Shown here piece by piece: positions 1 through 64,000 of a DNA stretch of 64,000 nt (within the stretch, counting starts at the first letter, position 1; each line of letters starts with the position of its first letter). Source of the DNA: Lacinutrix jangbogonensis (GTDB lineage Bacteria > Bacteroidota > Bacteroidia > Flavobacteriales > Flavobacteriaceae); NCBI RefSeq assembly GCF_000797445.1, contig NZ_JSWF01000017.1:1-64000 (forward strand), written 5' to 3'. Below the pieces are notes generated by a model. It saw only the letters and a list, made by a program, of their open reading frames with translations, did not search any database and was not told the origin of the DNA. The position numbers were made by a program, and so were the translations under genes.

Positions 1-3000
1 CCTGTACTATTATCTTCTACACGCACCCAAATGGTTTGTAGGTCCATAGTTGTGTTTACATATGCATTTGGAGTAGTGATAGGGTTATTTGGTGCTTCGG
101 CATTAGCCATATTCTCATAATACGTAATGGTGTATAATAATGGGTCTAAATCGTTAGACGTATCTGTGTCTAATAAGTTTAGAATCTCTGGTTCTTTAGT
201 TGATAAATTAAAAACAGCAAAGCCATCGGCATCATTATCACAAACTTCTAAGGGTGTTAAATTAGCAGCTGTTGTAATTTGTGGTGTTGGATTTACAGTA
301 AGAACTAATGCTACAAAAGTAGCGCAGTCGGTTGCAATGGTTGCACTTTCTACTCTTACGTAAATGGTTTGTGTATCGACTACAATATTATTGTATGGAC
401 TAGTTAATGCATTAACATTATTGCCTGCATCTGCCATAGTTTCATGGTAGGTTACGGTAAGTCCTGCTGCGCCTCCTGTGATTTCTAATGTTGTATCTGA
501 GAGTGTAAAAACCCCAAAACCATCACTGTCTGGATCGCAATCTACTAAGGGCGTTGGTGTAAACGCTATTGGTGCTTGCTCCACTAACAAGTCTAAAGTT
601 GTAGTGTCAAAACAGCCGGTAGTAACGTCTTCGACGCGCACAAATATGGTTTGCAAATCTGCTGTTGTATTGGTATATAGATTTGGAAGTGCATTGGTTT
701 CTGCGTCAGCATTTGCTTGGTCAATATAATAGGTTACCGAATATGCTGGATTACCACCTGAAATCTCGATGTTTTTCAGGGTTAAATCAATGAGTGTCAT
801 GCCGTCTGGTGTGCCATCATCACAAACTTCTAACGGTGTTGGGGGTACTAATACTGGTAACGAATTAGCCGTAATTATTACTGTGCTTGTTGTTGGACAG
901 GTGCCATTAGTAATATAATCTACTGTGTATGAGTCTCCTGATGTTCCGTTAGTTATAGTCCCTGTAGTTGAATTAATCGTTGCTGAATCTGTAGGAGTTG
1001 GATTAAAAGTATAAGTGCCGCCAGATGTTGTAACTGTATCTATTGTTGCACCATCACAGGTTGGTGTGTAAGTGAACGAGGAATCGTCTGCAGTTAATAC
1101 TGTTAAAACAACTGATGACGATGATGGACATGTTCCACCTAGAGAATATTCAATAGTATAAGCATCACCAGAAGTTCCTCCCGTAACTGTTCCTGTAGTT
1201 GTGTCTATAATTGCTGTATCTGTAGGAGCTGGATTAAAAGTATAGGTTCCTCCTGAAGTCGCTTCTGTTGAAACTGTTCCACCATCACAGGTTACTATCA
1301 TAGTAAACGAGGCATCATTGGTTGTATCTACTGTTACTGTAAAAGAACTTGTTGATGGACAGGTGCCATTGGTTGTGTAATCTACTGTGTAACTTGTTCC
1401 CGAAACACTATTAATAATCGTTCCGGTTGTAGCATCAATAGTAGCTGTATCTGTTGGAATTGGATTAAACACATATGTTCCGCCTGGTGTAAGAACAGTA
1501 TCTATTGTTGCACCATCACAGCTAGGTATCATGGTAAACACAGAATTATCGGTAGTTATTACAGTTACAGATACAATACTAGAATCAGGACAAGTTCCAT
1601 TTGTTGTGTATTCAACCATGTAAGAAGTACCAGAAGTTCCGTTAGTTATGGTTCCTGTAGTTGAATTAAGAGTTGCCGTATCTGCAGGAACTGGGTTAAA
1701 AGTATAAGTGCCTCCAAGGGTAGCAACGGTATTTATTGTAGCACCATCACAGTTTGATGTATATGTAAATGATGAATCGTCAGTTGTCTCTAATGTTAAA
1801 ATAAACATTGATGACGATGGACAGGCTCCAGCAAGGGAGTATTCAATGGTATAATTTACTGCAGAAGTTCCTCCAATTACTGTTCCTGTTGTTGAATCTA
1901 TAGTAGCTCCATCTATTGGTATTGGATTAAGACTATATGTTCCTCCTGGTGAAGCTTCAGAAGCTACTGTTCCGCCATCACAATTAGATATCATAGTAAA
2001 AGAAGCGTCATTTGTTGTGTTTACTGTTGCTGTAAAAGAACTTGTTGACGGACAAGTACCACTACTCGTGTAATCTACTGTATAACTTGTTTGTGAAATC
2101 CCTCCAGTTATTGTTCCTGTTGCAGAATCTATTGTCGCACCATCTGATGGTAAAGGATTTAAAACGTAAATTCCACCTGATGTAACAACTGAATCTACTG
2201 TTGCTCCATCACAGCTAGACAACATGGTAAAAGTAGAATCGTCTGTTGTTGTTACTGTTACAGATTCTGTACTGCTAGATGGACAGGTGCCATTTGTTGT
2301 GTATTGTACTGAATAAGTTGACCCAGAAGTTCCGTTAGTTATAGTGCCTGTTATTGAATTAATAGCTGCTGTATCTGTAGGAGCTGGATTAAAAGTGTAT
2401 GTACCACCAGATGTTGTAACTGTATTTATTGTTGCACCATCACAGGTTGGTGTATATGTAAATGTTGGATCGTCCGCTGTTTCTAATGTTAAAATAAACG
2501 TTGATGACGATGGACAGACTCCAGAAAGCGAGTATTCAATGGTATAATTTGTTGCAGAAATTCCTCCAATTACAGTTCCTGTTGTTGAATCTATACTAGC
2601 TCCATCTGTTGGTATTGGATTAAAACTATATGTTCCTCCTGATGAAGCTTCAGAAGCTACTGTTCCGCCATCACATGTAGATAGCATAGTAAAAGAAGCG
2701 TCATTTGTTGTGTCTACAGTTACAGTAAATGAACTTGTTGAAGAACAAGCACCACTGGTAGTGTAATCTACTGTATAACTTGTTTCTGATTGTCCTCCAG
2801 TAATTGTTCCTGTTGCAGCATCTATTATCGCACCATCTGTAGGAACTGGATTTAAAACGTAAATTCCGCCTAGTGTAACAACTGAATCTACTGTAGCTCC
2901 ATCGCAGCTGGGCAACATAATAAAAGCAGAATCATCTGTTGTATTTAATGTAACTGATTGGGTACTATTAGATGGACAGGTGCCATTTGTAGTGTATTGA

Positions 3001-4115
3001 ACAGAATAAGTGGCTCCCGAAGTTCCGCTAGTAATTGTGCCTGTTGTTAGATTTATAATTGCTGTATCTGTTGGTACTGTATTGAAAGTAAATGTACCTC
3101 CTAAAGTACCAGTAACATTCATAGTAGCTCCATCGCAGTTTTCTAAAGCTGAAAAAGTGGAATCATCTTGAGGTAATATAGTAACATCAAAATCATTGCT
3201 AATAATTTCGCCACAAGCATCTGTGATTTCTACAGAGTAATTTGTATCTATTGTTGGAGAAAATACAGGGTTTGGTAGGTTTGGGTTACTTACATTTGTT
3301 GTAGGAATCCACTGATAACTTGTAGCACCATCATAGGTTGCATCTATAGAATTAATAGAGTCTCCAGAGCAAATATTCTGATCATCTAAAAGAATTTCAT
3401 CTACGAAAGATAAACTTTTAAAACAAACTGTTTGGAGATTTGTAGCTCCTCCAGTAGAGCCTGTAAACCCGAAGAAAACATTAGAATTACCACCAAAGAC
3501 AGTGTTGATTAGATCTTGGTTCGACACCAAAATTCTTTCATTACAATCAAAAACAACTTTAAACTCTTGAGCTGCTGCTCTCCAACTAATTTTTACATCA
3601 TGTAAATTCCCATCTTCTATATTTCCAGAAGTAGCAGATGCATTTACTGGATTAGGTATCCAAGAAGGCCCACTTGCATGATTTGTAATGCCATTTAAAA
3701 GTATGGCTACATGATCATTAGAAGGATCATTTCTGTCGTTATTTTGCCAAGTATCGAACTCAACTGCCATAGAATTATTAATACCGCCATAACCTAAGTC
3801 ACCACCAGCAGTGCCAACTACTGCAGCAGAAGACGTTTTTAATACAAATACAATTCCATCAGCACCATTAGAGTTATTTGTACCAAAATTAGCATCGAAA
3901 ATAATATCAAAATCGTTATTTAAATCAATGCCATTGCTATACCATACTGCCCCAAGTTGATTATTAGTATTTGCTGTAATTCTATAACAGTTGTTCCCTT
4001 GATCTATTGTATTTCCAACAAGCGTTGGAGCTAATTGTGCTATACTATTTTGTGTTAAAAATAGAGCTATAAAAAGTATAAGGTAATAAGTATTAGTGCG
4101 TAATTTTAATCTCAT
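1..4115 (-). CDS. Giant lectin-like, repeat-rich secreted surface protein (partial, C-terminus beyond window)
   Basis: An open frame runs from ATG at 4115 to the left edge (1371 codons) with no stop seen. The protein starts with a signal peptide (MRLKLRTNTYYLILFIALF.. ending SIAQ). Residues about 30-230 resemble the bacterial L-type lectin-like domain (DGIVFVLK, MAVEFDTWQN, NLHDVKISW). After a Cys-containing linker come ten tandem Thr-rich units of about 77 residues (each with TCDGATIDTVTT and GGTYTFNPTPTD type motifs, DNA about 850-3150). About three different units of about 79 residues follow, containing QTI[FYW]VRVE (DNA 1-850). This is the layout of flavobacterial adhesins that end in a gliding-motility or T9SS C-terminal domain, which would lie left of the window. 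Function as an adhesin is inferred. The next gene upstream on this strand ends at 4221, leaving a 105-nt gap. Confidence 0.85.
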   Translation of the reverse strand, partial: MRLKLRTNTYYLILFIALFLTQNSIAQLAPTLVGNTIDQGNNCYRITANTNNQLGAVWYSNGIDLNNDFDIIFDANFGTNNSNGADGIVFVLKTSSAAVVGTAGGDLGYGGINNSMAVEFDTWQNNDRNDPSNDHVAILLNGITNHASGPSWIPNPVNASATSGNIEDGNLHDVKISWRAAAQEFKVVFDCNERILVSNQDLINTVFGGNSNVFFGFTGSTGGATNLQTVCFKSLSFVDEILLDDQNICSGDSINSIDATYDGATSYQWIPTTNVSNPNLPNPVFSPTIDTNYSVEITDACGEIISNDFDVTILPQDDSTFSALENCDGATMNVTGTLGGTFTFNTVPTDTAIINLTTGTITSGTSGATYSVQYTTNGTCPSNSTQSVTLNTTDDSAFIMLPSCDGATVDSVVTLGGIYVLNPVPTDGAIIDAATGTITGGQSETSYTVDYTTSGACSSTSSFTVTVDTTNDASFTMLSTCDGGTVASEASSGGTYSFNPIPTDGASIDSTTGTVIGGISATNYTIEYSLSGVCPSSSTFILTLETADDPTFTYTPTCDGATINTVTTSGGTYTFNPAPTDTAAINSITGTITNGTSGSTYSVQYTTNGTCPSSSTESVTVTTTDDSTFTMLSSCDGATVDSVVTSGGIYVLNPLPSDGATIDSATGTITGGISQTSYTVDYTSSGTCPSTSSFTATVNTTNDASFTMISNCDGGTVASEASPGGTYSLNPIPIDGATIDSTTGTVIGGTSAVNYTIEYSLAGACPSSSMFILTLETTDDSSFTYTSNCDGATINTVATLGGTYTFNPVPADTATLNSTTGTITNGTSGTSYMVEYTTNGTCPDSSIVSVTVITTDNSVFTMIPSCDGATIDTVLTPGGTYVFNPIPTDTATIDATTGTIINSVSGTSYTVDYTTNGTCPSTSSFTVTVDTTNDASFTMIVTCDGGTVSTEATSGGTYTFNPAPTDTAIIDTTTGTVTGGTSGDAYTIEYSLGGTCPSSSSVVLTVLTADDSSFTYTPTCDGATIDTVTTSGGTYTFNPTPTDSATINSTTGTITNGTSGDSYTVDYITNGTCPTTSTVIITANSLPVLVPPTPLEVCDDGTPDGMTLIDLTLKNIEISGGNPAYSVTYYIDQANADAETNALPNLYTNTTADLQTIFVRVEDVTTGCFDTTTLDLLVEQAPIAFTPTPLVDCDPDSDGFGVFTLSDTTLEITGGAAGLTVTYHETMADAGNNVNALTSPYNNIVVDTQTIYVRVESATIATDCATFVALVLTVNPTPQITTAANLTPLEVCDNDADGFAVFNLSTKEPEILNLLDTDTSNDLDPLLYTITYYENMANAEAPNNPITTPNAYVNTTMDLQTIWVRVEDNST
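850..3150 (-). repeat. Ten tandem ~231-bp repeats with a three-unit higher-order pattern
   Basis: The plus-strand landmark GGACAGGTGCC and its variants recur near 895, 1125, 1355, 1590, 1820, 2050, 2280, 2510, 2740 and 2975, giving a period of about 231 bp. Three subtypes alternate in fixed order: type 1 reads CCATTTGTTGTGTATT after the landmark, type 2 reads GCGAGTATTCAATGGTATAA, and type 3 reads GTGTAATCTACTGTATAACT. Copies 691 bp apart are more alike than neighbours, so the array grew by duplication of a trimer. All units are in frame. Confidence 0.85.
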
Positions 4116-4220
4116 AATTTACTTGTGCTAATTTGATATATAATGCACTAAAGTAAATTAAATTACACTGACTAGAAAATTAGAGGAATGATTTTGACGA
4201 ATTTTATACTATAATGAAAC

Positions 4221-5909
4221 TTAAAATCCAGCTGATGCATCATCTCCACGAGAATCAGCTCCACCTTCAAGCGTGCCATCTGGCAAAACTAATATGCCAT
4301 CTACTATACCAATAACTAGAGAACGTTCTTCATTAATAATATAGCCTTTTTGCTTTAAACTGTTTATGGTCTCTTTATTAAAACGATTAGGTTCCATTCT
4401 TATTTCATCTGGTAACCATTGGTGATGAAATCGAGGTGCTTCGACAGCTTCTTGCATGCTCATCTCAAATTCATGAACATTTAGTATTGTTTGTAATACA
4501 GATGTAATAATTGTTGAACCACCAGGAGTTCCAACACTCATTAAAAGCTTGCCATCTTTTTCAACTATAGTCGGTGTCATTGAACTAAGCATGCGTTTTT
4601 TTGGTAAAATAGCATTGGCTTCAGCGCCAATAAGTCCGTATACATTTGGAACTCCGGGTTTACTAGAAAAATCGTCCATTTCATTGTTTAAAAAGAAACC
4701 AAGTTCTTCACAATATAATTTAGATCCATATCCAGAATTTAAGGTGGTAGTTACTGATATAGCATTACCAAATTGATCGATAATAGAGTAGTGTGTAGTT
4801 TCGTCACTTTCTATAATATCAACAGTCCCATGTGAAACTTCAGTTGATGGTGTTGCTTTTTTAAATGAAAAACTAGCCATTCTGTTCTTTAAATAGTTGT
4901 CACTTAAAAGTTTATCTTGAGGAACATTCACAAAATCTGGATCGCCTAAATAATAACTTCTATCTGCATAAGCACGACGTTCGGCTTCTGCTAGTACTTG
5001 TATGGTTTTTACAGAATTATGTCCGAATTCATGTAAATTATAATCTTCAACCGATTTCAATATTTGTGCCATAGCAATACCACCACTTGAAGGAGGAGAC
5101 ATGGAAATAATTCGTAAATTGTCGTAATTAAAAGTTATTGGTGTACGCCATTTAGCTTCATAATTTGCTAAATCTTTTTCAGTAATTATACCTCCATTAT
5201 TTTGAATGAATTTTGCTAATATTTTTGCTGACTGTCCTTTGTAGAATTCATCGCGACCATTCTCCATGATGCGCGTAAGTGTTTCTGCGATATTTGGATA
5301 TTTAATAGTGTCGTTTTCTTTCCAATTTTTTGAAAATAGTATAGAATCTTTATTAGCTAATTTAAAATCTGGTTGTTTTTGAGCTAATCTAAGCTCTTGA
5401 TTTTTTGTGACAATTACACCTTTTCGAGCCAAAGCTATTACTGGTTTCATAATAGTTTCAATGGGTAGAGAACCAAATTTCCTATGTGCTTCAAAAACAC
5501 CAGCAACAGTTCCAGGAACACCAACAGCCATTGCTCCACGTGTACTTAAGTTCGGAATAACGTTTCCAATAGAATCTAAATACATGTCTTTTGTTGCAGC
5601 AAAAGGGGCTTTTTCTCTATAGTCTAAGGCGCCAACACTTCCATCGTTAAGTCTATAAACCATAAAACCACCACCACCAAGATTCCCTGCATAAGGATAA
5701 GCAACTGCTAAAGCTAAGTCTGTTGCCATCATAGCATCAAAAGCATTTCCACCTTGTTCTAAAATTTGTTTCCCTATGTTTGACGCTTCAATTCTTGCAG
5801 AAACGACCATTGCTTTTTGAGCAATTAAACCACGAACAGGTTCTTTTTTTTGGCATGATAAGCAAACGAGAATTGTAGCAAAAAGGATGAGTATGTTTTT
5901 TAATTTCAT
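4221..5909 (-). CDS. ggt: Gamma-glutamyltransferase, lipoprotein
   Basis: The 562-residue product matches full-length gamma-glutamyltranspeptidase (EC 2.3.2.2), which cleaves or transfers the gamma-glutamyl group of glutathione and related peptides. The N-terminus is a lipoprotein signal (LVCLSCQKK), so it should be anchored in the periplasm or outer membrane. The conserved start GGNAFDAMMA, the autoprocessing site TTHYSIID with nucleophile Thr371, and the late GTPGGSTI substrate-binding motif are all present. It precedes the giant lectin-like gene on the same strand; the 105-nt gap argues against tight coupling. Family identity is confident, substrate is not known. Confidence 0.93.
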   Translation of the reverse strand: MKLKNILILFATILVCLSCQKKEPVRGLIAQKAMVVSARIEASNIGKQILEQGGNAFDAMMATDLALAVAYPYAGNLGGGGFMVYRLNDGSVGALDYREKAPFAATKDMYLDSIGNVIPNLSTRGAMAVGVPGTVAGVFEAHRKFGSLPIETIMKPVIALARKGVIVTKNQELRLAQKQPDFKLANKDSILFSKNWKENDTIKYPNIAETLTRIMENGRDEFYKGQSAKILAKFIQNNGGIITEKDLANYEAKWRTPITFNYDNLRIISMSPPSSGGIAMAQILKSVEDYNLHEFGHNSVKTIQVLAEAERRAYADRSYYLGDPDFVNVPQDKLLSDNYLKNRMASFSFKKATPSTEVSHGTVDIIESDETTHYSIIDQFGNAISVTTTLNSGYGSKLYCEELGFFLNNEMDDFSSKPGVPNVYGLIGAEANAILPKKRMLSSMTPTIVEKDGKLLMSVGTPGGSTIITSVLQTILNVHEFEMSMQEAVEAPRFHHQWLPDEIRMEPNRFNKETINSLKQKGYIINEERSLVIGIVDGILVLPDGTLEGGADSRGDDASAGF

Positions 5910-5928
5910 ATTATAATTGAGATTATTT

Positions 5929-5966
5929 CAACAGATTGCTACGTCGTAAACGCCTAGCAATGCCGA
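5929..5966. repeat. Degenerate REP-like element
   Basis: The stretch AGATTGCTACGTCGTAAACG followed by CCTAGCAATGCCG resembles the widespread intergenic REP-like sequence in which an ACGAAGCAATCT arm pairs with a CATTGCGAGG arm. It lies between the ggt and acpH-like genes. The similarity is recalled rather than searched, and this copy is imperfect. Confidence 0.4.
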
Positions 5967-5977
5967 TTGCTTTTATA

Positions 5978-6571
5978 TTATTTGTTTTGAATTTCTTCTA
6001 GTTTAGTAGCCGAAAAACGTATCAGTTCATCAAAAAAACGTGTAAATTCATCTTCAAATTCATCATAGAACTCTTGTAGTTCATTTACTGCCAAGTTCAT
6101 TTGCGAACGATTTTGTGTTCTTTTGTTCATACCAATTAAAACTTTGCCAATACCTTCTATGGTAGCATAGCTTAATAGCCAGTTGTCTGCAATCATATAA
6201 GGCATCATTTTTTGAATTCTCGCTGGTAATACTTCAAAATTATCTTGCAAACTATCGTAAAAATTATCGATATATTCTGCTAAAGGAACATTAGAGTAGT
6301 TACTCCAATTTTTAGCCAGAAAATGATCGTATAAAATATCGACAATCACGCCAGAATAGTGTCCGTAGTTTTTATGAAGCCTTTTCGTGCTAGCTCTAAC
6401 GGTTTTGTGAGCATCTGTAAACGTATCGATTTGGCGATGCAATAGAATACCAGTTTGAATGTCTTTTGGATAGTTTTGGTGCTTTTTACCACGAATACCA
6501 TCAGCAATAAAGTTGCCAATAGTAACGTCTTGGTTATTCCCAGAAAGATAAATATGTGCAAGAAAATTCAT
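5978..6571 (-). CDS. ACP phosphodiesterase family protein (AcpH-like, DUF479)
   Basis: The 197-residue protein begins MNFLAHIYLS and carries GNFIADGIRGK and GILLHRQIDTFTDAH, the hallmark His/Asp-rich motifs of the AcpH family. AcpH is a metal-dependent HD-like hydrolase that removes 4'-phosphopantetheine from acyl carrier protein. Length is normal for the family (about 190-200). It is transcribed away from glmM, with both starts within 80 bp. The biochemical role in Bacteroidota is inferred from the family. Confidence 0.85.
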   Translation of the reverse strand: MNFLAHIYLSGNNQDVTIGNFIADGIRGKKHQNYPKDIQTGILLHRQIDTFTDAHKTVRASTKRLHKNYGHYSGVIVDILYDHFLAKNWSNYSNVPLAEYIDNFYDSLQDNFEVLPARIQKMMPYMIADNWLLSYATIEGIGKVLIGMNKRTQNRSQMNLAVNELQEFYDEFEDEFTRFFDELIRFSATKLEEIQNK

Positions 6572-6618
6572 AGGTCGAATTTACGAATTCAGAATAGAAT
6601 AATCCGCTTTTGAAATGC

Positions 6619-6626
6619 TATATTTG
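6619..6626 (+). promoter_or_regulatory. Predicted -7 box for glmM
   Basis: TATATTTG matches the Bacteroidota sigma-A -7 consensus TAnnTTTG and lies 24 nt before the glmM ATG. No clear TTTG -33 box is seen at the expected distance. Confidence 0.55.
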
Positions 6627-6650
6627 TACTTCAATTTAAAATAATATTTA

Positions 6651-8039
6651 ATGACACTTATAAAATCTATTTCAGGAATTCGAGGAACAATTGGCGGAAA
6701 CGTTGGAGAAAACCTTACACCAATTGATGCTGTGAAATTTGCCTCGGCTTATGGTACTTGGTTAAAAACGCAACGTATAAAAGATAATTATCGTGTTGTT
6801 GTAGGTCGTGATGCAAGAATTTCTGGAGAGATGATTCAGAATTTAGTAATGCATACTTTAGTAGGTTTAGGCATTCATGTTATAGATTTAGACCTTTCTA
6901 CAACACCAACTGTAGAGATTGCTGTACCTATGGAACATGCAGATGGTGGTATTATTCTAACTGCAAGTCACAACCCAAAACAATGGAACGCACTAAAATT
7001 ATTAAACGCTAAAGGAGAATTTTTAGACGCAGCTGAAGGTGCTAAAATTTTAGAAATAGCAGAAAGTGATGCTATGAAGTTTGCAGATGTTGATAGTTTA
7101 GGGAAAATCACTAAAAACGATGCCTATATAGATATACATATTGACGAAGTTCTAGATTTAGATTATGTAGATGTAGACGCTATTAAAAAAGCTAAGTTTA
7201 AAGTCGTTGTAGATGGTGTAAATTCGACAGGAGGTATTGCAATCCCTTTATTGTTAGAACGATTAGGAGTGGAGCCTGTGAAATTATATTGTGAGCCAAA
7301 TGGTCATTTCCCTCATAATCCAGAACCGCTTAAAGAACATTTAACAGATTTATCTGCTGAAGTATTAAAGCACAATGCCGATTTTGGAATTGTTGTAGAT
7401 CCTGATGTCGATAGATTAGCATTTATGGACGAAAATGGAGACATGTTTGGCGAAGAATATACATTGGTAGCTTGTGCAGATCATGTTTTAAGTAGAAACC
7501 CAGGAAACACGGTTAGTAATATGAGTTCCACTCGAGCGTTAAGAGATATCACAGAAAAACATGGAGGAGCTTATGAAGCCAGTGCCGTTGGCGAAGTTAA
7601 TGTGGTAGCGCTAATGAAAAAAAATAAGGCCGTTATTGGAGGTGAAGGAAATGGTGGTATTATTTATCCAGCTTCGCATTATGGTCGTGATGCTTTGGTT
7701 GGTGTCGCTTTATTTTTAACGCTTTTAGCTGAAAAGAATATGAGTGTAAGTGCATTACGTAAAACGTACACAAGCTATTTTATGAGCAAGAAGAAAATTG
7801 CGTTAACACCACAAATTGATGTTGATGCAATACTAGAGCAAATGGCAGTGAAATATAAAGATGAAAACCTTAATACTGTTGATGGTGTAAAAATTGATTT
7901 TGCTGAAAATTGGGTACACTTAAGAAAGAGTAATACAGAGCCCATTATTAGAATTTATACAGAAGCAACATCGCAACAAATAGCAGATGATTTGGCAGAT
8001 AAGATTATCTCTGAAATTAAAGAAATCGCTAATGTTTAG
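6651..8039 (+). CDS. glmM: Phosphoglucosamine mutase
   Basis: The 462-residue protein converts glucosamine-6-phosphate to glucosamine-1-phosphate for peptidoglycan and LPS synthesis. It has the four-domain alpha-D-phosphohexomutase layout: SGIRGTIGG at the N-terminus, the phosphoserine loop TASHNP (Ser106), the metal loop DPDVDRLAF, the sugar loop GGEGNGG, and the phosphate-binding loop RKSNTEPIIRIY near the C-terminus. Phosphohexomutases of this class can act on several sugars, so phosphomannomutase activity is the alternative. A TATATTTG box lies 24 nt upstream of the ATG. The following aminotransferase gene starts 26 nt after the stop and may be cotranscribed. Confidence 0.88.
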   Translation: MTLIKSISGIRGTIGGNVGENLTPIDAVKFASAYGTWLKTQRIKDNYRVVVGRDARISGEMIQNLVMHTLVGLGIHVIDLDLSTTPTVEIAVPMEHADGGIILTASHNPKQWNALKLLNAKGEFLDAAEGAKILEIAESDAMKFADVDSLGKITKNDAYIDIHIDEVLDLDYVDVDAIKKAKFKVVVDGVNSTGGIAIPLLLERLGVEPVKLYCEPNGHFPHNPEPLKEHLTDLSAEVLKHNADFGIVVDPDVDRLAFMDENGDMFGEEYTLVACADHVLSRNPGNTVSNMSSTRALRDITEKHGGAYEASAVGEVNVVALMKKNKAVIGGEGNGGIIYPASHYGRDALVGVALFLTLLAEKNMSVSALRKTYTSYFMSKKKIALTPQIDVDAILEQMAVKYKDENLNTVDGVKIDFAENWVHLRKSNTEPIIRIYTEATSQQIADDLADKIISEIKEIANV

Positions 8040-8065
8040 TATCTTAACAGCATAATACAATTATT

Positions 8066-9565
8066 ATGATTCCTACAAAAGCACCAAGAGAAAGACGATC
8101 TGAATTAGAACACTATTTTTCGAAATTTAGAAACCATATTGTTGGTATAGATCAAGAATTTGAATCTCCTTACGGAAGACAGAAAATCATCTATACAGAT
8201 TGGACAGCTTCTGGACGATTATACAGACCAATTGAAGAAAAAATAGTTAATCAATTTGGGCCTTTTGTGGCGAATACACATACCGAAACAACAGTTTCTG
8301 GGACCGCAATGACTAATGCGTACCACAAAGCTAGAAACATTATTAAAGGTCATGTAAATACAAATGCAGACGATGTGTTAATTGTTGCAGGAAATGGAAT
8401 GACGAGTGTTGTCAATAAATTTCAACGTATTTTAGGATTAAAAGTGCCTGAAAATTTACGTAAATATGCCACGATTCCAGACGAAATTCGCCCTGTAGTT
8501 TTTGTAACACATATGGAACACCATTCTAATCATACCTCTTGGTTAGAAACTATGGCAAAAGTGGAAGTGATTCCTGCTGGAGACGATGGCTTGTTTAGTA
8601 TTAAAAATTTAGAAATTCTTTTAGAACAATATAAAGAATGCACACTAAAAATTGCTTCGGTTATTGGAGGTAGTAATGTAACCGGAATTCAAACGCCTTA
8701 TCATGAAATTGCTAAAGTAATGCATAAGAATGGAGGTGTTTGCTTTGTAGATTTTGCGTGTTCGGCACCTTATGTTGATATTAATATGCATCCAGAAAAT
8801 GAAGACGAAGCACTGGATGCTATTTTCTTTTCTCCACATAAATTTTTAGGTGGACCAGGAACTTCTGGAGTACTAGTTTTTAATAAGAAATTGTATAAAA
8901 ATATGGTTCCAGATTGTCCAGGAGGAGGAACCGTTTCTTGGACTAATCCTTGGGGAGAACACAAATATATTGATAATATTGAAGATAGAGAAGATGGTGG
9001 AACACCAGGTTTTTTACAAACAATAAAAACAGCTTTAGCTATAAAACTAAAAGAACAAATGGGTGTAAAAAACATGCTAGATCGTGAGCATGAATTATTG
9101 CACAAAGTCTTTTCTAATTTAGATGGCATAGCTAATATTAAAATATTAGCTAGTGATCATAAAGAACGTCTAGGTGTTGTCTCTTTTTATGTAGAAGACC
9201 TACATTTTAATTTGGGTGTTAAAATATTAAACGATCGCTTTGGAATACAAACACGTGGTGGTTGTAGTTGTGCAGGAACTTACGGGCACTATTTACTTCA
9301 TGTAGATCAAGAGCAATCTCATAATTTGATAAATGAAATTTCTTTAGGAGATTTAATGCGTAAACCAGGTTGGATTCGTATGTCTATTCACCCTACAACT
9401 ACTTGCGATGAGATAGATTATGTTTGCGAAAGTTTAATTTTTTTAGCTAAAAACCATGTAGAATGGGCTAAAGATTATGAATATAATAAAGCTAATAATG
9501 AATTTATACACAAGACTTTTGTACCTACTCAAGAGTTGCGAGTTGATGGTTGGTTTGAACTTTAA
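8066..9565 (+). CDS. Class V PLP-dependent aminotransferase (cysteine desulfurase-like)
   Basis: The 499-residue protein is a fold-type I PLP enzyme. The PLP-lysine motif FFSPHKFLGGPGTSG (Lys259), MEHHSNHTSW and the loop TRGGCSCAGTYGHY, with two cysteines where cysteine desulfurases keep their active Cys, are visible. It is longer than IscS/SufS (about 400) because of an extended C-terminus, and it matches a Bacteroidota subgroup usually annotated only as aminotransferase class V. It lies directly downstream of glmM. Whether it is a desulfurase or a transaminase cannot be decided from sequence. Confidence 0.85.
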   Translation: MIPTKAPRERRSELEHYFSKFRNHIVGIDQEFESPYGRQKIIYTDWTASGRLYRPIEEKIVNQFGPFVANTHTETTVSGTAMTNAYHKARNIIKGHVNTNADDVLIVAGNGMTSVVNKFQRILGLKVPENLRKYATIPDEIRPVVFVTHMEHHSNHTSWLETMAKVEVIPAGDDGLFSIKNLEILLEQYKECTLKIASVIGGSNVTGIQTPYHEIAKVMHKNGGVCFVDFACSAPYVDINMHPENEDEALDAIFFSPHKFLGGPGTSGVLVFNKKLYKNMVPDCPGGGTVSWTNPWGEHKYIDNIEDREDGGTPGFLQTIKTALAIKLKEQMGVKNMLDREHELLHKVFSNLDGIANIKILASDHKERLGVVSFYVEDLHFNLGVKILNDRFGIQTRGGCSCAGTYGHYLLHVDQEQSHNLINEISLGDLMRKPGWIRMSIHPTTTCDEIDYVCESLIFLAKNHVEWAKDYEYNKANNEFIHKTFVPTQELRVDGWFEL

Positions 9566-9735
9566 TAATTTCCTTTTTAATAAGTAATCTCTGAGGAAAA
9601 AAAACTCAAAATTCACTTCGCCCTTTTAATTTTCAGGCTTTTGGAGTGCGGTTAATGTGATTCAAAGTGCTTTAGCTGAGAGCTACAGTTTTGTCTGCGA
9701 ATGCCTTTTTATTTTATAAGAATTTAAATAAATTC

Positions 9736-10626
9736 CTATAAAAATTCTTTTGGTGCATGATCACGATGTTTCCAACGTTTATGAGTCCATAAATAATACT
9801 CTGGTTCTTCTTTTATTTGTATTTCAACAAAAGAGGTGAAAATATCAGTTATTTCATAATTTTTAAAGTCATTAGGATGTTCTGCAATAGTTTTAAAGGT
9901 AGTTTCATAATAACCACGTTTTATTTTTCTTACATCAAAAAACAAAACAGCCATATCTAATTTTTTAGCAATCATTTCTGCACCTGTGTGAATAGGAACA
10001 GTAATGCCCATAAAGTTATTCCAATGGCGCGCTTTATTTAATTTTGGAGATTGATCTGCAACAAAGCCCGTTATTGTTAACTCGTTTTGTGCATGAGACG
10101 CTCTTAAGGTTCCAATAGTCTCTTTAGTTGTAATTAAATAGCTATTATATCTTGCTCTAATACGTTTAATTAACCTATCGAAATACTTGTTGTTTAATCT
10201 TTTGTATACAGCAAAACCTTTATGGGTTACATAAGTTTGGAGTATAAAGATCCATTCCCAACTCGCATAATGGCCACACATAATTATGACACTTCTGTTT
10301 TGCTTTTCTAACTTTTGCAATACTTCAACATTTGTAAATGCATAACGTTTTTTCATTTGAGCCTCAGAAATAGTCATAGATTTCACAGACTCCACAACCA
10401 TATCACACAAATGATGATAGAATTTTTTAGTGATAGCTTTTATTTCCTCAGGAGATTTTTCTGGTAAAGCTAATCTCAAATTTTCATTAACGATATCTTT
10501 TCGATAACCAAAAATACGATAAACAAAGAAGTAAATAATATCTGAAAGTACATACAATAACCTAAACGGAAGGATTGAAATTATCCAAAAAAACGGATAA
10601 ATTAAAATGTAAGCTAATAATTGCAT
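9736..10626 (-). CDS. Lipid A acyltransferase, LpxL/HtrB-like
   Basis: The 296-residue protein has an N-terminal membrane segment (LLAYILIYPFFWIISILPF) and the lysophospholipid acyltransferase HX4E motif in GHYASWEW, followed by VADQSPK and a conserved C-terminal YYLWTHKRWK. It belongs to the family that transfers a secondary acyl chain to Kdo-lipid A at the inner membrane. Single copies of this size are typical in Flavobacteriaceae. It converges with the aminotransferase gene (170-nt gap without obvious signals) and diverges from the rhomboid gene. Confidence 0.88.
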   Translation of the reverse strand: MQLLAYILIYPFFWIISILPFRLLYVLSDIIYFFVYRIFGYRKDIVNENLRLALPEKSPEEIKAITKKFYHHLCDMVVESVKSMTISEAQMKKRYAFTNVEVLQKLEKQNRSVIIMCGHYASWEWIFILQTYVTHKGFAVYKRLNNKYFDRLIKRIRARYNSYLITTKETIGTLRASHAQNELTITGFVADQSPKLNKARHWNNFMGITVPIHTGAEMIAKKLDMAVLFFDVRKIKRGYYETTFKTIAEHPNDFKNYEITDIFTSFVEIQIKEEPEYYLWTHKRWKHRDHAPKEFL

Positions 10627-10636
10627 GAATTAGTTT

Positions 10637-10644
10637 TAAATTTG
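10637..10644 (+). promoter_or_regulatory. Predicted -7 box for the rhomboid gene
   Basis: TAAATTTG fits TAnnTTTG. Transcription would start near 10650, so the upstream in-frame TTG at 10648 cannot be the translation start and the ATG at 10690 is favoured. Confidence 0.5.
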
Positions 10645-10650
10645 TAATTG

Positions 10651-10658
10651 CAAATATA
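10651..10658 (-). promoter_or_regulatory. Predicted -7 box for the LpxL-like gene
   Basis: On the minus strand this reads TATATTTG, 24 nt before the ATG at 10626. It lies only 6 bp from the rhomboid box on the other strand, so the two divergent promoters overlap. Confidence 0.55.
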
Positions 10659-10689
10659 TGCTATATTTAAAAAAAATCGTTTACTGTTC

Positions 10690-11337
10690 ATGGATATAAA
10701 TATTATCACAATTGTTATTATCGCTGCCAATGCTTTAGCGTCTTTTAAAGGTTTTAATGATTTTGAATTTTTCGAGAAATATAAATTTAGTATTGGAGCT
10801 ATAACTAGAGGAGAGAAAATTAGAATGATAACTTCTGGTTTTTTGCATGTAAATCCGCAACATTTATTCTTTAATATGTTTTCGTTGTACTTTTTTGCAC
10901 CTGTTGTGGTTTATGAATTGGGAGAAGTAAGTTTTATTATTATTTATTTAGGGAGCTTGTTGGTAGGCAATATTTTATCATTTTACTTTCATAAAAATGA
11001 ATACCATTATACTGCTGTAGGTGCAAGTGGAGCTGTAATGGGAATTATATATTCTGCAATATTATTACAGCCAGGAATGAGTTTGTATATGTTTTTTATT
11101 CCAATTCCAATTCCATCTTATGTTTTTGGTGTTGGTTATTTATTATACTCTATTTACGGTATGAGGACTAAAGCAGATAACATTGGTCACGATGCACATT
11201 TTGGTGGTGCTATTGGAGGTTATGTGTTAACACTTTTATTTGCTTCGTATCTTTTTGAAACTAATTTCACAATGATTATTCTTTTGGCATTACCAATTGT
11301 ACTGCTATTTGTTTTAAAACGTTTAGGTAAAATATAA
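10690..11337 (+). CDS. Rhomboid family intramembrane serine protease
   Basis: The 215-residue membrane protein carries the rhomboid signature: HVNPQHLFFNM in the oxyanion region, GASGAVMG with catalytic Ser113, and HDAHFGGAIGGY with catalytic His170. About six hydrophobic segments are visible. The protein would cut transmembrane segments of other membrane proteins; no substrate is suggested by the context. I chose ATG at 10690 over TTG at 10648 because the predicted promoter ends there. The stop abuts the stop of the convergent lipoprotein gene without any gap. Confidence 0.88.
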   Translation: MDINIITIVIIAANALASFKGFNDFEFFEKYKFSIGAITRGEKIRMITSGFLHVNPQHLFFNMFSLYFFAPVVVYELGEVSFIIIYLGSLLVGNILSFYFHKNEYHYTAVGASGAVMGIIYSAILLQPGMSLYMFFIPIPIPSYVFGVGYLLYSIYGMRTKADNIGHDAHFGGAIGGYVLTLLFASYLFETNFTMIILLALPIVLLFVLKRLGKI

Positions 11338-12033
11338 TTATTGTTTTTTACTCTGTTCCTCAATAAATTCTAAAGCGTATTTTGCAGCTCTAGTTTCTTG
11401 AATGTCTGGAGATAAATTACTAAAAAGAGTATTGGTTTCTTCAACAGGAATTTGTTTCGCCATTGTAATGCGCTCTAAAGTTAAAGCAGACAATACGGCA
11501 TTTGGGTGTTTTTTTATAAATCTAACATCAAATTTGACAGCTTCTAAAACCAAGCTGTCATATGAGTTTTTAACGGTTTGCATACCATCTTTATCATCAC
11601 TAAGTCTATAGGTGTTAAATTTCTGACTTAATGCACCATAAGCTTGTTGTAAATATTTTAAATCTTCAAGATATTTTTTGATAATCGTATTTTCTTTACT
11701 GCCAATTATTTTTGAACCTTCAATACTGTCTGTTGTTATTTCAATTTCGAAGGTTTCATTCGCAATAATTAAAGGAAGCACTCCTAAAACGTTGTCAATA
11801 GTTATGTAATATCTGTCTGGAGAGGTTACTTTACCTTCAAATACAAAGGTGCCTTTTTCTAATATTGTAGAGTCTAATACACTTTTCTTTTTATTATCTA
11901 CCCTAAAAAGTCTAGCAGTACTCCCTGAAATATAACTATCTGTTGTTGCCGAAATATTAAAACCATCGTTTTTCTCTTTTTTACAAGATATAAAGGCAAT
12001 GAACAAAACTATTATTACAATTTTTTTTAGCAT
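11338..12033 (-). CDS. DUF4369 domain lipoprotein
   Basis: The 231-residue product has a lipoprotein signal (IVLFIAFISCKKE) and an N-terminal DUF4369-like beta domain (GFNISATTDSYISGSTARL.., GTFVFEGKV, DRYYITID). In Bacteroidota this domain usually precedes a thioredoxin (AhpC/TSA-type) domain. Here the rest is helical and no CxxC motif is present, so it is a short form without the redox module. Function is unknown. It ends exactly where the convergent rhomboid gene ends. Confidence 0.75.
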   Translation of the reverse strand: MLKKIVIIVLFIAFISCKKEKNDGFNISATTDSYISGSTARLFRVDNKKKSVLDSTILEKGTFVFEGKVTSPDRYYITIDNVLGVLPLIIANETFEIEITTDSIEGSKIIGSKENTIIKKYLEDLKYLQQAYGALSQKFNTYRLSDDKDGMQTVKNSYDSLVLEAVKFDVRFIKKHPNAVLSALTLERITMAKQIPVEETNTLFSNLSPDIQETRAAKYALEFIEEQSKKQ

Positions 12034-12126
12034 TTTATTTTTTTTCTGAAATACAAATATATAAGATTATCCATTACCAAGCGATTTTTACAATGAGACT
12101 AAGTCACATATCTATTTGCAATTTAT

Positions 12127-12134
12127 TACTTTTG
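12127..12134 (+). promoter_or_regulatory. Possible -7 box abutting the mnmE start
   Basis: TACTTTTG fits TAnnTTTG but lies only 4 nt before the mnmE ATG at 12139. If it is used, the mRNA would begin at or next to the start codon. Confidence 0.3.
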
Positions 12135-12138
12135 CAAA

Positions 12139-13530
12139 ATGATTAATAACGATACAATAGTTGCACTAGCAACAGCCTCTGGAGCTGGAGCTGTAGCAAT
12201 TATAAGATTATCTGGTTTAGAAGCTATAAACATTGCAGAAAACTGTTTTAAATCCGTTAAAAGCCACAAGCTGCTTAGCGAACAGAAAACACATACCATT
12301 CATTTAGGGCATATAATGGATGGCAAACGTACTATTGACGAAGTGCTAGTATCCGTTTTTAAAAATCCCAATTCTTATACAGGCGAAAATGTAGTAGAGA
12401 TTTCTTGCCATGGTTCTATATATATTCAGCAGGAAATAATTCAGTTATTTCTAAGAAAAGGTTGTAGAATGGCAAATGCTGGAGAGTTTACTCTACGTGC
12501 TTTTTTAAACGCAAAATTAGATTTAAGTCAAGCTGAAGCAGTAGCAGATTTAATTGCCAGTGATAACGAAGCCTCTCACCAAATTGCCATGCAACAAATG
12601 CGAGGTGGTTTTTCTAGTGAAATATCAAAATTGCGTGAAGAATTAATGAATTTTGCTTCATTAATAGAACTTGAACTCGACTTTGCAGAAGAAGATGTAG
12701 AATTTGCAGATAGAGCTCAATTTAAAGAATTATTAGTACGTATTACATTTGTGCTAAAAAGATTAATCGATTCGTTTGCAGTAGGAAACGTTATTAAAAA
12801 TGGAATTCCTGTAGCTATTGTAGGAGAACCAAATGTTGGAAAATCTACTTTATTAAATGCACTATTAAACGAAGAACGTGCGATTGTTAGTGATATTGCA
12901 GGAACTACAAGAGATACTATTGAAGACGAATTAGTAATTGAAGGTATTGGGTTTAGGTTTATAGATACAGCAGGAATTAGAGAAACAAAAGATGTTATTG
13001 AAAGTATAGGTATTAAAAAAACTTTCGAAAAAATGGAGCAAGCACAAGTAGTTGTTTTGTTATTTTCTTCTGAAGAATTTAAAACTGAAAGCAAAAGACT
13101 TAAGGTTGAAATCGAAAAGATAAAAAACCGTTTTCCGTTAAAACCATTAATTATTATTGCAAATAAGATTGATACTTTAAACGCTTTAGAATTAGATACT
13201 TTAAAATCCGAATTTGAAAACCTTCATTTATTGTCTGCTAAGTCTGGTGTTGGAGTAGAGGAGTTGAAAGAGAAATTAATTGGTTTTGTAAATACTGGTG
13301 CTCTTAGAAATAACGAAACTATTGTAACTAATACAAGGCACTACGATTCACTTTTAAAAGCATTCCAAGAAATAGATAGTGTAAAAGCGGGATTAGAAAT
13401 AGGTGTTTCTGGAGATTTATTAGCGATAGATGTACGTCAGGCCTTATTTCATTTTGGAGAAATAACAGGTGAGATTACAAGTGATGATTTATTGGGTAAT
13501 ATTTTTGCAAATTTCTGTATTGGCAAATAA
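12139..13530 (+). CDS. mnmE: tRNA modification GTPase MnmE (TrmE)
   Basis: The 463-residue protein works with MnmG to make the 5-carboxymethylaminomethyl group on wobble uridine-34 of tRNAs. The N-terminal folate-binding domain (TIVALATASGAGAVAIIRLSG), the helical domain, the inserted G domain (GEPNVGKST, DIAGTTRD, DTAGIRE, NKID) and the C-terminal CIGK with the essential cysteine are complete. The 3' end of this gene is a known integration target for genomic islands in other bacteria. Confidence 0.97.
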   Translation: MINNDTIVALATASGAGAVAIIRLSGLEAINIAENCFKSVKSHKLLSEQKTHTIHLGHIMDGKRTIDEVLVSVFKNPNSYTGENVVEISCHGSIYIQQEIIQLFLRKGCRMANAGEFTLRAFLNAKLDLSQAEAVADLIASDNEASHQIAMQQMRGGFSSEISKLREELMNFASLIELELDFAEEDVEFADRAQFKELLVRITFVLKRLIDSFAVGNVIKNGIPVAIVGEPNVGKSTLLNALLNEERAIVSDIAGTTRDTIEDELVIEGIGFRFIDTAGIRETKDVIESIGIKKTFEKMEQAQVVVLLFSSEEFKTESKRLKVEIEKIKNRFPLKPLIIIANKIDTLNALELDTLKSEFENLHLLSAKSGVGVEELKEKLIGFVNTGALRNNETIVTNTRHYDSLLKAFQEIDSVKAGLEIGVSGDLLAIDVRQALFHFGEITGEITSDDLLGNIFANFCIGK

Positions 13531-13958
13531 TTATCTTTCTTCTAAGTTCTTGTAATTAATTTTACAACGACGCATTAATTGGCCCTAAACCACCATAAGA
13601 TAAAAGTATATTGAAAGTGTCGTTGCTAATATTAAGCAAACATTTGGCATTATATAATTATAACCGTGATGGAGGAAAGTAAGTTAAATCGTAAACCTAT
13701 GATTTACACAAGCGGACTTATCCCAGATTAATTTTAGGATCTCTTGAATAGATTAATTTATAACCCTAACAAATCTGAAATTTGCATAATACAGATTACT
13801 CCAAACCTCTTTTAGATTCTCATCATAGTATAGAAATAACGACAATGTAATATTTAGTGCTTAATTAAACAAGTAGTATAATTATTTCATAATTAATATT
13901 GACTTATCTTGCGGCCGTTTTAGTTACAGCCAATGCAAGTAACATAAAAGGGATAATC
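13531..13958. other. Intergenic stretch after mnmE, no gene recognised
   Basis: This 428-nt stretch holds no tRNA, no clear terminator and no long open frame. It lies at a typical island-insertion position, but I see no duplicated copy of the mnmE 3' end that would mark an attachment site. Confidence 0.5.
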
Positions 13959-14723
13959 ATGGAGAATAGACGTAATAACGAAGACAAAGTAACTCAAATA
14001 AATAAGGTAATAGAGAATTACTTTAATACACATACTGATAAAGATTGGATTCCAGCCAAAGATATCATGTCAGATCTAATAAAAGCTGGCGTTTTTACAA
14101 AGGACCAGAAAAAAGGTTTACCACTTAGAAAAGTCTTGCGAGCTTTAGATAAAGAGAGTGTTTTAAATACAATACCTTCTGTACACGCAGAACGCACAGA
14201 TACAGCTGTTTTTTGGTATTTGGTAAGAGAAGGAACTCTGTTTCCAGAAAATAAAGCCATAAGCACTATTTCTAAAAAAGAAAGATCAAAAGAAAAAAGA
14301 GAAAATAGCGATGAATTCTATATTTTAGATCTTTGTGACGAACTACTTAAAGAAAAAGCATCGCGTAAACATACTTTTGATTCTTTATTAGGTGACATGC
14401 ATAAAAAAGGAAAAACAAGAACAAAATTACCTTTAGCAGCTTTTTATGAAGACGCTAATTTAGTGATTGAATTTTTAGAAAAGCAAAACAAATCAGGACT
14501 GCAACTGGAAAAGCTAGATGTAATGACAGTAAGTGGCATCACTAGAGCTGAACAAATAATAAGATACAATAAAAGACGAAGAGATGTGCTTCAAAAAAAG
14601 GATATTAATTTAATTGAAATCGATTATTCTTTATTTGAATGTGATAATAAAAAGAACTTAAGTCGTGACAAGGGGAAAGATGTTTTACTTCTTAGAAAAA
14701 TACTAAAGCAGTTTGTAAAATAA
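13959..14723 (+). CDS. Uncharacterised protein with a possible PD-(D/E)XK nuclease-like C-terminal domain
   Basis: The 254-residue protein is highly charged and has no signal peptide. Residues about 1-100 look like a winged-helix-type region ([17 protein letters not shown]). The C-terminal half contains [31 protein letters not shown], and later [20 protein letters not shown]. This Asp/Glu..Glu-x-x-x-Lys pattern followed by RRR and a hydrophobic strand recalls DUF559/Vsr-like restriction-endonuclease folds. That reading is inference from motif shape. I chose ATG at 13959 because the 20 codons before it look non-coding. It is a single gene between mnmE and the glucan sensor, with a long gap on each side, which suggests it was acquired. 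Confidence 0.6.
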
Positions 14724-15092
14724 GCTCCATAAGTTTTTAATAATGGATTTTTTTTTCCTTTTCATAGTAGTCCAACGATTATTATAGATTGTAGATAGTT
14801 TTTGTGATTGTTGTTAGTGCATCTAACAGTGTTTATAAATCAAGTTCAGCCATAAAAACTCATTTTTAGTGTTGAAAGGGTTTTTTGAGTTTATCTAGTT
14901 TTCAATAAACCCTTGTGATTTTTACTTTCTTAGTAAATTTACGACTACATTTTTTTAATACTTAAAACAGCTCTTTTTTAAAATTATTTTTCATGAATTA
15001 TTGAATTCAGCTGGTGTATAGTTTTATATTTAACATTTAAAGCTCATAAATTTTGTATATTGCTTACTATACTTAGTTTTTAAGCATTTTAA
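14724..15092. other. Upstream region of the propeller sensor gene
   Basis: 369 nt of AT-rich DNA. I see no gene or convincing terminator. No exact ACCACAACA site (the motif found before 18183 and 39769) is present, so autoregulation by the sensor is not supported. Confidence 0.4.
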
Positions 15093-17897
15093 ATGAATAG
15101 ATTTTATACCATGTTTTTACTTTTGTTTGGGTTCTGTAGTGTTTTTTATGCCCAAGAATTACCGCCTATTGAAAGCTATACAATAGATATTTATAATGCT
15201 GAGAATCAAAACTGGAATATATCTCAATCTGCAGATAAACACATCTATGTTGCCAATAATAAAGGTCTTTTAGAATTTAATGGTGAAAAATGGCAATTGT
15301 ATCCTTCTCCAAATCAAACAATATTGCGTTCTGTGCATGTTGTAGGAGATAAAATTTATACGGGATGTTATATGGATTTTGGTTATTGGGAACGCGATGC
15401 TTTTTCAATACTTAAATACAAATCTTTAGCTAATAAGGTAGAGAAACCTATAATAGAAGATGAGGAATTTTGGACTATTTTAAATTTTAGAGAATGGATT
15501 CTTTTTCAGTCTTTAAACAGAATTTATATTTACAACACTACAAATGATACTTTTAAAATTATAGAATCAGATTCTAAAATTATAAAAATGTATCAAATTG
15601 AAGATCAAATCTATTTTCAAAAAATTAATGAAGGCCTCTATACTATTAACAATGGAGAAGCAGTATTACTATCTAGTGATAATATTTTTAAAACAACAGA
15701 AGTCGTAGGTATATTTGGAAAAAGCAAAGATCTAATTGTACTTACAAATACAAGTGGATTCTATAAGCTTAATAACGAGAATCTAATACCATGGCAAACG
15801 CCATCTTCTAATATTTTAGACAACAAAACGATATACAGTAGTATACAACTAAGGGATAAAAGTTTTTTGTTGGGAACCATATCAAATGGTATGATTCATT
15901 TAAAAGAAAATGGAGAAGTTTTATATCAAATTAATCAAAACTCGGGCTTAATTAATAACACGGTTTTGTCTGCTTTCCAAGATAGGGAGGATAATATCTG
16001 GTTAGCCTTAGATAATGGCATAAACTGCATTAATATTAATTCTCCATTTCGAATTTATGAGGATAATAAAGGTAAAATTGGAACTACTTATGCTTCAGCT
16101 ATTTTTAATGATACGCTATATTTAGGTACAAATCAAGGTTTGTTTTATAAGGATTATAATAGCGAAGAGGAATTTAAGTTTATTAAAGGTACTAATGGTC
16201 AGGTTTGGTGTTTAGTAGAAATAGATAATCAACTATTTTGTGGTCATAACAGCGGAACTTTTTTAATAAATAACTCAAAAGCCAAACTTATTTCTAATAT
16301 CCAAGGCACCTGGGTTTTGAAAAAAATTCCAGAAAAACCTAATCATTTACTTCAGGGTAATTATAATGGTTTAAATGTTATTGAAAAATTAAATGAAAAT
16401 TGGCAATTTAAAAACAAAATTCAAGGGTTTAATAGTTCTTCACGTTATTTTGAATTCTTAAATAAAAACCAAATTTTAGTTAGTCATGAGTATAAAGGTG
16501 TTTTTAATATAAAATTTAATAAAGATTTTACAGAAGTTACTTCTGTAGTAATAGATTCAACCGCAAATAAAGGTTTATACTCTAGCTTAATTAAATATAA
16601 GAATGACTTGCTTTACACTTATAAAAAAGGTGTTTTTAAGTACAACCATGCTAATAAAAAGTTTAGAAGAGATTCAGTATTAAGTCAATTATTTAATTCA
16701 GATAATTTTATATCTGGAAAATTAATACATAACAGTAAAACGGATAAGTTATGGGGTTTTTCAGATAAGAAAATAACCTATATATCTTCAGGCGGATTAA
16801 GTAAAAAACCTGTTTTGAATAGTATATCTTTGCCTAATAAACTTAGGAAAAATATAACAGGTTTCGAAAACATTACAGCAATTACAAACGATAATTATTT
16901 GTTTGGAACCTCTAAAGGTTATGCTGTAGTAAGCCTTTCTAAGCTAAAGAAAACATCTTACGAAATAGAAATAAGTAGCATTAAAAACAGTAAAAAGGAT
17001 GGTGAATTTAGTGCAATAGATAGAACTAGTCAAAGCGAATTTGAAAACAAACATAATAATATTTCCTTTTCGTTTAGTGTACCAGAATATTCTAAATATT
17101 TGGTATCAGAATACCAATACCAACTTAAAGGATTTCATGAACCATGGAGTAAATGGACCACAAATTCAACACATATATTCGAAAACTTGCCATATGGAGA
17201 TTATAGTTTTAACGTTAAAGCCAGAGTAGGTGGTGTTATAACTAAAAATGTTGCTTGGTATAGTTTTACAATACAAAAACCGTGGTACTTATCTAACTTA
17301 ATGTTAGTCCTTTACATTATTATATTTATTTCATTGTCATTTTTAACGCATACATTTTATAAAAGATATTATAAAAAACAGCGTGAAGCCATCTTTTTAA
17401 AGACTAATAGAGAACTAGAATTAAAAGAATTAGAGAATAAGCAACAGTTAATGAGTTTTAATAATGAAAAATTAAAACAAGACATTGAGGGTAAAAATAG
17501 AGAGCTTGCTATATCTACTATGAGCTTGATAAAAAAGAATGAGTTTTTAAATACTATTAAAATCGAGCTTAATAATAAGGATGCAAGTACTAATATTAAA
17601 TCTGTTATTAAAATTATTGATAAAAACATAAACAATACAGACGATTGGAAATTCTTCCAAGAAGCTTTTAATAATGCAGATAAAGATTTTCTAAAGAAAT
17701 TAAAAACAGAGCACAGCGCGTTAACTCCTAACGATTTAAAATTATGTGCATATCTAAGGTTAAATCTATCTTCTAAAGAAATAGCTCCTTTGTTAAATAT
17801 CTCTCCTAGAAGTGTAGAAGTTAAACGATACCGTTTACGAAAAAAAATGAATTTACCTCACGAAACTAGCTTAGCAAACTACATCATCGAATTGTAG
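15093..17897 (+). CDS. Membrane-tethered beta-propeller sensor with LuxR-type HTH (glucan regulator)
   Basis: The 934-residue protein has a signal peptide (ends FYAQ), then two-component-regulator propeller repeats up to about residue 640 (DREDNIWLALDNGIN is a canonical blade motif), a Y_Y_Y domain at about 655-730 (YQYQLKGFHEPWSKWTTN), one transmembrane helix near 735-755, a coiled coil at about 760-860, and a C-terminal helix-turn-helix (LRLNLSSKEIAPLLNISPR). No histidine kinase or receiver domain is present. It probably senses glucan fragments in the periplasm and acts directly on DNA from the membrane. It sits immediately upstream of the glucan-degrading genes and is the best candidate for binding the repeated ACCACAACA sites. 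Confidence 0.88.
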   Translation: MNRFYTMFLLLFGFCSVFYAQELPPIESYTIDIYNAENQNWNISQSADKHIYVANNKGLLEFNGEKWQLYPSPNQTILRSVHVVGDKIYTGCYMDFGYWERDAFSILKYKSLANKVEKPIIEDEEFWTILNFREWILFQSLNRIYIYNTTNDTFKIIESDSKIIKMYQIEDQIYFQKINEGLYTINNGEAVLLSSDNIFKTTEVVGIFGKSKDLIVLTNTSGFYKLNNENLIPWQTPSSNILDNKTIYSSIQLRDKSFLLGTISNGMIHLKENGEVLYQINQNSGLINNTVLSAFQDREDNIWLALDNGINCININSPFRIYEDNKGKIGTTYASAIFNDTLYLGTNQGLFYKDYNSEEEFKFIKGTNGQVWCLVEIDNQLFCGHNSGTFLINNSKAKLISNIQGTWVLKKIPEKPNHLLQGNYNGLNVIEKLNENWQFKNKIQGFNSSSRYFEFLNKNQILVSHEYKGVFNIKFNKDFTEVTSVVIDSTANKGLYSSLIKYKNDLLYTYKKGVFKYNHANKKFRRDSVLSQLFNSDNFISGKLIHNSKTDKLWGFSDKKITYISSGGLSKKPVLNSISLPNKLRKNITGFENITAITNDNYLFGTSKGYAVVSLSKLKKTSYEIEISSIKNSKKDGEFSAIDRTSQSEFENKHNNISFSFSVPEYSKYLVSEYQYQLKGFHEPWSKWTTNSTHIFENLPYGDYSFNVKARVGGVITKNVAWYSFTIQKPWYLSNLMLVLYIIIFISLSFLTHTFYKRYYKKQREAIFLKTNRELELKELENKQQLMSFNNEKLKQDIEGKNRELAISTMSLIKKNEFLNTIKIELNNKDASTNIKSVIKIIDKNINNTDDWKFFQEAFNNADKDFLKKLKTEHSALTPNDLKLCAYLRLNLSSKEIAPLLNISPRSVEVKRYRLRKKMNLPHETSLANYIIEL

Positions 17898-17919
17898 AGG
17901 TACTACATTGCTATAATTC

Positions 17920-17939
17920 ACCTATACAATACCACAACA
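17920..17939 (+). promoter_or_regulatory. Putative regulator site ACCACAACA upstream of the glucan operon
   Basis: ACCACAACA at 17931-17939 is preceded exactly 11 bp upstream by a weaker half, ACCTATACA. The same nonamer occurs three times at 11-bp spacing before 39769. Binding by the adjacent HTH protein is inferred. Confidence 0.5.
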
Positions 17940-18054
17940 TTCTTATTTTTAACTTTTTTTGACTTATATTTTTTATATATTTCATAAGCTCAAAAGACTT
18001 ATGGTTTCATATGTTTAGTGTTGAATCCGTAATATTTAACTCGTTATTTTGCGA

Positions 18055-18075
18055 TGTATGTTTTTTGTAGCGGTA
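18055..18075 (+). promoter_or_regulatory. Shared 21-bp element, copy 1
   Basis: TGTATGTTTTTTGTAG followed by CGGTA recurs at 39657-39677 with a single T/C difference. Its TGTAGCGGTA end is nearly the inverse complement of the TACCACAACA site. The element starts 108 nt before the next start codon here and 92 nt before it at the second copy, so it belongs to the promoter. Confidence 0.55.
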
Positions 18076-18182
18076 TGTTTTAGTAAATCAGCAATAATTA
18101 AAGTTAGATTTACAAGCAATAAAATTAATAATCATTTATTTTAAAACTAAATGGTTAAAAACCAAACTAAAATATAATACAA

Positions 18183-21100
18183 ATGAGGAAGAACATTTTT
18201 AGAATAATTCTAATTTTAATTTCTACATCATCAGTGTTTGCTCAAGCAGATAAGGTAACGGTTCAAAAGAACAGTGACGGTATGAAATTAGTAGTTAATG
18301 GAGAGGACTTCATGATTAATGGTATGAACTGGGGTTATGTTCCAATTGGTAAAAATTACTCATACAGTTTATGGAAACAATCAGATGATATTATTAAAGC
18401 TGCACTGGATAAAGAAATGGGGCTTTTAAAAAACATGGGTATTAATGCTATCAGACAGTATTCAGGAATACAACCAAAATGGGTTAAATATATATATGAA
18501 AATTACGGAATATATACCATGCTTAACCATTCATTTGGACGTTATGGATTAACTCTTGAAGGCAATTGGACTCCTGTAACAGATTATAGAGACGAAAAAA
18601 CTCAAGAAGTACTGTTGAATGAAATTAGTGAACTTGCCGAGGAATTTAAAAATACACCAGGTTTATTAATGTTTTTATTAGGAAACGAAAATAACTATGG
18701 TTTGTTTTGGGCTGGAGCTGAAACTGAAGATTTCCCAGATGATAAAGAGAAAGAAAGAGCGATGGGAGAGTTGCGAGGAAGACCAATGTATAAGTTAATG
18801 AATGACGCTGCATTAAAAATAAAAGCTATAAACGGTGGTTCTCATCCTGTAGCGATCTGTAATGGAGATTTGTTATTTGTGGATATCGTTGCAGAAGAAT
18901 GTAAAGACATAGATATATATGGTACTAATATGTACAGAGGAGTTTCATTTGGAGATGCCTTTACACGCGTTAGAGATGAATTAGATAAACCAATTATGTT
19001 TACTGAGTTTGGAGCCGATGCTTTTAATGCATTAACCAATGAAGAAGACCAAAAGGCCCAAGCATATTATATGGTTGGAAACTGGAAGGAGATTTATGAA
19101 AATGCTGCCGGTATTGGCAAAGCAAATAATTCAATTGGAGGATTTACATTTCAATTTAGTGATGGTTGGTGGAAAATTGGGCAAACAAAAAATTTAGATA
19201 TTCATGATAATGATGCAACTTGGTCCAATGGAGGTTATCCTCATGATGTTGAGAATGGGTCAGATAATATGAATGAAGAATGGTTTGGCGTCTGTGCTAA
19301 AGGACCAACTGATTCAAGAGGTCTTTTTGATTTATATCCAAGAGCAGCATATTATTCTTTAAAAGAAGCACATCAAATTAATCCTTATATCGATGGTGTA
19401 GATCAAAACTTTATTAGCAACCATTTTAGTAATATTAATTTAATGGATGCCGTTTTAAGAGCGCGTGGAGATAAAGCTGCTTTAGGGAGTACCAGTGATA
19501 AAATTCGTTTTAGTAATTTAAGAGCTGAGTTTACAACGTTTAATACAGGTGGAAGCTTAATAACGACACCAGAAACTGCAGATCCTAATAATCAGGTATA
19601 TCCTAATCAATTAGGTTTCGATCATATGCAATCTTATTTTATTGGAGTAGAAGGTAATCCTGCAGCAAATATGCGAGCAGAGGTAAACTTCAACATACTA
19701 GGAAATGTAGCAGAGAACCCTATAGATGAGATTTTTTATGAAAATAGAGGAAGACGGCTTGATCTTGATGTTACTACAGAAGAAGGCAGTGTAACCATAG
19801 CAGATCCAAATAGAGTACAAGTTTATAATGCAGAGTTCGAATGGAAAACTAAGGATGCAGATGTTAGAGGTTTTTATAGAACAGGACATTACCACTGGCA
19901 ATATGAAGGCGATTTCTTTGGCTTGTACCCAGAAGCAAATTATGGACCAAACTTGGATATCTATAATGGTGATATTTTAGGTATTGAAATAGATGGAAAA
20001 GGATCATTAAATGGTTTAAAAGCAGCGTTTGGACCACAATTGTGGTGGGGAGCAAACCCAACAATGTTGTTGAAATACAGGCGTAAAATAGCAAATTGGG
20101 AAGTTACTGGTATCTATCACAGAGATGTAGAAACAGAACTAAAATTTGACGAAGCTGGACGTCGTGTATTAAATGCGAATCAAGTATCGAGTGGTATAAT
20201 TCCAGGATGGCCAACAGAAAGAGGAACTATTGTTATCGAAAGAGACTTCGGTAAATTCGGATTGTCTTTAGGTGGTATTTGGGCTGGAGATCCTTTAAAC
20301 GGGAGTACTTATCAGGATTTTACAGGTACATCAGGTAATTATGTTATATACGAAGACAAAGTAAATAACGATGATAATTGGGGTGGTAAAGCAAAAATAA
20401 CGTACCAAGGCGGTAAATTTAACATGTATGCTCAAGGCGCAATAATGGGCTTAGTAGCTAATGGTGGTGCAGATGCAACACAAACATTTACAGGTTGGAA
20501 ATTAAAAGATAGTGGTAGCGGTAACCAAACTAATGTTTTAGCAGGTTTTACATATTCATTAGGTGACTTTCAAATTGCACCAAATTTTTTATGGCAAAAA
20601 CCATTAGTAGCAGCTATGCCCAATGATTTAGTTGATGGACCAGGAAGATTAAGAAATTTTATTGATGATCCATTTGCTGTAAGAGGTAATAGAGAGACTA
20701 CCGCTGGTGAAATGTTATTTACTTACGATCCTACACCAGGAACTTGGATGTATGCATGGGATAATGATAGAGCGGAAGATGCCAAATTCGCAATGAATCT
20801 TGGTTTTGTATATCGTCACCTCCCAACAGCTCAAGATGCTCATATTGGGTTTTTAGCTAATAGACAGTTTTTTGCATTTCCTAATGCAGCTCCCGCAAAA
20901 GATCTTTGGGAAGCAAGCTCTAGAATAGTTTCAAAAATAAGTCCAGAATTAGGTCTAATAGGGAATTTTTATGTAGGAAACGCTCAAGCAAATGGTGATA
21001 GTGATAGAACAATTAATCGTTTTGGAGGTGATATTAGAGTTATTTATAAGAAATTTAAAATAGTGCAACAACTAAAATTAAACGATTGGGGACCATTTGA

Positions 21101-21368
21101 TTATCATCGTGATTTTAACCTTACATATCCTGTGCAAGCAATGCTAGATATATCTACAACTTTAGGGAAGCCAGGTTGGTTTGTTTTACCAAGTACAAAA
21201 ATTGGAATTCGCGGAACTTGGCGTTCAATGGATCAAAATTCACCAAGGTATTCACCTAACCAAACAGCTTCAGAATTTTCTACTGTACCTACATTAAGTC
21301 CAGTTGGATTTCCTGATGGTAATGAATGGGAAATTAGAACCTATATACATATTAACATTGGAAATTAA
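18183..21368 (+). CDS. TIM-barrel glycosidase (clan GH-A) fused to a predicted outer-membrane beta-barrel
   Basis: The 1061-residue product has a signal peptide ending SVFAQ. Residues about 25-400 read as a clan GH-A TIM barrel: FMINGMNWGYVP, LLGNENNYG with acid/base Glu169, and MFTEFGAD with nucleophile Glu275. It resembles GH2-C or GH72-like beta-glucan-active enzymes more than any single family I can name. Residues about 440-1061 show alternating polar/hydrophobic strands rich in Trp, Tyr and Phe (FGKFGLSLGGIWAG, KFAMNLGFVYRHLP, WEIRTYIHINIGN), as in an outer-membrane barrel. It is first in an operon with two binding lipoproteins and GH16. It may cleave and admit glucan fragments at the outer membrane, which would matter because no SusC is encoded here. 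The barrel assignment is inference. Confidence 0.75.
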   Translation: MRKNIFRIILILISTSSVFAQADKVTVQKNSDGMKLVVNGEDFMINGMNWGYVPIGKNYSYSLWKQSDDIIKAALDKEMGLLKNMGINAIRQYSGIQPKWVKYIYENYGIYTMLNHSFGRYGLTLEGNWTPVTDYRDEKTQEVLLNEISELAEEFKNTPGLLMFLLGNENNYGLFWAGAETEDFPDDKEKERAMGELRGRPMYKLMNDAALKIKAINGGSHPVAICNGDLLFVDIVAEECKDIDIYGTNMYRGVSFGDAFTRVRDELDKPIMFTEFGADAFNALTNEEDQKAQAYYMVGNWKEIYENAAGIGKANNSIGGFTFQFSDGWWKIGQTKNLDIHDNDATWSNGGYPHDVENGSDNMNEEWFGVCAKGPTDSRGLFDLYPRAAYYSLKEAHQINPYIDGVDQNFISNHFSNINLMDAVLRARGDKAALGSTSDKIRFSNLRAEFTTFNTGGSLITTPETADPNNQVYPNQLGFDHMQSYFIGVEGNPAANMRAEVNFNILGNVAENPIDEIFYENRGRRLDLDVTTEEGSVTIADPNRVQVYNAEFEWKTKDADVRGFYRTGHYHWQYEGDFFGLYPEANYGPNLDIYNGDILGIEIDGKGSLNGLKAAFGPQLWWGANPTMLLKYRRKIANWEVTGIYHRDVETELKFDEAGRRVLNANQVSSGIIPGWPTERGTIVIERDFGKFGLSLGGIWAGDPLNGSTYQDFTGTSGNYVIYEDKVNNDDNWGGKAKITYQGGKFNMYAQGAIMGLVANGGADATQTFTGWKLKDSGSGNQTNVLAGFTYSLGDFQIAPNFLWQKPLVAAMPNDLVDGPGRLRNFIDDPFAVRGNRETTAGEMLFTYDPTPGTWMYAWDNDRAEDAKFAMNLGFVYRHLPTAQDAHIGFLANRQFFAFPNAAPAKDLWEASSRIVSKISPELGLIGNFYVGNAQANGDSDRTINRFGGDIRVIYKKFKIVQQLKLNDWGPFDYHRDFNLTYPVQAMLDISTTLGKPGWFVLPSTKIGIRGTWRSMDQNSPRYSPNQTASEFSTVPTLSPVGFPDGNEWEIRTYIHINIGN

Positions 21369-21381
21369 AAAAAAATAGAAA

Positions 21382-22803
21382 ATGAAAAATTCTAAAAATT
21401 TATACTTAAAAAAGATTTCAGTAGTTATGGCAATTTTGCTTACTACAGTTATTAGTTGCGAAAGAGAACTATCTGAAGATGCCGTATTTGCAGAATTTGG
21501 AAGCAATGCAGAGATTTATACAGATGCGCCTGTAGGTCTTACTGACCAATTCTTTACTTCTTTCGATCCAAATCAAGGCGCTAATACGCAAGGTTTTGGC
21601 ACAGATAATAATGAAGCCTATCTAGGTTCTAGTTCTATACGTATAGATGTGCCGCAGCCAAACGATCCCGATGGTGGATTTATTGGTGGTATTTTTCTGG
21701 ACCGCGGACAAGGAAGAAATCTAACGGGTTACGATGCTTTAACATTCTGGGCAAAAGGATCAACAACAGCAATAATTGAAGCAGGGTTTGGAACAGATTT
21801 TAGTGAAGATAAGTTTGTTGTAGGTACAAAGAACGTAGTGCTTTCTACAGATTGGCGAAAAATTATTATTCCAATTCCAGACGAATCAAAACTTATTCAA
21901 GAAAAAGGAATGTTTTTATTCTCTGCAGGTACGCAAAGTACTGGTGGAGTTGGTTATACGTTTTGGATGGACGAATTAAAATTTGAAAAATTAGGAACTA
22001 TAGCGCAACCAAGACCATCCATTTTTAATGGAGAAGATGTTGTACAAACAGCCTTTCTAGGAGCACCTGTTCCTGTGACCGGTTTAACAGAAACATTTAA
22101 TTTGGGTTCTGGAGTTAACCAAACAGTGAATGTAGCGCCCTCATATTTTACATTTAAGTCTTCAGATACAAACATCGCTTTAGTAAGTGAACGTGGTGTA
22201 GTTACTATAGTTGGTATTGGTAGTGCGGTAATTACTGCTAGTATTAATGGAGTCCCAGCAGAAGGTTCTTTAACGGTTAATTCAGGAGGGAATTTTGATT
22301 TAGCGCCAACTCCAACGAGAGATCCTGGTACTGTAATTTCTATTTATAGTGATCATTATACTAATGTTCCTGTAGATTTTTATAATGGATTTTGGGAACC
22401 TTTCCAAACGACTGAATCTGCAGATTTTATAGCAAATGGAGATAATATTTTAGGATATACTAATTTTAATTTTGTTGGTAATCAGTTCGCTAATCCAACT
22501 GTCGATGCTACAGTGAAGTCTAATCTTCACCTTAATATGTATATCCCAGATAATATACCAGCAAACCTAGATTTTTTAATTTCAGTTGTAGATTTTGGCG
22601 CTGACGGTGTTGATGGAGGTACGGATGATTTAAGACAACAAATATTTTTTAATAGCTCAGATTTTGTTGCCGATGAATGGAGTACTTTGGAAATTCCTCT
22701 AACCTTGGCAAACAGGAGTCATATAGGTCTTATTATATATGAAAATGTTAACGGGTCTCCTTTAACTGATTTTTATTTAGATAACATTTATTTCTACGAA
22801 TAA
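21382..22803 (+). CDS. Glycan-binding lipoprotein with Ig-like (Big2) domain
   Basis: The 473-residue lipoprotein (signal ..LLTTVISCERE) has two carbohydrate-binding-like beta-sandwiches. One is at about 50-205 (LTGYDALTFWAKG.., FWMDELKF) and one at about 315-473 (VPVDFYNGFWEPFQTT.., DFYLDNIYFYE). They flank a Big2-like Ig domain (SSDTNIALVSERGVVTIVGIGSAVITA) at about 235-305. No catalytic signature is seen. It starts 13 nt after the barrel fusion gene and 29 nt before GH16, so it is in the same operon. A surface glucan-binding role comparable to SusE/SGBP proteins is inferred from position and domain shape. Confidence 0.75.
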   Translation: MKNSKNLYLKKISVVMAILLTTVISCERELSEDAVFAEFGSNAEIYTDAPVGLTDQFFTSFDPNQGANTQGFGTDNNEAYLGSSSIRIDVPQPNDPDGGFIGGIFLDRGQGRNLTGYDALTFWAKGSTTAIIEAGFGTDFSEDKFVVGTKNVVLSTDWRKIIIPIPDESKLIQEKGMFLFSAGTQSTGGVGYTFWMDELKFEKLGTIAQPRPSIFNGEDVVQTAFLGAPVPVTGLTETFNLGSGVNQTVNVAPSYFTFKSSDTNIALVSERGVVTIVGIGSAVITASINGVPAEGSLTVNSGGNFDLAPTPTRDPGTVISIYSDHYTNVPVDFYNGFWEPFQTTESADFIANGDNILGYTNFNFVGNQFANPTVDATVKSNLHLNMYIPDNIPANLDFLISVVDFGADGVDGGTDDLRQQIFFNSSDFVADEWSTLEIPLTLANRSHIGLIIYENVNGSPLTDFYLDNIYFYE

Positions 22804-22832
22804 ACACTAACAATAAAACAAAAAAATATAAA

Positions 22833-23669
22833 ATGAAAAATAAAACGAATACTAAAAAAGGTTTAGTGAAAGCTGCTTTTATGTCTTTTATTGTAGTGTT
22901 GTTTTTAACGACTACAAATTGTTCATCAGATGGAACTCAAATCGTAGCAAACTTCACGGAAATTGTGATGCAAGATGAGTTTAATACAGAAGGAGCACCT
23001 AATAATGCGCTTTGGACTTATGATGTAGGGACCGGTGATAATGGTTGGGGAAATAATGAGCTTCAGTATTACACAGACCGCACTGAAAACGTAAAAGTTG
23101 AAAACGGTTATTTGTTAATTACAGCAAATGAGGAAGAATATAACGGGTCTTCTTATACGTCTTCTAGACTTTTAACGAATGGTTTATTCGATCAACAATA
23201 TGGTCGTTTTGAGGCACGCATAAGATTGCCTTACGGTCAAGGTATGTGGCCTGCATTTTGGTTACTTGGAGAAAACTGTGATGAAGTTATCTGGCCTCAA
23301 TGTGGTGAAATAGATATTATGGAATATCGTGGTCAAGAGCCAACTAAAGTTCATGGTTCTGTTCATGGTCCTGGTTATTCTGGAGGTGAAGCGATTACAA
23401 AAACGTACACATTAGAAAACGATCGTTTCGATACAGGTTTTCACGTCTTTGGTATAGAATGGACACCAGATTATATTAATTATTATGTAGATGATAAATT
23501 GTATAATCAAATTACACCGGCAGATGTTACTGGTGAATGGGTTTTTAATCAACCATTTTACATTATTATCAATCTTGCGGTAGGTGGATCATTTGTAGGG
23601 TCTCCAAATGCAGAAACGGTTTTTCCACAAACCATGTTAATCGATTACGTAAGAGTTTATAAAAATTAA
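22833..23669 (+). CDS. GH16 endo-beta-1,3-glucanase (laminarinase), lipoprotein
   Basis: The 278-residue enzyme carries the GH16 catalytic motif GEIDIMEYRG (Glu159 nucleophile, Asp161, Glu164 acid/base), with WPAFWLLG before it and HVFGIEWTPDYINYYVDD after it. The methionine bulge between Asp161 and Glu164 is typical of laminarinases (EC 3.2.1.39) rather than lichenases. A lipoprotein signal (LTTTNCSSD) places it at the cell surface or in the periplasm. It is a compact single-domain form; binding modules are supplied by the lipoproteins encoded on either side. Confidence 0.93.
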   Translation: MKNKTNTKKGLVKAAFMSFIVVLFLTTTNCSSDGTQIVANFTEIVMQDEFNTEGAPNNALWTYDVGTGDNGWGNNELQYYTDRTENVKVENGYLLITANEEEYNGSSYTSSRLLTNGLFDQQYGRFEARIRLPYGQGMWPAFWLLGENCDEVIWPQCGEIDIMEYRGQEPTKVHGSVHGPGYSGGEAITKTYTLENDRFDTGFHVFGIEWTPDYINYYVDDKLYNQITPADVTGEWVFNQPFYIIINLAVGGSFVGSPNAETVFPQTMLIDYVRVYKN

Positions 23670-23692
23670 AGCAACTAAAAAAAATAAGAATT

Positions 23693-25828
23693 ATGAAACA
23701 ATTATTTAACAAAACTAAAAGTATTTTAATATTACTCCTAGCCTTATCTTTTTTAGGTTGTGAAGAAGACGATGTTACATTACCTCAAGTAGTAGCTGGT
23801 TTTACACATACTATTGATTTTGATACCAGAACGGTTACTTTTTTAAACACTTCTACAAATGCAACTGCTTATTCATGGGGATTTGGTGATGGAACAGTTT
23901 TAGATGAAGTAAACCCAATTAAGAAATATCCTATTGGATCGTTTACAATTGTACTTACAGCATCAAATGTTGCTGGTGCTTCTGATACGTATACAGACAC
24001 AATAATCTTTTTAGATACAGAAATCCCTTTAATTACGTTAATTGGAGATGCTACAGTAAATGTAACTTTAGATGATGCTTACACAGATGCTGGAGCATCA
24101 GCTCTTGATGCAGTAGATGGAGATCTAACTGCAAATATTGTAGTTGGTGGTGATACCGTTGATACTGCTGTAGAAGCGATTTATACAATTACTTATGATG
24201 TAACAGATACACAAGGTAATGAAGCTATACAAGTTACAAGAACAGTTAATGTTGCCGCTGTAGTATGTACTGATGAGATTGCGGGTTCTATAAGTGCTGC
24301 GGATTTAAATTTAACATTCATGACAGACCCAACAGCTAGTATTACTAATGATGGAGCCGATTTTAGTTGGATTACTAACCCAGATTCTGATAACACAGTA
24401 AACCCTTCATGTAAAGTTGCACAAATTACAAAGCAAGGTGTTAATCCATGGGACAATACGCAAATAGATTTAGATGCTAAATTAGATTTTACTACAAACA
24501 CTGGTTTAAAAATAAAAGTATGGTCAGCAATTCCTAATACTGAAGTGAGATTAAAACTAGAAGAAATTGGGAATTCAAGTAATAATGTAGAACAATTTTT
24601 AACAACATCTGTTACTAATGGTTGGGAAGAATTAACATTCCCATACACAAGTGCAGATAGCGATAAGTTTGATAAAATTGTAATGTTCTTTGATCTAAAT
24701 GCAGATAATTCAGACACGTACTATTTTGATGATTTAATGCTTTATGGAACAGGATCAGGAGGAACTGGAGGGGGTTGTGTTGCTGAAACAGCACAGTCGT
24801 TAAATGCCGTTGACATTAACATAACATTTATGAGTGATCCTGCAGCAGTAGGAAGCGGTGTAACGGTTATTGAAGATAACGCAACTTATGAGTATGTCGA
24901 TAATCCAGATTTTAGTACTGCAGTAAATAACTCCTGTAAAGTAGGTAAAGTAACAAAAGCTGGTGTAGAGTCTTGGGATAATATTCAGATTGATTTTGCC
25001 GATAAAATTACGTTTACAGACGGTTCTAATTTTACTATAAAAGTATTTTCACCAGTCTCTGGTTATAAAGTTACTTTTAAATTAGAAGATCAAGCTGATG
25101 GTAATATAAATACTGAAGTGTCTTCTACAGTAAGTACATTAAGCACTAACGCATGGGAGGAACTAACGATTCCATTTGGTGCTGCAGATAGCGCTAAATA
25201 TGATAAGCTTGTAATATTCTTTGATTTAGCAGGAGCTGCAAATACAAATGCGTATTATTTCGATGATATAAAATTAAACCTTGGCTCTGGCGGAGGCGGC
25301 GGAGGCGGTACTTGTCCAACACCTCCAGCAGGTGAATTTATTGGCGATGGAGATTTTGAAGTGAATGCAGATTGCTGGGTAGTATTCGATAATGGTGGTT
25401 CTGCTACCATATCGACTACAGTTAGTAATGGTGGTGGTACTAATTCAGGTCAAATACAAACCGCTCCAGGAGGAAACCCTGGCTTGAAACAAGAAAGGTT
25501 TGGAATGGGTACAATATTGCCTAATACAACTTATGTTGCTACTTTTGATATAAAAGCGAGTGCGGCAGATATGTTAGCAAATGGAGCTGTTTTTCAAGCG
25601 TTTACTTTTTCTGAACCAGCTGATGGATCAGGATTACCTGCTGCTCAACACGTCCTTATCGCTGGAGATGCAAATGTAACAACTACTTGGGTGCAAAGAT
25701 CGTATACATTCACTACTGCTGCTAATGTTGATGGTGGAGTATCACTATTATTTGAATTGGTTTGTGGAGGAGTAACTGGATGTACTGGTACTATTAATAT
25801 TGATAATGTCTCTATAACGGCACAGTAA
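23693..25828 (+). CDS. Multidomain PKD/CBM-type glycan-binding lipoprotein
   Basis: The 711-residue lipoprotein (..LALSFLGCEEDD) contains a PKD domain at about 30-110 (YSWGFGDGTVLDEVNP), a DUF5011-like Ig domain at about 112-190 (VTLDDAYTDAGASALDAVDG), and two homologous beta-sandwiches at about 195-350 and 365-530. Both sandwiches include SCKV..K.GV..WDN.QID and YYFDD. They are followed by a Gly-rich linker and a CBM4/9-like domain at about 545-711 (GEFIGDGDFEVNADCWVVF, GTINIDNVSITAQ). No catalytic motif is evident. It ends the first operon, with a strong terminator following. It is probably a surface protein that captures beta-1,3-glucan for the GH16 enzyme; ligand specificity is inferred from neighbours. 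Confidence 0.78.
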   Translation: MKQLFNKTKSILILLLALSFLGCEEDDVTLPQVVAGFTHTIDFDTRTVTFLNTSTNATAYSWGFGDGTVLDEVNPIKKYPIGSFTIVLTASNVAGASDTYTDTIIFLDTEIPLITLIGDATVNVTLDDAYTDAGASALDAVDGDLTANIVVGGDTVDTAVEAIYTITYDVTDTQGNEAIQVTRTVNVAAVVCTDEIAGSISAADLNLTFMTDPTASITNDGADFSWITNPDSDNTVNPSCKVAQITKQGVNPWDNTQIDLDAKLDFTTNTGLKIKVWSAIPNTEVRLKLEEIGNSSNNVEQFLTTSVTNGWEELTFPYTSADSDKFDKIVMFFDLNADNSDTYYFDDLMLYGTGSGGTGGGCVAETAQSLNAVDINITFMSDPAAVGSGVTVIEDNATYEYVDNPDFSTAVNNSCKVGKVTKAGVESWDNIQIDFADKITFTDGSNFTIKVFSPVSGYKVTFKLEDQADGNINTEVSSTVSTLSTNAWEELTIPFGAADSAKYDKLVIFFDLAGAANTNAYYFDDIKLNLGSGGGGGGGTCPTPPAGEFIGDGDFEVNADCWVVFDNGGSATISTTVSNGGGTNSGQIQTAPGGNPGLKQERFGMGTILPNTTYVATFDIKASAADMLANGAVFQAFTFSEPADGSGLPAAQHVLIAGDANVTTTWVQRSYTFTTAANVDGGVSLLFELVCGGVTGCTGTINIDNVSITAQ

Positions 25829-25861
25829 ATCAATAAATAGTTAAATAATTGATTAAAAAAT

Positions 25862-25898
25862 AATACGGTCTTAATTTGTGTTAAGACCGTATTTTTTT
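25862..25898 (+). terminator. Rho-independent terminator after the first glucan operon
   Basis: AATACGGTCTTAA and TTAAGACCGTATT form a perfect 13-bp stem with a 6-nt loop, followed by seven T. An in-frame GTG at 25878 lies inside this hairpin and is therefore not accepted as the start of the next gene. Confidence 0.9.
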
Positions 25899-25907
25899 AC
25901 TACAAAA

Positions 25908-28900
25908 ATGAAGTTAAATTTATATTTAACAAACCTAAAAGAGAATATATTGTTAATGAAACAGGTAATAAATAATTTGGAAAAAGAAAACATAGCAATG
26001 GCTCAAGTTGTTATTGATAACGAGGACTATTTTAAGATTTCTAATAACGACGAAATCCGCCCTTTTTTTATGAGCATTGTAAGTGACTCTAACCACTGGA
26101 TGTTTATATCTAGTAACGGAGGACTAACTGCAGGGCGTAAAAATTCAGAATACGCTTTATTTCCATATTATACAGACGACAAAATCACAGAGTCTGCAGA
26201 TATAACAGGTAACAAATCAATCTTCAAAGTTCAAAAAGGAGATCAAGAGTTAATGTGGGAACCATTAGCTATTAGGTCATTAGGTAGATATAGTACCACT
26301 CAAAACTTATATAAAAATAAGTTTGGTAACAAAATTATTTTTGAGGAAATCAATCATGATTTAGAATTAATATTTAGATACCAATGGAGTTCAACGAATA
26401 AGTTTGGTTTTGTAAAAAAATCTAAATTAGTTAATACCTCAAAAGAATCTGTAAAAGTGACACTTTTAGATGGTATTCAAAATATAATGCCAGCGAGTAT
26501 TGGTAGCGATACCCAAAATCAATCTAGTAATTTGGTTGATGCATACAAACGGAATGAGTTAGAAGAGTCTACTGGGCTTGGTATCTATGCGCTTAGCGCT
26601 ATTCTCGTCGATAAAGCAGAGGCTAGCGAAGCACTAAGAGCTAATGTCGTTTGGTCTTTAGGTTTAGACAATCCAAAACATTTATTGTCTTCTTTACAAG
26701 TTAATAACTTTAGATCACGTCATGCTATAACACAAGAGGTTGATATAAAAGCTGAAAAAGGTGCTTATTTTGTGTCTACAGAAATTGAATTATTGGCAGA
26801 TTCGTCTAAAGAATGGATGCTTGTGGCTAATGTTAATCAAAATCATTCAGATATAGCATTATTGTCAAAACAGATAAGAGAAGATAATTCCTTAATTGAT
26901 GAAATTAATGAAAATATAGCTTTTGGAACGAAACGACTAGTGGAGTTAAATGCTGCGTCTGACGCTATTCAAGTTACTGCAGATAGTCTTAGAGATACAC
27001 GTCATTTTGCGAATACATTATTCAACATTATGCGTGGTGGTATTTTTGATGATAGTTATCAAATTGAAAAATGGGATTTTATAAATTATCTTGTTAATGC
27101 TAATAAAAAGGTAGCAAGAACATCTGAAAGTGTATTAAAAACGCTTCCAGAGGTATTCTCTTTATCAGAAATACAGAAAATCGCATATAATAGTGGTGAT
27201 AAAAACTTTAGACGCTTATGTTTAGAGTATATGCCTTTAAAATTTAGTCGTCGTCACGGTGACCCAAGTCGACCTTGGAATAAATTTTCTATTAATACAC
27301 GAAATGAAGTTGATGGTTCAAAAATTTTGGACTATGAAGGAAATTGGCGTGATATTTTCCAAAATTGGGAAGCATTAGCGCACTCTTACCCTGAGTTTAT
27401 AGAAAGTATGATTCATAAATTTTTGAATGCGTCTACTTTTGACGGCTATAATCCATATCGTGTTACCAAAGGAGGTTTCGATTGGGAAGCTATTGAACCA
27501 GACGATCCATGGTCTTACATTGGATATTGGGGAGATCACCAAATTATTTATTTACTTAAGTTTTTAGAGTTTATTAATAACCATAAACCGGGTAAATTAG
27601 AAAGTTTCTTTACAAAAGATTTATTTGTATATGCAAATGTGCCATATAAGATAAAGCCATACAAAGATTTATTAAAAAACCCTAAAGATACTATCGTTTT
27701 TGATGATGATTTAGACCATAAAATTAATGAAAATCGTGAGCAATTAGGAGCTGATGGTGCTTTACTTCGAGATGAGAATAGATTCATTATAAAAGCAAAT
27801 TTTGTAGAGAAAATACTCGCAACCACTTTAGCAAAGTTATCAAACTTTATTCCTGAAGGAGGCATCTGGATGAATACGCAACGTCCAGAATGGAACGATG
27901 CTAACAATGCTTTGGTAGGCAATGGTGTATCTATGGTTACGCTTTGCTATTTGCGAAGATTTTTTAATTTCTTTGAAGATTTACTTGCTAAAACAAATGT
28001 TAACGAAGTAGAAGTTTCTAACGAAATATTTAACTTCTTCAATAGCGTTTTAGAAACTTTTGAAAATAACAAAATGTTATTATCAGCATCAATTAGTGAT
28101 AGTGATAAGAAATCAATATTAGATAGTTTAGGAAAAGCAGGTAGTGATTTTAGAACCAATATCTACGACCATGCCTTTTCGGGAAGAAAAACACCACTTT
28201 CTATAGATAGGTTAAAAGATTTTATATCAATTAGTAAATCTTTTTTAGAACATTCAATTAGAGCAAACAAACGTTCAGATAATTTATATCATGCATACAA
28301 TTTAATGACCGTTAATGCAGACGACTCTGTTTCAATCTCTTATTTAAGTGAAATGTTAGAAGGCCAAGTAGCTGTTTTAAGTTCTGGTTATTTAAATGCG
28401 ACACAAACGCTTGATGTATTAAATGCTTTAAAACAAAGTAAACTTTTTAGAGCAGATCAGTACAGCTATATGTTGTATCCAAATAAAGAACTCAAAGGGT
28501 TTTTAGATAGAAACACCATCTCTGAAGATGCTGTTTTATCTTCAAAATTATTACAAGAATTATTAAGTGATGGAAATGTTCAAATCATTGAAAAAGATGT
28601 GAACGGGGAATACCATTTCAATGGAAACTTTAAAAATGCAAGTGATGTATCTGCAGCTTTAGAAAATCTTTCAGAAACTAAGTATCAGGCGCTTTTAGAA
28701 TCTGATACCCCAAAAATATTACAAACTTTTGAGGAGGTTTTTAATCACAAAGCGTTTACAGGTAGATCAGGTACATTTTATGGATATGAAGGATTAGGTT
28801 CTATATATTGGCATATGGTTTCTAAATTATTATTGGCAGTGCAAGAATGCTGTATAAAAGCTGTTAATGATGATGAAAATGAAGTTATAGTTGGTCATTT

Positions 28901-29408
28901 ATTAGAACATTTTTACGAAATTAACGAAGGTATTGGTGTGCATAAAACGCCGCTATTATATGGTGCTTTTCCAACAGATCCATACTCGCACACACCAGGA
29001 GGAAAAGGAGCACAACAACCAGGAATGACAGGTCAGGTAAAAGAAGATATTTTAAGTCGCTTTGGAGAATTAGGAGTCTTTGTGAAAGAAGGAAAACTAT
29101 TTTTTAATCCATGTCTTTTAAGAACAGAAGAATTTTTTACTAAAGCTGCTAGTTTTGAATACATTGATATTTTCAAGGAAAGAAGAAATATTCAAATGGA
29201 AAAAGGGTCATTAGGGTTTACGTATTGTCAAGTGCCTATAGTGTATCAGATTTCAGAAAATGACAGATTAGAAATAACTTTTAAAGATGGAAATTCTAAA
29301 ATAGTTGATGGTTTAACACTTGATCAAACAACAAGTCAAAAGGTGTTTAATCGTTTGGGTGAAATTCAAAATATAATAGTAAACATTAAAGAAAAGCATT
29401 TAAAATAA
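25908..29408 (+). CDS. Beta-1,3-glucan phosphorylase, GH149-like
   Basis: The 1166-residue protein has no signal peptide and should be cytoplasmic. It resembles the GH94/GH149 phosphorylase fold: an N-terminal beta-sandwich (MFISSNGGLTAGRKNSEYAL), then an (alpha/alpha)6 barrel with PDDPWSYIGYWGDHQI and PEWNDANNALVGNG, in which Asp664 matches the general acid of this clan. A late TPGGKGAQQPGM loop fits the phosphate-binding side. Its length (over 1100 residues) and the GH16/GH17/GH30 neighbours point to GH149, which phosphorolyses beta-1,3-oligoglucans to glucose-1-phosphate. I chose ATG at 25908 because earlier codons lie in the terminator; ATG at 25998 is possible. It begins a second operon with the GH17 gene 11 nt downstream. 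Confidence 0.82.
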   Translation: MKLNLYLTNLKENILLMKQVINNLEKENIAMAQVVIDNEDYFKISNNDEIRPFFMSIVSDSNHWMFISSNGGLTAGRKNSEYALFPYYTDDKITESADITGNKSIFKVQKGDQELMWEPLAIRSLGRYSTTQNLYKNKFGNKIIFEEINHDLELIFRYQWSSTNKFGFVKKSKLVNTSKESVKVTLLDGIQNIMPASIGSDTQNQSSNLVDAYKRNELEESTGLGIYALSAILVDKAEASEALRANVVWSLGLDNPKHLLSSLQVNNFRSRHAITQEVDIKAEKGAYFVSTEIELLADSSKEWMLVANVNQNHSDIALLSKQIREDNSLIDEINENIAFGTKRLVELNAASDAIQVTADSLRDTRHFANTLFNIMRGGIFDDSYQIEKWDFINYLVNANKKVARTSESVLKTLPEVFSLSEIQKIAYNSGDKNFRRLCLEYMPLKFSRRHGDPSRPWNKFSINTRNEVDGSKILDYEGNWRDIFQNWEALAHSYPEFIESMIHKFLNASTFDGYNPYRVTKGGFDWEAIEPDDPWSYIGYWGDHQIIYLLKFLEFINNHKPGKLESFFTKDLFVYANVPYKIKPYKDLLKNPKDTIVFDDDLDHKINENREQLGADGALLRDENRFIIKANFVEKILATTLAKLSNFIPEGGIWMNTQRPEWNDANNALVGNGVSMVTLCYLRRFFNFFEDLLAKTNVNEVEVSNEIFNFFNSVLETFENNKMLLSASISDSDKKSILDSLGKAGSDFRTNIYDHAFSGRKTPLSIDRLKDFISISKSFLEHSIRANKRSDNLYHAYNLMTVNADDSVSISYLSEMLEGQVAVLSSGYLNATQTLDVLNALKQSKLFRADQYSYMLYPNKELKGFLDRNTISEDAVLSSKLLQELLSDGNVQIIEKDVNGEYHFNGNFKNASDVSAALENLSETKYQALLESDTPKILQTFEEVFNHKAFTGRSGTFYGYEGLGSIYWHMVSKLLLAVQECCIKAVNDDENEVIVGHLLEHFYEINEGIGVHKTPLLYGAFPTDPYSHTPGGKGAQQPGMTGQVKEDILSRFGELGVFVKEGKLFFNPCLLRTEEFFTKAASFEYIDIFKERRNIQMEKGSLGFTYCQVPIVYQISENDRLEITFKDGNSKIVDGLTLDQTTSQKVFNRLGEIQNIIVNIKEKHLK

Positions 29409-29419
29409 AAAGCAACACC

Positions 29420-30709
29420 ATGGCTAATAAAGTAATCATATTATTTGTGTTAATCACTTTATCTATGATGTCATGCAATGGAATTAAAGAAGACAAACAG
29501 TCCAATAAAACCCCAAAAAAAGTGACAGCCAAAGATATATTAGGAAACCCAGATTATTTAGCAATTTCTTATGGAGGTTATCGCCAAAAGGCAAGAGATA
29601 GTCAGCCTTCAATTAAAGAGCTTAAAGACGATATTAAAATATTGTCTGCAATGGGAATAAAAGTGTTGCGAACGTATAATGTGCAACCAAAATTACCACA
29701 CGCATCTAATATATTAGAAGCTATTACAGAGCTTAAAAAAGAAGACCCAACTTTCGAAATGTATGTCATGCTCGGGGCTTGGATAGATTGCCTTAATGCA
29801 TGGACAGATTTACCTGTGAACCATGACGTTGAAAGTCCACAAAATGAAGGAGAAATTGCGAGAGCAGTAGCTCTGGCTAATCAATATCCAGATATTGTAA
29901 AAGTAATTGCTGTTGGTAATGAAGCAATGGTAAAATGGGCAACTAGTTATTTTGTTCAGCCCGATGTTATTCTAAAATGGGTAAATCATTTACAGGCTCT
30001 AAAAACGTCAGGTAAATTACCTAAAGACTTATGGATAACAAGTTCAGACGATTTTGCTTCTTGGGGAGGAGCGGATGATTTCTATAAAGTTGAGGACTTA
30101 GAAAATATAATAAAATCTGTCGATTATATTTCTATGCACACTTATCCTTATCATAATACACATTATAATCCGGAATTTTGGGGAATTCCAGAAACAGATT
30201 TTCAACTTTCTGAAGAAGAAAAAATAAATAATTCAATAAAACGGGCCATAAAATTCTCACAGCGTCAAGTAGACAGTGTAACCAATTATATGAAAAGTTT
30301 AGGCGTTAATAAACCAATACATATTGGAGAATCAGGTTGGGCCTCAGTTTCTAAAGGCTTTTATGGAGATAATGGTTCTAGGGCTACAGACGAATATAAA
30401 CAAGGTTTGTATTATAAACTAATGCGTGAATGGACTAATAAAGCGGGCATATCTTGCTTTTATTTTGAAGCGTTTAACGAGCAATGGAAAGATGCTCTGC
30501 ATCCAAACGGATCAGAAAATCATTTTGGACTATTTACTATAGAGGGTAAAGCAAAATATCCACTTTGGGATTTAGTAGATCTGGGTGTTTTTAAAGGATT
30601 AACTAGAAATGGAAATCCAATTACTAAAACATATAATGGCGATAAAAATGAATTAATGGAAACGGTTAAAATTCCACCAACAATTCATGAAGTTATGGCA
30701 CATCAATAG
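29420..30709 (+). CDS. GH17-like beta-1,3-glucanase, lipoprotein
   Basis: The 429-residue lipoprotein (..LSMMSCNGI) is a TIM-barrel enzyme with GH17-type catalytic sites: AVGNEAMV (acid/base Glu168) and HIGESGWAS (nucleophile Glu304). ISYGGYRQKARDSQPS and IKVLRTYN fit the first strands of bacterial GH17. The lipid anchor puts it at the surface or in the periplasm, unlike the two later GH17 domains of the locus. It probably cuts beta-1,3-glucan or laminari-oligosaccharides, and transglycosylation is possible in this family. It follows the phosphorylase by 11 nt and is ended by a terminator at 30721. Confidence 0.87.
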   Translation: MANKVIILFVLITLSMMSCNGIKEDKQSNKTPKKVTAKDILGNPDYLAISYGGYRQKARDSQPSIKELKDDIKILSAMGIKVLRTYNVQPKLPHASNILEAITELKKEDPTFEMYVMLGAWIDCLNAWTDLPVNHDVESPQNEGEIARAVALANQYPDIVKVIAVGNEAMVKWATSYFVQPDVILKWVNHLQALKTSGKLPKDLWITSSDDFASWGGADDFYKVEDLENIIKSVDYISMHTYPYHNTHYNPEFWGIPETDFQLSEEEKINNSIKRAIKFSQRQVDSVTNYMKSLGVNKPIHIGESGWASVSKGFYGDNGSRATDEYKQGLYYKLMREWTNKAGISCFYFEAFNEQWKDALHPNGSENHFGLFTIEGKAKYPLWDLVDLGVFKGLTRNGNPITKTYNGDKNELMETVKIPPTIHEVMAHQ

Positions 30710-30720
30710 CACTAATTAGA

Positions 30721-30757
30721 GACCTCACAGATTTTTAAACCTGTGAGGTTTATTTAT
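30721..30757 (+). terminator. Terminator after the GH149-GH17 pair
   Basis: ACCTCACAG and CTGTGAGGT form a 9-bp stem with a 10-nt loop, followed by a T-rich tail. Confidence 0.75.
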
Positions 30758-30794
30758 ATTATCTACTTTTTTTAGATAATAAAAACCAATACAT

Positions 30795-32285
30795 ATGAAA
30801 CTAACAAAATACGTAATCTGTACACTATTAGCATTCACGATGAGCTGTAAAGAAACTAAAGCACCAAATTTAAAAGTAACTGTTTTTGAAACATCTGAAA
30901 GTGGAAATAGTTTAACCCAACTTACCGATTTTTCTTCAGATGTTGCAACAGATACTATAAAACTGCTTCCAAATAAAAAATTGCAAACCATAACTGGTTT
31001 TGGTGGCGCATTTACCGAGTCTTCAGCCTATTTACTCAATCGTTTGAGTAAGAAAAATCGTGATACTATTATAAATGCTTATTTCGCAAAAGATGGCGCT
31101 AACTACTCATTAACTAGAACGCACATGAATTCTTGTGATTTTTCGTTAAGTCAATACTCATACTCACCTGTTGCAGATGATGTAAACTTAGAGCACTTCA
31201 CGATTAAAGATGATAAAGACGATTTAATTCCAATGATTAAAGATGCTATGGCAGCTTCAGAAGATGGTTTTAAAATCTTTGCTTCACCTTGGACAGCAGC
31301 ACCTTGGATGAAAGATAATAACGAATGGGTTGGTGGAAAGTTACTGCCAAAATATTATGATACTTGGGCATTATTCTTTTCGAAATATGTAGATGCTTAT
31401 AAAGCTGAGGATATAGATATTTGGGGTTTTACAGTAGAAAATGAACCACATGGCAACGGTAACAACTGGGAAAGTATGCACTTTACACCAGAAGAAATGA
31501 CCAATTTTGTGCAACACCATCTAGGTCCAAAATTAGAAGCTGATGGTCATGGAGATAAAATAATTTTAGGTTACGATCAAAACAGAGCTGGATTAAAAGA
31601 ATGGGTAGACTCAATGTATGCTACCGAAGAATCTTCAAAGTATTTTGATGGAACTGCCATACATTGGTACGAAAGCACATATGATGTTTTTCCAGAAGCA
31701 TTACAATACGCACATAATAAAGCACCAAAAAAATATTTAATAGAAACCGAAGGTTGCATTGATTCTCAAGTTCCAGAGTGGAAAAATGATGCTTGGTACT
31801 GGAAAAAAGAAGCTACAGATTGGGGATGGGATTGGGCTTCAGAAGAAGACAAACATTTACATCCAAAATACGCACCAGTAAATAGATATGCAAGAGACAT
31901 TATTGGTTGTCTTAACAATTGGGTAGATGGCTGGGTAGACTGGAACATGGTTTTAGACAGGCAAGGTGGGCCAAATTGGTTTAAAAACTGGTGTGTAGCG
32001 CCAATAATTGTAGATTCAGATGCAGACGAAGTGTATTTTACACCATTATATTATGTTATGGCTCATTTTAGTAAATACATACGTCCAGGTGCAGAAGTAT
32101 TTGAAGTAGAAAGTACAGATAAAGACCTACAAGTTGCAGCAGCAAAAAACCCCGATGGTTCAATTGCAGTCGTTGTATTTAACGAAGGTAAAACCGTTAA
32201 AACTTTCAATTTAGTATTAAATGATAAAAATATAAGTATAAAAGTAGATGCTCAGGCTTTGCAAACTATTGTGATAGCTAACTAA
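30795..32285 (+). CDS. GH30 beta-glucanase/glucosidase, lipoprotein
   Basis: The 496-residue lipoprotein (..AFTMSCKET) has the GH30 layout: QTITGFGGAFTESSAY at the first strand, SPWTAAPWMK, VENEP with acid/base Glu217, IETEGC with nucleophile Glu319, and a C-terminal beta-sandwich ending with DAQALQTIVIAN. GH30 enzymes next to GH16 and GH17 in marine flavobacteria remove beta-1,6-linked glucose branches of laminarin, and this is the likely role. A beta-1,3-glucosidase or glucosylceramidase activity of the same family cannot be excluded. The MFS-GH17 gene follows after 44 nt and is probably cotranscribed. Confidence 0.92.
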   Translation: MKLTKYVICTLLAFTMSCKETKAPNLKVTVFETSESGNSLTQLTDFSSDVATDTIKLLPNKKLQTITGFGGAFTESSAYLLNRLSKKNRDTIINAYFAKDGANYSLTRTHMNSCDFSLSQYSYSPVADDVNLEHFTIKDDKDDLIPMIKDAMAASEDGFKIFASPWTAAPWMKDNNEWVGGKLLPKYYDTWALFFSKYVDAYKAEDIDIWGFTVENEPHGNGNNWESMHFTPEEMTNFVQHHLGPKLEADGHGDKIILGYDQNRAGLKEWVDSMYATEESSKYFDGTAIHWYESTYDVFPEALQYAHNKAPKKYLIETEGCIDSQVPEWKNDAWYWKKEATDWGWDWASEEDKHLHPKYAPVNRYARDIIGCLNNWVDGWVDWNMVLDRQGGPNWFKNWCVAPIIVDSDADEVYFTPLYYVMAHFSKYIRPGAEVFEVESTDKDLQVAAAKNPDGSIAVVVFNEGKTVKTFNLVLNDKNISIKVDAQALQTIVIAN

Positions 32286-32329
32286 GGGTATTAAATAACA
32301 AACGAATTAACTAACTAATTAATATAATT

Positions 32330-34687
32330 ATGTCAAACACAAAAACGTCCTCAAAAGTTCCATTTGGTCAAAAAGTAGCCTTCGGGTTAGGAATGCTCGC
32401 CAATCAAATGTTTCCGGCAGCGCTTGGTATTTTTATGGTAGTTTTAGTTCAAGATTTAGGGTTTCCTACTTGGATGTGGGGCATTTTATTTTTTCTTCCA
32501 CGTGTCTTCGATTCGATAACCGATCCAGTAATGGGATTCATTTCAGACAATACACGTTCTGTTTGGGGTAGACGTAGACAATATGTACTTTTAGGTGCCG
32601 TTATTATGGGTATTTCATTTGCATTGATGTGGCAATTATATAAAGTAGATACGCTAAGCTATAATTTTACATATTTCTTAATATGGTCTTTAGTATTCTA
32701 TTTAGGTCTTACCATTTTTTCGGTACCTTATGTTGCTATGGGCTATGAGATGAGTGATGATTTTCATGAGCGTACAAATATAATGGCAGTCGCACAATGG
32801 ATTGGGCAATGGGCTTGGGTTATAGCACCATGGTTTTGGGTTATAATGTACGATCCTTCTTGGTTTGAAGGTGGTGCAGCTGTGGCAACGAGAACTATTG
32901 CTATCTGGGTAGCAGTTGCTTGTTCTATTTTGGCAATGGTTCCTGCTCTTTTTATAAAAAGTAAATCTACTGCAGACGATGAAAGCTTGACGCCTTTAAC
33001 ATTAAAAACAATAGGAGGTAGTTTAAAACAAATTGTAGATAATTTTAAAGAAGCATTTAAAATTCCAGTATTTAGAAAATTATGTTTTTCTACATTTTTA
33101 ATTTTTAATGCCTTTAATACTGTTGCCGGTTTTTCATTTTTTATTGTAGTCTATTATTTATTTAATGGAGATGCAGGAGCAGCCGGTATATGGCCCACTT
33201 TACTAGGCAGCATAGGTGCATTGGTAACTACTTTCTTGGTCATACCTATTGTGGCTAAAATGTCTAAAACAATGGGGAAAAAGAAAGCCTTTTTGGTATC
33301 TCAAGGGATTTCTGTTATAGGGTATTTGATGTTATGGTTCTTGTTTATTCCTGGTAAACCTTATATGTTTTTATTTGCATTACCTTTTTTCTCTTTTGGA
33401 ATTGGAAGTTTATTTACATTGATGATGTCTATGACTTCTGATGTTATAGATATTGATGAACTAAATACAGGAAAACGTAGAGAAGGTGTTTTTGGCGCTA
33501 TATATTGGTGGATGGTAAAGTTTGGTTTTGCCATTGCAGGATTATTAACAGGAGCTATTATGTCATTAGTAGGCTTTGTACCAGATGCAGTAAATACTGA
33601 AGCTTCCGTTACAGGAATAAGATTATTCTACTCAGGTTTGCCAATAGTTGGAACACTTGCAGCAATGTGGATTATGCGTAATTATGACCTTACAGAAGAA
33701 AAAGCGGTAGGCATTAGTGCACAATTAGCTAAACGTAAAGCAGAAAAAAAATCAAAAGAAATATCTTCAGGTTATGGAGCTGGAAACTTAATTGGAATAA
33801 ACGGTAATATAAAGTTAGGAAAGTATTCTGAAATAGATTTTAGCAACAAAGATGCCAAGCAAATAGGATCGCTATTTTCAACAGGTTTGCAACGTGGTAT
33901 TAGCGGTTTATGTTTTAGTCCCTATATAGAAGGTCAAGATGCTGGAGATATACTTTCAGCAGGACAAATTAATCGTCGTATGGAAATTATTTCACCATAT
34001 ACCAAATGGGTGCGTTCATTCTCGTGTGTCGAAGGCAACGAACTCATACCAGAAGCAGCTCATAATAATAACAAAAAAGCAATGGTTGGTGCATGGATTA
34101 GTAGCGACAAAGCGCGAAATGAGATAGAAATAGAAGCCTTAATAAAGTTGGCTAAAGGTGGTTTTGTAGATATTGCTGCTGTTGGAAATGAAGTGCTTTT
34201 ACGTGGAGACTTAACGGAAGCCGAATTAATTACGTACATTAATAGGGTAAAAGAAGCATTAGCTGGCTTAAATATTCCAGTGGGTTATGTAGATACCTAT
34301 TACGAATATTATAATAGACCAAAATTAGTAGAAGTAACAGATGTTATTTTAGCAAATTGCTATCCATTTTGGGAAGGCTTCGCTATAGAAAATGCATTAA
34401 CACATTTAAGACAGATGCATGCTATTACGCAAAGTGTGTCTAAAGGTAAAAAGATAATTATTGCAGAAACAGGTTGGCCAAGTCAAGGAGAAAATATTGA
34501 TCACGCAGAACCAACTCAATTAAACGCCATGAAATATTTTATTCAAACGCAAGAATGGGCAAAAGCTGAAGGTGTTGAAATGTTTCATTTCTCCTCTTTT
34601 GACGAATCTTGGAAAGTACGAGTTGAAGGAGAATTAGGTGCGCGCTGGGGAATTTGGGATAAAGATGAAAAACTAAAGTACAATTAA
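32330..34687 (+). CDS. GPH/MFS sugar transporter fused to a C-terminal GH17 domain
   Basis: The 785-residue protein joins two complete parts. Residues about 10-460 are a glycoside-pentoside-hexuronide-type MFS carrier with about 12 membrane segments and signature motifs RVFDSITDPVMGFISDNTR and SDVIDIDELNTGKRREGVF. After a basic linker (AKRKAEKKSKE), residues about 500-785 form a GH17 domain with acid/base Glu621 (AAVGNEVLLR) and nucleophile Glu713 (IAETGWPS). With an even number of membrane helices and no signal peptide the GH17 domain should face the cytoplasm, where it could process beta-1,3-oligoglucans as they enter. The next gene encodes a free paralogue of this GH17 domain. The frame is continuous without any stop or start at the junction. 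Confidence 0.9.
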   Translation: MSNTKTSSKVPFGQKVAFGLGMLANQMFPAALGIFMVVLVQDLGFPTWMWGILFFLPRVFDSITDPVMGFISDNTRSVWGRRRQYVLLGAVIMGISFALMWQLYKVDTLSYNFTYFLIWSLVFYLGLTIFSVPYVAMGYEMSDDFHERTNIMAVAQWIGQWAWVIAPWFWVIMYDPSWFEGGAAVATRTIAIWVAVACSILAMVPALFIKSKSTADDESLTPLTLKTIGGSLKQIVDNFKEAFKIPVFRKLCFSTFLIFNAFNTVAGFSFFIVVYYLFNGDAGAAGIWPTLLGSIGALVTTFLVIPIVAKMSKTMGKKKAFLVSQGISVIGYLMLWFLFIPGKPYMFLFALPFFSFGIGSLFTLMMSMTSDVIDIDELNTGKRREGVFGAIYWWMVKFGFAIAGLLTGAIMSLVGFVPDAVNTEASVTGIRLFYSGLPIVGTLAAMWIMRNYDLTEEKAVGISAQLAKRKAEKKSKEISSGYGAGNLIGINGNIKLGKYSEIDFSNKDAKQIGSLFSTGLQRGISGLCFSPYIEGQDAGDILSAGQINRRMEIISPYTKWVRSFSCVEGNELIPEAAHNNNKKAMVGAWISSDKARNEIEIEALIKLAKGGFVDIAAVGNEVLLRGDLTEAELITYINRVKEALAGLNIPVGYVDTYYEYYNRPKLVEVTDVILANCYPFWEGFAIENALTHLRQMHAITQSVSKGKKIIIAETGWPSQGENIDHAEPTQLNAMKYFIQTQEWAKAEGVEMFHFSSFDESWKVRVEGELGARWGIWDKDEKLKYN

Positions 34688-34724
34688 AAGAAAATTATAA
34701 TAAACAAATTAAAATTAATAAACA

Positions 34725-35693
34725 ATGTCATTTAGAAACGAAGACTATCATGCCTATAACGGTGACAAATTTTCAGAGCATTCAGAACATTTAGAGCATT
34801 CTGAACATTCAGAGCATTCGAATCTTAATTTTTCTGAACACTCAGGAGTAGATTTTTCAGACTATACAACCGAAGATTATCGACAACAATGGAAAGAAAC
34901 GGTAAACAAAGGTATGCACGGCATTTGTTTTAGTATGTACGAAGACGGTCAGAAACCTGGAGACACAATAACAATTGACCAAGTAGAACGACGTGTTTTA
35001 AAATTAAAACCACATGCAAAATGGATTCGTTCATTTTCTTGTATAGAAGGTAATGAACATGTAGCACGAGTAGCCAAAAAACATGGTATGAAAACACTTG
35101 TTGGTGCTTGGTTGAGCGACAACAAAGAAGACAACGAAAAGGAAATTGAAAGCTTAATTCAATTAGCAAAAGAAGGTAATGTAGATATTGCAGCAGTTGG
35201 AAACGAAGTGCTGTATAGAAACGACTTAACTTTAGACGAGTTATTAGGTTATATTTGGCGTGTAAGAGAAGCATTACCAAATATACCTGTAGGTTATGTA
35301 GATGCTTATTATGAATTTTCTGCACATCCACAATTGGTAGATGCGTCAGATGTTATATTAGCAAATTGCTACCCGTATTGGGAAGGTTGCCATATTGATG
35401 GCGCTTTAAACCACATGCAGAATATGTATGGTCAAGCCGCACATGCAGCCAAGGGTAAAAAAGTAATTATTACAGAAACAGGTTGGCCAAGCGAAGGCGG
35501 AAGTTTAAGAGGTGCTTTTTCTTCTGCAGAAAATGCGATGAAGTATTTTATAAATACACAAGCATGGGCAAATCAAGCCAATATTGAAACCTTTTACTTC
35601 TCTTCTTTCGATGAGTCATGGAAAACAGGAGACGAAGGAGACGTTGGTGCATTTTGGGGACTTTGGGATAAGCATGAAAATCTAAAATTTTAA
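34725..35693 (+). CDS. Cytoplasmic GH17 beta-1,3-glucan hydrolase/transglycosylase with His-Ser-Glu repeat N-terminus
   Basis: The 322-residue protein lacks a signal peptide. Residues about 16-48 are an unusual acidic, His-rich run built on EHSEH repeats. The rest is a compact GH17 domain with acid/base Glu161 (AAVGNEVLYR) and nucleophile Glu251 (ITETGWPSEG). It is clearly paralogous to the GH17 domain of the transporter fusion 37 nt upstream (shared ILANCYP.WEG, SSFDESWK, GLWDK/GIWDK), which suggests tandem duplication. It probably acts on imported laminari-oligosaccharides in the cytoplasm beside the phosphorylase. Confidence 0.88.
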   Translation: MSFRNEDYHAYNGDKFSEHSEHLEHSEHSEHSNLNFSEHSGVDFSDYTTEDYRQQWKETVNKGMHGICFSMYEDGQKPGDTITIDQVERRVLKLKPHAKWIRSFSCIEGNEHVARVAKKHGMKTLVGAWLSDNKEDNEKEIESLIQLAKEGNVDIAAVGNEVLYRNDLTLDELLGYIWRVREALPNIPVGYVDAYYEFSAHPQLVDASDVILANCYPYWEGCHIDGALNHMQNMYGQAAHAAKGKKVIITETGWPSEGGSLRGAFSSAENAMKYFINTQAWANQANIETFYFSSFDESWKTGDEGDVGAFWGLWDKHENLKF

Positions 35694-35745
35694 TTTTTAG
35701 ATAAAAAAATAAAATGGTGTCATATCACAATTAGACTTTTTAATT

Positions 35746-35787
35746 AAAAGCCTTTTTCCTGCTAATAGTAGAAAAAAGGCTTTTTTG
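35746..35787 (+). terminator. Terminator after the GH30-MFS/GH17-GH17 operon
   Basis: AAAAGCCTTTTTC pairs with GAAAAAAGGCTTTT around a loop of about 12 nt, followed by T residues. Confidence 0.8.
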
Positions 35788-35812
35788 ATTTAATTAAATT
35801 TTGATAATTCAG

Positions 35813-35820
35813 TATATTTG
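35813..35820 (+). promoter_or_regulatory. Predicted -7 box for the FG-GAP lipoprotein gene
   Basis: TATATTTG fits TAnnTTTG and ends 21 nt before the ATG at 35842. The in-frame TTG at 35818 is part of this box and is rejected as a start. Confidence 0.55.
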
Positions 35821-35841
35821 TATGTATATATTTTGACTAAA

Positions 35842-38800
35842 ATGAAGAAAGTTAATATTAAGTTTTTTGTAACACTAGTTATTTGCAGTTTGTGTATTTC
35901 ATGTCATAAGGATTCAAACCGTAATCTCTATCCTGAAGATTTGATTGGAGGTTTTGAATTATTGCCTTCAGAAAAAACAGGCATAGATTTTAATAATAGC
36001 ATACAAGAGTCTGAAAAAGTAAATCATTTATATTATAATCAAATTTACAGTGGTGCAGGAGTTGCTATTGGAGATCTTAATAATGATGGATTACCAGATA
36101 TTTTTTTTTGCGGCAATCAGGTAAACGATAGATTGTATTTAAACAAAGGCGGTTTTATATTTGAGGATATTACAAAAAAATCAAAAGTTGCCATAAATCC
36201 AGGGTGGTCTTGGGGAGTAACCATGGCAGATGTTAATAATGATGGCTATTTAGATATCTATATTAGTAGAAATGGTGAGTCTATGAAACCAGAAGACCGT
36301 AAAAACCTTTTATACATTAATAATCAAGACCTCACCTTTAAAGAATCGGCAATGGCTTATGGTCTAGCAGATGTTGGCTTTTCTTCGCAAGCGGTATTTT
36401 TTGATATGGATAATGATGGTGATTTAGACATGTATCAAGTCAATCAAATTCCGGACTCTAGATTATTTAGGCGTTACATTAATATTCCTCAAGAGCGTTA
36501 TAAATTCTATACAGATAAGTTATATCTTAATGATGATGGTCGTTATAGAGATATATCTAAGCAAGCTGGACTTATAAGTAAATACACTTATGGGTTAAGT
36601 GTCAGTGCAAGTGATTTTAATAATGATGGCTTTACAGATTTATTTATATCTAATGATTATGACGAACCAGACTATTTATATTACAATAATGGCGATGGTA
36701 CTTTTAAGAACGTGATTAATGAGAAGTTAAAACACATTTCAAATTTTAGTATGGGTACGGATACTGGCGATATCAATAATGATGGTTTTATGGACTTGAT
36801 TACTTTAGATATGGCGTCAGCAGATCATTACAGATCAAAAACTAATATGGGATCTATGAGTGCTGCAAAGTTTAATAAAATGGTTGCAGATGGTAAACAC
36901 TATCAGTTCATGTCAAATACGTTACAAGTTAATACTGGATGCGATAGTTTTTCAGATATTGCTAGTATGGCAGGAATGGCCCAAACAGATTGGAGTTGGT
37001 CAGGATTGTTAGTTGATTTGGATAATGATGGTTGGAAAGATGTAATCGTATCTAACGGTGTTAAAAAAGATGTAAGGAATAATGATTTTTTAACAGGATT
37101 AAATAAAAAATTGGAAACAGATTCTAAGGATTTTTATGGTATGAGTAAGCTTGCGCCTTCAGTACCGCTTTCTAACTATGTATTTAAAAATAAAGGAAAT
37201 TTACAATTTGAAAAAACGACTAAGAAGTGGGGATTAGAAACACCTAGTTTTTCTAGTGGTATGGCGTATGGCGATTTAGATAATGATGGTGATTTAGATG
37301 TTGTAATCAACAATATGGAAGCTCCTGCTTTTATTTATAAAAATAATGCAACAGGAAATTTTCTAAAGATTGATTTTAAAGGCTCTGAAAAAAATAAATT
37401 CGGATATGGAGCCAAAGCAATAATCCATCATAATGGAAAAATACAAACAGGAAATAATACGCCAACACGTGGTTATTTATCTTCTGTAGAACCAAAATTG
37501 TTTTTTGGTTTAGGGAAAGATGTAGAGGTAGAAAAGGTAGAAGTTATATGGCCAGATGGAAAAGTAAATGTTTTTAAAAATGTTTCAGCAAATACCACAT
37601 TAGATGCCAAGTACTCAAACGCTAATACCGTAACAAAAGAGAATACCGTAAAAACGACAGTATTTACAAAGCTTAAACCTACCGATATTGGAATTGCCTA
37701 TAAGCATCAAGAAAACGACTTCGACGAGTATAAGAAACAGGTTTTATTGCCTCATAATGTTTCTCAAAATGGGCCGTTTTCAACCGTGACCGATGTTAAT
37801 AATGATGGTTTAGAAGATTTATTTATTGGTGGTGCTGTTGGGCAAGCTGGAGTATTATACTTGCAAAAGCAGAATGGTAACTTTCAAATAAACAGTAATC
37901 AGCCATGGATAGAGGATAAGGGGTCAGAAGATTTAGGTGCTCTGTTTTTGGATGTTGATGGAGATAACGATCAAGACTTATATGTAACAAGTGGTGGAAG
38001 TGAGTTTGCAAGCGGAAATCCGTTATTAAAAGACAGATTATATATTAATAATGGATCTGGAGATTTTATTAAAAGTAGCAATGGGTTACCAAATATTAAT
38101 GAAAGTACCCAATGTGTTAAAGCGTCAGATATTGATGGTGATGGAGATTTAGACCTATTCGTTGGTGTTAGACTTATTGCTAATAAATATCCATTTCCAG
38201 CGACTAGTTATATTCTTATTAACACAGATGGTAAATTTAAAAAGGCTAATAAATTGATGGCACCAGATCTTGAAAATATAGGTATGGTTACAGATGCCGT
38301 CTTTACGGATCTTAATAATGATGGTGATAACGATTTATTGTTAGTAGGTGAATGGATGGAAATTGTGGCTCTAGAAAATGAAAATGGCACATTTGTAAAT
38401 AAATCTAAAACATACGGTCTAGAAAACACAAGAGGTATATGGTGGTCTATAACCGCTAACGATTTAGATAATGATGGTGATGACGATTATATTATTGGAA
38501 ACCTTGGTAAGAATAATAAATTCAAGGCCACTAAAGAACATCCTTTTAAAATCTATGCTAACGATTTTGATAACAATGGCACTAATGATGTCGTGTTAGC
38601 AAAATTTTATAAAGATGATTACGTGCCTATGAGAGGTCGAGAATGTACAAGTCAGCAAATGCCTTTCGTAGCTGATAAATTTAAAGATTATCACAGTTTT
38701 GCATCATCAAAATTGTTAGATGTGCTTCCCGTAGACGAAGTTAAAAGTGCAGTGATTTATGAAATCAGTAATTTTGAAAGTATTATTTTAATTAATAATA

Positions 38801-39144
38801 ATGGTAAGTTAGAACGTCAAAATTTGCCTACTCAAGCACAAGTGAGTCCAGTAAAAGGGACTTTGGTTGATGATTTTAATACTGATGGCTATAAAGATAT
38901 ACTTGTAATTGGAAATCATTATGGAGTTGAAGTAGAGACCATACGATACGATGCAGGATATGGTGCGTTGTTCTTAGGTGATGGTAATAATAATTTCAAA
39001 ACAGTATCGGCCATTAATAGTGGTTTTCATGTTCCATTAGATAGTCGCTCCATAAAAGCAATTCAAGTTAATAATGAGAACGCAGTAATTATAACTAATA
39101 ATAATGATGCATTAAGTATCTATAAATACAAGGGTGCTAAATAG
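35842..39144 (+). CDS. FG-GAP/VCBS repeat lipoprotein with ASPIC/UnbV domain
   Basis: The 1100-residue lipoprotein (..ICSLCISCHKDS) contains many Ca-binding propeller loops of the type D-x-N-N-D-G-x-x-D (DLNNDGLPD, DVNNDGYLD, DMDNDGDLD) in two blocks, about 60-490 and 640-1000. Between them is an ASPIC/UnbV-type domain at about 510-590 (GYGAKAIIHHNGK, VEVIWPDGK). Proteins of this kind are usually found beside SusC/SusD genes and are thought to bind ligands on the cell surface. Here it stands alone after the glucan operon with its own promoter and no SusCD. Ligand and function are unknown. The downstream gap of over 600 nt holds the second regulatory array. Confidence 0.85.
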   Translation: MKKVNIKFFVTLVICSLCISCHKDSNRNLYPEDLIGGFELLPSEKTGIDFNNSIQESEKVNHLYYNQIYSGAGVAIGDLNNDGLPDIFFCGNQVNDRLYLNKGGFIFEDITKKSKVAINPGWSWGVTMADVNNDGYLDIYISRNGESMKPEDRKNLLYINNQDLTFKESAMAYGLADVGFSSQAVFFDMDNDGDLDMYQVNQIPDSRLFRRYINIPQERYKFYTDKLYLNDDGRYRDISKQAGLISKYTYGLSVSASDFNNDGFTDLFISNDYDEPDYLYYNNGDGTFKNVINEKLKHISNFSMGTDTGDINNDGFMDLITLDMASADHYRSKTNMGSMSAAKFNKMVADGKHYQFMSNTLQVNTGCDSFSDIASMAGMAQTDWSWSGLLVDLDNDGWKDVIVSNGVKKDVRNNDFLTGLNKKLETDSKDFYGMSKLAPSVPLSNYVFKNKGNLQFEKTTKKWGLETPSFSSGMAYGDLDNDGDLDVVINNMEAPAFIYKNNATGNFLKIDFKGSEKNKFGYGAKAIIHHNGKIQTGNNTPTRGYLSSVEPKLFFGLGKDVEVEKVEVIWPDGKVNVFKNVSANTTLDAKYSNANTVTKENTVKTTVFTKLKPTDIGIAYKHQENDFDEYKKQVLLPHNVSQNGPFSTVTDVNNDGLEDLFIGGAVGQAGVLYLQKQNGNFQINSNQPWIEDKGSEDLGALFLDVDGDNDQDLYVTSGGSEFASGNPLLKDRLYINNGSGDFIKSSNGLPNINESTQCVKASDIDGDGDLDLFVGVRLIANKYPFPATSYILINTDGKFKKANKLMAPDLENIGMVTDAVFTDLNNDGDNDLLLVGEWMEIVALENENGTFVNKSKTYGLENTRGIWWSITANDLDNDGDDDYIIGNLGKNNKFKATKEHPFKIYANDFDNNGTNDVVLAKFYKDDYVPMRGRECTSQQMPFVADKFKDYHSFASSKLLDVLPVDEVKSAVIYEISNFESIILINNNGKLERQNLPTQAQVSPVKGTLVDDFNTDGYKDILVIGNHYGVEVETIRYDAGYGALFLGDGNNNFKTVSAINSGFHVPLDSRSIKAIQVNNENAVIITNNNDALSIYKYKGAK

Positions 39145-39498
39145 TATAATATTATAATCAAAAAAAATTCCTCTAGGCTCTACTTGAGATTTCTGTTGAA
39201 GCGTTTACTCTTGTAAAATATGTGTAATTTATTTGGACAACTTTAATAGAAATAAAGTGTTTTAGACTTATAAATCAAAATATAAAATACCACTATTGTT
39301 TTGTATCCTTTATAACTGCTTTAATTATAGAACTTCACTAATTCTAGATCCCTTTTATCAATACTAAAAGCATACAAACTTTTAGTATTATGTTTTAAAT
39401 TAGGCTAATAAATATATTGTGTTTATTTGTTAAACAGACGATTAGAAGCTCTAAAATTATTTATTTAAGCTATGTGCGGTTTTTTTATTCAACTTTTG

Positions 39499-39529
39499 AC
39501 CACAACACCACCACAACATTACCACAACA
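39499..39529 (+). promoter_or_regulatory. Three 11-bp-phased ACCACAACA direct repeats
   Basis: Exact nonamers start at 39499, 39510 and 39521, so they lie on the same DNA face about one helical turn apart. Copies of this site also occur before 18183. This looks like a cooperative binding array, probably for the LuxR-type HTH protein encoded at 15093; the link is inferred. Confidence 0.65.
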
Positions 39530-39656
39530 TTTTTGTTATAAGCGGTCTAAAACAGGCTATTGTGAGAAAATTAACAACCTTTTAAAATGGTGCTTAGCAA
39601 TTGTAAAAAGGGTTGATAATATTTATTTCATATACAATATCACTAAATATATGCCT

Positions 39657-39677
39657 TGTATGTTTTTTGTAGTGGTA
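39657..39677 (+). promoter_or_regulatory. Shared 21-bp element, copy 2
   Basis: TGTATGTTTTTTGTAG followed by TGGTA matches 18055-18075 in 20 of 21 positions. It lies 136 bp after the start of the last ACCACAACA site; in copy 1 the corresponding distance is 124 bp. Confidence 0.55.
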
Positions 39678-39768
39678 GTGTTTGAGTATTTCATAAAGTT
39701 TTCTACCTATTTTTATGAAAATGGAAATGATATATATTTCCTTAATTTTAATATTAACTAAATACATA

Positions 39769-42456
39769 ATGACAATGAAAAAGATTACTTTATTATTTAT
39801 GATGCTAGCCGTATTTTTCGGTTATGCTCAAACTTTACCTTTCGATTTTGAAGGTACTCTTCACGGTTTTACAGGAGATGGCGGTCCTGGAATCACAAAT
39901 GGTGCAGGAAATGATGTGCTTGAAGTTACAGCAGGTGTATCGGATTGGGATAATGTCCAAGTAACTTTTGCTTCCCCAATTGATCTTTCAAATGCTGCCG
40001 AAAACACGTTAAGATTTACAATACAGTCAACAACTGCTTTGCCTGGAGAAATACACCAACATGGTGTGAGTTTCCAAGGTGGTGGTGGTGCTCTTGAAGC
40101 GAATTTTCAGACTGTAGGTCAGGATGTTTTAAATGTAGAATTAAATTTCAATGCAGGTTTAGGCTTAAGAGAAAAATTGGTTATTTTTACTGATGTTGGA
40201 GATTTGGGAGGCATAGCTGCTACTCCTAATGTAGCAGGTACGAATACTGCGAGTCTTTCAGGTATATACATTATCGATAATATGAGTCTAGGCTTTGACC
40301 CAGGAACATGTTCAGATGGAGTATTAAATAACGGAGAAGATTCAATAGATTGTGGAGGCCCTAATTGCGTACCATGTGCAACAGACGTAACACCACCAGC
40401 TGCGTTTACAGCAGTTTTAGGTGCTATAGGTGGTTCTTCTGTAGAATTATTATTAAATGCAACTGATGATTCAGGAGCAGATATTACTTACGATATTACT
40501 TATGATGTTGGCGGTATGGCACAAACAACAGGGGCATCAGGTGCAGAAACGCCTTTTGTTATTTCTGGTTTAACTGCAGAAACAATGTATACATTTATGG
40601 TATCTGCTAGCGATGCTGCTGGTAACCCAGCGGCTAACAATGCAATATCTGTTTCAGCAACTACTACTCAAGTTATTGCGTTTCCTTTTGATTTTGAAGG
40701 TTCGCTTCAAGGTTTTGTTAATAATGACGCAACAGTATCAAATGGCGCAGGAAATGATGTATTTGAGATGATAACAGGTGCATCAGATTGGGATAGCGCA
40801 AGTGTTACATTTACAGATCCAATTGATCTTTCTGATGAGTTTAATAACACTCTAAGATTTACAATACAATCTACAACAGCAGCTCCAGGCGAAATACACC
40901 AACATGGTGTTAGTTTTCAATCTGATGGTATGGGATCTTACGAAGCGAATATTCAAACTGTAGGTACAGATGTTTTAAATGTAGAATTAAATTTTAATGG
41001 CGGTTTAGGATCTAGAGATAGACTTCATATTTTTACAGATGTTGGAGATCTAGGAGGTACATCTGTTCCAGCGAGTCAAAATATTAATGGAATGGGTACT
41101 GGTGGTTCATCAGGTACATACATTATAGATAACATTACTTTTGGTGCAGATCCAGAAACGTGTGATGATGGTATATTAAATAACGGAGAAACAGCTATAG
41201 ATTGTGGAGGTGTAAATTGTGTACCTTGTGATACTGTTGGACCAACAGCATTTACAGCTACAGCAGGAACTGCTAGTGCATTTTCAGTGGATTTAGTATT
41301 AAACGCTACAGATGATTCTGCAGGTACAATAACTTACGATATTTCTTATAATTCAGGTGCAGATTCAGTACAAGCTACTGGAGATTCTGGAGTTGAAACT
41401 ACGTTTTCAGTACCAGGACTTATGGAAAATACAGCATATACTTTTGAAGTATCTGCAAGTGATCCCTCAGGAAATCCTGCTGCAAATAACGCGATTACAG
41501 TAATGGCTTCGACTATAGCAGATACAAGTACAGATTGTGCTGGTTTTTCTAGCGAATCTACTGACGGATCTTTTTCTATAGGTTATAACTATGATTTTGT
41601 AACAGAAGCTAATGGAACAGATGTTACCGTTACTTTTGAAGTTTTAGATACCGATAAAGCAGGCTTAGTTGGTGAAGTATTTATTCCTACTCCAGTTCAG
41701 TTTATAGGTATGACAAATAATGGTTCAAATGTATTTACAGTAACTCTTACTGGCTATACAACTGGAGATGTTATTACATTCTCTGGTAGATTTCCTTATG
41801 CAGGAGGTTTAGTAAGAACAAAAGAATTTACTTACACTGTAGGAGACGATTGTTCAAGTCCAGCTAATGATGATTGTGGTTCAGCTACAATGCTTACTTT
41901 AGGTGCAGAACAAGCTTTCGATAATACAGGAAGTACAGATTCTGGTGTTGCAACTTGTTTTTCAGGTGCTGTAAGTGATATTTGGTATTCTTTTGTAGCG
42001 CCAGCTTCTGGAGAAGTAACTATTACTGCAGGAACGGGTACTCAATATGCTTTATTCACAGATTGTAATACAGAGCTTAGTTGTAATACATCTGCTAATA
42101 CAGGTCTTATTGCAATGGCTACTTATTATTTAGCTGTAACAGATGATGGTACAGTAACTAGAGCTCCTGGTGCTAGTACTATTAAAATAGATGATACTTC
42201 TACTTTATCAAATAGTGAGTTTTCACTTTCACAGTTTTCAGTATTCCCAAATCCAACAAATAACAATTGGAACGTACAAGGAACTCAAGATGTTAAAACA
42301 GTAGTTGTTTTTGATGTTTTAGGAAAGCAAGTGTTAACACTTCAACCAAATACTAAAGATTTTGTTATTACTAGCGAAGCTTTAAATAGCGGTTTGTATT
42401 TTGCTAGAATTCAAGGAACAACTGGTACTAAGACATTAAAACTTATTAAAAAATAA
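39769..42456 (+). CDS. T9SS-secreted multidomain (probably glucan-binding) protein
   Basis: The 895-residue protein has a signal peptide (MKKITLLFMMLAVFFGYAQ). Two homologous modules of about 290 residues follow. Each has a CBM-like sandwich (FDFEG.L.GF, SDWD, EIHQHGVSFQ), a Cys motif (C.DG.LNNGE..IDCGG.NCVPC) and an FN3 domain. Then come a domain at about 600-700 (DCAGFSSESTDGSFSIGY..), a domain beginning NDDCGSATMLTLG, and a type A T9SS sorting domain (FSVFPNPTNNNW..TKTLKLIKK). No catalytic motif is visible. Its promoter shares two elements with the glucan operon, so it probably binds laminarin on the cell surface. ATG at 39775 is an equally good start. Earlier in-frame starts would bury the signal peptide. 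Confidence 0.8.
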   Translation: MTMKKITLLFMMLAVFFGYAQTLPFDFEGTLHGFTGDGGPGITNGAGNDVLEVTAGVSDWDNVQVTFASPIDLSNAAENTLRFTIQSTTALPGEIHQHGVSFQGGGGALEANFQTVGQDVLNVELNFNAGLGLREKLVIFTDVGDLGGIAATPNVAGTNTASLSGIYIIDNMSLGFDPGTCSDGVLNNGEDSIDCGGPNCVPCATDVTPPAAFTAVLGAIGGSSVELLLNATDDSGADITYDITYDVGGMAQTTGASGAETPFVISGLTAETMYTFMVSASDAAGNPAANNAISVSATTTQVIAFPFDFEGSLQGFVNNDATVSNGAGNDVFEMITGASDWDSASVTFTDPIDLSDEFNNTLRFTIQSTTAAPGEIHQHGVSFQSDGMGSYEANIQTVGTDVLNVELNFNGGLGSRDRLHIFTDVGDLGGTSVPASQNINGMGTGGSSGTYIIDNITFGADPETCDDGILNNGETAIDCGGVNCVPCDTVGPTAFTATAGTASAFSVDLVLNATDDSAGTITYDISYNSGADSVQATGDSGVETTFSVPGLMENTAYTFEVSASDPSGNPAANNAITVMASTIADTSTDCAGFSSESTDGSFSIGYNYDFVTEANGTDVTVTFEVLDTDKAGLVGEVFIPTPVQFIGMTNNGSNVFTVTLTGYTTGDVITFSGRFPYAGGLVRTKEFTYTVGDDCSSPANDDCGSATMLTLGAEQAFDNTGSTDSGVATCFSGAVSDIWYSFVAPASGEVTITAGTGTQYALFTDCNTELSCNTSANTGLIAMATYYLAVTDDGTVTRAPGASTIKIDDTSTLSNSEFSLSQFSVFPNPTNNNWNVQGTQDVKTVVVFDVLGKQVLTLQPNTKDFVITSEALNSGLYFARIQGTTGTKTLKLIKK

Positions 42457-42490
42457 GAAATGTAATTACTTAGTACTATAGATTTTATCT

Positions 42491-42527
42491 AAAAGCGTGT
42501 TTAAATTAATTTAAACACGCTTTTTTT
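42491..42527 (+). terminator. Terminator after the T9SS glucan protein
   Basis: AAAGCGTGTTTAAA and TTTAAACACGCTTT form a perfect 14-bp stem with a TTAA loop and a T7 tail. Confidence 0.92.
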
Positions 42528-42547
42528 ATTATTCAGTTTTGATTACT

Positions 42548-42555
42548 TAATTTTG
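42548..42555 (+). promoter_or_regulatory. Predicted -7 box for the DUF255 gene
   Basis: TAATTTTG fits TAnnTTTG, 26 nt before the ATG at 42582. Confidence 0.45.
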
Positions 42556-42581
42556 TTATTCTACTTTATCTATTAAAATAC

Positions 42582-44702
42582 ATGTTTAAAAAAACCATTT
42601 ACCTTATTCTTTTAGTTGTTTTAATTAATAGTTGTTCGCAAAAAGACAAATCTGAGACTATTATTGAAAGTCCATTTACTAACGATTTGATTAAGGAAAC
42701 AAGCCCATATTTACTTCAGCATGCTTATAATCCTGTGGATTGGAAAGCATGGAACCCAGCAGCTTTAAAACAAGCGAAAGAAGAAGGGAAGTTAATTGTT
42801 ATTTCTGTAGGTTATTCGGCCTGCCATTGGTGCCATGTAATGGAAGAAGAGAGTTTCGAGAACGATTCTGTTGCTAAAATTATGAACGACAATTTTATTA
42901 GTATTAAAGTCGATAGAGAAGAACGTCCAGATGTAGATCAAATTTACATGAGCGCTGTACAGTTAATGACAGGTAGTGGAGGATGGCCACTTAACTGTAT
43001 TGCTTTACCAGATGGAAGACCTGTTTTTGGAGGTACTTATTTTACTAAAGAACAATGGTCAAAAATATTGAAGGACATGTCTGCTTTATATAAAACCAAT
43101 CCAGAAAAAGTAATTGCTTATGCCAGTGAATTAACAGAAGGCATAAAAAGCACCAATTTAATTACTGTAAATACGGATAAGGTAATATATAATAGGGAGG
43201 CTTTAGCACAAATGGTTGTGACATGGAAAGCATCTTTAGATTTTGAATATGGAGGACAAAAAAATGCTCCAAAATTCCCTATGCCAAGTAATTTAAACTT
43301 TTTATTGCGTTATAGTTTTCAAAATAACGATAAAGAATTACAAGAGTTTGTAGAAACATCACTAACAAAAATGGCTAATGGAGGTATCTACGATCAAGTT
43401 GGAGGTGGTTTTTCAAGGTATTCTATGGATAAAAAATGGCACGTACCACATTTTGAAAAAATGCTTTACGATAATGCGCAGTTGGTTAGTTTGTACTCTA
43501 AAGCGTATCAATTAACAAAAAACGAAGCTTTTAAAACCGTTATTGAGGAAACACTAGATTTTATAGATAAAGAATTAACGCATAATAATGGTGGCTTTTA
43601 TTCTTCTTTAGATGCCGATAGTAAAACTAAAGCCGGCGAACTTGAAGAAGGTGCATTTTATGTTTGGAAAACTGAAGAGTTAAAATCAATATTAAAAGAA
43701 GATTACGAATTGTTTAGTTCGTATTATAATATAAATAGTACAACTACATGGGAGAATGATACTTATATTTTACATAAAAAAAACACTAATGAAGTGTTTC
43801 TTAAAACAGAAAGTAGTTCAAAAAAAGCGCTTGATAATAAAATAAACAACTGGAAAACAAAGCTTTATAATGCACGTGCTAACAGAGAGCGACCAAGGAT
43901 AGACGATAAAATTCTAACCTCATGGAATGCATTAATGCTAAAAGGATATGTTGATGCTTATCGTGCTTTAAATAATGAAGCCTATTTAAACAAAGCCATT
44001 GCAAACGGACAGTTTTTAAAAGAAAATTTAATTAATGAGGATGGTTCTTTATTTCACAATCATAAAAATGGAAAAAGTACTATTATTGGTTTTTCAGAAG
44101 ATTATGCGCATACTATAGCTGCATTTATAGAGTTGTATCAGGCTACTTTAAACGAGGAATGGCTGGATACAGCAAAACAATTAATGGATTATGCGAGCAA
44201 TCATTATTTAAATAAAGAAAGTGAGATGTTTTATTTTACTTCAGACACTCAAACGAGTTTAATTGCAAGAAAAACCGAAGTTATAGATAAAGTGATGCCG
44301 TCTTCTAATTCCATTTTAGCAGAAAGTTTGTTCAAATTAGGACATTATTATTATTCAGAAAAAAATTATGCAGACAGGTCTAAACAGATGTTAAATAATA
44401 TTATAGTCAACGCAAAAAGAGCACCTTCTGGATATTCTAATTGGTTGGGATTGTATTTAAATTATGCTAACCCATATTATGAAGTTGCTATTTCAGGTAA
44501 AGAGGCACTGCCTAAATTAAAGGAACTAGAATCTAATTATTTACCAAATATCTTAATTGCTGGCGCTGTTAATGATAGTAAATTACCAATAATGGAAAAC
44601 AGGTATAATAAAGAGGATACTTATATCTATGTATGTGTAGACGGTAGTTGTAAACTACCTGTTCAAGATGTAGAAAGAGCAATTCAATTACTGTCTAAAT
44701 AA
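42582..44702 (+). CDS. DUF255 (YyaL/SSP411-like) thioredoxin-fold protein, lipoprotein
   Basis: The 706-residue protein has a lipoprotein signal (LINSCSQKD). A thioredoxin-like domain at about 35-190 carries [16 protein letters not shown] and [15 protein letters not shown], followed by an (alpha/alpha)6-barrel region ([30 protein letters not shown]). This is the complete DUF255 architecture, shared with bacterial YyaL and mammalian spermatogenesis-associated protein 20. Redox or sugar-epimerase-like roles have been proposed from structure, and the true function is unknown. It is flanked by T9SS cargo genes without an obvious functional link. The pseudogene begins directly after its stop. Confidence 0.88.
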
Positions 44703-45916
44703 AACTAGAAAGTTGTACATTTATTGTAGATATGAATGCCTATGCTGGATCTATTACAACGGCGGTATACATTAGTGGCGCATTTAATGGCTGATCGGGT
44801 GATTTAAATCCTTTAATGGATATGGGTAACGGATTTTGGTCAGCTACAATATCACTTACAGAAAATTCACATGAGGTTAAATTTCAAATAGATAATTGGG
44901 GAACTCAAGAAAATTTTGGAGCTACAGCTGCTGGAACCATTACTAATGGAGGTTTTACAAATAGGTTTATAAACGTTCTAGAAGCACAGTCAAGAAGTTA
45001 TGTATGGGAAGTTGGTGGAAACGTTATTACACCACCTTGTACAGATGTTAGCGCAATTGCGACAAATAATATATCAGATACAACTGTAGATATTTCATGG
45101 ATAGCAGGTGGTGGAGAAACTGCATGGGAATATGTAATACAGCCACCAAGAACAGGCGAACCTACGGGTGCAGGAACTGCTACAACGACTACAGGATTTA
45201 ATGCAACGAGCTTAAACTTTCAAACAGACTACGAAGTTTATGTACGTTCAGATTGTGGTACTGACGGATTTAGTGATTGGGCTGGACCAGTAACTTTTAC
45301 AACTGCAGTACAACTTAACTTCAATGTTGACTGTAGCGTTGGCCCTACGACTTTTAATTATTGTTATGAAAATAACGATACTAATGTGTTTACATTTATA
45401 AGTACAGATGGTTCTCCACTAAACTTTACAATTAACTCTGGAGATGCAGAAAACGGTTGGGATGAACTTATTGTTTTTGATACAGATGGCACAACAGACC
45501 TTAATGCTGCGACACCATATGGTAATGACGGAGATCTAAGTGGTATTACATACCAATCTACAGGAGACACAATTTCTTTTCAAATTACTTCAGATGGAAC
45601 AGTTAATTGTCAGGATAGTGCAAATATTAATCCATTAGATATTACAGTATCTTGTACTACCTTATCTACGGTTGATTTTAATAACAGCCCATTATTTACA
45701 TACTATCCAAACCCAGTAAAAAATACATTAACATTAAATGCGCAACAAGCGATAACTAATGTAGCTGTATTTAATATGTTGGGTCAAGAAGTTATTAGAA
45801 CGGCACCAAACGCAGTATCTAACAACGTTGATATGTCTAACTTACAATCTGGTGCTTACTTTGTACAAGTAACAGTTGGAACAGCAGTAGAAACAGTAAG
45901 AGTTATTAAAAACTAA
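44703..45916 (+). pseudogene. Broken T9SS cargo gene: no signal peptide, in-frame TGA
   Basis: Reading in one frame from 44705 gives SCTFIVDMNAYAG..VYISGAFNG, then TGA at 44792-44794, then SGDLNPLMDMGNGFW... The domain normally reads FNGW, so TGG has become TGA. No start codon or signal peptide precedes it, because the DUF255 stop is at 44702. Downstream the frame is intact: an FN3 domain at 45040-45300, a CUB-like domain at 45320-45655, and a T9SS sorting domain. ATG at 44816 opens a 366-codon frame, but its product could not be exported, so I read it as a 5'-truncated pseudogene. Confidence 0.8.
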
Positions 45917-45999
45917 TAATTACTTATAAAATGTTTTACTAAAGTTTAGTATAACATAAATAATTTAAAAGCCACTCTGAAAAGAGTGGCTTTTTTTTT
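45700..45999 (+). repeat. T9SS-tail cassette, copy 1
   Basis: From the codons for YYPNPVKN through the stop, the 3' UTR (TGTTTTACTAAAGTTTAGTA) and the terminator, this 300-bp stretch is almost identical to 47785-48080. The coding part also matches 52398-52614. Confidence 0.85.
45967..45999 (+). terminator. Terminator, copy 1 of the AAGCCACTCT family
   Basis: AAAAGCCACTCT-GAAA-AGAGTGGCTTTT followed by a T-run. Confidence 0.9.
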
Positions 46000-46085
46000 A
46001 CTTGTTTAGACCCTGAAATGCACTGTCTTATAAATTAAATTAATCGATTACTATATATTATTTGCAAAACGAATAAGCGATATAA

Positions 46086-46169
46086 ACCTTTTACAAAAAT
46101 AGTGATTTTGGTAACATGGCTTTAAACGCAGCTTTAATGAATGCTTCTGTAGCAGGAGAAGGGAAATAA
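46086..46169 (+). pseudogene. Possible orphan 3' end of a lost gene
   Basis: A 27-codon frame that reads YKNSDFGNMALNAAL.. and ends ..SVAGEGK with TAA at 46167. It is followed 32 nt later by a canonical terminator. Composition looks coding, but I do not recognise the family. Confidence 0.3.
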
Positions 46170-46201
46170 TACTCAAAAATTTATAAATACAATGTATGTT
46201 T

Positions 46202-46236
46202 AAAGCCATACAAATACTGTTTGTGTGGCTTTTTTT
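46202..46236 (+). terminator. Terminator downstream of the gene remnant
   Basis: AAAGCCATACAAA pairs with GTTTGTGTGGCTTT (one G-T pair) around a TACT loop, followed by T residues. Confidence 0.8.
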
Positions 46237-46377
46237 GTTATAATAGATTTTGTGTAATAAGAGCATAGAATTCGTGCCTTTTACAACTTTTTTTGAATTT
46301 TATGTCTTTTATTAATGGTATCAAATATATTATATTATTTTAGCGCCTTATTAATTTATAATTAAAACAATTTAAAT

Positions 46378-48000
46378 ATGAAAAAAATTACTTTATTATG
46401 TTTAGCCTTTATAACTTTTGCATTTACTTTACAAGTAAACGCGCAATGTACAACTAACTCAAATTTGTATCCTTCTAGTGCTGTAACTCCTGATGCTGCT
46501 GGAGCTTCAACTCAGATTAATGGTTGTAATTATTTAGAAGAGTATTCTAATATCACAGGAATAACTGCTGCTTCTAATTATCAATTTACGGTTACAGAAT
46601 CAGGTTATATTACTGTCGAGCAAAATGGTATGGTTTTAGGTCATGGCGTTTCTTCAGTTACTATTACTGCGGCAACAGCAAGTGATATTGTAGTGTATTG
46701 GAACGTAGATGGATCTTGTGCAACTGCTGCTAGTTGTGTTGTAACGACTGTGCAGTGCATGTCTTGCTTGTTGTGTGCCCCACCAACTGCTACTTTTACA
46801 GTAAACGAAGACTGTGTACTAGGTTATAACGTTGATATCTTCGTAACAGACATGGGAGATGCTACATCTTACGATGTAAGTGATGGAATTTCAGTTTTGG
46901 CTACTATTTCAGCTGTAGGAACAACAAATGTTGGTCCTTTCGCAAATAATGAAATTACAAGTATTACTTTGGTTCACAGTGGTTTAGATCCAATATGTAA
47001 TTTAAGTGCTACTGTAAACAATGCTGTAACTTGCCCAATTTTGGCAACAGTAGATTGTGCAACACCTATATCAGATAGCTATTGCTACGATAGTAATAAC
47101 ATTGATATATATGAGTATACTTCTACAGACGGAAGTCCGTTGACGTTTACAGTTACCTCTGGTGGTGTTGAGGATACTTATGATGAATTAATTGTTTATG
47201 ATACAGATGGCATAACAGAGCTTTACAATGGTTATGGTGTTTCTGGAGATATAGCAGGATTAACTTTTACTTCTACAGGAGATACAATCTCTTGGATTAT
47301 TGCATCTGACGGATCTGTTTCTTGTGCTCAAAATTCTGCATGTTGTGCAGTTGGTATGTATTTTACTGTGGAATGTGCTGCGGCTGCACCTGCAAACGAC
47401 GATTGTGCAAATGCTACACCTATTATGCTAGGTACAGAATTCTCTGGAGATACATCTACTTCAACAGATTCAGGTATTGGAACTAGTTCATGTGGATCTA
47501 CTGGTGGAGATCAAGATATATGGTATTCTTTTGTTGCTCCAGTGAGTACTTTAGTTTCATTAGTTGCAACTGTAGATTATGTTGTAATTTACGATGGGTG
47601 TGGAGGTAACGAAGTTGCTTGTTTAGCTAATGGTGAGCAATCGGTAGCTTTAACAGCAGGTAATACTTACTTAGCACGTCTTTATAATTCAGGTGTTGCT
47701 TCTAAGGTAGCAGGACCATTTACAGCGACACTTTCAGAAGCGTCTTTATCAACTCAAGATTTTAATAATGAATTAGGGTTTTCTTACTATCCAAACCCAG
47801 TAAAAAATACATTAACATTAAATGCGCAACAAGCGATAACTAATGTAGCTGTATTTAATATGTTAGGTCAAGAAGTTATTAGAGCGGTACCAAATGCAGT
47901 ATCTAACGACGTTGATATGTCTAACTTACAATCTGGTGCTTACTTTGTACAAGTAACCGTTGGAGCAGTAGTAGAAACAGTAAGAGTTATTAAAAACTAA
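46378..48000 (+). CDS. T9SS-secreted protein with CUB-like domain
   Basis: The 540-residue protein has a signal peptide (..LQVNAQ). An N-terminal beta domain at about 25-130 is followed by a second beta domain at about 130-220 (PPTATFTVNEDCVLGYNVDIFV), a CUB-like domain at about 225-335 (CYDSNNIDIYEYTSTDGSPLTF), a domain at about 340-450 starting APANDDCANATPI and including DIWYSFVAP, and a T9SS sorting domain (SYYPNPVKNTLTLNAQQ..). No catalytic motif is visible. It shares its last 200 bp and its terminator with the neighbouring pseudogene. A surface or secreted binding role is inferred only from domain type. Confidence 0.82.
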   Translation: MKKITLLCLAFITFAFTLQVNAQCTTNSNLYPSSAVTPDAAGASTQINGCNYLEEYSNITGITAASNYQFTVTESGYITVEQNGMVLGHGVSSVTITAATASDIVVYWNVDGSCATAASCVVTTVQCMSCLLCAPPTATFTVNEDCVLGYNVDIFVTDMGDATSYDVSDGISVLATISAVGTTNVGPFANNEITSITLVHSGLDPICNLSATVNNAVTCPILATVDCATPISDSYCYDSNNIDIYEYTSTDGSPLTFTVTSGGVEDTYDELIVYDTDGITELYNGYGVSGDIAGLTFTSTGDTISWIIASDGSVSCAQNSACCAVGMYFTVECAAAAPANDDCANATPIMLGTEFSGDTSTSTDSGIGTSSCGSTGGDQDIWYSFVAPVSTLVSLVATVDYVVIYDGCGGNEVACLANGEQSVALTAGNTYLARLYNSGVASKVAGPFTATLSEASLSTQDFNNELGFSYYPNPVKNTLTLNAQQAITNVAVFNMLGQEVIRAVPNAVSNDVDMSNLQSGAYFVQVTVGAVVETVRVIKN

Positions 48001-48080
48001 TACCTACTTATAAATGTTTTACTAAAGTTTAGTACAACATAAATAATTTAAAAGCCACTCTGAAAAGAGTGGCTTTTTTT
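47785..48080 (+). repeat. T9SS-tail cassette, copy 2
   Basis: Nearly identical to 45700-45999, including 3' UTR and terminator. The preceding domain (from about 47395) is also shared with 52005-52400 of the next gene. Confidence 0.85.
48050..48080 (+). terminator. Terminator, copy 2 of the AAGCCACTCT family
   Basis: AAAAGCCACTCT-GAAA-AGAGTGGCTTTTTTT, the same hairpin as at 45967. Confidence 0.9.
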
Positions 48081-48176
48081 ATGGATAATAAGTAGTCAGT
48101 TTACTGTCGTTTTTTTATACATGGAATACATTATTTTATCTTGCTAAAGCCTAAATTACAATAACTCATTAAAGTA

Positions 48177-48184
48177 TATATTTG
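48177..48184 (+). promoter_or_regulatory. Predicted -7 box for the 1464-residue T9SS protein
   Basis: TATATTTG fits TAnnTTTG, 35 nt before the ATG at 48220. Confidence 0.5.
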
Positions 48185-48219
48185 TAATTCTATTAATCAC
48201 ATAAAAAAAACAATTTATT

Positions 48220-51200
48220 ATGAGAAAAATTACGCTATTATTCTTAATGATGTTTTCTGCTGTTTTCACTTTCGCACAAGTATCAATTAACGAAAATTTT
48301 TATTTTACTCCTTTAGATTGGACTGGCACTTTCACTTACAGAGATGTTCAAGCTTGTTCAGGACGTTCTTATGCAGATTATTATTCCTTTTCAACTTTAA
48401 CAGGTAATCTAACCTCTCCTAATCAAGTTGGTGCATCTAATGGAACAGATTTATCACTTTCATTTGACTATAAGGTTATATCTGGTTTTGCAGGAGCTGC
48501 AACACCTGCTGGATGGGGAACTGCAGTATTAGAATACTCTACAGATAATGGAAGTAATTGGATTACTGCATTTACAATAGATAATTCCAATCATGTTGTT
48601 GCTAATACATGTGCAACAATATCTACTACAGTTCCTGGAGCTAATTTAGCAATGGGATCAGATGTTAAGCTGCGAGTTTCGGTTACTAGGGCAATTGGAA
48701 GTTTTTATTTTGTCATAGATAATTTTATTGCTCAACAAGTAACAACAACGCCTCCAAATTGTGGTTCAGGATTAGCTTCTCCTACTAATGGTGCTACAGA
48801 TGTACCTATCTCTGGATTACTAGTTTGGAGTAATGCATCAGGAGGAATTACAGGTTATAATGTAACTGTTGGTACAACTAGCGGAGCTTCAGATATTTAT
48901 TCTGAAACTTTAGGGAATGAAAATAGTGTATCTGTTGGAACTTTAGCTTCCGGGACTTTATATTTTGTAAATATTGTGCCATTTAATACTAATGGTTCTG
49001 CTCAAGGATGTACAGAATATTCTTTTACAACTATTACATGTGCAACTGCACCATATACTCAAGATTTTGAAGGAGGTGTATTACCAGCATGTTGGGATCT
49101 AGGTGGAGATGAATATTGGAGATTTACTAACACTGCAGAAGGTACTAATGTAGGAAACTTTGGAACAATAACAGGAACTAGTGCTTCTGGTGGATACTTT
49201 GCTTGGGTAGATGATAGTTCACCAGATGCCGCTAATGCAGAATTAAATTCTGCTTTAGTTGATGTTTCAGGTTTAACTTCACTAACCTTATCATTCTATC
49301 AAATTAGAGATAATGAAGGCTTTCAAAATGCAACACTTACAGTTTCTGTATATGATGGTGCAGCATGGAATACAGTTGGAACATATAACACAAATACTGC
49401 AGGATGGACGCAAGAAATAATAGACTTAAGTGCATTGACATTTACGGGAGATGCACGAGCACGTTTTTCAGTAGCAGATTCAGGAAATCATTATGATGAT
49501 GTTGCAATTGATGATGTAACTTTTGATGGGATTCCGCTGTGTCCAGTGCCAAATGCTTTAACAGCAACAATGATTACAGATACAACAGCAGATTTAGCAT
49601 GGACGGAAAACGGAACTGCTGCTTTATGGGATATAGAACTTGTAGATGTTACAGCAATGGGAGTAGCAACTGGAACAGCAACAGCAACAGGAGTAGCAAA
49701 CCCTTATGCTGCGACGGGACTTATTGTAAACAATGATTATGCTTTTTATGTAAGAGCAGATTGTGGTGTTGGTGGCTTAACTTCCGGTTGGAATGGACCA
49801 TTTGCGTTTACAACATTAGATACATGTAATACACCATCAGGATTAAATGCTTCAACGATAACGGGTACGACTGCCGATTTAGATTGGACAGAAAACGGAA
49901 CTGCAACAGTTTGGAATATAGAATTAGTAGATATTACTGCTTCTGGAATACCTACTGGTACCGCAACTTCCTCTGGAGTTTCAAATCCATTTAACCTAAC
50001 GGGATTAACACCTACTTATGATTACGAATTTTACGTGCAATCAGATTGTGCAGCAAATGGTACTTCAGCATGGATTGGACCCTTTGCTTTTACAGCAAAC
50101 TGTGTATCTATTGCTCCATACTCAGAAGATTTTGAAACTTTTACTACTGGAAACTCTGCTTTTGTTTCTGGAAATTGTTGGGCAGGAACTGGTGGTGCAT
50201 ATTATTGGAAATCTGCTCCAGGAACAGATACAGGTTCAGATAATACAGGGCCAAGTCCAACAATTACAACAGGAAATTATTTCTATACAGAGGCTTCGGG
50301 TGGAGCAAGTGGTGATGTAACAGATTTAGTATCGCCTTTAGTAGATTTAACAGCTTTAAATGCGCCAGCAATAATATTTAACTATCACATGTTAGGTAAT
50401 CAAATAGGAACTCTAGAGATTTTGGTAAACGGCACTACAAACGTTTGGACTTTATCTGGAGAGCAACAAGCTAGCGAAATAACGGCATGGGGTTTAGCAG
50501 AGATAGATTTATCAGCCTATGCGGGTCAAACAATATCAGTAACATTTAGAGCAACAAGTGCAGGTTCATTTAGAGGAGATATATCAATAGATAACGTCTC
50601 TTTTACAGAACTTCCAGCATGTCCTTTACCAACTGCTTTAACAGCTACAATAGTGACGGAGACAACTGCAGATTTAGGTTGGACAGAAAATGGAGCTGCA
50701 ACAGTTTGGAATATTGAGTTAGTAGATGTTACTGGAATGGGAGCAGCAACAGGTGTGCCTACAGCTACTGGAGTTGCAAACCCATATAGCGCTACTAGTT
50801 TAGTTGGTGATAATACTTACCAATATTACGTACAAGCAGATTGTGGAGTAGATGGCACTTCTGCTTGGGTAGGACCTTTTGCTTTTGCCCCATATTATGT
50901 TGCTGTAGCACCAGATTGTGCAAGTGGAACTTTCATAGATTCTGGTGGACCTGGTGGAGATTATACTAATAATGAAAATATTACATATACAATTATGCCA
51001 GATGTAATGGGTAACGCCGTTACTGTAAATTTTACAGCTTTTAGTACAGAGAATAGTGCATCTGGTTGTTTTGATGGTTTAACCATATATAACGGTCCAG
51101 ATGCTACAGCGCCTACATTTGATCCTCCAGCTGGAGGATCAATATGGTGTTGGGATAGAAATTATAATCCAGCACAGGGTACTGGAGATTTACAAGGTAA

Positions 51201-52614
51201 GATGATTACATCTACTCACCCTTCTGGAGCTTTAACATTTGTATTTACATCTGATGGTGGTGCACAAAGAGATGGTTGGGAAGCTTCAGTAACATGTAGT
51301 ACGCTTGGACTTTGTCCTATTCCTAGTGGATTATTTACTTCAACGATAACAGATACAACTACCAATTTAGGTTGGATAGAGGACGGAGCTGCTACTGTAT
51401 GGAATATCGAATTAGTAAATATAACTGCTGGAGGAACAGCTACAGGTACAGCAACAGCCACGGGAGTTATGAGTCCTTATGCTGCAACAGGTTTAGTTGC
51501 TGATAATAATTACGAATTTTATATACAAGCAGATTGTGGTGTAGAAGATGGAACTTCTGCTTGGGCAGGACCTCTTGCTTTTGCCACACCTTATGTTGCT
51601 GTTCCACCAACGTGTTCTAACGGGTTATTTTTAGATTCAGGTGGAGTTAGTGGAGATTATTCTGCAAGTGAGAATATTACTTACACCATTACTCCAGATA
51701 TAATGGGTGGTATAGTAACTGTAGATTTTACAGCTTTTAGTACAGAAAATGTTGGATCAAGTTGTTATGATGGATTAACTATTCATGATGGTCCAGATGC
51801 TACAGCAACTACAATTAATCCTCCAGCTGGTGGAACAATATGGTGTTGGGATAGAGATGATTTTCCTGCGGATGGATCAGGAGATTTACAAGGTATGATG
51901 ATTACATCTACTCACCCTTCTGGAGCTTTAACATTTGTATTTACATCTGATGGTTCTGAACAAAGAGATGGTTGGGAAGCTTCAGTAACATGTAGTCCAC
52001 CTGCACCTGCAAACGATGATTGTGCAGATGCAACAGCTATTATGCTAGGTGCAGAATTTTCGGGAGACACAACAAACGCAACAGATTCTGGTATTACTAA
52101 TGCTGCATGTAGTATGTCTGGTGGAAATCAAGATGTTTGGTATTCTTTTGTAGCACCTTTAAGTACAACAGTTTCATTATCAACAACCGCAGATTTTGTA
52201 GCTATTTACGATGGGTGTGGTGGAAACGAAGTGGCTTGTTTAACAAATGGAGGGCAGTCTCCAACTTTAATGTCAGGAAACACGTATTATGTACGTGTCT
52301 ATAACTCAGGTTTTGCTAAAGTAGCAGGCCTATTTACAGCAACACTTTCAGAGGCATCATTATCAACTCAAGATTTCAATAATGAATTAGGGTTTTCTTA
52401 TTATCCAAACCCAGTGAAGAATACATTAACATTAAACGCGCAACAAGCGATTACTAATGTAATTGTATTTAATATGTTAGGACAAGAAGTTATTAAAACG
52501 ACACCAAATGCTGTGTCTAACGACGTAGACATGTCTAACTTACAATCTGGCCCTTACTTTGTACAAGTAACAATTGGAGCAACAGTAGAAACAGTAAGAG
52601 TTATTAAAAATTAA
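48220..52614 (+). CDS. Large T9SS-secreted protein with FN3, MAM-like and CUB domains
   Basis: The 1464-residue protein has a signal peptide (..AVFTFAQ). In order it carries a beta domain (20-170), an Ig/FN3-like domain (180-275), a MAM/choice-of-anchor-like domain (280-440), two FN3 domains (443-630), a second MAM-like domain (635-800), FN3 (800-890), CUB (900-1025), FN3 (1030-1125), CUB (1130-1263), a domain beginning NDDCADATAI, and a T9SS sorting domain. The FN3 units share TTADL.WTENG and F.VRADCG. The two CUB units are near copies. No protease or hydrolase motif is seen, so it is probably an adhesin or binding protein. Confidence 0.85.
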   Translation: MRKITLLFLMMFSAVFTFAQVSINENFYFTPLDWTGTFTYRDVQACSGRSYADYYSFSTLTGNLTSPNQVGASNGTDLSLSFDYKVISGFAGAATPAGWGTAVLEYSTDNGSNWITAFTIDNSNHVVANTCATISTTVPGANLAMGSDVKLRVSVTRAIGSFYFVIDNFIAQQVTTTPPNCGSGLASPTNGATDVPISGLLVWSNASGGITGYNVTVGTTSGASDIYSETLGNENSVSVGTLASGTLYFVNIVPFNTNGSAQGCTEYSFTTITCATAPYTQDFEGGVLPACWDLGGDEYWRFTNTAEGTNVGNFGTITGTSASGGYFAWVDDSSPDAANAELNSALVDVSGLTSLTLSFYQIRDNEGFQNATLTVSVYDGAAWNTVGTYNTNTAGWTQEIIDLSALTFTGDARARFSVADSGNHYDDVAIDDVTFDGIPLCPVPNALTATMITDTTADLAWTENGTAALWDIELVDVTAMGVATGTATATGVANPYAATGLIVNNDYAFYVRADCGVGGLTSGWNGPFAFTTLDTCNTPSGLNASTITGTTADLDWTENGTATVWNIELVDITASGIPTGTATSSGVSNPFNLTGLTPTYDYEFYVQSDCAANGTSAWIGPFAFTANCVSIAPYSEDFETFTTGNSAFVSGNCWAGTGGAYYWKSAPGTDTGSDNTGPSPTITTGNYFYTEASGGASGDVTDLVSPLVDLTALNAPAIIFNYHMLGNQIGTLEILVNGTTNVWTLSGEQQASEITAWGLAEIDLSAYAGQTISVTFRATSAGSFRGDISIDNVSFTELPACPLPTALTATIVTETTADLGWTENGAATVWNIELVDVTGMGAATGVPTATGVANPYSATSLVGDNTYQYYVQADCGVDGTSAWVGPFAFAPYYVAVAPDCASGTFIDSGGPGGDYTNNENITYTIMPDVMGNAVTVNFTAFSTENSASGCFDGLTIYNGPDATAPTFDPPAGGSIWCWDRNYNPAQGTGDLQGKMITSTHPSGALTFVFTSDGGAQRDGWEASVTCSTLGLCPIPSGLFTSTITDTTTNLGWIEDGAATVWNIELVNITAGGTATGTATATGVMSPYAATGLVADNNYEFYIQADCGVEDGTSAWAGPLAFATPYVAVPPTCSNGLFLDSGGVSGDYSASENITYTITPDIMGGIVTVDFTAFSTENVGSSCYDGLTIHDGPDATATTINPPAGGTIWCWDRDDFPADGSGDLQGMMITSTHPSGALTFVFTSDGSEQRDGWEASVTCSPPAPANDDCADATAIMLGAEFSGDTTNATDSGITNAACSMSGGNQDVWYSFVAPLSTTVSLSTTADFVAIYDGCGGNEVACLTNGGQSPTLMSGNTYYVRVYNSGFAKVAGLFTATLSEASLSTQDFNNELGFSYYPNPVKNTLTLNAQQAITNVIVFNMLGQEVIKTTPNAVSNDVDMSNLQSGPYFVQVTIGATVETVRVIKN
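50930..51997 (+). repeat. Duplicated CUB-FN3 module inside the large T9SS gene
   Basis: DNA around 50930-51300 recurs at about 51610-51997. A stretch of over 50 bp starting GATGATTACATCTACTCACC is identical near 51201 and 51896. The repeat unit, one CUB plus one FN3 domain, is about 690 bp. Confidence 0.75.
52398..52614 (+). repeat. T9SS-tail cassette, copy 3 (coding part only)
   Basis: The coding part matches copies 1 and 2 closely, with a few codon changes. The 3' UTR differs, but the hairpin stem is the same. Confidence 0.8.
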
Positions 52615-52661
52615 GACTAGTTTATGTAGTGTTTTTCTTAAGAACTTATAATACAAACATA

Positions 52662-52691
52662 AAAAAGCCACTCTAGATAGAGTGGCTTTTT
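52662..52691 (+). terminator. Terminator, copy 3 of the AAGCCACTCT family
   Basis: AAAAGCCACTCT-AGAT-AGAGTGGCTTTTT. The stem is conserved with copies 1 and 2; the loop differs. Confidence 0.9.
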
Positions 52692-52790
52692 GTTGCTTTA
52701 TAATAGGCTAAACAATAGTAAATAGTTTTACTATTTAAAAATGTACTTATAAATTTCAATTGAAAACACTGTAGAAATAAGAACTGGTGT

Positions 52791-53450
52791 TTAATGAAAC
52801 GATGTTTTTATTTTTTTATAACTTATTTTTTCAAAATCATCTATAACTAAATCGGCTAAACTATAATCTTGGTTTTTTGAGTGATGACTATCAAATCCTA
52901 CACAAAAAACACCTGCAGCATTTGCAGCTTTAATCCCATTTGTAGAATCTTCAATAACCATGCATTCTGTTCTAGAAAATCCTGAAAGTTTCGCTGCTTT
53001 TTCAAAAATTTCAGGATGAGGTTTAGAGGCTTTTAAATCTGCGCCACTAATTTTATTTATAAAATAGTGATCTAGTTCAAAACGCGTAAAAACATTGTTT
53101 ATGGTAAGCATAGAGGCAGAAGAGGCGAGTACTAGCGTTAATCCATTGCTGCTGTAATCCTTTATTAATTCTAAAACGCCATCAATAAGCTTCAAGCTAG
53201 GATCGCTATGGAATAGGTTAGTAAATATTTTACGTTTACTATGCATTAATGCTTCAGGAGTAGCTTCTAATTTAAAAATGTCGCATAGCTTTCTGCAAAC
53301 ATTAATAGTCGATTGTCCAGTAAAAGATTCATATAAGGCATTTGTAACTTCAATATTAAAGGCATCAAACATTAAAAAATAAGCCTTTTTATGTAGCGGT
53401 TCTGTATCTACAATAACGCCATCCATATCGAATAATACTGCTTTTAACAT
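52791..53450 (-). CDS. HAD-superfamily phosphatase, beta-phosphoglucomutase-like
   Basis: The 219-residue protein has the HAD motifs FDMDGVIVDTEP (nucleophile Asp8, Asp10), LASSAS (motif II), KPHPEIFEKAAK (motif III Lys) and VIEDSTNGIKAA (motif IV). A helical cap between residues 17 and 85 places it with subfamily IA beta-phosphoglucomutase or sugar-phosphatase-like proteins. The substrate is likely a small sugar phosphate, but cannot be named. It stands alone between convergent and divergent neighbours. Confidence 0.88.
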   Translation of the reverse strand: MLKAVLFDMDGVIVDTEPLHKKAYFLMFDAFNIEVTNALYESFTGQSTINVCRKLCDIFKLEATPEALMHSKRKIFTNLFHSDPSLKLIDGVLELIKDYSSNGLTLVLASSASMLTINNVFTRFELDHYFINKISGADLKASKPHPEIFEKAAKLSGFSRTECMVIEDSTNGIKAANAAGVFCVGFDSHHSKNQDYSLADLVIDDFEKISYKKIKTSFH

Positions 53451-53536
53451 TCTTGTTTTTTTTACGAAGATAAGTATATCACATATATTTTTTTCTCTCT
53501 AAAAATTAGAATATTTTGCAAGTACAATTCAATAAC

Positions 53537-54313
53537 ATGATCTACATCCTTATTTTTATAACACTTTTAATCTTTGTATGCTATGCTTTTTATATAATAA
53601 AACCTAAAAAGATTAAAGTTGTACCAAAGCATTGGCATGATATATTAATTAAAAACGTACTGTTTTATAAAAATCTCTCGACGGAAAATCAGGCTGTATT
53701 TAGAAAAAGAATGATGCTTTTTTTAAGTGAAATTAATATAGATGGTGTTAATACAGAAATCGAAGAACTAGATAAAATATTAATTGCTTCTAGCGCTGTT
53801 ATTCCCGTATTTAGTTTCCCTAATTGGAGCTATAATAACTTAACTGGTGTCATTGTTTATCCAGATAGTTTTAATGAAAACTTACAATTTTCTGATAAAG
53901 ATACAAACAAGCGAATCCTTGGTATTATTGGTACAGGTCGTTTCGAGAAACAAATGATGCTCTCTAAAAAAGCAATTAGGAAAGCTTTTAATAACAAAAC
54001 GGATAAACACAACACGCCAGTTCACGAATTTGTACATTTACTAGATAAAATGGATGGGCAAATAGACGGCGTTCCAGAGTTTTTTATTGGGAAAGAATAT
54101 ATTGAACCTTGGCTCGAGTTAATGCATAAAGAAATGGAAGCTATTAATAACGATGCATCAGATATTAGACAATATGGAGGTACAAGTCAAGCAGAATTTT
54201 TTGCTGTAGCTTCAGAATATTTCTTTGAAAGACCAAAATTATTCAAACAAAAACAACCAGAATTATACAAAATGTTGTCGCTATGTTTTCAGTATCCCAA
54301 AAACAATAGTTAA
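53537..54313 (+). CDS. MtfA-like zinc peptidase (M90 family), membrane-anchored
   Basis: The 258-residue protein begins with one hydrophobic helix (MIYILIFITLLIFVCYAFYI) and contains the gluzincin motif HEFVHLLDKMDG (His163, Glu164, His167), with QAEFFAVASEYFFERP supplying the third zinc ligand. This is the MtfA/M90 signature. In E. coli MtfA binds the Mlc repressor and affects glucose uptake; that role is not implied here. I chose ATG at 53537 over the in-frame TTG at 53516 because it starts directly at the membrane helix. Confidence 0.87.
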   Translation: MIYILIFITLLIFVCYAFYIIKPKKIKVVPKHWHDILIKNVLFYKNLSTENQAVFRKRMMLFLSEINIDGVNTEIEELDKILIASSAVIPVFSFPNWSYNNLTGVIVYPDSFNENLQFSDKDTNKRILGIIGTGRFEKQMMLSKKAIRKAFNNKTDKHNTPVHEFVHLLDKMDGQIDGVPEFFIGKEYIEPWLELMHKEMEAINNDASDIRQYGGTSQAEFFAVASEYFFERPKLFKQKQPELYKMLSLCFQYPKNNS

Positions 54314-54351
54314 AATTTATAGTGTTCATATATAAACAAAACAGAAAACAT

Positions 54352-54359
54352 TAAATTTG
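54352..54359 (+). promoter_or_regulatory. Predicted -7 box for the Crp/Fnr-family gene
   Basis: TAAATTTG fits TAnnTTTG, 18 nt before the ATG at 54378. Confidence 0.5.
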
Positions 54360-54377
54360 CAGTAGTAAAAACGCCTT

Positions 54378-55010
54378 ATGTTAAAAGCACTTACAGAACA
54401 CTATGGTTATTTATTTGAAGACGAATTAATTCAAGAAATTAGCCAAATAGGTATTTATAAAGAAATCCCAGAAGGTACAAGCCTTATTGATATTGGAGAC
54501 TATATAAAATCGATGCCTTTATTGGTTGAAGGTGCAATAAAAATTCTTAGAGAAGACGAAAAAGGAGACGAATTAGTGCTCTATTTTATAGAACAAGGCG
54601 ATACTTGCGCAATGACTTTATCTTGTTGTATAGGCAGAGCAAAAAGTGAAATTAGAGCGGTTGCAGAAACAGATACAAAGTTAATAATGATTCCTGTTGA
54701 AAAAATGGAATCTTGGCTTGGTAAATACAAAACATGGCAACACTTTATTTTACAAAGTTACCATAATCGCATGACGGAACTTCTAGAAGCGGTAGACACC
54801 ATCGCCTTTTTAAAAATGGACGAACGTTTGTTTAAATATATAAAAGATAAAGCAATGGTTAACCATAACGAAGTTATTAATGTAACTCATCAAGAAATTG
54901 CTAACGATTTGCATACCTCAAGAGTGGTCATTTCCAGACTCTTAAAAAAATTAGAGATTAATGGTAGAATAATTCTCAATAGAAATAGTATTAAAATTTT
55001 AGATTTATAA
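54378..55010 (+). CDS. Crp/Fnr-family transcriptional regulator
   Basis: The 210-residue protein has an N-terminal cyclic-nucleotide-binding-like domain (IPEGTSLIDIGDYIKSMPLLVEGAIKIL, then a conserved CAMTLSCC) and a C-terminal winged helix (VTHQEIANDLHTSRVVISRLLKKLE). The paired cysteines in LSCC could sense thiol or sulfur state; that is inference. It shares one base with the exporter gene (TAATG), so the two are translationally coupled. The context suggests that it controls the sulfur genes that follow. Confidence 0.9.
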   Translation: MLKALTEHYGYLFEDELIQEISQIGIYKEIPEGTSLIDIGDYIKSMPLLVEGAIKILREDEKGDELVLYFIEQGDTCAMTLSCCIGRAKSEIRAVAETDTKLIMIPVEKMESWLGKYKTWQHFILQSYHNRMTELLEAVDTIAFLKMDERLFKYIKDKAMVNHNEVINVTHQEIANDLHTSRVVISRLLKKLEINGRIILNRNSIKILDL

Positions 55011-55810
55011 TGGCATTCCAAGAGATTTTAGGCTATTTCGGTGCATTACTTATTGGTGTTGTTCTAGGTTTAATTGGTGGAGGCGGATCTATTTTAACGG
55101 TTCCAATTCTTGTGTATCTCATGTTTCTTAACCCAGTTACAGCTACTGCTTACTCTTTGTTTGTTGTTGGTGTTTCTTCTCTATTTGGTGCCATTAGAAA
55201 TATTAAAAAAGGACTAGTAGATTTTAGAACAGCTATTGTTTTTGCGACACCAGCTTTTATTGCTGTGTACTCAACAAGAAAATTTATAGTGCCTGCTATT
55301 CCTGATAACATAGTAACCATGGGAAGCTTTGTTTTAACCAAAAATATAGCAATTATGCTGTTCTTTGCTCTAATTATGTTAGTCGCTGCCGTAGCTATGA
55401 TTAGAAGTAACCGTAAAGAAACATCCGAAGTTACAGCCATAGAATATAATTATCCATTAATAATTGCCGAAGGCGCAATAGTTGGAATCTTAACAGGAAT
55501 CGTTGGAGCAGGTGGTGGGTTCTTAATTATTCCAGCATTGGTTTTATTAGCAAAACTTCCAATGAAAAAAGCGGTTGCCACTTCGCTATTAATTATTGCA
55601 ATTAAATCTTTAATAGGTTTCATTGGTGACGTAGAAACAATAACTATAGATTGGGTATTTTTACTCAGTTTTACAGCAATTTCTGTAGTCGGTATATTTT
55701 TAGGCATTTACCTTTCTAATTTTATAGAAGGTAAAAAATTAAAAAAATATTTTGGATGGTTTGTGCTTGTTATGGGAGTTTACATAATAATTAAGGAGCT
55801 CACAAAGTAA
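55010..55810 (+). CDS. TauE/SafE-family sulfite/organosulfur exporter
   Basis: The 266-residue membrane protein has two homologous halves, each starting with a Gly-rich motif (GVVLGLIGGGGSILTVP and GILTGIVGAGGGFLIIP), and about eight membrane segments. The family exports sulfite or sulfoacetate across the inner membrane. It overlaps the Crp-type gene by one base and precedes the MBL-rhodanese gene by 70 nt, so a role in removing sulfite or thiosulfate formed from persulfide oxidation is likely. Confidence 0.9.
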   Translation: MAFQEILGYFGALLIGVVLGLIGGGGSILTVPILVYLMFLNPVTATAYSLFVVGVSSLFGAIRNIKKGLVDFRTAIVFATPAFIAVYSTRKFIVPAIPDNIVTMGSFVLTKNIAIMLFFALIMLVAAVAMIRSNRKETSEVTAIEYNYPLIIAEGAIVGILTGIVGAGGGFLIIPALVLLAKLPMKKAVATSLLIIAIKSLIGFIGDVETITIDWVFLLSFTAISVVGIFLGIYLSNFIEGKKLKKYFGWFVLVMGVYIIIKELTK

Positions 55811-55816
55811 GATAGA

Positions 55817-55836
55817 TTACGTAACTTACGTTACGC
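55817..55836. promoter_or_regulatory. Possible operator before the MBL-rhodanese gene
   Basis: TTACGTAACTTACGTTACGC contains the inverted repeat GTAAC-n4-GTTAC and a TTACGT direct repeat. It lies 44 nt before the ATG. It may be a site for the upstream Crp-type regulator, but no second copy is seen before that gene. Confidence 0.35.
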
Positions 55837-55880
55837 ATTTAATATATAATTACATTATTTTAAAAATTAAAAATAGTATC

Positions 55881-57296
55881 ATGAAGATTGAACAAATATA
55901 TACAGGTTGCCTGGCACAAGGTGCATATTACATAGAAAGCGAAGGTGAAGTTGCTATTATTGATCCCTTAAGAGAAGTAAAAGGTTATATCGCTAAAGCG
56001 GAAGACAATAATGCTAAAATTAAGTACATCTTCGAAACACATTTCCATGCAGATTTCGTTTCTGGACATGTAACATTATCTAAACAAACTGGAGCTCCAA
56101 TTATATTTGGACCTACAGCAAATCCTTCTTTTAATGCTATTATAGCTGAAGATAATCAAGAATTTAAGCTGGGTAAAATTACAATAACAGCCTTGCATAC
56201 TCCTGGTCACACCATGGAAAGCACGTCTTATTTACTAAAAGACGAAAACGGTAGAAATCATGCTATTTTTAGTGGTGATACTTTGTTTTTAGGTGATGTT
56301 GGTCGTCCAGATTTAGCACAAAAAGCCGCAAGCATGACTATGGAAGAACTTGCAGGTTTATCTTTTGATAGCCTTCGAAATAAAATCATGCCTCTTGCAG
56401 ACGATGTTATTATATATCCTGGACATGGAGCGGGTTCTGCTTGTGGAAAGAATATGATGAAAGAAACTGTGGACACTTTAGGGAACCAAAAAAAGATGAA
56501 TTATGCTTTACGTGCAGATATGACTAAAGCCGAGTTTATTAAAGAACTAACCCAAGATTTATTACCGCCTCCAAAATATTTTCCTTTAAATGTAAAAATG
56601 AATAAGGAAGGTTACGAAGATATTGACAAAGTGATTGAGAAAGCCTCTAAAGCATTCTCTCCCGAAGCATTTGAAACTGCTGCTAACGAAACTGAAGCAC
56701 TTGTTTTAGATGTTCGTAATCAATCTGAATTTATAAAAAGTCATATTCCGCGTTCTATATTTATAGGCTTAAAAGGTGGTTTTGCACCTTGGGTTGGTGC
56801 TTTAATTGCAGACGTAAAGCAACCGCTATTATTAGTAGTAGATAAAGGGAGTGAAGAAGAAGCTATTACAAGATTATCTCGTGTAGGTTTTGATAATACT
56901 TTAGGGTATTTAGAAGGAGGTATAGAGGCATGGAAAGCAGCAGGAAAAGAAACAGATACTCTAACGTCTATTTCAGTCGAAGAATTCAAGTCGAGATTAG
57001 AAAAAGATAGTATTCCAGTTTTCGATGTAAGAAAAGAAGGTGAGTTTATTGCAGGACATATTGAAAACGCAAATTTCACACCTTTAGGTGATTTAAATGC
57101 GTATTTAGAAGAATTCCCAGACAACAAGCCCTTTTACGTGCATTGTGCAGGAGGTTACCGTTCTGTAATTGCAGCCTCAATTTTAAAAAGTAGAGGGATT
57201 CATAATTTAATTGATATTGCAGGAGGAATGGACGCCATAAAGAAAGTAGGTATTCCAGTGTCAGATTTTGTTTGCCCAACGACTCTAAAAAAATAA
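55881..57296 (+). CDS. MBL-fold persulfide dioxygenase-like protein with two rhodanese domains
   Basis: The 471-residue protein combines an ETHE1-like metallo-beta-lactamase domain (THFHADFVSGH with His54, His56 and Asp58; TPGHTMESTSY; FSGDTLFLGDVGRPD; YPGHGAGSACG) with two rhodanese domains. The first (about 265-360) has Asp321 where the active cysteine would be (VVDKGSEEEA), so it is degenerate. The second (about 370-465) keeps Cys422 (HCAGGYRS). This is the layout of CstB-type enzymes that oxidise persulfides to thiosulfate or sulfite. It is cytoplasmic and surrounded by sulfur transporters. Confidence 0.93.
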   Translation: MKIEQIYTGCLAQGAYYIESEGEVAIIDPLREVKGYIAKAEDNNAKIKYIFETHFHADFVSGHVTLSKQTGAPIIFGPTANPSFNAIIAEDNQEFKLGKITITALHTPGHTMESTSYLLKDENGRNHAIFSGDTLFLGDVGRPDLAQKAASMTMEELAGLSFDSLRNKIMPLADDVIIYPGHGAGSACGKNMMKETVDTLGNQKKMNYALRADMTKAEFIKELTQDLLPPPKYFPLNVKMNKEGYEDIDKVIEKASKAFSPEAFETAANETEALVLDVRNQSEFIKSHIPRSIFIGLKGGFAPWVGALIADVKQPLLLVVDKGSEEEAITRLSRVGFDNTLGYLEGGIEAWKAAGKETDTLTSISVEEFKSRLEKDSIPVFDVRKEGEFIAGHIENANFTPLGDLNAYLEEFPDNKPFYVHCAGGYRSVIAASILKSRGIHNLIDIAGGMDAIKKVGIPVSDFVCPTTLKK

Positions 57297-57307
57297 CATT
57301 ACTATAT

Positions 57308-57862
57308 ATGGATTTAATTTACAAGACTTGGCCATGGTATGTGGCTGGACCACTAATTGCATTAACAATGTTTTTACTCATAAAAATGGGTAAGAAATTT
57401 GGAATGTCTTCTAATTTAAGAACAATGTGTTCAATTGGTGGCGCAGGAAAATTTGTTGATTTTTTTAAGTTCGATTGGAAAAAAGACGTTTGGAATTTGT
57501 ATGTCGTGCTAGGCGTAATTTTTGGTGGATTTATAGCGTTACAGTTTTTATCTCCAACAGCGCCACAAATAAATCAAGACGTTGTTATACAACTTCAAGA
57601 ACTCGGAATTAATAGTACAAATACAGCCTTTTTACCAACAGAGTTATTTAGTCTCGAAAGTGTATTATCAATTAAAGGTTTTGCAATTATATTAATTGGT
57701 GGGTTTCTTGTTGGTTTTGGTTCTCGATATGCAGGAGGATGTACTTCTGGTCATGCCATTTCTGGATTAAGTAATTTACAAATTCCATCTTTAATTGCAA
57801 TTATTGGCTTTTTTATTGGGGGTTTAGTAATGGTTCATTTAATATTTCCTTTAATTTTTTAA
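57308..57862 (+). CDS. YeeE/YedE-family sulfur (thiosulfate) transporter, larger subunit
   Basis: The 184-residue membrane protein has about five hydrophobic segments and the family motif GSRYAGGCTSGHAISG, whose cysteine binds thiosulfate in YeeE. The start at ATG 57308 avoids a 25-nt overlap that a TTG at 57272 would make with the MBL gene. It pairs with the next gene, as half-size YeeE/YedE proteins usually do. Confidence 0.88.
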   Translation: MDLIYKTWPWYVAGPLIALTMFLLIKMGKKFGMSSNLRTMCSIGGAGKFVDFFKFDWKKDVWNLYVVLGVIFGGFIALQFLSPTAPQINQDVVIQLQELGINSTNTAFLPTELFSLESVLSIKGFAIILIGGFLVGFGSRYAGGCTSGHAISGLSNLQIPSLIAIIGFFIGGLVMVHLIFPLIF

Positions 57863-57950
57863 TAGCAACCGAGCTTATAAATAAGCTTGATTTTAAACAA
57901 AAGGTTAAATGAAAATACATTAAACCTTGAAAAACAATAAAACATAACAA

Positions 57951-58367
57951 ATGAAAAGTTTTTTATCATTTTTTGGTATCGGTTTATTTTTAGGAATATT
58001 ATTTATTAAATCGGAAGTCGCTTCATGGTTTCGTATCTACGAAATGTTTCAATTTAAAAGCTTCCACATGTACGGTATTATAGGCTCTGCCATTGCCTTA
58101 GGTATAATAATAGTGAAATATTTAAAACACAGTCAAGCTAAAGGTTTTTGGGGAAAAGAAATTAACATTATGCCTAAAGAAAAAGGTTTTACAAGATACA
58201 TTTTAGGTGGAATCATCTTTGGATTAGGTTGGGCACTTGCAGGCGCTTGTCCTGGACCAATGTTTGTGTTAATAGGAACAATGTTACCTAGTATTATAGT
58301 GCTTATTCTTGGCGCACTTTTAGGGACTTTTGTTTTTGGTATCTTGAAAGATAAGTTACCGCATTAA
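57951..58367 (+). CDS. YeeE/YedE-family protein, second half (DUF6691-like)
   Basis: The 138-residue membrane protein has about four hydrophobic segments and the motif FGLGWALAGACPGPMF with the conserved cysteine. Together with the preceding gene it should form one sulfur-compound transporter in the inner membrane. Direction (import of thiosulfate or export) cannot be read from sequence. It is the last gene of the sulfane-sulfur module. Confidence 0.88.
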   Translation: MKSFLSFFGIGLFLGILFIKSEVASWFRIYEMFQFKSFHMYGIIGSAIALGIIIVKYLKHSQAKGFWGKEINIMPKEKGFTRYILGGIIFGLGWALAGACPGPMFVLIGTMLPSIIVLILGALLGTFVFGILKDKLPH

Positions 58368-58600
58368 GAAAAATATTTTTAGTTTGTAATTCTGCTAGTT
58401 TTTAAGTCTTGCGGTTTTATGCTGTATTTTTTTTAAACCTTTCGAGGTTTATGAAAATAGGGATTACCTTTTTAGGCCTAATGTAAATATGTTCTAAAAT
58501 AATAACTTCGGTTTTCTGTAACATTTTAAAAGATTCTTCGTCATATAAGTAGCAATCAATGGTGCTGAATGCTTTTCAGTAAACCAAAAATCAAATAACC

Positions 58601-58939
58601 ATGAAGGAAGATAGACAATTATTAGTATTTACTCACTTAAGTCAATTATTAACAGCAATAACAGGTTTTGGAGGACTTATAGTCCCTTTAGTAATTTGGT
58701 TTACTAAAAAGGACGAGAATTATCAAATAGACGAACAAGGAAAGAAAATTATTAATTTTCAATTAAGTTTAATTGTAAACTTTATAATCTGTATACCATT
58801 AATATTATTTTTTGGACTCGGATTTTTAGGATTTATTATTTTAGGCATTATCTCTATATTATTCCCAATAATTAACGCTATAAAAGCTAATAATGGTGAA
58901 AACCCAACGTACCCTTTTAGTTATAATTTTATAAACTAG
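58601..58939 (+). CDS. DUF4870 (Tic20-like) membrane protein
   Basis: The 112-residue protein has three hydrophobic segments and the DUF4870 landmarks LVFTHLSQLLTAITGFGGLI, PLVIWFTKKDE and GKKIINFQLSL. Function is unknown. It is preceded by a 233-nt gap without a recognised gene and followed by a small frame lacking a start codon. Confidence 0.85.
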   Translation: MKEDRQLLVFTHLSQLLTAITGFGGLIVPLVIWFTKKDENYQIDEQGKKIINFQLSLIVNFIICIPLILFFGLGFLGFIILGIISILFPIINAIKANNGENPTYPFSYNFIN

Positions 58940-58941
58940 AG

Positions 58942-59103
58942 ACGTTAAAAACAATTTTTAAACTAGGATTAGTTTTTGGATTTCTATTGCTGTGTCTTTG
59001 GTACTCTTTGCATCAATTATTGATTAAAGACTTTAACAAAGAGAATCTACCGAAAGTATTAGTAGAATATAAAATACCTTTATCTTATAATCTTGTTAGT
59101 TAG
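58942..59103 (+). pseudogene. Small membrane protein frame without a canonical start codon
   Basis: A frame of 53 codons from ACG at 58942 to TAG at 59101 encodes a basic start, a hydrophobic helix (IFKLGLVFGFLLLCLWYSL) and a polar tail, followed by a good terminator. No ATG, GTG or TTG begins it; ACG at 58942 sits where a start would be expected. It is either a start-codon mutant or uses a rare start. Family not recognised. Confidence 0.4.
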
Positions 59104-59124
59104 TTAAATTTTATTTTAAGATAA

Positions 59125-59155
59125 AGAAAGCGCAACCTGAAAAGGTTGCGCTTTT
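59125..59155 (+). terminator. Terminator after the small membrane frame
   Basis: AAAGCGCAACCT-GAAA-AGGTTGCGCTTTT. The same outer stem occurs at 61005. Confidence 0.9.
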
Positions 59156-59312
59156 GTATTTATAGGAAATGCATTTTAAATTCATTTAGTAAAGTTATCC
59201 AGCGAGTCTATATCGTAATAGGTATTTGTTCTGTATTTTAAAATGGGTATTTCTACGCTATTTTAATATTGCCATTAATATTATTTTTATATCTGAAAAT
59301 AAATGGTAGTGT

Positions 59313-60068
59313 ATGACAACTAAAACGGTAATAGGTTCTGTTCCTAAAGATTTAAAAACACCTAAAAGAGGAATATCTAATGCGATTATTGATGAACTAA
59401 GTGAAGAGATTAACAATATGTTATCCTTTGCCATATTTAACGGAATAACAATAAACACAGATGTAAATGCATTAATACAAAATAGCACTGTGGATAATTT
59501 AATTCACGCTCATAACTTGCTGTGTAAAAATGTAGCACCAGCAACACCTAAATCTATAAAGTTTACTAAAAAATTACACCTTGAAGGTAAAAACAAATCT
59601 GTTTTAAATAAACTACCATTAGTTAGAAACTTAATAATTTTAGCAATTATTTTTTTGGGTATTTTTATTATAACGGGCCTATCTCCAAACGTAAATAATG
59701 ATTCTTTAGACAAAGGAATCATGGATAATCATGGTTTGCCATTACTCTTAAATCTTGGTTATCTAGCCTCGGTATCTGGCTTAGGAGTCTTGTTTTATTT
59801 GCTAAAAAATGTTAGTACGTCTGTAAAAAAAGGAGTTTTACTTCCAGAAGAATCAATAGAGTATATGGCACAAATTGTACTGGGTATTATTGCGGGATTA
59901 ATTTTAGCCGAAATATTGTCACTTTATTTAACTGACCCTGAAAAAATCAATCTATTTAATAAAAGTGTACTCGCTTTAATTGGAGGTTTTTCTTCCGATG
60001 CAATTTTCACTATTCTTCAAGGACTTATAGATAGAATTAAATCCATTTTTATTCCAACAAAATCTTAA
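59313..60068 (+). CDS. Membrane protein of unknown function, first gene of a three-gene cassette
   Basis: The 251-residue protein has a soluble N-terminal region of about 105 residues and about four membrane segments (LIILAIIFLGIFIITGL, LLLNLGYLASVSGLGVLFYLL, MAQIVLGIIAGLILAEIL, SVLALIGGFSSDAIFTILQ). The last motif recurs in uncharacterised bacterial membrane proteins that I cannot name. It starts after a 157-nt gap and is followed 9 nt later by the lipoprotein gene. Function unknown. Confidence 0.75.
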   Translation: MTTKTVIGSVPKDLKTPKRGISNAIIDELSEEINNMLSFAIFNGITINTDVNALIQNSTVDNLIHAHNLLCKNVAPATPKSIKFTKKLHLEGKNKSVLNKLPLVRNLIILAIIFLGIFIITGLSPNVNNDSLDKGIMDNHGLPLLLNLGYLASVSGLGVLFYLLKNVSTSVKKGVLLPEESIEYMAQIVLGIIAGLILAEILSLYLTDPEKINLFNKSVLALIGGFSSDAIFTILQGLIDRIKSIFIPTKS

Positions 60069-60077
60069 TAACTAATT

Positions 60078-60674
60078 ATGAAAAATCGAATATATATTAT
60101 CTTATCTGTGTGTAGTTTTCTTGTTTTTGGCTGTGCTACTATTCCTTCTTCTACTGCAATCTTAACTCAAGAAGTTATTAAAGAAGCAGATGAAATGCAC
60201 CAATTAAATATTATTTTGGTAAACCAACTTTTCGAAGAACGCAAACAAGTTATAAATTCGTTTATTACTAATGAGTATACGCCGACTATTATAAAAAAGT
60301 ACGATGCATTATTGCCGGACAGTTTAGATTATAAAAAAGAACTTCCTAATATTATGAAAAGTATTATACCAGTAATAAATCGTAAAAAGGATTCTTTGCA
60401 AAGTGTTTTAAGTACTCAACAAGAACAAATAATCACTGGCCTTAATACTAATTATTCAAATTATAATAAATCGACTATTGCTTTACAGGGTTTAATAAAC
60501 TCTGCGGTAAAGTTGAAAACAGCAGAAAGTGATGCTTTAGCTTCAATACAAAGATTAACAGGAGATTCTGTAGATGTTAAAAAGGTAGAAAGCGCAATAG
60601 ATGGTTTTTTACAAAAATCTGGCTCAGATATGGGTAAACTATTAGAGGTGAAAAATATTTTAAAAAATAATTAA
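60078..60674 (+). CDS. Helical lipoprotein of unknown function, second gene of the cassette
   Basis: The 198-residue protein has a lipoprotein signal (FLVFGCATIP) and is otherwise mostly alpha-helical, with coiled-coil-like stretches (EADEMHQLNIILVNQLFEERKQ, about 35-60 and 115-190). No cysteine beyond the lipid site and no catalytic motif are seen. It lies 9 nt after the membrane protein gene and 12 nt before the small third gene. Family not recognised. Confidence 0.75.
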   Translation: MKNRIYIILSVCSFLVFGCATIPSSTAILTQEVIKEADEMHQLNIILVNQLFEERKQVINSFITNEYTPTIIKKYDALLPDSLDYKKELPNIMKSIIPVINRKKDSLQSVLSTQQEQIITGLNTNYSNYNKSTIALQGLINSAVKLKTAESDALASIQRLTGDSVDVKKVESAIDGFLQKSGSDMGKLLEVKNILKNN

Positions 60675-60686
60675 AACAATAGAATT

Positions 60687-60956
60687 ATGGCAGATATAGA
60701 TTGGAGTGATTTAGCCGAAAAAGCAGCATCTCAAACAGATGCAGAGCTTAATACACAAATGGCAAGTTTAACAAGTTTAAAAGTTACAGAAATTGATGCT
60801 TTTATTGCAGAAAGTAATATTAGTAATGCAAATGCAATTAAGGTTTTACAAGAAATAAATGCAGCAACATCTTCAAACTGTCAAAAAGCAACAGCTATTG
60901 CAAATATTAATAATGGAGTTGGTTTTTTAATACGGATAGTATCTAAAGTCGTATAA
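60687..60956 (+). CDS. Small helical protein of unknown function, third gene of the cassette
   Basis: The 89-residue protein is Ala/Asn/Ser-rich and predicted helical, without signal peptide or membrane segment. It has a single cysteine (SSNCQKATAIANI). It ends the cassette, with a terminator 49 nt after its stop. Family not recognised. Confidence 0.7.
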   Translation: MADIDWSDLAEKAASQTDAELNTQMASLTSLKVTEIDAFIAESNISNANAIKVLQEINAATSSNCQKATAIANINNGVGFLIRIVSKVV

Positions 60957-61004
60957 TTATTTATTGCTAGTCAATGAGTATTAATCTCGCCTAAAGTTTA
61001 AATT

Positions 61005-61035
61005 AAAAAGCGCAACCTTATAAGATTGCGCTTTT
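61005..61035 (+). terminator. Terminator after the three-gene cassette
   Basis: AAAAAGCGCAACC..GATTGCGCTTTTT hairpin, sharing its outer stem with the one at 59125. Confidence 0.85.
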
Positions 61036-61050
61036 TAATTTATTATTTTT

Positions 61051-61123
61051 GTCATTCCTGTGAGGCAAAGGAATCCATTTGTAATTTTGTAATACTCATG
61101 AGATTCATGCTTTCGCAGGACTG
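61051..61123. repeat. Imperfect inverted repeat, REP-like, between the cassette and dnaN
   Basis: GTCATTCCTGTGAGGCAAAG and the far arm GCTTTCGCAGGACTG are imperfect inverse complements of one another. They resemble the common GTCATTCCTGCGAAGGCAGG intergenic repeat. The element touches the dnaN stop codon and may act as its terminator. Confidence 0.45.
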
Positions 61124-61125
61124 TC

Positions 61126-62244
61126 TTAGTTGTTCAACATCACTGGCATAACAAGCATTGTTACATATTCACCTTCATCTAATCCATCAACTGGAGTTAA
61201 AATCCCAGCTCTGTTTGGCATACTCATTTCAAGTTGAACCTCTGAAGCATTCAAGTTATTAAGCATTTCACTTAAAAAACGTGAGTTAAAGCCAATTTGC
61301 ATATCATCACCTTGATAATCACAAGTTAAACGCTCTTCGGCTTTATTAGAGTAATCAATATCCTCTGCAGATATATTAAGTTCTGCACCAGCAATTTTTA
61401 AACGAATTTGGTGTGTAGTTTTATTTGAGAAAATACTAACACGCTTTACAGAGTTTAAAAACTGTGTACGATCGATAGTTAATTTATTCGGATTTTCTTT
61501 TGGGATTACCGCTTCGTAATTAGGATATTTTCCATCAATTAAACGACAAATTAAAACAGTATTCTCAAAAGTGAATTTAGCGTTAGAATCGTTATAGTCT
61601 ATAGTTACATTTTCTTCGCTTGCAGATAAAATCCCTTTTAATAACGTTAAAGGTTTTTTCGGCATTATAAATTCTGCAACTTGAGAAGCAGAAACATCTT
61701 CACGTGTATACTTTACAAGTTTATGAGCATCAGTAGCCACAAACGTTAAGTTATCCGTCGAAAACTGAAAGAAAACACCACTCATTACTGGTCTTAAATC
61801 ATCGTTTCCAGCAGCGAAAATGGTTTTGCTGATAGCCGTTGCTAAAATATCTCCAGCTATTGTTGTACTTGAAGGATCTTCAAGAGCAACAGCTTTTGGA
61901 AACTCTGCACCATCTGCATAAGCTAAAGCGTATTTACCATGATTAGAACTAATTTCTACAGTGTTATTTTCTTCAACAGTAAACGTTAACGGTTGTTCAG
62001 GAAACGTTTTTAATGTATCTAATAATAAACGTGCAGGAATTGCAACACTTCCTATGCTATCGCTCTCTATATCTAATTTTGAAGACATAGTCGTTTCTAA
62101 ATCACTAGCCGAAACGGTGAGTGCATTATTATCGATATCGAAAAGAAAATTATCTAAAATGGGTAAAGTATTAGAGCTGTTTATTACACCTCCTAATACT
62201 TGTAATTGCTTTAGTAAATATGTGCTTGATACTATAAATTTCAT
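61126..62244 (-). CDS. dnaN: DNA polymerase III beta sliding clamp
   Basis: The 372-residue protein is full length and has the three-fold clamp repeats. It begins MKFIVSSTYLLKQLQVLGG and carries LPILDNFLFDI, ATDAHKLVKY and a C-terminal MLVMPVMLNN in the position of the usual MPMR. The clamp holds replicative polymerase and other factors on DNA. It lies downstream of gldG on the same strand, a neighbourhood common in Flavobacteriaceae, but has its own predicted promoter. Confidence 0.97.
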   Translation of the reverse strand: MKFIVSSTYLLKQLQVLGGVINSSNTLPILDNFLFDIDNNALTVSASDLETTMSSKLDIESDSIGSVAIPARLLLDTLKTFPEQPLTFTVEENNTVEISSNHGKYALAYADGAEFPKAVALEDPSSTTIAGDILATAISKTIFAAGNDDLRPVMSGVFFQFSTDNLTFVATDAHKLVKYTREDVSASQVAEFIMPKKPLTLLKGILSASEENVTIDYNDSNAKFTFENTVLICRLIDGKYPNYEAVIPKENPNKLTIDRTQFLNSVKRVSIFSNKTTHQIRLKIAGAELNISAEDIDYSNKAEERLTCDYQGDDMQIGFNSRFLSEMLNNLNASEVQLEMSMPNRAGILTPVDGLDEGEYVTMLVMPVMLNN

Positions 62245-62326
62245 CTTATTTATATGGTATTATGGTCTGTGTTATCATTTTGAGCGTGCTATTTTAAATC
62301 AAAAAATAACAAACCTGAGTTTAATA

Positions 62327-62334
62327 CAAATATA
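62327..62334 (-). promoter_or_regulatory. Predicted -7 box for dnaN
   Basis: On the minus strand this reads TATATTTG, 82 nt before the dnaN ATG at 62244, between gldG and dnaN. Confidence 0.5.
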
Positions 62335-62411
62335 GAGTTTAACAGTCAAAATCTGAAACAAACTTATTAACAGTTTATTCCTTTGGGATCTATAAAAAAA
62401 GGAATCACTTT

Positions 62412-64000
62412 TTATACTTTTTTAGCGTATTTTTTCTTTCTTAAAAAGTTGAAAACAAAGCCAAACAAGCCTAAAAGCAATAAAGGTAATACAATATTTA
62501 TGACTTGCCATTTTGTTTTCTCTTTTGCAATTTTTGCTTGATCTAAGAACGCTACTTTTACTTCCTTGCTACGAATGTTTATAAGTCCGTCGTCATCCAA
62601 TAGATAGTTCACTGCATTAAGTAAAAATTCCTTGTTCCCATAAGTTTCTTTAGTCCATTTATCGAAGCCCAAAGTGGTCGGTCTGCCCTTATCTAAATCG
62701 TTTTTAATAACGTCTCCATCGGCGATAATAATCATTTTGGTATCAGCACTTTTTGTCTTATCATTTTCAAGCTTAAGCGGTTTTACGCGATTGTTATAAA
62801 CCGAAGTAAATTCACCTTCTAACAGTACAGCAAGATTCTGTCTGTCTTTAGTGAAAAGCTTTGAGTCGGGCTCTTGTAATGCAAAGCTTAAACTTATTTC
62901 TTTAGGCGTACCTTCTAAACGACTTGGCTTATCACTTTTAAGTAGAATAGTTTTCTTAATATCGTTTTTAAGTGTGTCTATTTGGTTGGCAAAATCGAAC
63001 TTTACAAAGTTTATGTTGTTAGTAATTGGATGTTGAACATCGCTTAAAGCTAAAGGCGAATAAGGCCATAAAAAGTGTTGTAATTTTAAACTTTCATCTT
63101 GTCCAGTTTCTAAGGTGATTCTGCCAATGTTCTGACTCTTAACACTTGTGAGTAAAGGATTAATACGTGCTCCATATTTAAAAAAGAAGTTTGTTAAGTT
63201 TAAATCACGAGGTATTGCAACATTCTTACCTTCAGGATTAAATAAACTATCCTTTTCCATGTTTATTTTATCTATTAACCACATGCTTTTTCCACCATTC
63301 ATGGTGTATTGATCGAGAACATATTTCTCTTCTTCAGAAAAAGCTTCTGTTGGTTTTGCAGCAATTATTAAATCGTAAGTATTTAATGATTTTGATGCTT
63401 TTTGAGGGTTTGTGGCTACGCTATCCAAAGTAAAAGGAGCAATGTAATAGTATTGACCAAGGGTTTTTACAAAGTCAAATATATATTTATCGTCTAATTC
63501 AGAATTCCCTTTTAAAATGGCGATTTTTCTACGTTTAGGATTTACCAATTTACTTAAACCATCTGCAAAAGCATATTCTAAATGTTGAACGGAATTAGTA
63601 ACTGTTTCTTGCTGATTGGCATTAACTTTATATTTAACTAAAGGAATATCTACCGTTTGATTGTTATAACTCGCCAAAGCCCAAGGAATAATAACACGTT
63701 GCGATTGCGTTCCGTTTTCTTGAACACTTAATTGCATAGGTGTTAAGCCACGTTCTGTAAGCTGAGCAATATTGCGATCGCGAGTTGCTAAGTCTTCTAT
63801 AGGATTTATAAAATTGAATTTTATACTACCATTATAGGCCGAAAATTCCTCAAGTAACTGCTTTATTTCGGTTTGCAGTCTTCTATATTCTGCAGGAAAA
63901 TCGTCACCTTCTAAAAACACATCAATTAGAATTGGCGAATCAACATCTTTAACAATATTTAAAGACGCTTCATTTAATGTATAACGACTATCTGAAGTTA
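62412..64000 (-). CDS. gldG: Gliding motility ABC transporter auxiliary protein GldG (partial, N-terminus beyond window)
   Basis: The frame is open to the right edge; the GTG at 63920 is internal (ILIDVFLEGDDFPAEYRRLQ reads through it). The visible 528 residues match the GldG/ABC-2 auxiliary family: the periplasmic DUF4350-like region with KIAILKGNSELDDKYIFDF and GGKSMWLIDKINME, and a C-terminal membrane helix (VINIVLPLLLLGLFGFVFNFL) followed by basic RKKKYAKKV. GldF-GldG is an inner-membrane ABC transporter required for gliding in Flavobacterium johnsoniae. The upstream gene is expected to be gldF. Confidence 0.93.
   Translation of the reverse strand, partial: TSDSRYTLNEASLNIVKDVDSPILIDVFLEGDDFPAEYRRLQTEIKQLLEEFSAYNGSIKFNFINPIEDLATRDRNIAQLTERGLTPMQLSVQENGTQSQRVIIPWALASYNNQTVDIPLVKYKVNANQQETVTNSVQHLEYAFADGLSKLVNPKRRKIAILKGNSELDDKYIFDFVKTLGQYYYIAPFTLDSVATNPQKASKSLNTYDLIIAAKPTEAFSEEEKYVLDQYTMNGGKSMWLIDKINMEKDSLFNPEGKNVAIPRDLNLTNFFFKYGARINPLLTSVKSQNIGRITLETGQDESLKLQHFLWPYSPLALSDVQHPITNNINFVKFDFANQIDTLKNDIKKTILLKSDKPSRLEGTPKEISLSFALQEPDSKLFTKDRQNLAVLLEGEFTSVYNNRVKPLKLENDKTKSADTKMIIIADGDVIKNDLDKGRPTTLGFDKWTKETYGNKEFLLNAVNYLLDDDGLINIRSKEVKVAFLDQAKIAKEKTKWQVINIVLPLLLLGLFGFVFNFLRKKKYAKKV

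Follow-up and report, generated by a model that had tools for sequence, protein, structure and literature searches.

The window studied here, a stretch of 64,000 nucleotides from Lacinutrix jangbogonensis, codes for a protein in which a glycosidase is joined to a predicted outer-membrane pore, an arrangement that is widespread in bacteria yet apparently undescribed. Its parts are as follows:

18183..21368, + strand: fusion protein of 1061 aa, a single open reading frame with an ATG start
Residues ~1-20: signal peptide, assigned by eye
Residues ~25-400: GH-A TIM barrel (PF02836 match and AlphaFold2 model)
18687..18689, + strand: codon of Glu169, predicted acid/base, GNENNY motif, after TIM beta-4 (alignments and model)
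19005..19007, + strand: codon of Glu275, predicted nucleophile, TEFGAD motif, beta-7 (alignments and model)
Residues ~408-434: helical linker (AlphaFold2 model)
Residues ~441-1060: predicted outer-membrane barrel of ~26 strands (AlphaFold2 models and Foldseek)
19401..21365, + strand: residues 407-1061, the barrel part used as stand-alone query (no Pfam family)

A glycosidase–barrel fusion had been claimed in an earlier note on this DNA, and the claim holds: there is one open reading frame, both halves appear in the AlphaFold2 prediction and the fusion is kept in relatives. It was found in 56 of 299 family genomes (one copy cut by a contig end), counting matches that span at least 1000 query residues in one open frame; this distribution rejects a single-genome oddity, an assembly artefact or a chance fusion. 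Two further genomes of the same genus lack it. Among 395 Bacteroidota genomes, the barrel occurs in 35, fused to the enzyme in 33 (one cut by a contig end) and as fragments only in two; apart from these fragments no unfused barrel was detected in this set, and eight of its genomes carry the enzyme without the barrel. Gene neighbourhoods were compared in 80 named loci, which were chosen as the best full-length matches, are all fused and hence give no rate.

The enzyme domain matches PF02836, the GH2 TIM barrel, over residues 70-284 (30.5 bits, curated cut-off 21), as do 14 of 14 enzyme-domain members (E<=0.01). GH2 enzymes have jelly-roll and Ig-like domains N-terminal to the TIM barrel; the Pfam search found none in the fusion, where the TIM barrel directly follows the signal peptide. 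In the AlphaFold2 model Glu169 lies after beta-4 (161-167) and Glu275 at the end of beta-7 (271-276), as expected for the acid/base and the nucleophile of a clan GH-A (beta/alpha)8 barrel, the class to which the model would assign the domain. Both residues, already recognized as catalytic in the earlier note, are invariant across 66 fused sequences and in a 14-row alignment, nine rows of which are stand-alone enzymes, 27-30% identical. A search of solved structures with a mixed profile gave remote matches of the enzyme domain to LaGH157-type chains (8.1e-15) and to a GH158 enzyme (3e-14); the single fusion sequence had no match and the fused-only profile gave weak GH2/GH158 matches, the mixed profile being needed for LaGH157-type chains. 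Glu275 falls on the Glu at chain position 224 of 9fz9 in the profile alignment, and entry 9g4n is titled 'LaGH157 E224A mutant in complex with laminaritriose'. GH17, GH30 or MFS-GH17 genes adjoin the stand-alone enzyme relatives in all nine loci that were picked out of 33 weak matches.

The AlphaFold2 models are of moderate confidence (full length, pLDDT 77 and pTM 0.55; barrel alone, pLDDT 73 and pTM 0.74), and the count of 26 barrel strands, made manually from DSSP, could be off. Comparison of the barrel-only model with the PDB by Foldseek gave, at low query TM-scores (0.19-0.38), 49 outer-membrane barrels among the 50 matches listed, with TonB receptors among the best; we take 6r2q_B and 4q35_A to be such barrels, which is not evident from their titles, and the remaining match, an artificial metalloprotein, is listed without mention of its scaffold. 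Hydropathy alternates along the strands more strongly than in shuffled sequences (mean 2.17 versus 1.53 +/- 0.21, with 4 of 2000 shuffles as high), weakly (below 1.0) in eight of the 26. Aromatic residues, counting His, make up 27% of the outward strand faces and charged ones 6%, values that are partly circular because facing was set by hydropathy. Model, Foldseek and alternation all support the outer-membrane barrel that had been read into the last ~620 residues. SusC and other TonB-dependent transporters have a 22-stranded barrel with a Plug domain. No Plug match (PF07715) was found in the fusion (E<=0.01), in its barrel part (E<=10) or in the list of families matched by 60 barrel relatives (E<=1); a SusC used as positive control (locus L033) matched at 2.9e-21. 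The barrel part matched no Pfam family, the autotransporter domain included.

Loops after odd strands (n=13) measure 6-38 aa, eight of them at least 23 aa and five only 6-11 aa, and turns after even strands (n=12) measure 2-9 aa, except one of 20 aa. Because long loops face outside in known outer-membrane barrels, both ends of the barrel would be periplasmic, and we infer from these lengths that the enzyme domain probably lies on the periplasmic side. The signal peptide, amphipathic antiparallel strands, short periplasmic turns and long outer loops are, as modelled, those of an outer-membrane beta-barrel. Among the periplasmic turns, conservation is 92-93% in the two longest (20 and 9 aa) and no more than 78% in the remaining ten, a pattern consistent with docking of the enzyme domain. 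Mean conservation is 0.81 at inward and 0.71 at outward strand positions, against 0.79 in the enzyme domain; 29% of inward and 12% of outward positions are invariant, and conservation rises to 96-99% in loops 5-6, 7-8 and 23-24. Conservation of the inward positions and loops exceeds what a mere anchor needs.

The next gene, absent from the earlier note's account, is:

21382..22803, + strand: partner lipoprotein of 473 aa (lipobox VISC-ER, by eye)

It comprises a CBM11/CBM30-like N-terminal part (a remote similarity), an Ig-like Big_2 domain and a C-terminal part, and is predicted to bind glucan. The partner lipoprotein tracks the barrel, not the enzyme. It is present in all 33 of the 395 Bacteroidota genomes with a fused barrel, and all 33 strong matches (E<=1e-116) fall in these genomes; the two barrel genomes lacking it are those with fragments alone, and none of the eight genomes with the enzyme and no barrel has it (E<=1e-40). 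The p-values of Fisher tests for the barrel–lipoprotein link (3e-42 over 395 genomes, 3e-7 over the 43 that have the enzyme) serve as description only, since the tests take no account of common ancestry. Of the 78 named loci that could be tested, 77 have the lipoprotein gene directly after the fusion, and it was also seen in the 78th (L082). SusD-family profiles matched none of ten members (E<=0.01).

The surrounding genes are:

15093..17897, + strand: Y_Y_Y and LuxR-type HTH sensor-regulator
22833..23669, + strand: GH16 lipoprotein (lipobox by eye), a conserved third gene of the module
23693..25828, + strand: second glycan-binding lipoprotein, with PKD, Ig-like and CBM4_9
25878..29408, + strand: GH149 1,3-beta-D-glucan phosphorylase (NCBIfam, 1813.5 bits, cut-off 1150)
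29420..30709, + strand: GH17 lipoprotein, in the FbGH17A/MlGH17A position of published clusters
30795..32285, + strand: GH30 lipoprotein, in the FbGH30 position
32330..34687, + strand: MFS-GH17 fusion of the FbGH17B type, already known (PMC6246565)
34725..35693, + strand: additional GH17

The GH16, GH149, GH17, GH30 and MFS-GH17 neighbours are known laminarin machinery, and with them the beta-glucan context suggested earlier is supported. GH149, GH17, GH30, GH16 and MFS genes recur in many relatives' loci, and in 52 of the 80 named loci the fusion is preceded, within 1.2 kb, by a relative of the sensor-regulator. Clusters of similar content are induced by laminarin and their GH17/GH30 enzymes act on it, according to PMC6246565.

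The fusion and its neighbours probably constitute an uptake module for laminarin-type beta-1,3-glucan, made of a plug-less pore, a surface lipoprotein and a beta-glucanase at the exit. The polymer would be trimmed at the cell surface by GH16 and captured by the lipoprotein, which may be a partner dedicated to the barrel and seated on its outer side, in the manner of SusD with SusC; the plug-less, ~26-stranded C-terminal barrel would serve as the outer-membrane pore. The enzyme, placed on the periplasmic side by loop lengths, would therefore cut glucan leaving the pore. Such cutting of arriving glucan or oligosaccharide by the N-terminal GH-A enzyme could make entry one-way, and the products would be handed to the GH17/GH30 lipoproteins, the inner-membrane MFS-GH17 fusion and cytosolic GH149. 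The earlier description of a 'self-cleaving import pore for beta-glucan' survives as to the barrel and the beta-glucan context; the anatomy does not suggest 'self-cleaving'. More tentatively, and with the balance of our judgement slightly against it, the module might represent a second class of Bacteroidota glycan importer, a TonB-independent, plug-less pore of ~26 strands, lidded by a lipoprotein, through which the glycan would be pulled by hydrolysis at the covalently attached periplasmic glucanase rather than by the proton-motive force.

Type V autotransporters consist of an N-terminal passenger, a linker and a C-terminal 12-stranded barrel. The same order in the fusion, with two modelled helices (408-416 and 420-434) ahead of strand 1, allows speculation that the barrel mainly serves for anchoring, with the linker running through the pore and the GH-A domain acting as a laminarinase outside the cell. 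Some 26 predicted strands rather than 12, the lack of an autotransporter-domain match in Pfam, conservation of inward positions and several loops equal to that of the enzyme, and a lipoprotein that follows the barrel and not the enzyme make such display unlikely. Export or turnover, in which the barrel would secrete cell-made glucan and the glycosidase trim it, is decidedly improbable. AlgE, PgaA/PgaB and BcsC/BcsZ are polysaccharide export barrels paired with a periplasmic glycosidase, and Foldseek did return AlgE for the barrel and PslG for the full-length model; however, the recurrent neighbours are catabolic and no polysaccharide synthase was found among the Pfam matches of 15 scanned window genes. 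The laminarin induction of similar clusters (PMC6246565) also speaks against export. Soluble beta-sandwich modules after the enzyme, with no membrane barrel, were the outcome that the earlier note had held incompatible with its reading. The missing Pfam family and the eight weakly alternating strands would suit them, but structure prediction gives a barrel of 26 long antiparallel strands instead, and the Foldseek matches, the overall alternation and the (partly circular) composition of the outward faces agree with it; we reject this barely credible reading.

Genome-wide searches with PF07715, PF07980, PF14322 and PF12771 found neither SusC nor SusD on the window's contig, as the earlier note had said of the locus, which, having no susC/susD pair, is not a polysaccharide utilization locus in the strict sense. 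Elsewhere the genome has 28 Plug matches and, unmentioned in the earlier note, one SusC/SusD-like_2 pair (contig C35, about 142148-146776), with no carbohydrate enzyme in the five scanned of seven ORFs (>=180 aa, 14 kb around). A promoter scan ahead of the fusion, using a Bacteroidetes consensus, gave no full match and only three relaxed half-sites. The pore could also be accessory: SusCD, in the locus or elsewhere in the genome, would be the main importer, and the fusion would act as a general porin admitting small glucan oligosaccharides, its enzyme clearing the periplasmic mouth. This would suit the 19 of 80 named loci whose stretch read contains SusC as well as SusD (two more have one), placed between regulator and fusion in 16 cases, and the presence of at least one SusD gene in 35 of 35 named genomes tested, figures from which it follows that most hosts have another route. 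Neither gene, however, gives a profile match in 59 of the 80 stretches read (some on short contigs), in 37 of the 56 that extend more than 9 kb to either side, or in any of 26 loci read from other families, and the host genome lacks PF07980 genes and has just one SusD-like_2 gene; we give an accessory role little chance. The 19 loci also mean that lack of SusCD, true of this locus, is not a defining trait, and that the fusion is rejected as a strict or simple SusCD substitute. The converse idea, that the enzyme without the barrel always comes with SusCD instead, is unsupported: SusCD lies nearby in two of eight genomes (G398 and G176), several stretches being short, and the family sample adds one (G199).

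Laminarin ranks among the main storage glucans of algae, and glycan uptake across the outer membrane of Bacteroidota is usually attributed to SusCD. Should the module import glucan, calling loci by SusCD pairs underestimates the capacity for uptake, and marine bacteria may have a further route of algal beta-glucan uptake. The fusion also makes it possible to test directly whether import can be driven, independently of TonB, by an enzyme where the pore ends; it is a clean genetic object, with one fusion gene, one lipoprotein gene and loci with and without SusCD.

Like SusCD transporters and utilisomes, the system combines an outer-membrane barrel with an adjoining lipoprotein gene in a hydrolase-bearing glycan locus; unlike them, it has no Plug or CarboxypepD_reg match, its partner has no SusD match and its enzyme is covalently attached. 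Type V autotransporters share the domain order but neither the Pfam match nor the strand number, and AlgE, PgaA/PgaB and BcsC/BcsZ share the pairing of barrel and periplasmic glycosidase but have separate genes or another layout, smaller barrels and a biosynthetic context. The GH157 and GH158 beta-1,3-glucanases have the same TIM fold, with Glu275 aligned to the LaGH157 nucleophile; the similarity is remote (profile E about 1e-14) and those enzymes lack a barrel. The laminarin loci of Formosa and Muricauda (PMC6246565, PMC13188888) have largely the same gene set. PMC13188888 lists SGIU01000001, the contig of relative locus L062, and names the fusion gene merely 'GH2 beta-glycosidase'; by term search, its main text has no occurrence of 'outer membrane', 'TonB' or 'porin' and one of 'SusC', in the reference list. 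A parallel from the same kind of locus is the MFS-GH17 fusion FbGH17B (PMC6246565), which likewise joins a glycosidase to a sugar transporter but differs in being an inner-membrane protein and previously described.

A GH-A enzyme half and a predicted outer-membrane barrel half are joined in one protein, which together with the lipoprotein encoded next to it is a real, conserved outer-membrane module. The two genes are:

18183-21368, + strand, open reading frame of the fusion (1061 aa)
21382-22803, + strand, gene of the partner lipoprotein (473 aa), starting 13 bases past the fusion stop

The fusion, its predicted fold class and the pairing of barrel and lipoprotein are well supported; we can only infer the direction of transport, substrate and energetics of the module. 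The host genome (Bacteroidota; 4.02 Mb in 46 contigs; completeness 99.56, contamination 4.54) carries on its contig C17, in order, genes for a Y_Y_Y/LuxR regulator, the fusion, the lipoprotein, GH16, a PKD/Ig/CBM lipoprotein, GH149, GH17, GH30, MFS-GH17 and GH17; from the fusion onward, neighbouring genes lie 11-85 bases apart. All three GH17 matches of this genome sit in the locus. The extra GH17 gene contains, near its N-terminus, an in-frame 9-base tandem repeat of about five copies, Ser-Glu-His-type (34772-34819). An FG-GAP/UnbV_ASPIC repeat lipoprotein (35818-39144) closes the gene run, and a relative likewise comes after GH17 in locus L166.

A Sec signal peptide was read by eye at the N-terminus of the fusion. 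Its sole Pfam match at E<=0.01 is PF02836 (GH2 TIM barrel; residues 70-284, 30.5 bits, cut-off 21). No Pfam family was found for the C-terminal 655 residues (best E 0.053, under the cut-off), nor for the barrel part in 60 relatives (best E 0.045). The earlier note had read this part as an outer-membrane barrel, and the predicted structure bears this out. The AlphaFold2 model of the whole protein (pLDDT 77, pTM 0.55) and that of the barrel by itself (73.4, 0.74) each show, by our count, 26 strands. The barrel model gave 315 Foldseek matches at E<=0.001, and 49 of the 50 listed are outer-membrane barrels (MOMP, BtuB, PfeA, FepA, ZnuD, OccK, maltoporin, sucrose porin, AlgE, FimD, OmpF and others, including 6r2q_B and 4q35_A, which we take to be such barrels); the remaining one is an artificial metalloprotein with an unnamed scaffold. 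The fold class is clear, but with TM-scores of just 0.19-0.38 (TMq) there is no close template. Hydropathy alternates in the strands more than in shuffled ones (4 of 2000 shuffles as high), weakly in 8 of the 26.

The 12 turns after even strands measure 2-9 aa, with one exception of 20, and the 13 loops after odd strands 6-38 aa, eight of them at least 23. Long loops of barrels face outward, which would place both barrel ends, and hence the enzyme, on the periplasmic side, a placing that is fairly supported. With facing set by the hydropathy of the window protein, conservation is 0.81 at inward and 0.71 at outward strand positions (enzyme, 0.79). Among 66 sequences, loops 5-6, 7-8 and 23-24 are 96-99% conserved and loops 3-4, 9-10 and 25-26 just 57-67%.

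The two catalytic glutamates proposed earlier, Glu169 and Glu275, held up: they are unchanged in all 66 fused sequences, constant in an alignment taking in nine stand-alone relatives (27-30% identity), and fit strands beta-4 and beta-7 of a (beta/alpha)8 fold in the AlphaFold2 model, a predicted placing that is the clan GH-A pattern. By E-value, the top Foldseek match of the full model is LaGH157 with laminaritriose (9g4n; 3e-12, TM-score low). By sequence, a profile of 14 relatives matched PDB chains 9fz9 (8.1e-15) and 9g4n (8.5e-14), both named GH2 catalytic-domain proteins in the PDB file, and a GH158 enzyme (3.3e-14). In the alignment Glu275 falls on residue 224 of the 9fz9 chain, and 9g4n is mutated at a residue of that number; 9fz9 resembles 9g4n and so is presumably LaGH157. 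GH2-type accessory domains are absent from the fusion, so the 'GH2' label fits by TIM profile only.

Within the family Flavobacteriaceae, 94 of 299 genomes have a match at E<=1e-5. In 56 (this genome included) it covers at least 1000 query residues in one open frame, at 63-75% identity, the window itself excepted; the copy in one of them (G062) runs into the end of its contig. Two further genomes of the genus in this sample lack the fusion. The remaining family matches fall short of that length and comprise copies of the enzyme alone, copies that are broken or truncated by a contig end, and 33 weak enzyme-part matches. Among 395 Bacteroidota genomes, a barrel-only profile matched 35, in 33 as part of an open frame of 1028-1084 aa (the one in G492 runs off its contig) and in two as fragments (G411, G522); no unfused barrel or distant barrel relative was found there at E<=1e-5. 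An enzyme-only profile (E<=1e-60) matched 43: the 33, the two broken and eight lacking the barrel. Thus some genomes have the enzyme and no barrel, and none was seen to have the barrel and no enzyme.

Altered copies also occur. In L161 (G061, a single-contig genome) two overlapping frames split the fusion inside the TIM barrel near residue 286. In L159 (G258) no barrel follows the enzyme part and two adjoining reverse-strand ORFs have equal length (544 aa), suggesting interruption by a mobile element. L158 (G199; 5382-7457) encodes a 65% identical GH-A enzyme fused to a GH16 domain in place of the barrel, with SusCD upstream.

The lipoprotein follows the barrel closely. At E<=1e-40 its profile matched 36 genomes of the phylum sample of 395, strongly so (E<=1e-116) in precisely the 33 with the fused barrel; the three weaker matches (G418, G432, G506) lie in genomes without the barrel, and the eight enzyme-only and two broken-barrel genomes gave none at this threshold. 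A contig scan confirmed at least 565 of 590 candidate stretches, and the best 80, a selected set all encoding the fusion, were kept as named loci. Of 78 loci that could be tested, 77 have the lipoprotein gene directly after the fusion; in the 78th (L082) it is present and missed solely by the start-distance cut. In fused loci of other families (14-20 kb read; two on contigs <4 kb left out) it adjoins the fusion in 25 of 26, and G434 has a full-length copy about 10 kb upstream. A lipobox was read in it by eye, usually with acidic residues after it; the protein is probably surface-exposed. Its N-terminal part is remotely CBM11/CBM30-like (CBM_11 in 1 of 10 members, 0.0027; PDB 2c24 and 1wmx, 0.004-0.005), and six of ten members have an Ig-like Big_2 domain. 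Lipoprotein frames of 781-849 aa with extra partial matches (L180, L183, L185, L194-L196) suggest repeated binding units.

With at most 10 kb per side read, and some on short contigs, the 80 named loci contain the lipoprotein in 78, GH16 in 76, the regulator in 70, GH149 in 60, GH17 in 55, a second glycan-binding lipoprotein in 46, GH30 in 39 and MFS-GH17 in 25; of the 71 loci testable for this, 70 have GH16 at most 3.5 kb downstream of the fusion. Nine loci were chosen for reading among the 33 weak matches, and in all of them stand-alone enzyme relatives adjoin GH17, GH30 or MFS-GH17 genes; this is an independent link between the enzyme family and laminarin. The enzyme of these laminarin-type loci (L148-L156), unassigned and single-domain, has about 340 aa, shares 27-30% identity with that of the fusion and bears a lipobox in seven of nine cases (by eye); it may deserve its own CAZy family.

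By profile, 59 of the 80 loci have neither SusC nor SusD, 19 both and two one of them; among 56 with >9 kb each side, 37 lack them and 19 have them. Both lie between regulator and fusion in 16. Neither was found in the 26 fused loci of other families, which hold several large unassigned ORFs, some perhaps SusC missed by our mostly laminarin-type profile. All 35 named genomes tested have 1-44 SusD genes. From these counts, SusCD seems to be an optional extra beside a constant core of fusion, lipoprotein and GH16. The L. jangbogonensis genome has no PF07980 match and one PF12771 gene (under the cut-off for PF14322) beside a SusC-type receptor, with no recognised carbohydrate enzyme among the five ORFs scanned out of seven nearby. 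Its contig C24 also encodes a VIT protein with CarboxypepD_reg and Plug and apparently no long barrel (L146:5756-8626).

The module is apparently undescribed so far: no account of the barrel or its link to the lipoprotein was found in the literature searched, whose reach excluded bioRxiv preprints and most subscription papers. In published work, SusC/D loci with GH2 and GH17 are mentioned (PMC11345257) and four SusCD-type laminarin loci reported (PMC6298971). A Muricauda version of the locus is described in a paper that names SGIU01000001, the contig of our L062 (PMC13188888); there the upstream gene is called a GH2 beta-glycosidase and once a beta-1,6-glucosidase. GH149 is noted in clusters without susCD (PMC5827456), and laminarin-induced Formosa loci carry GH16, GH17, GH30, GH149 and an MFS-GH17 fusion (PMC6246565).
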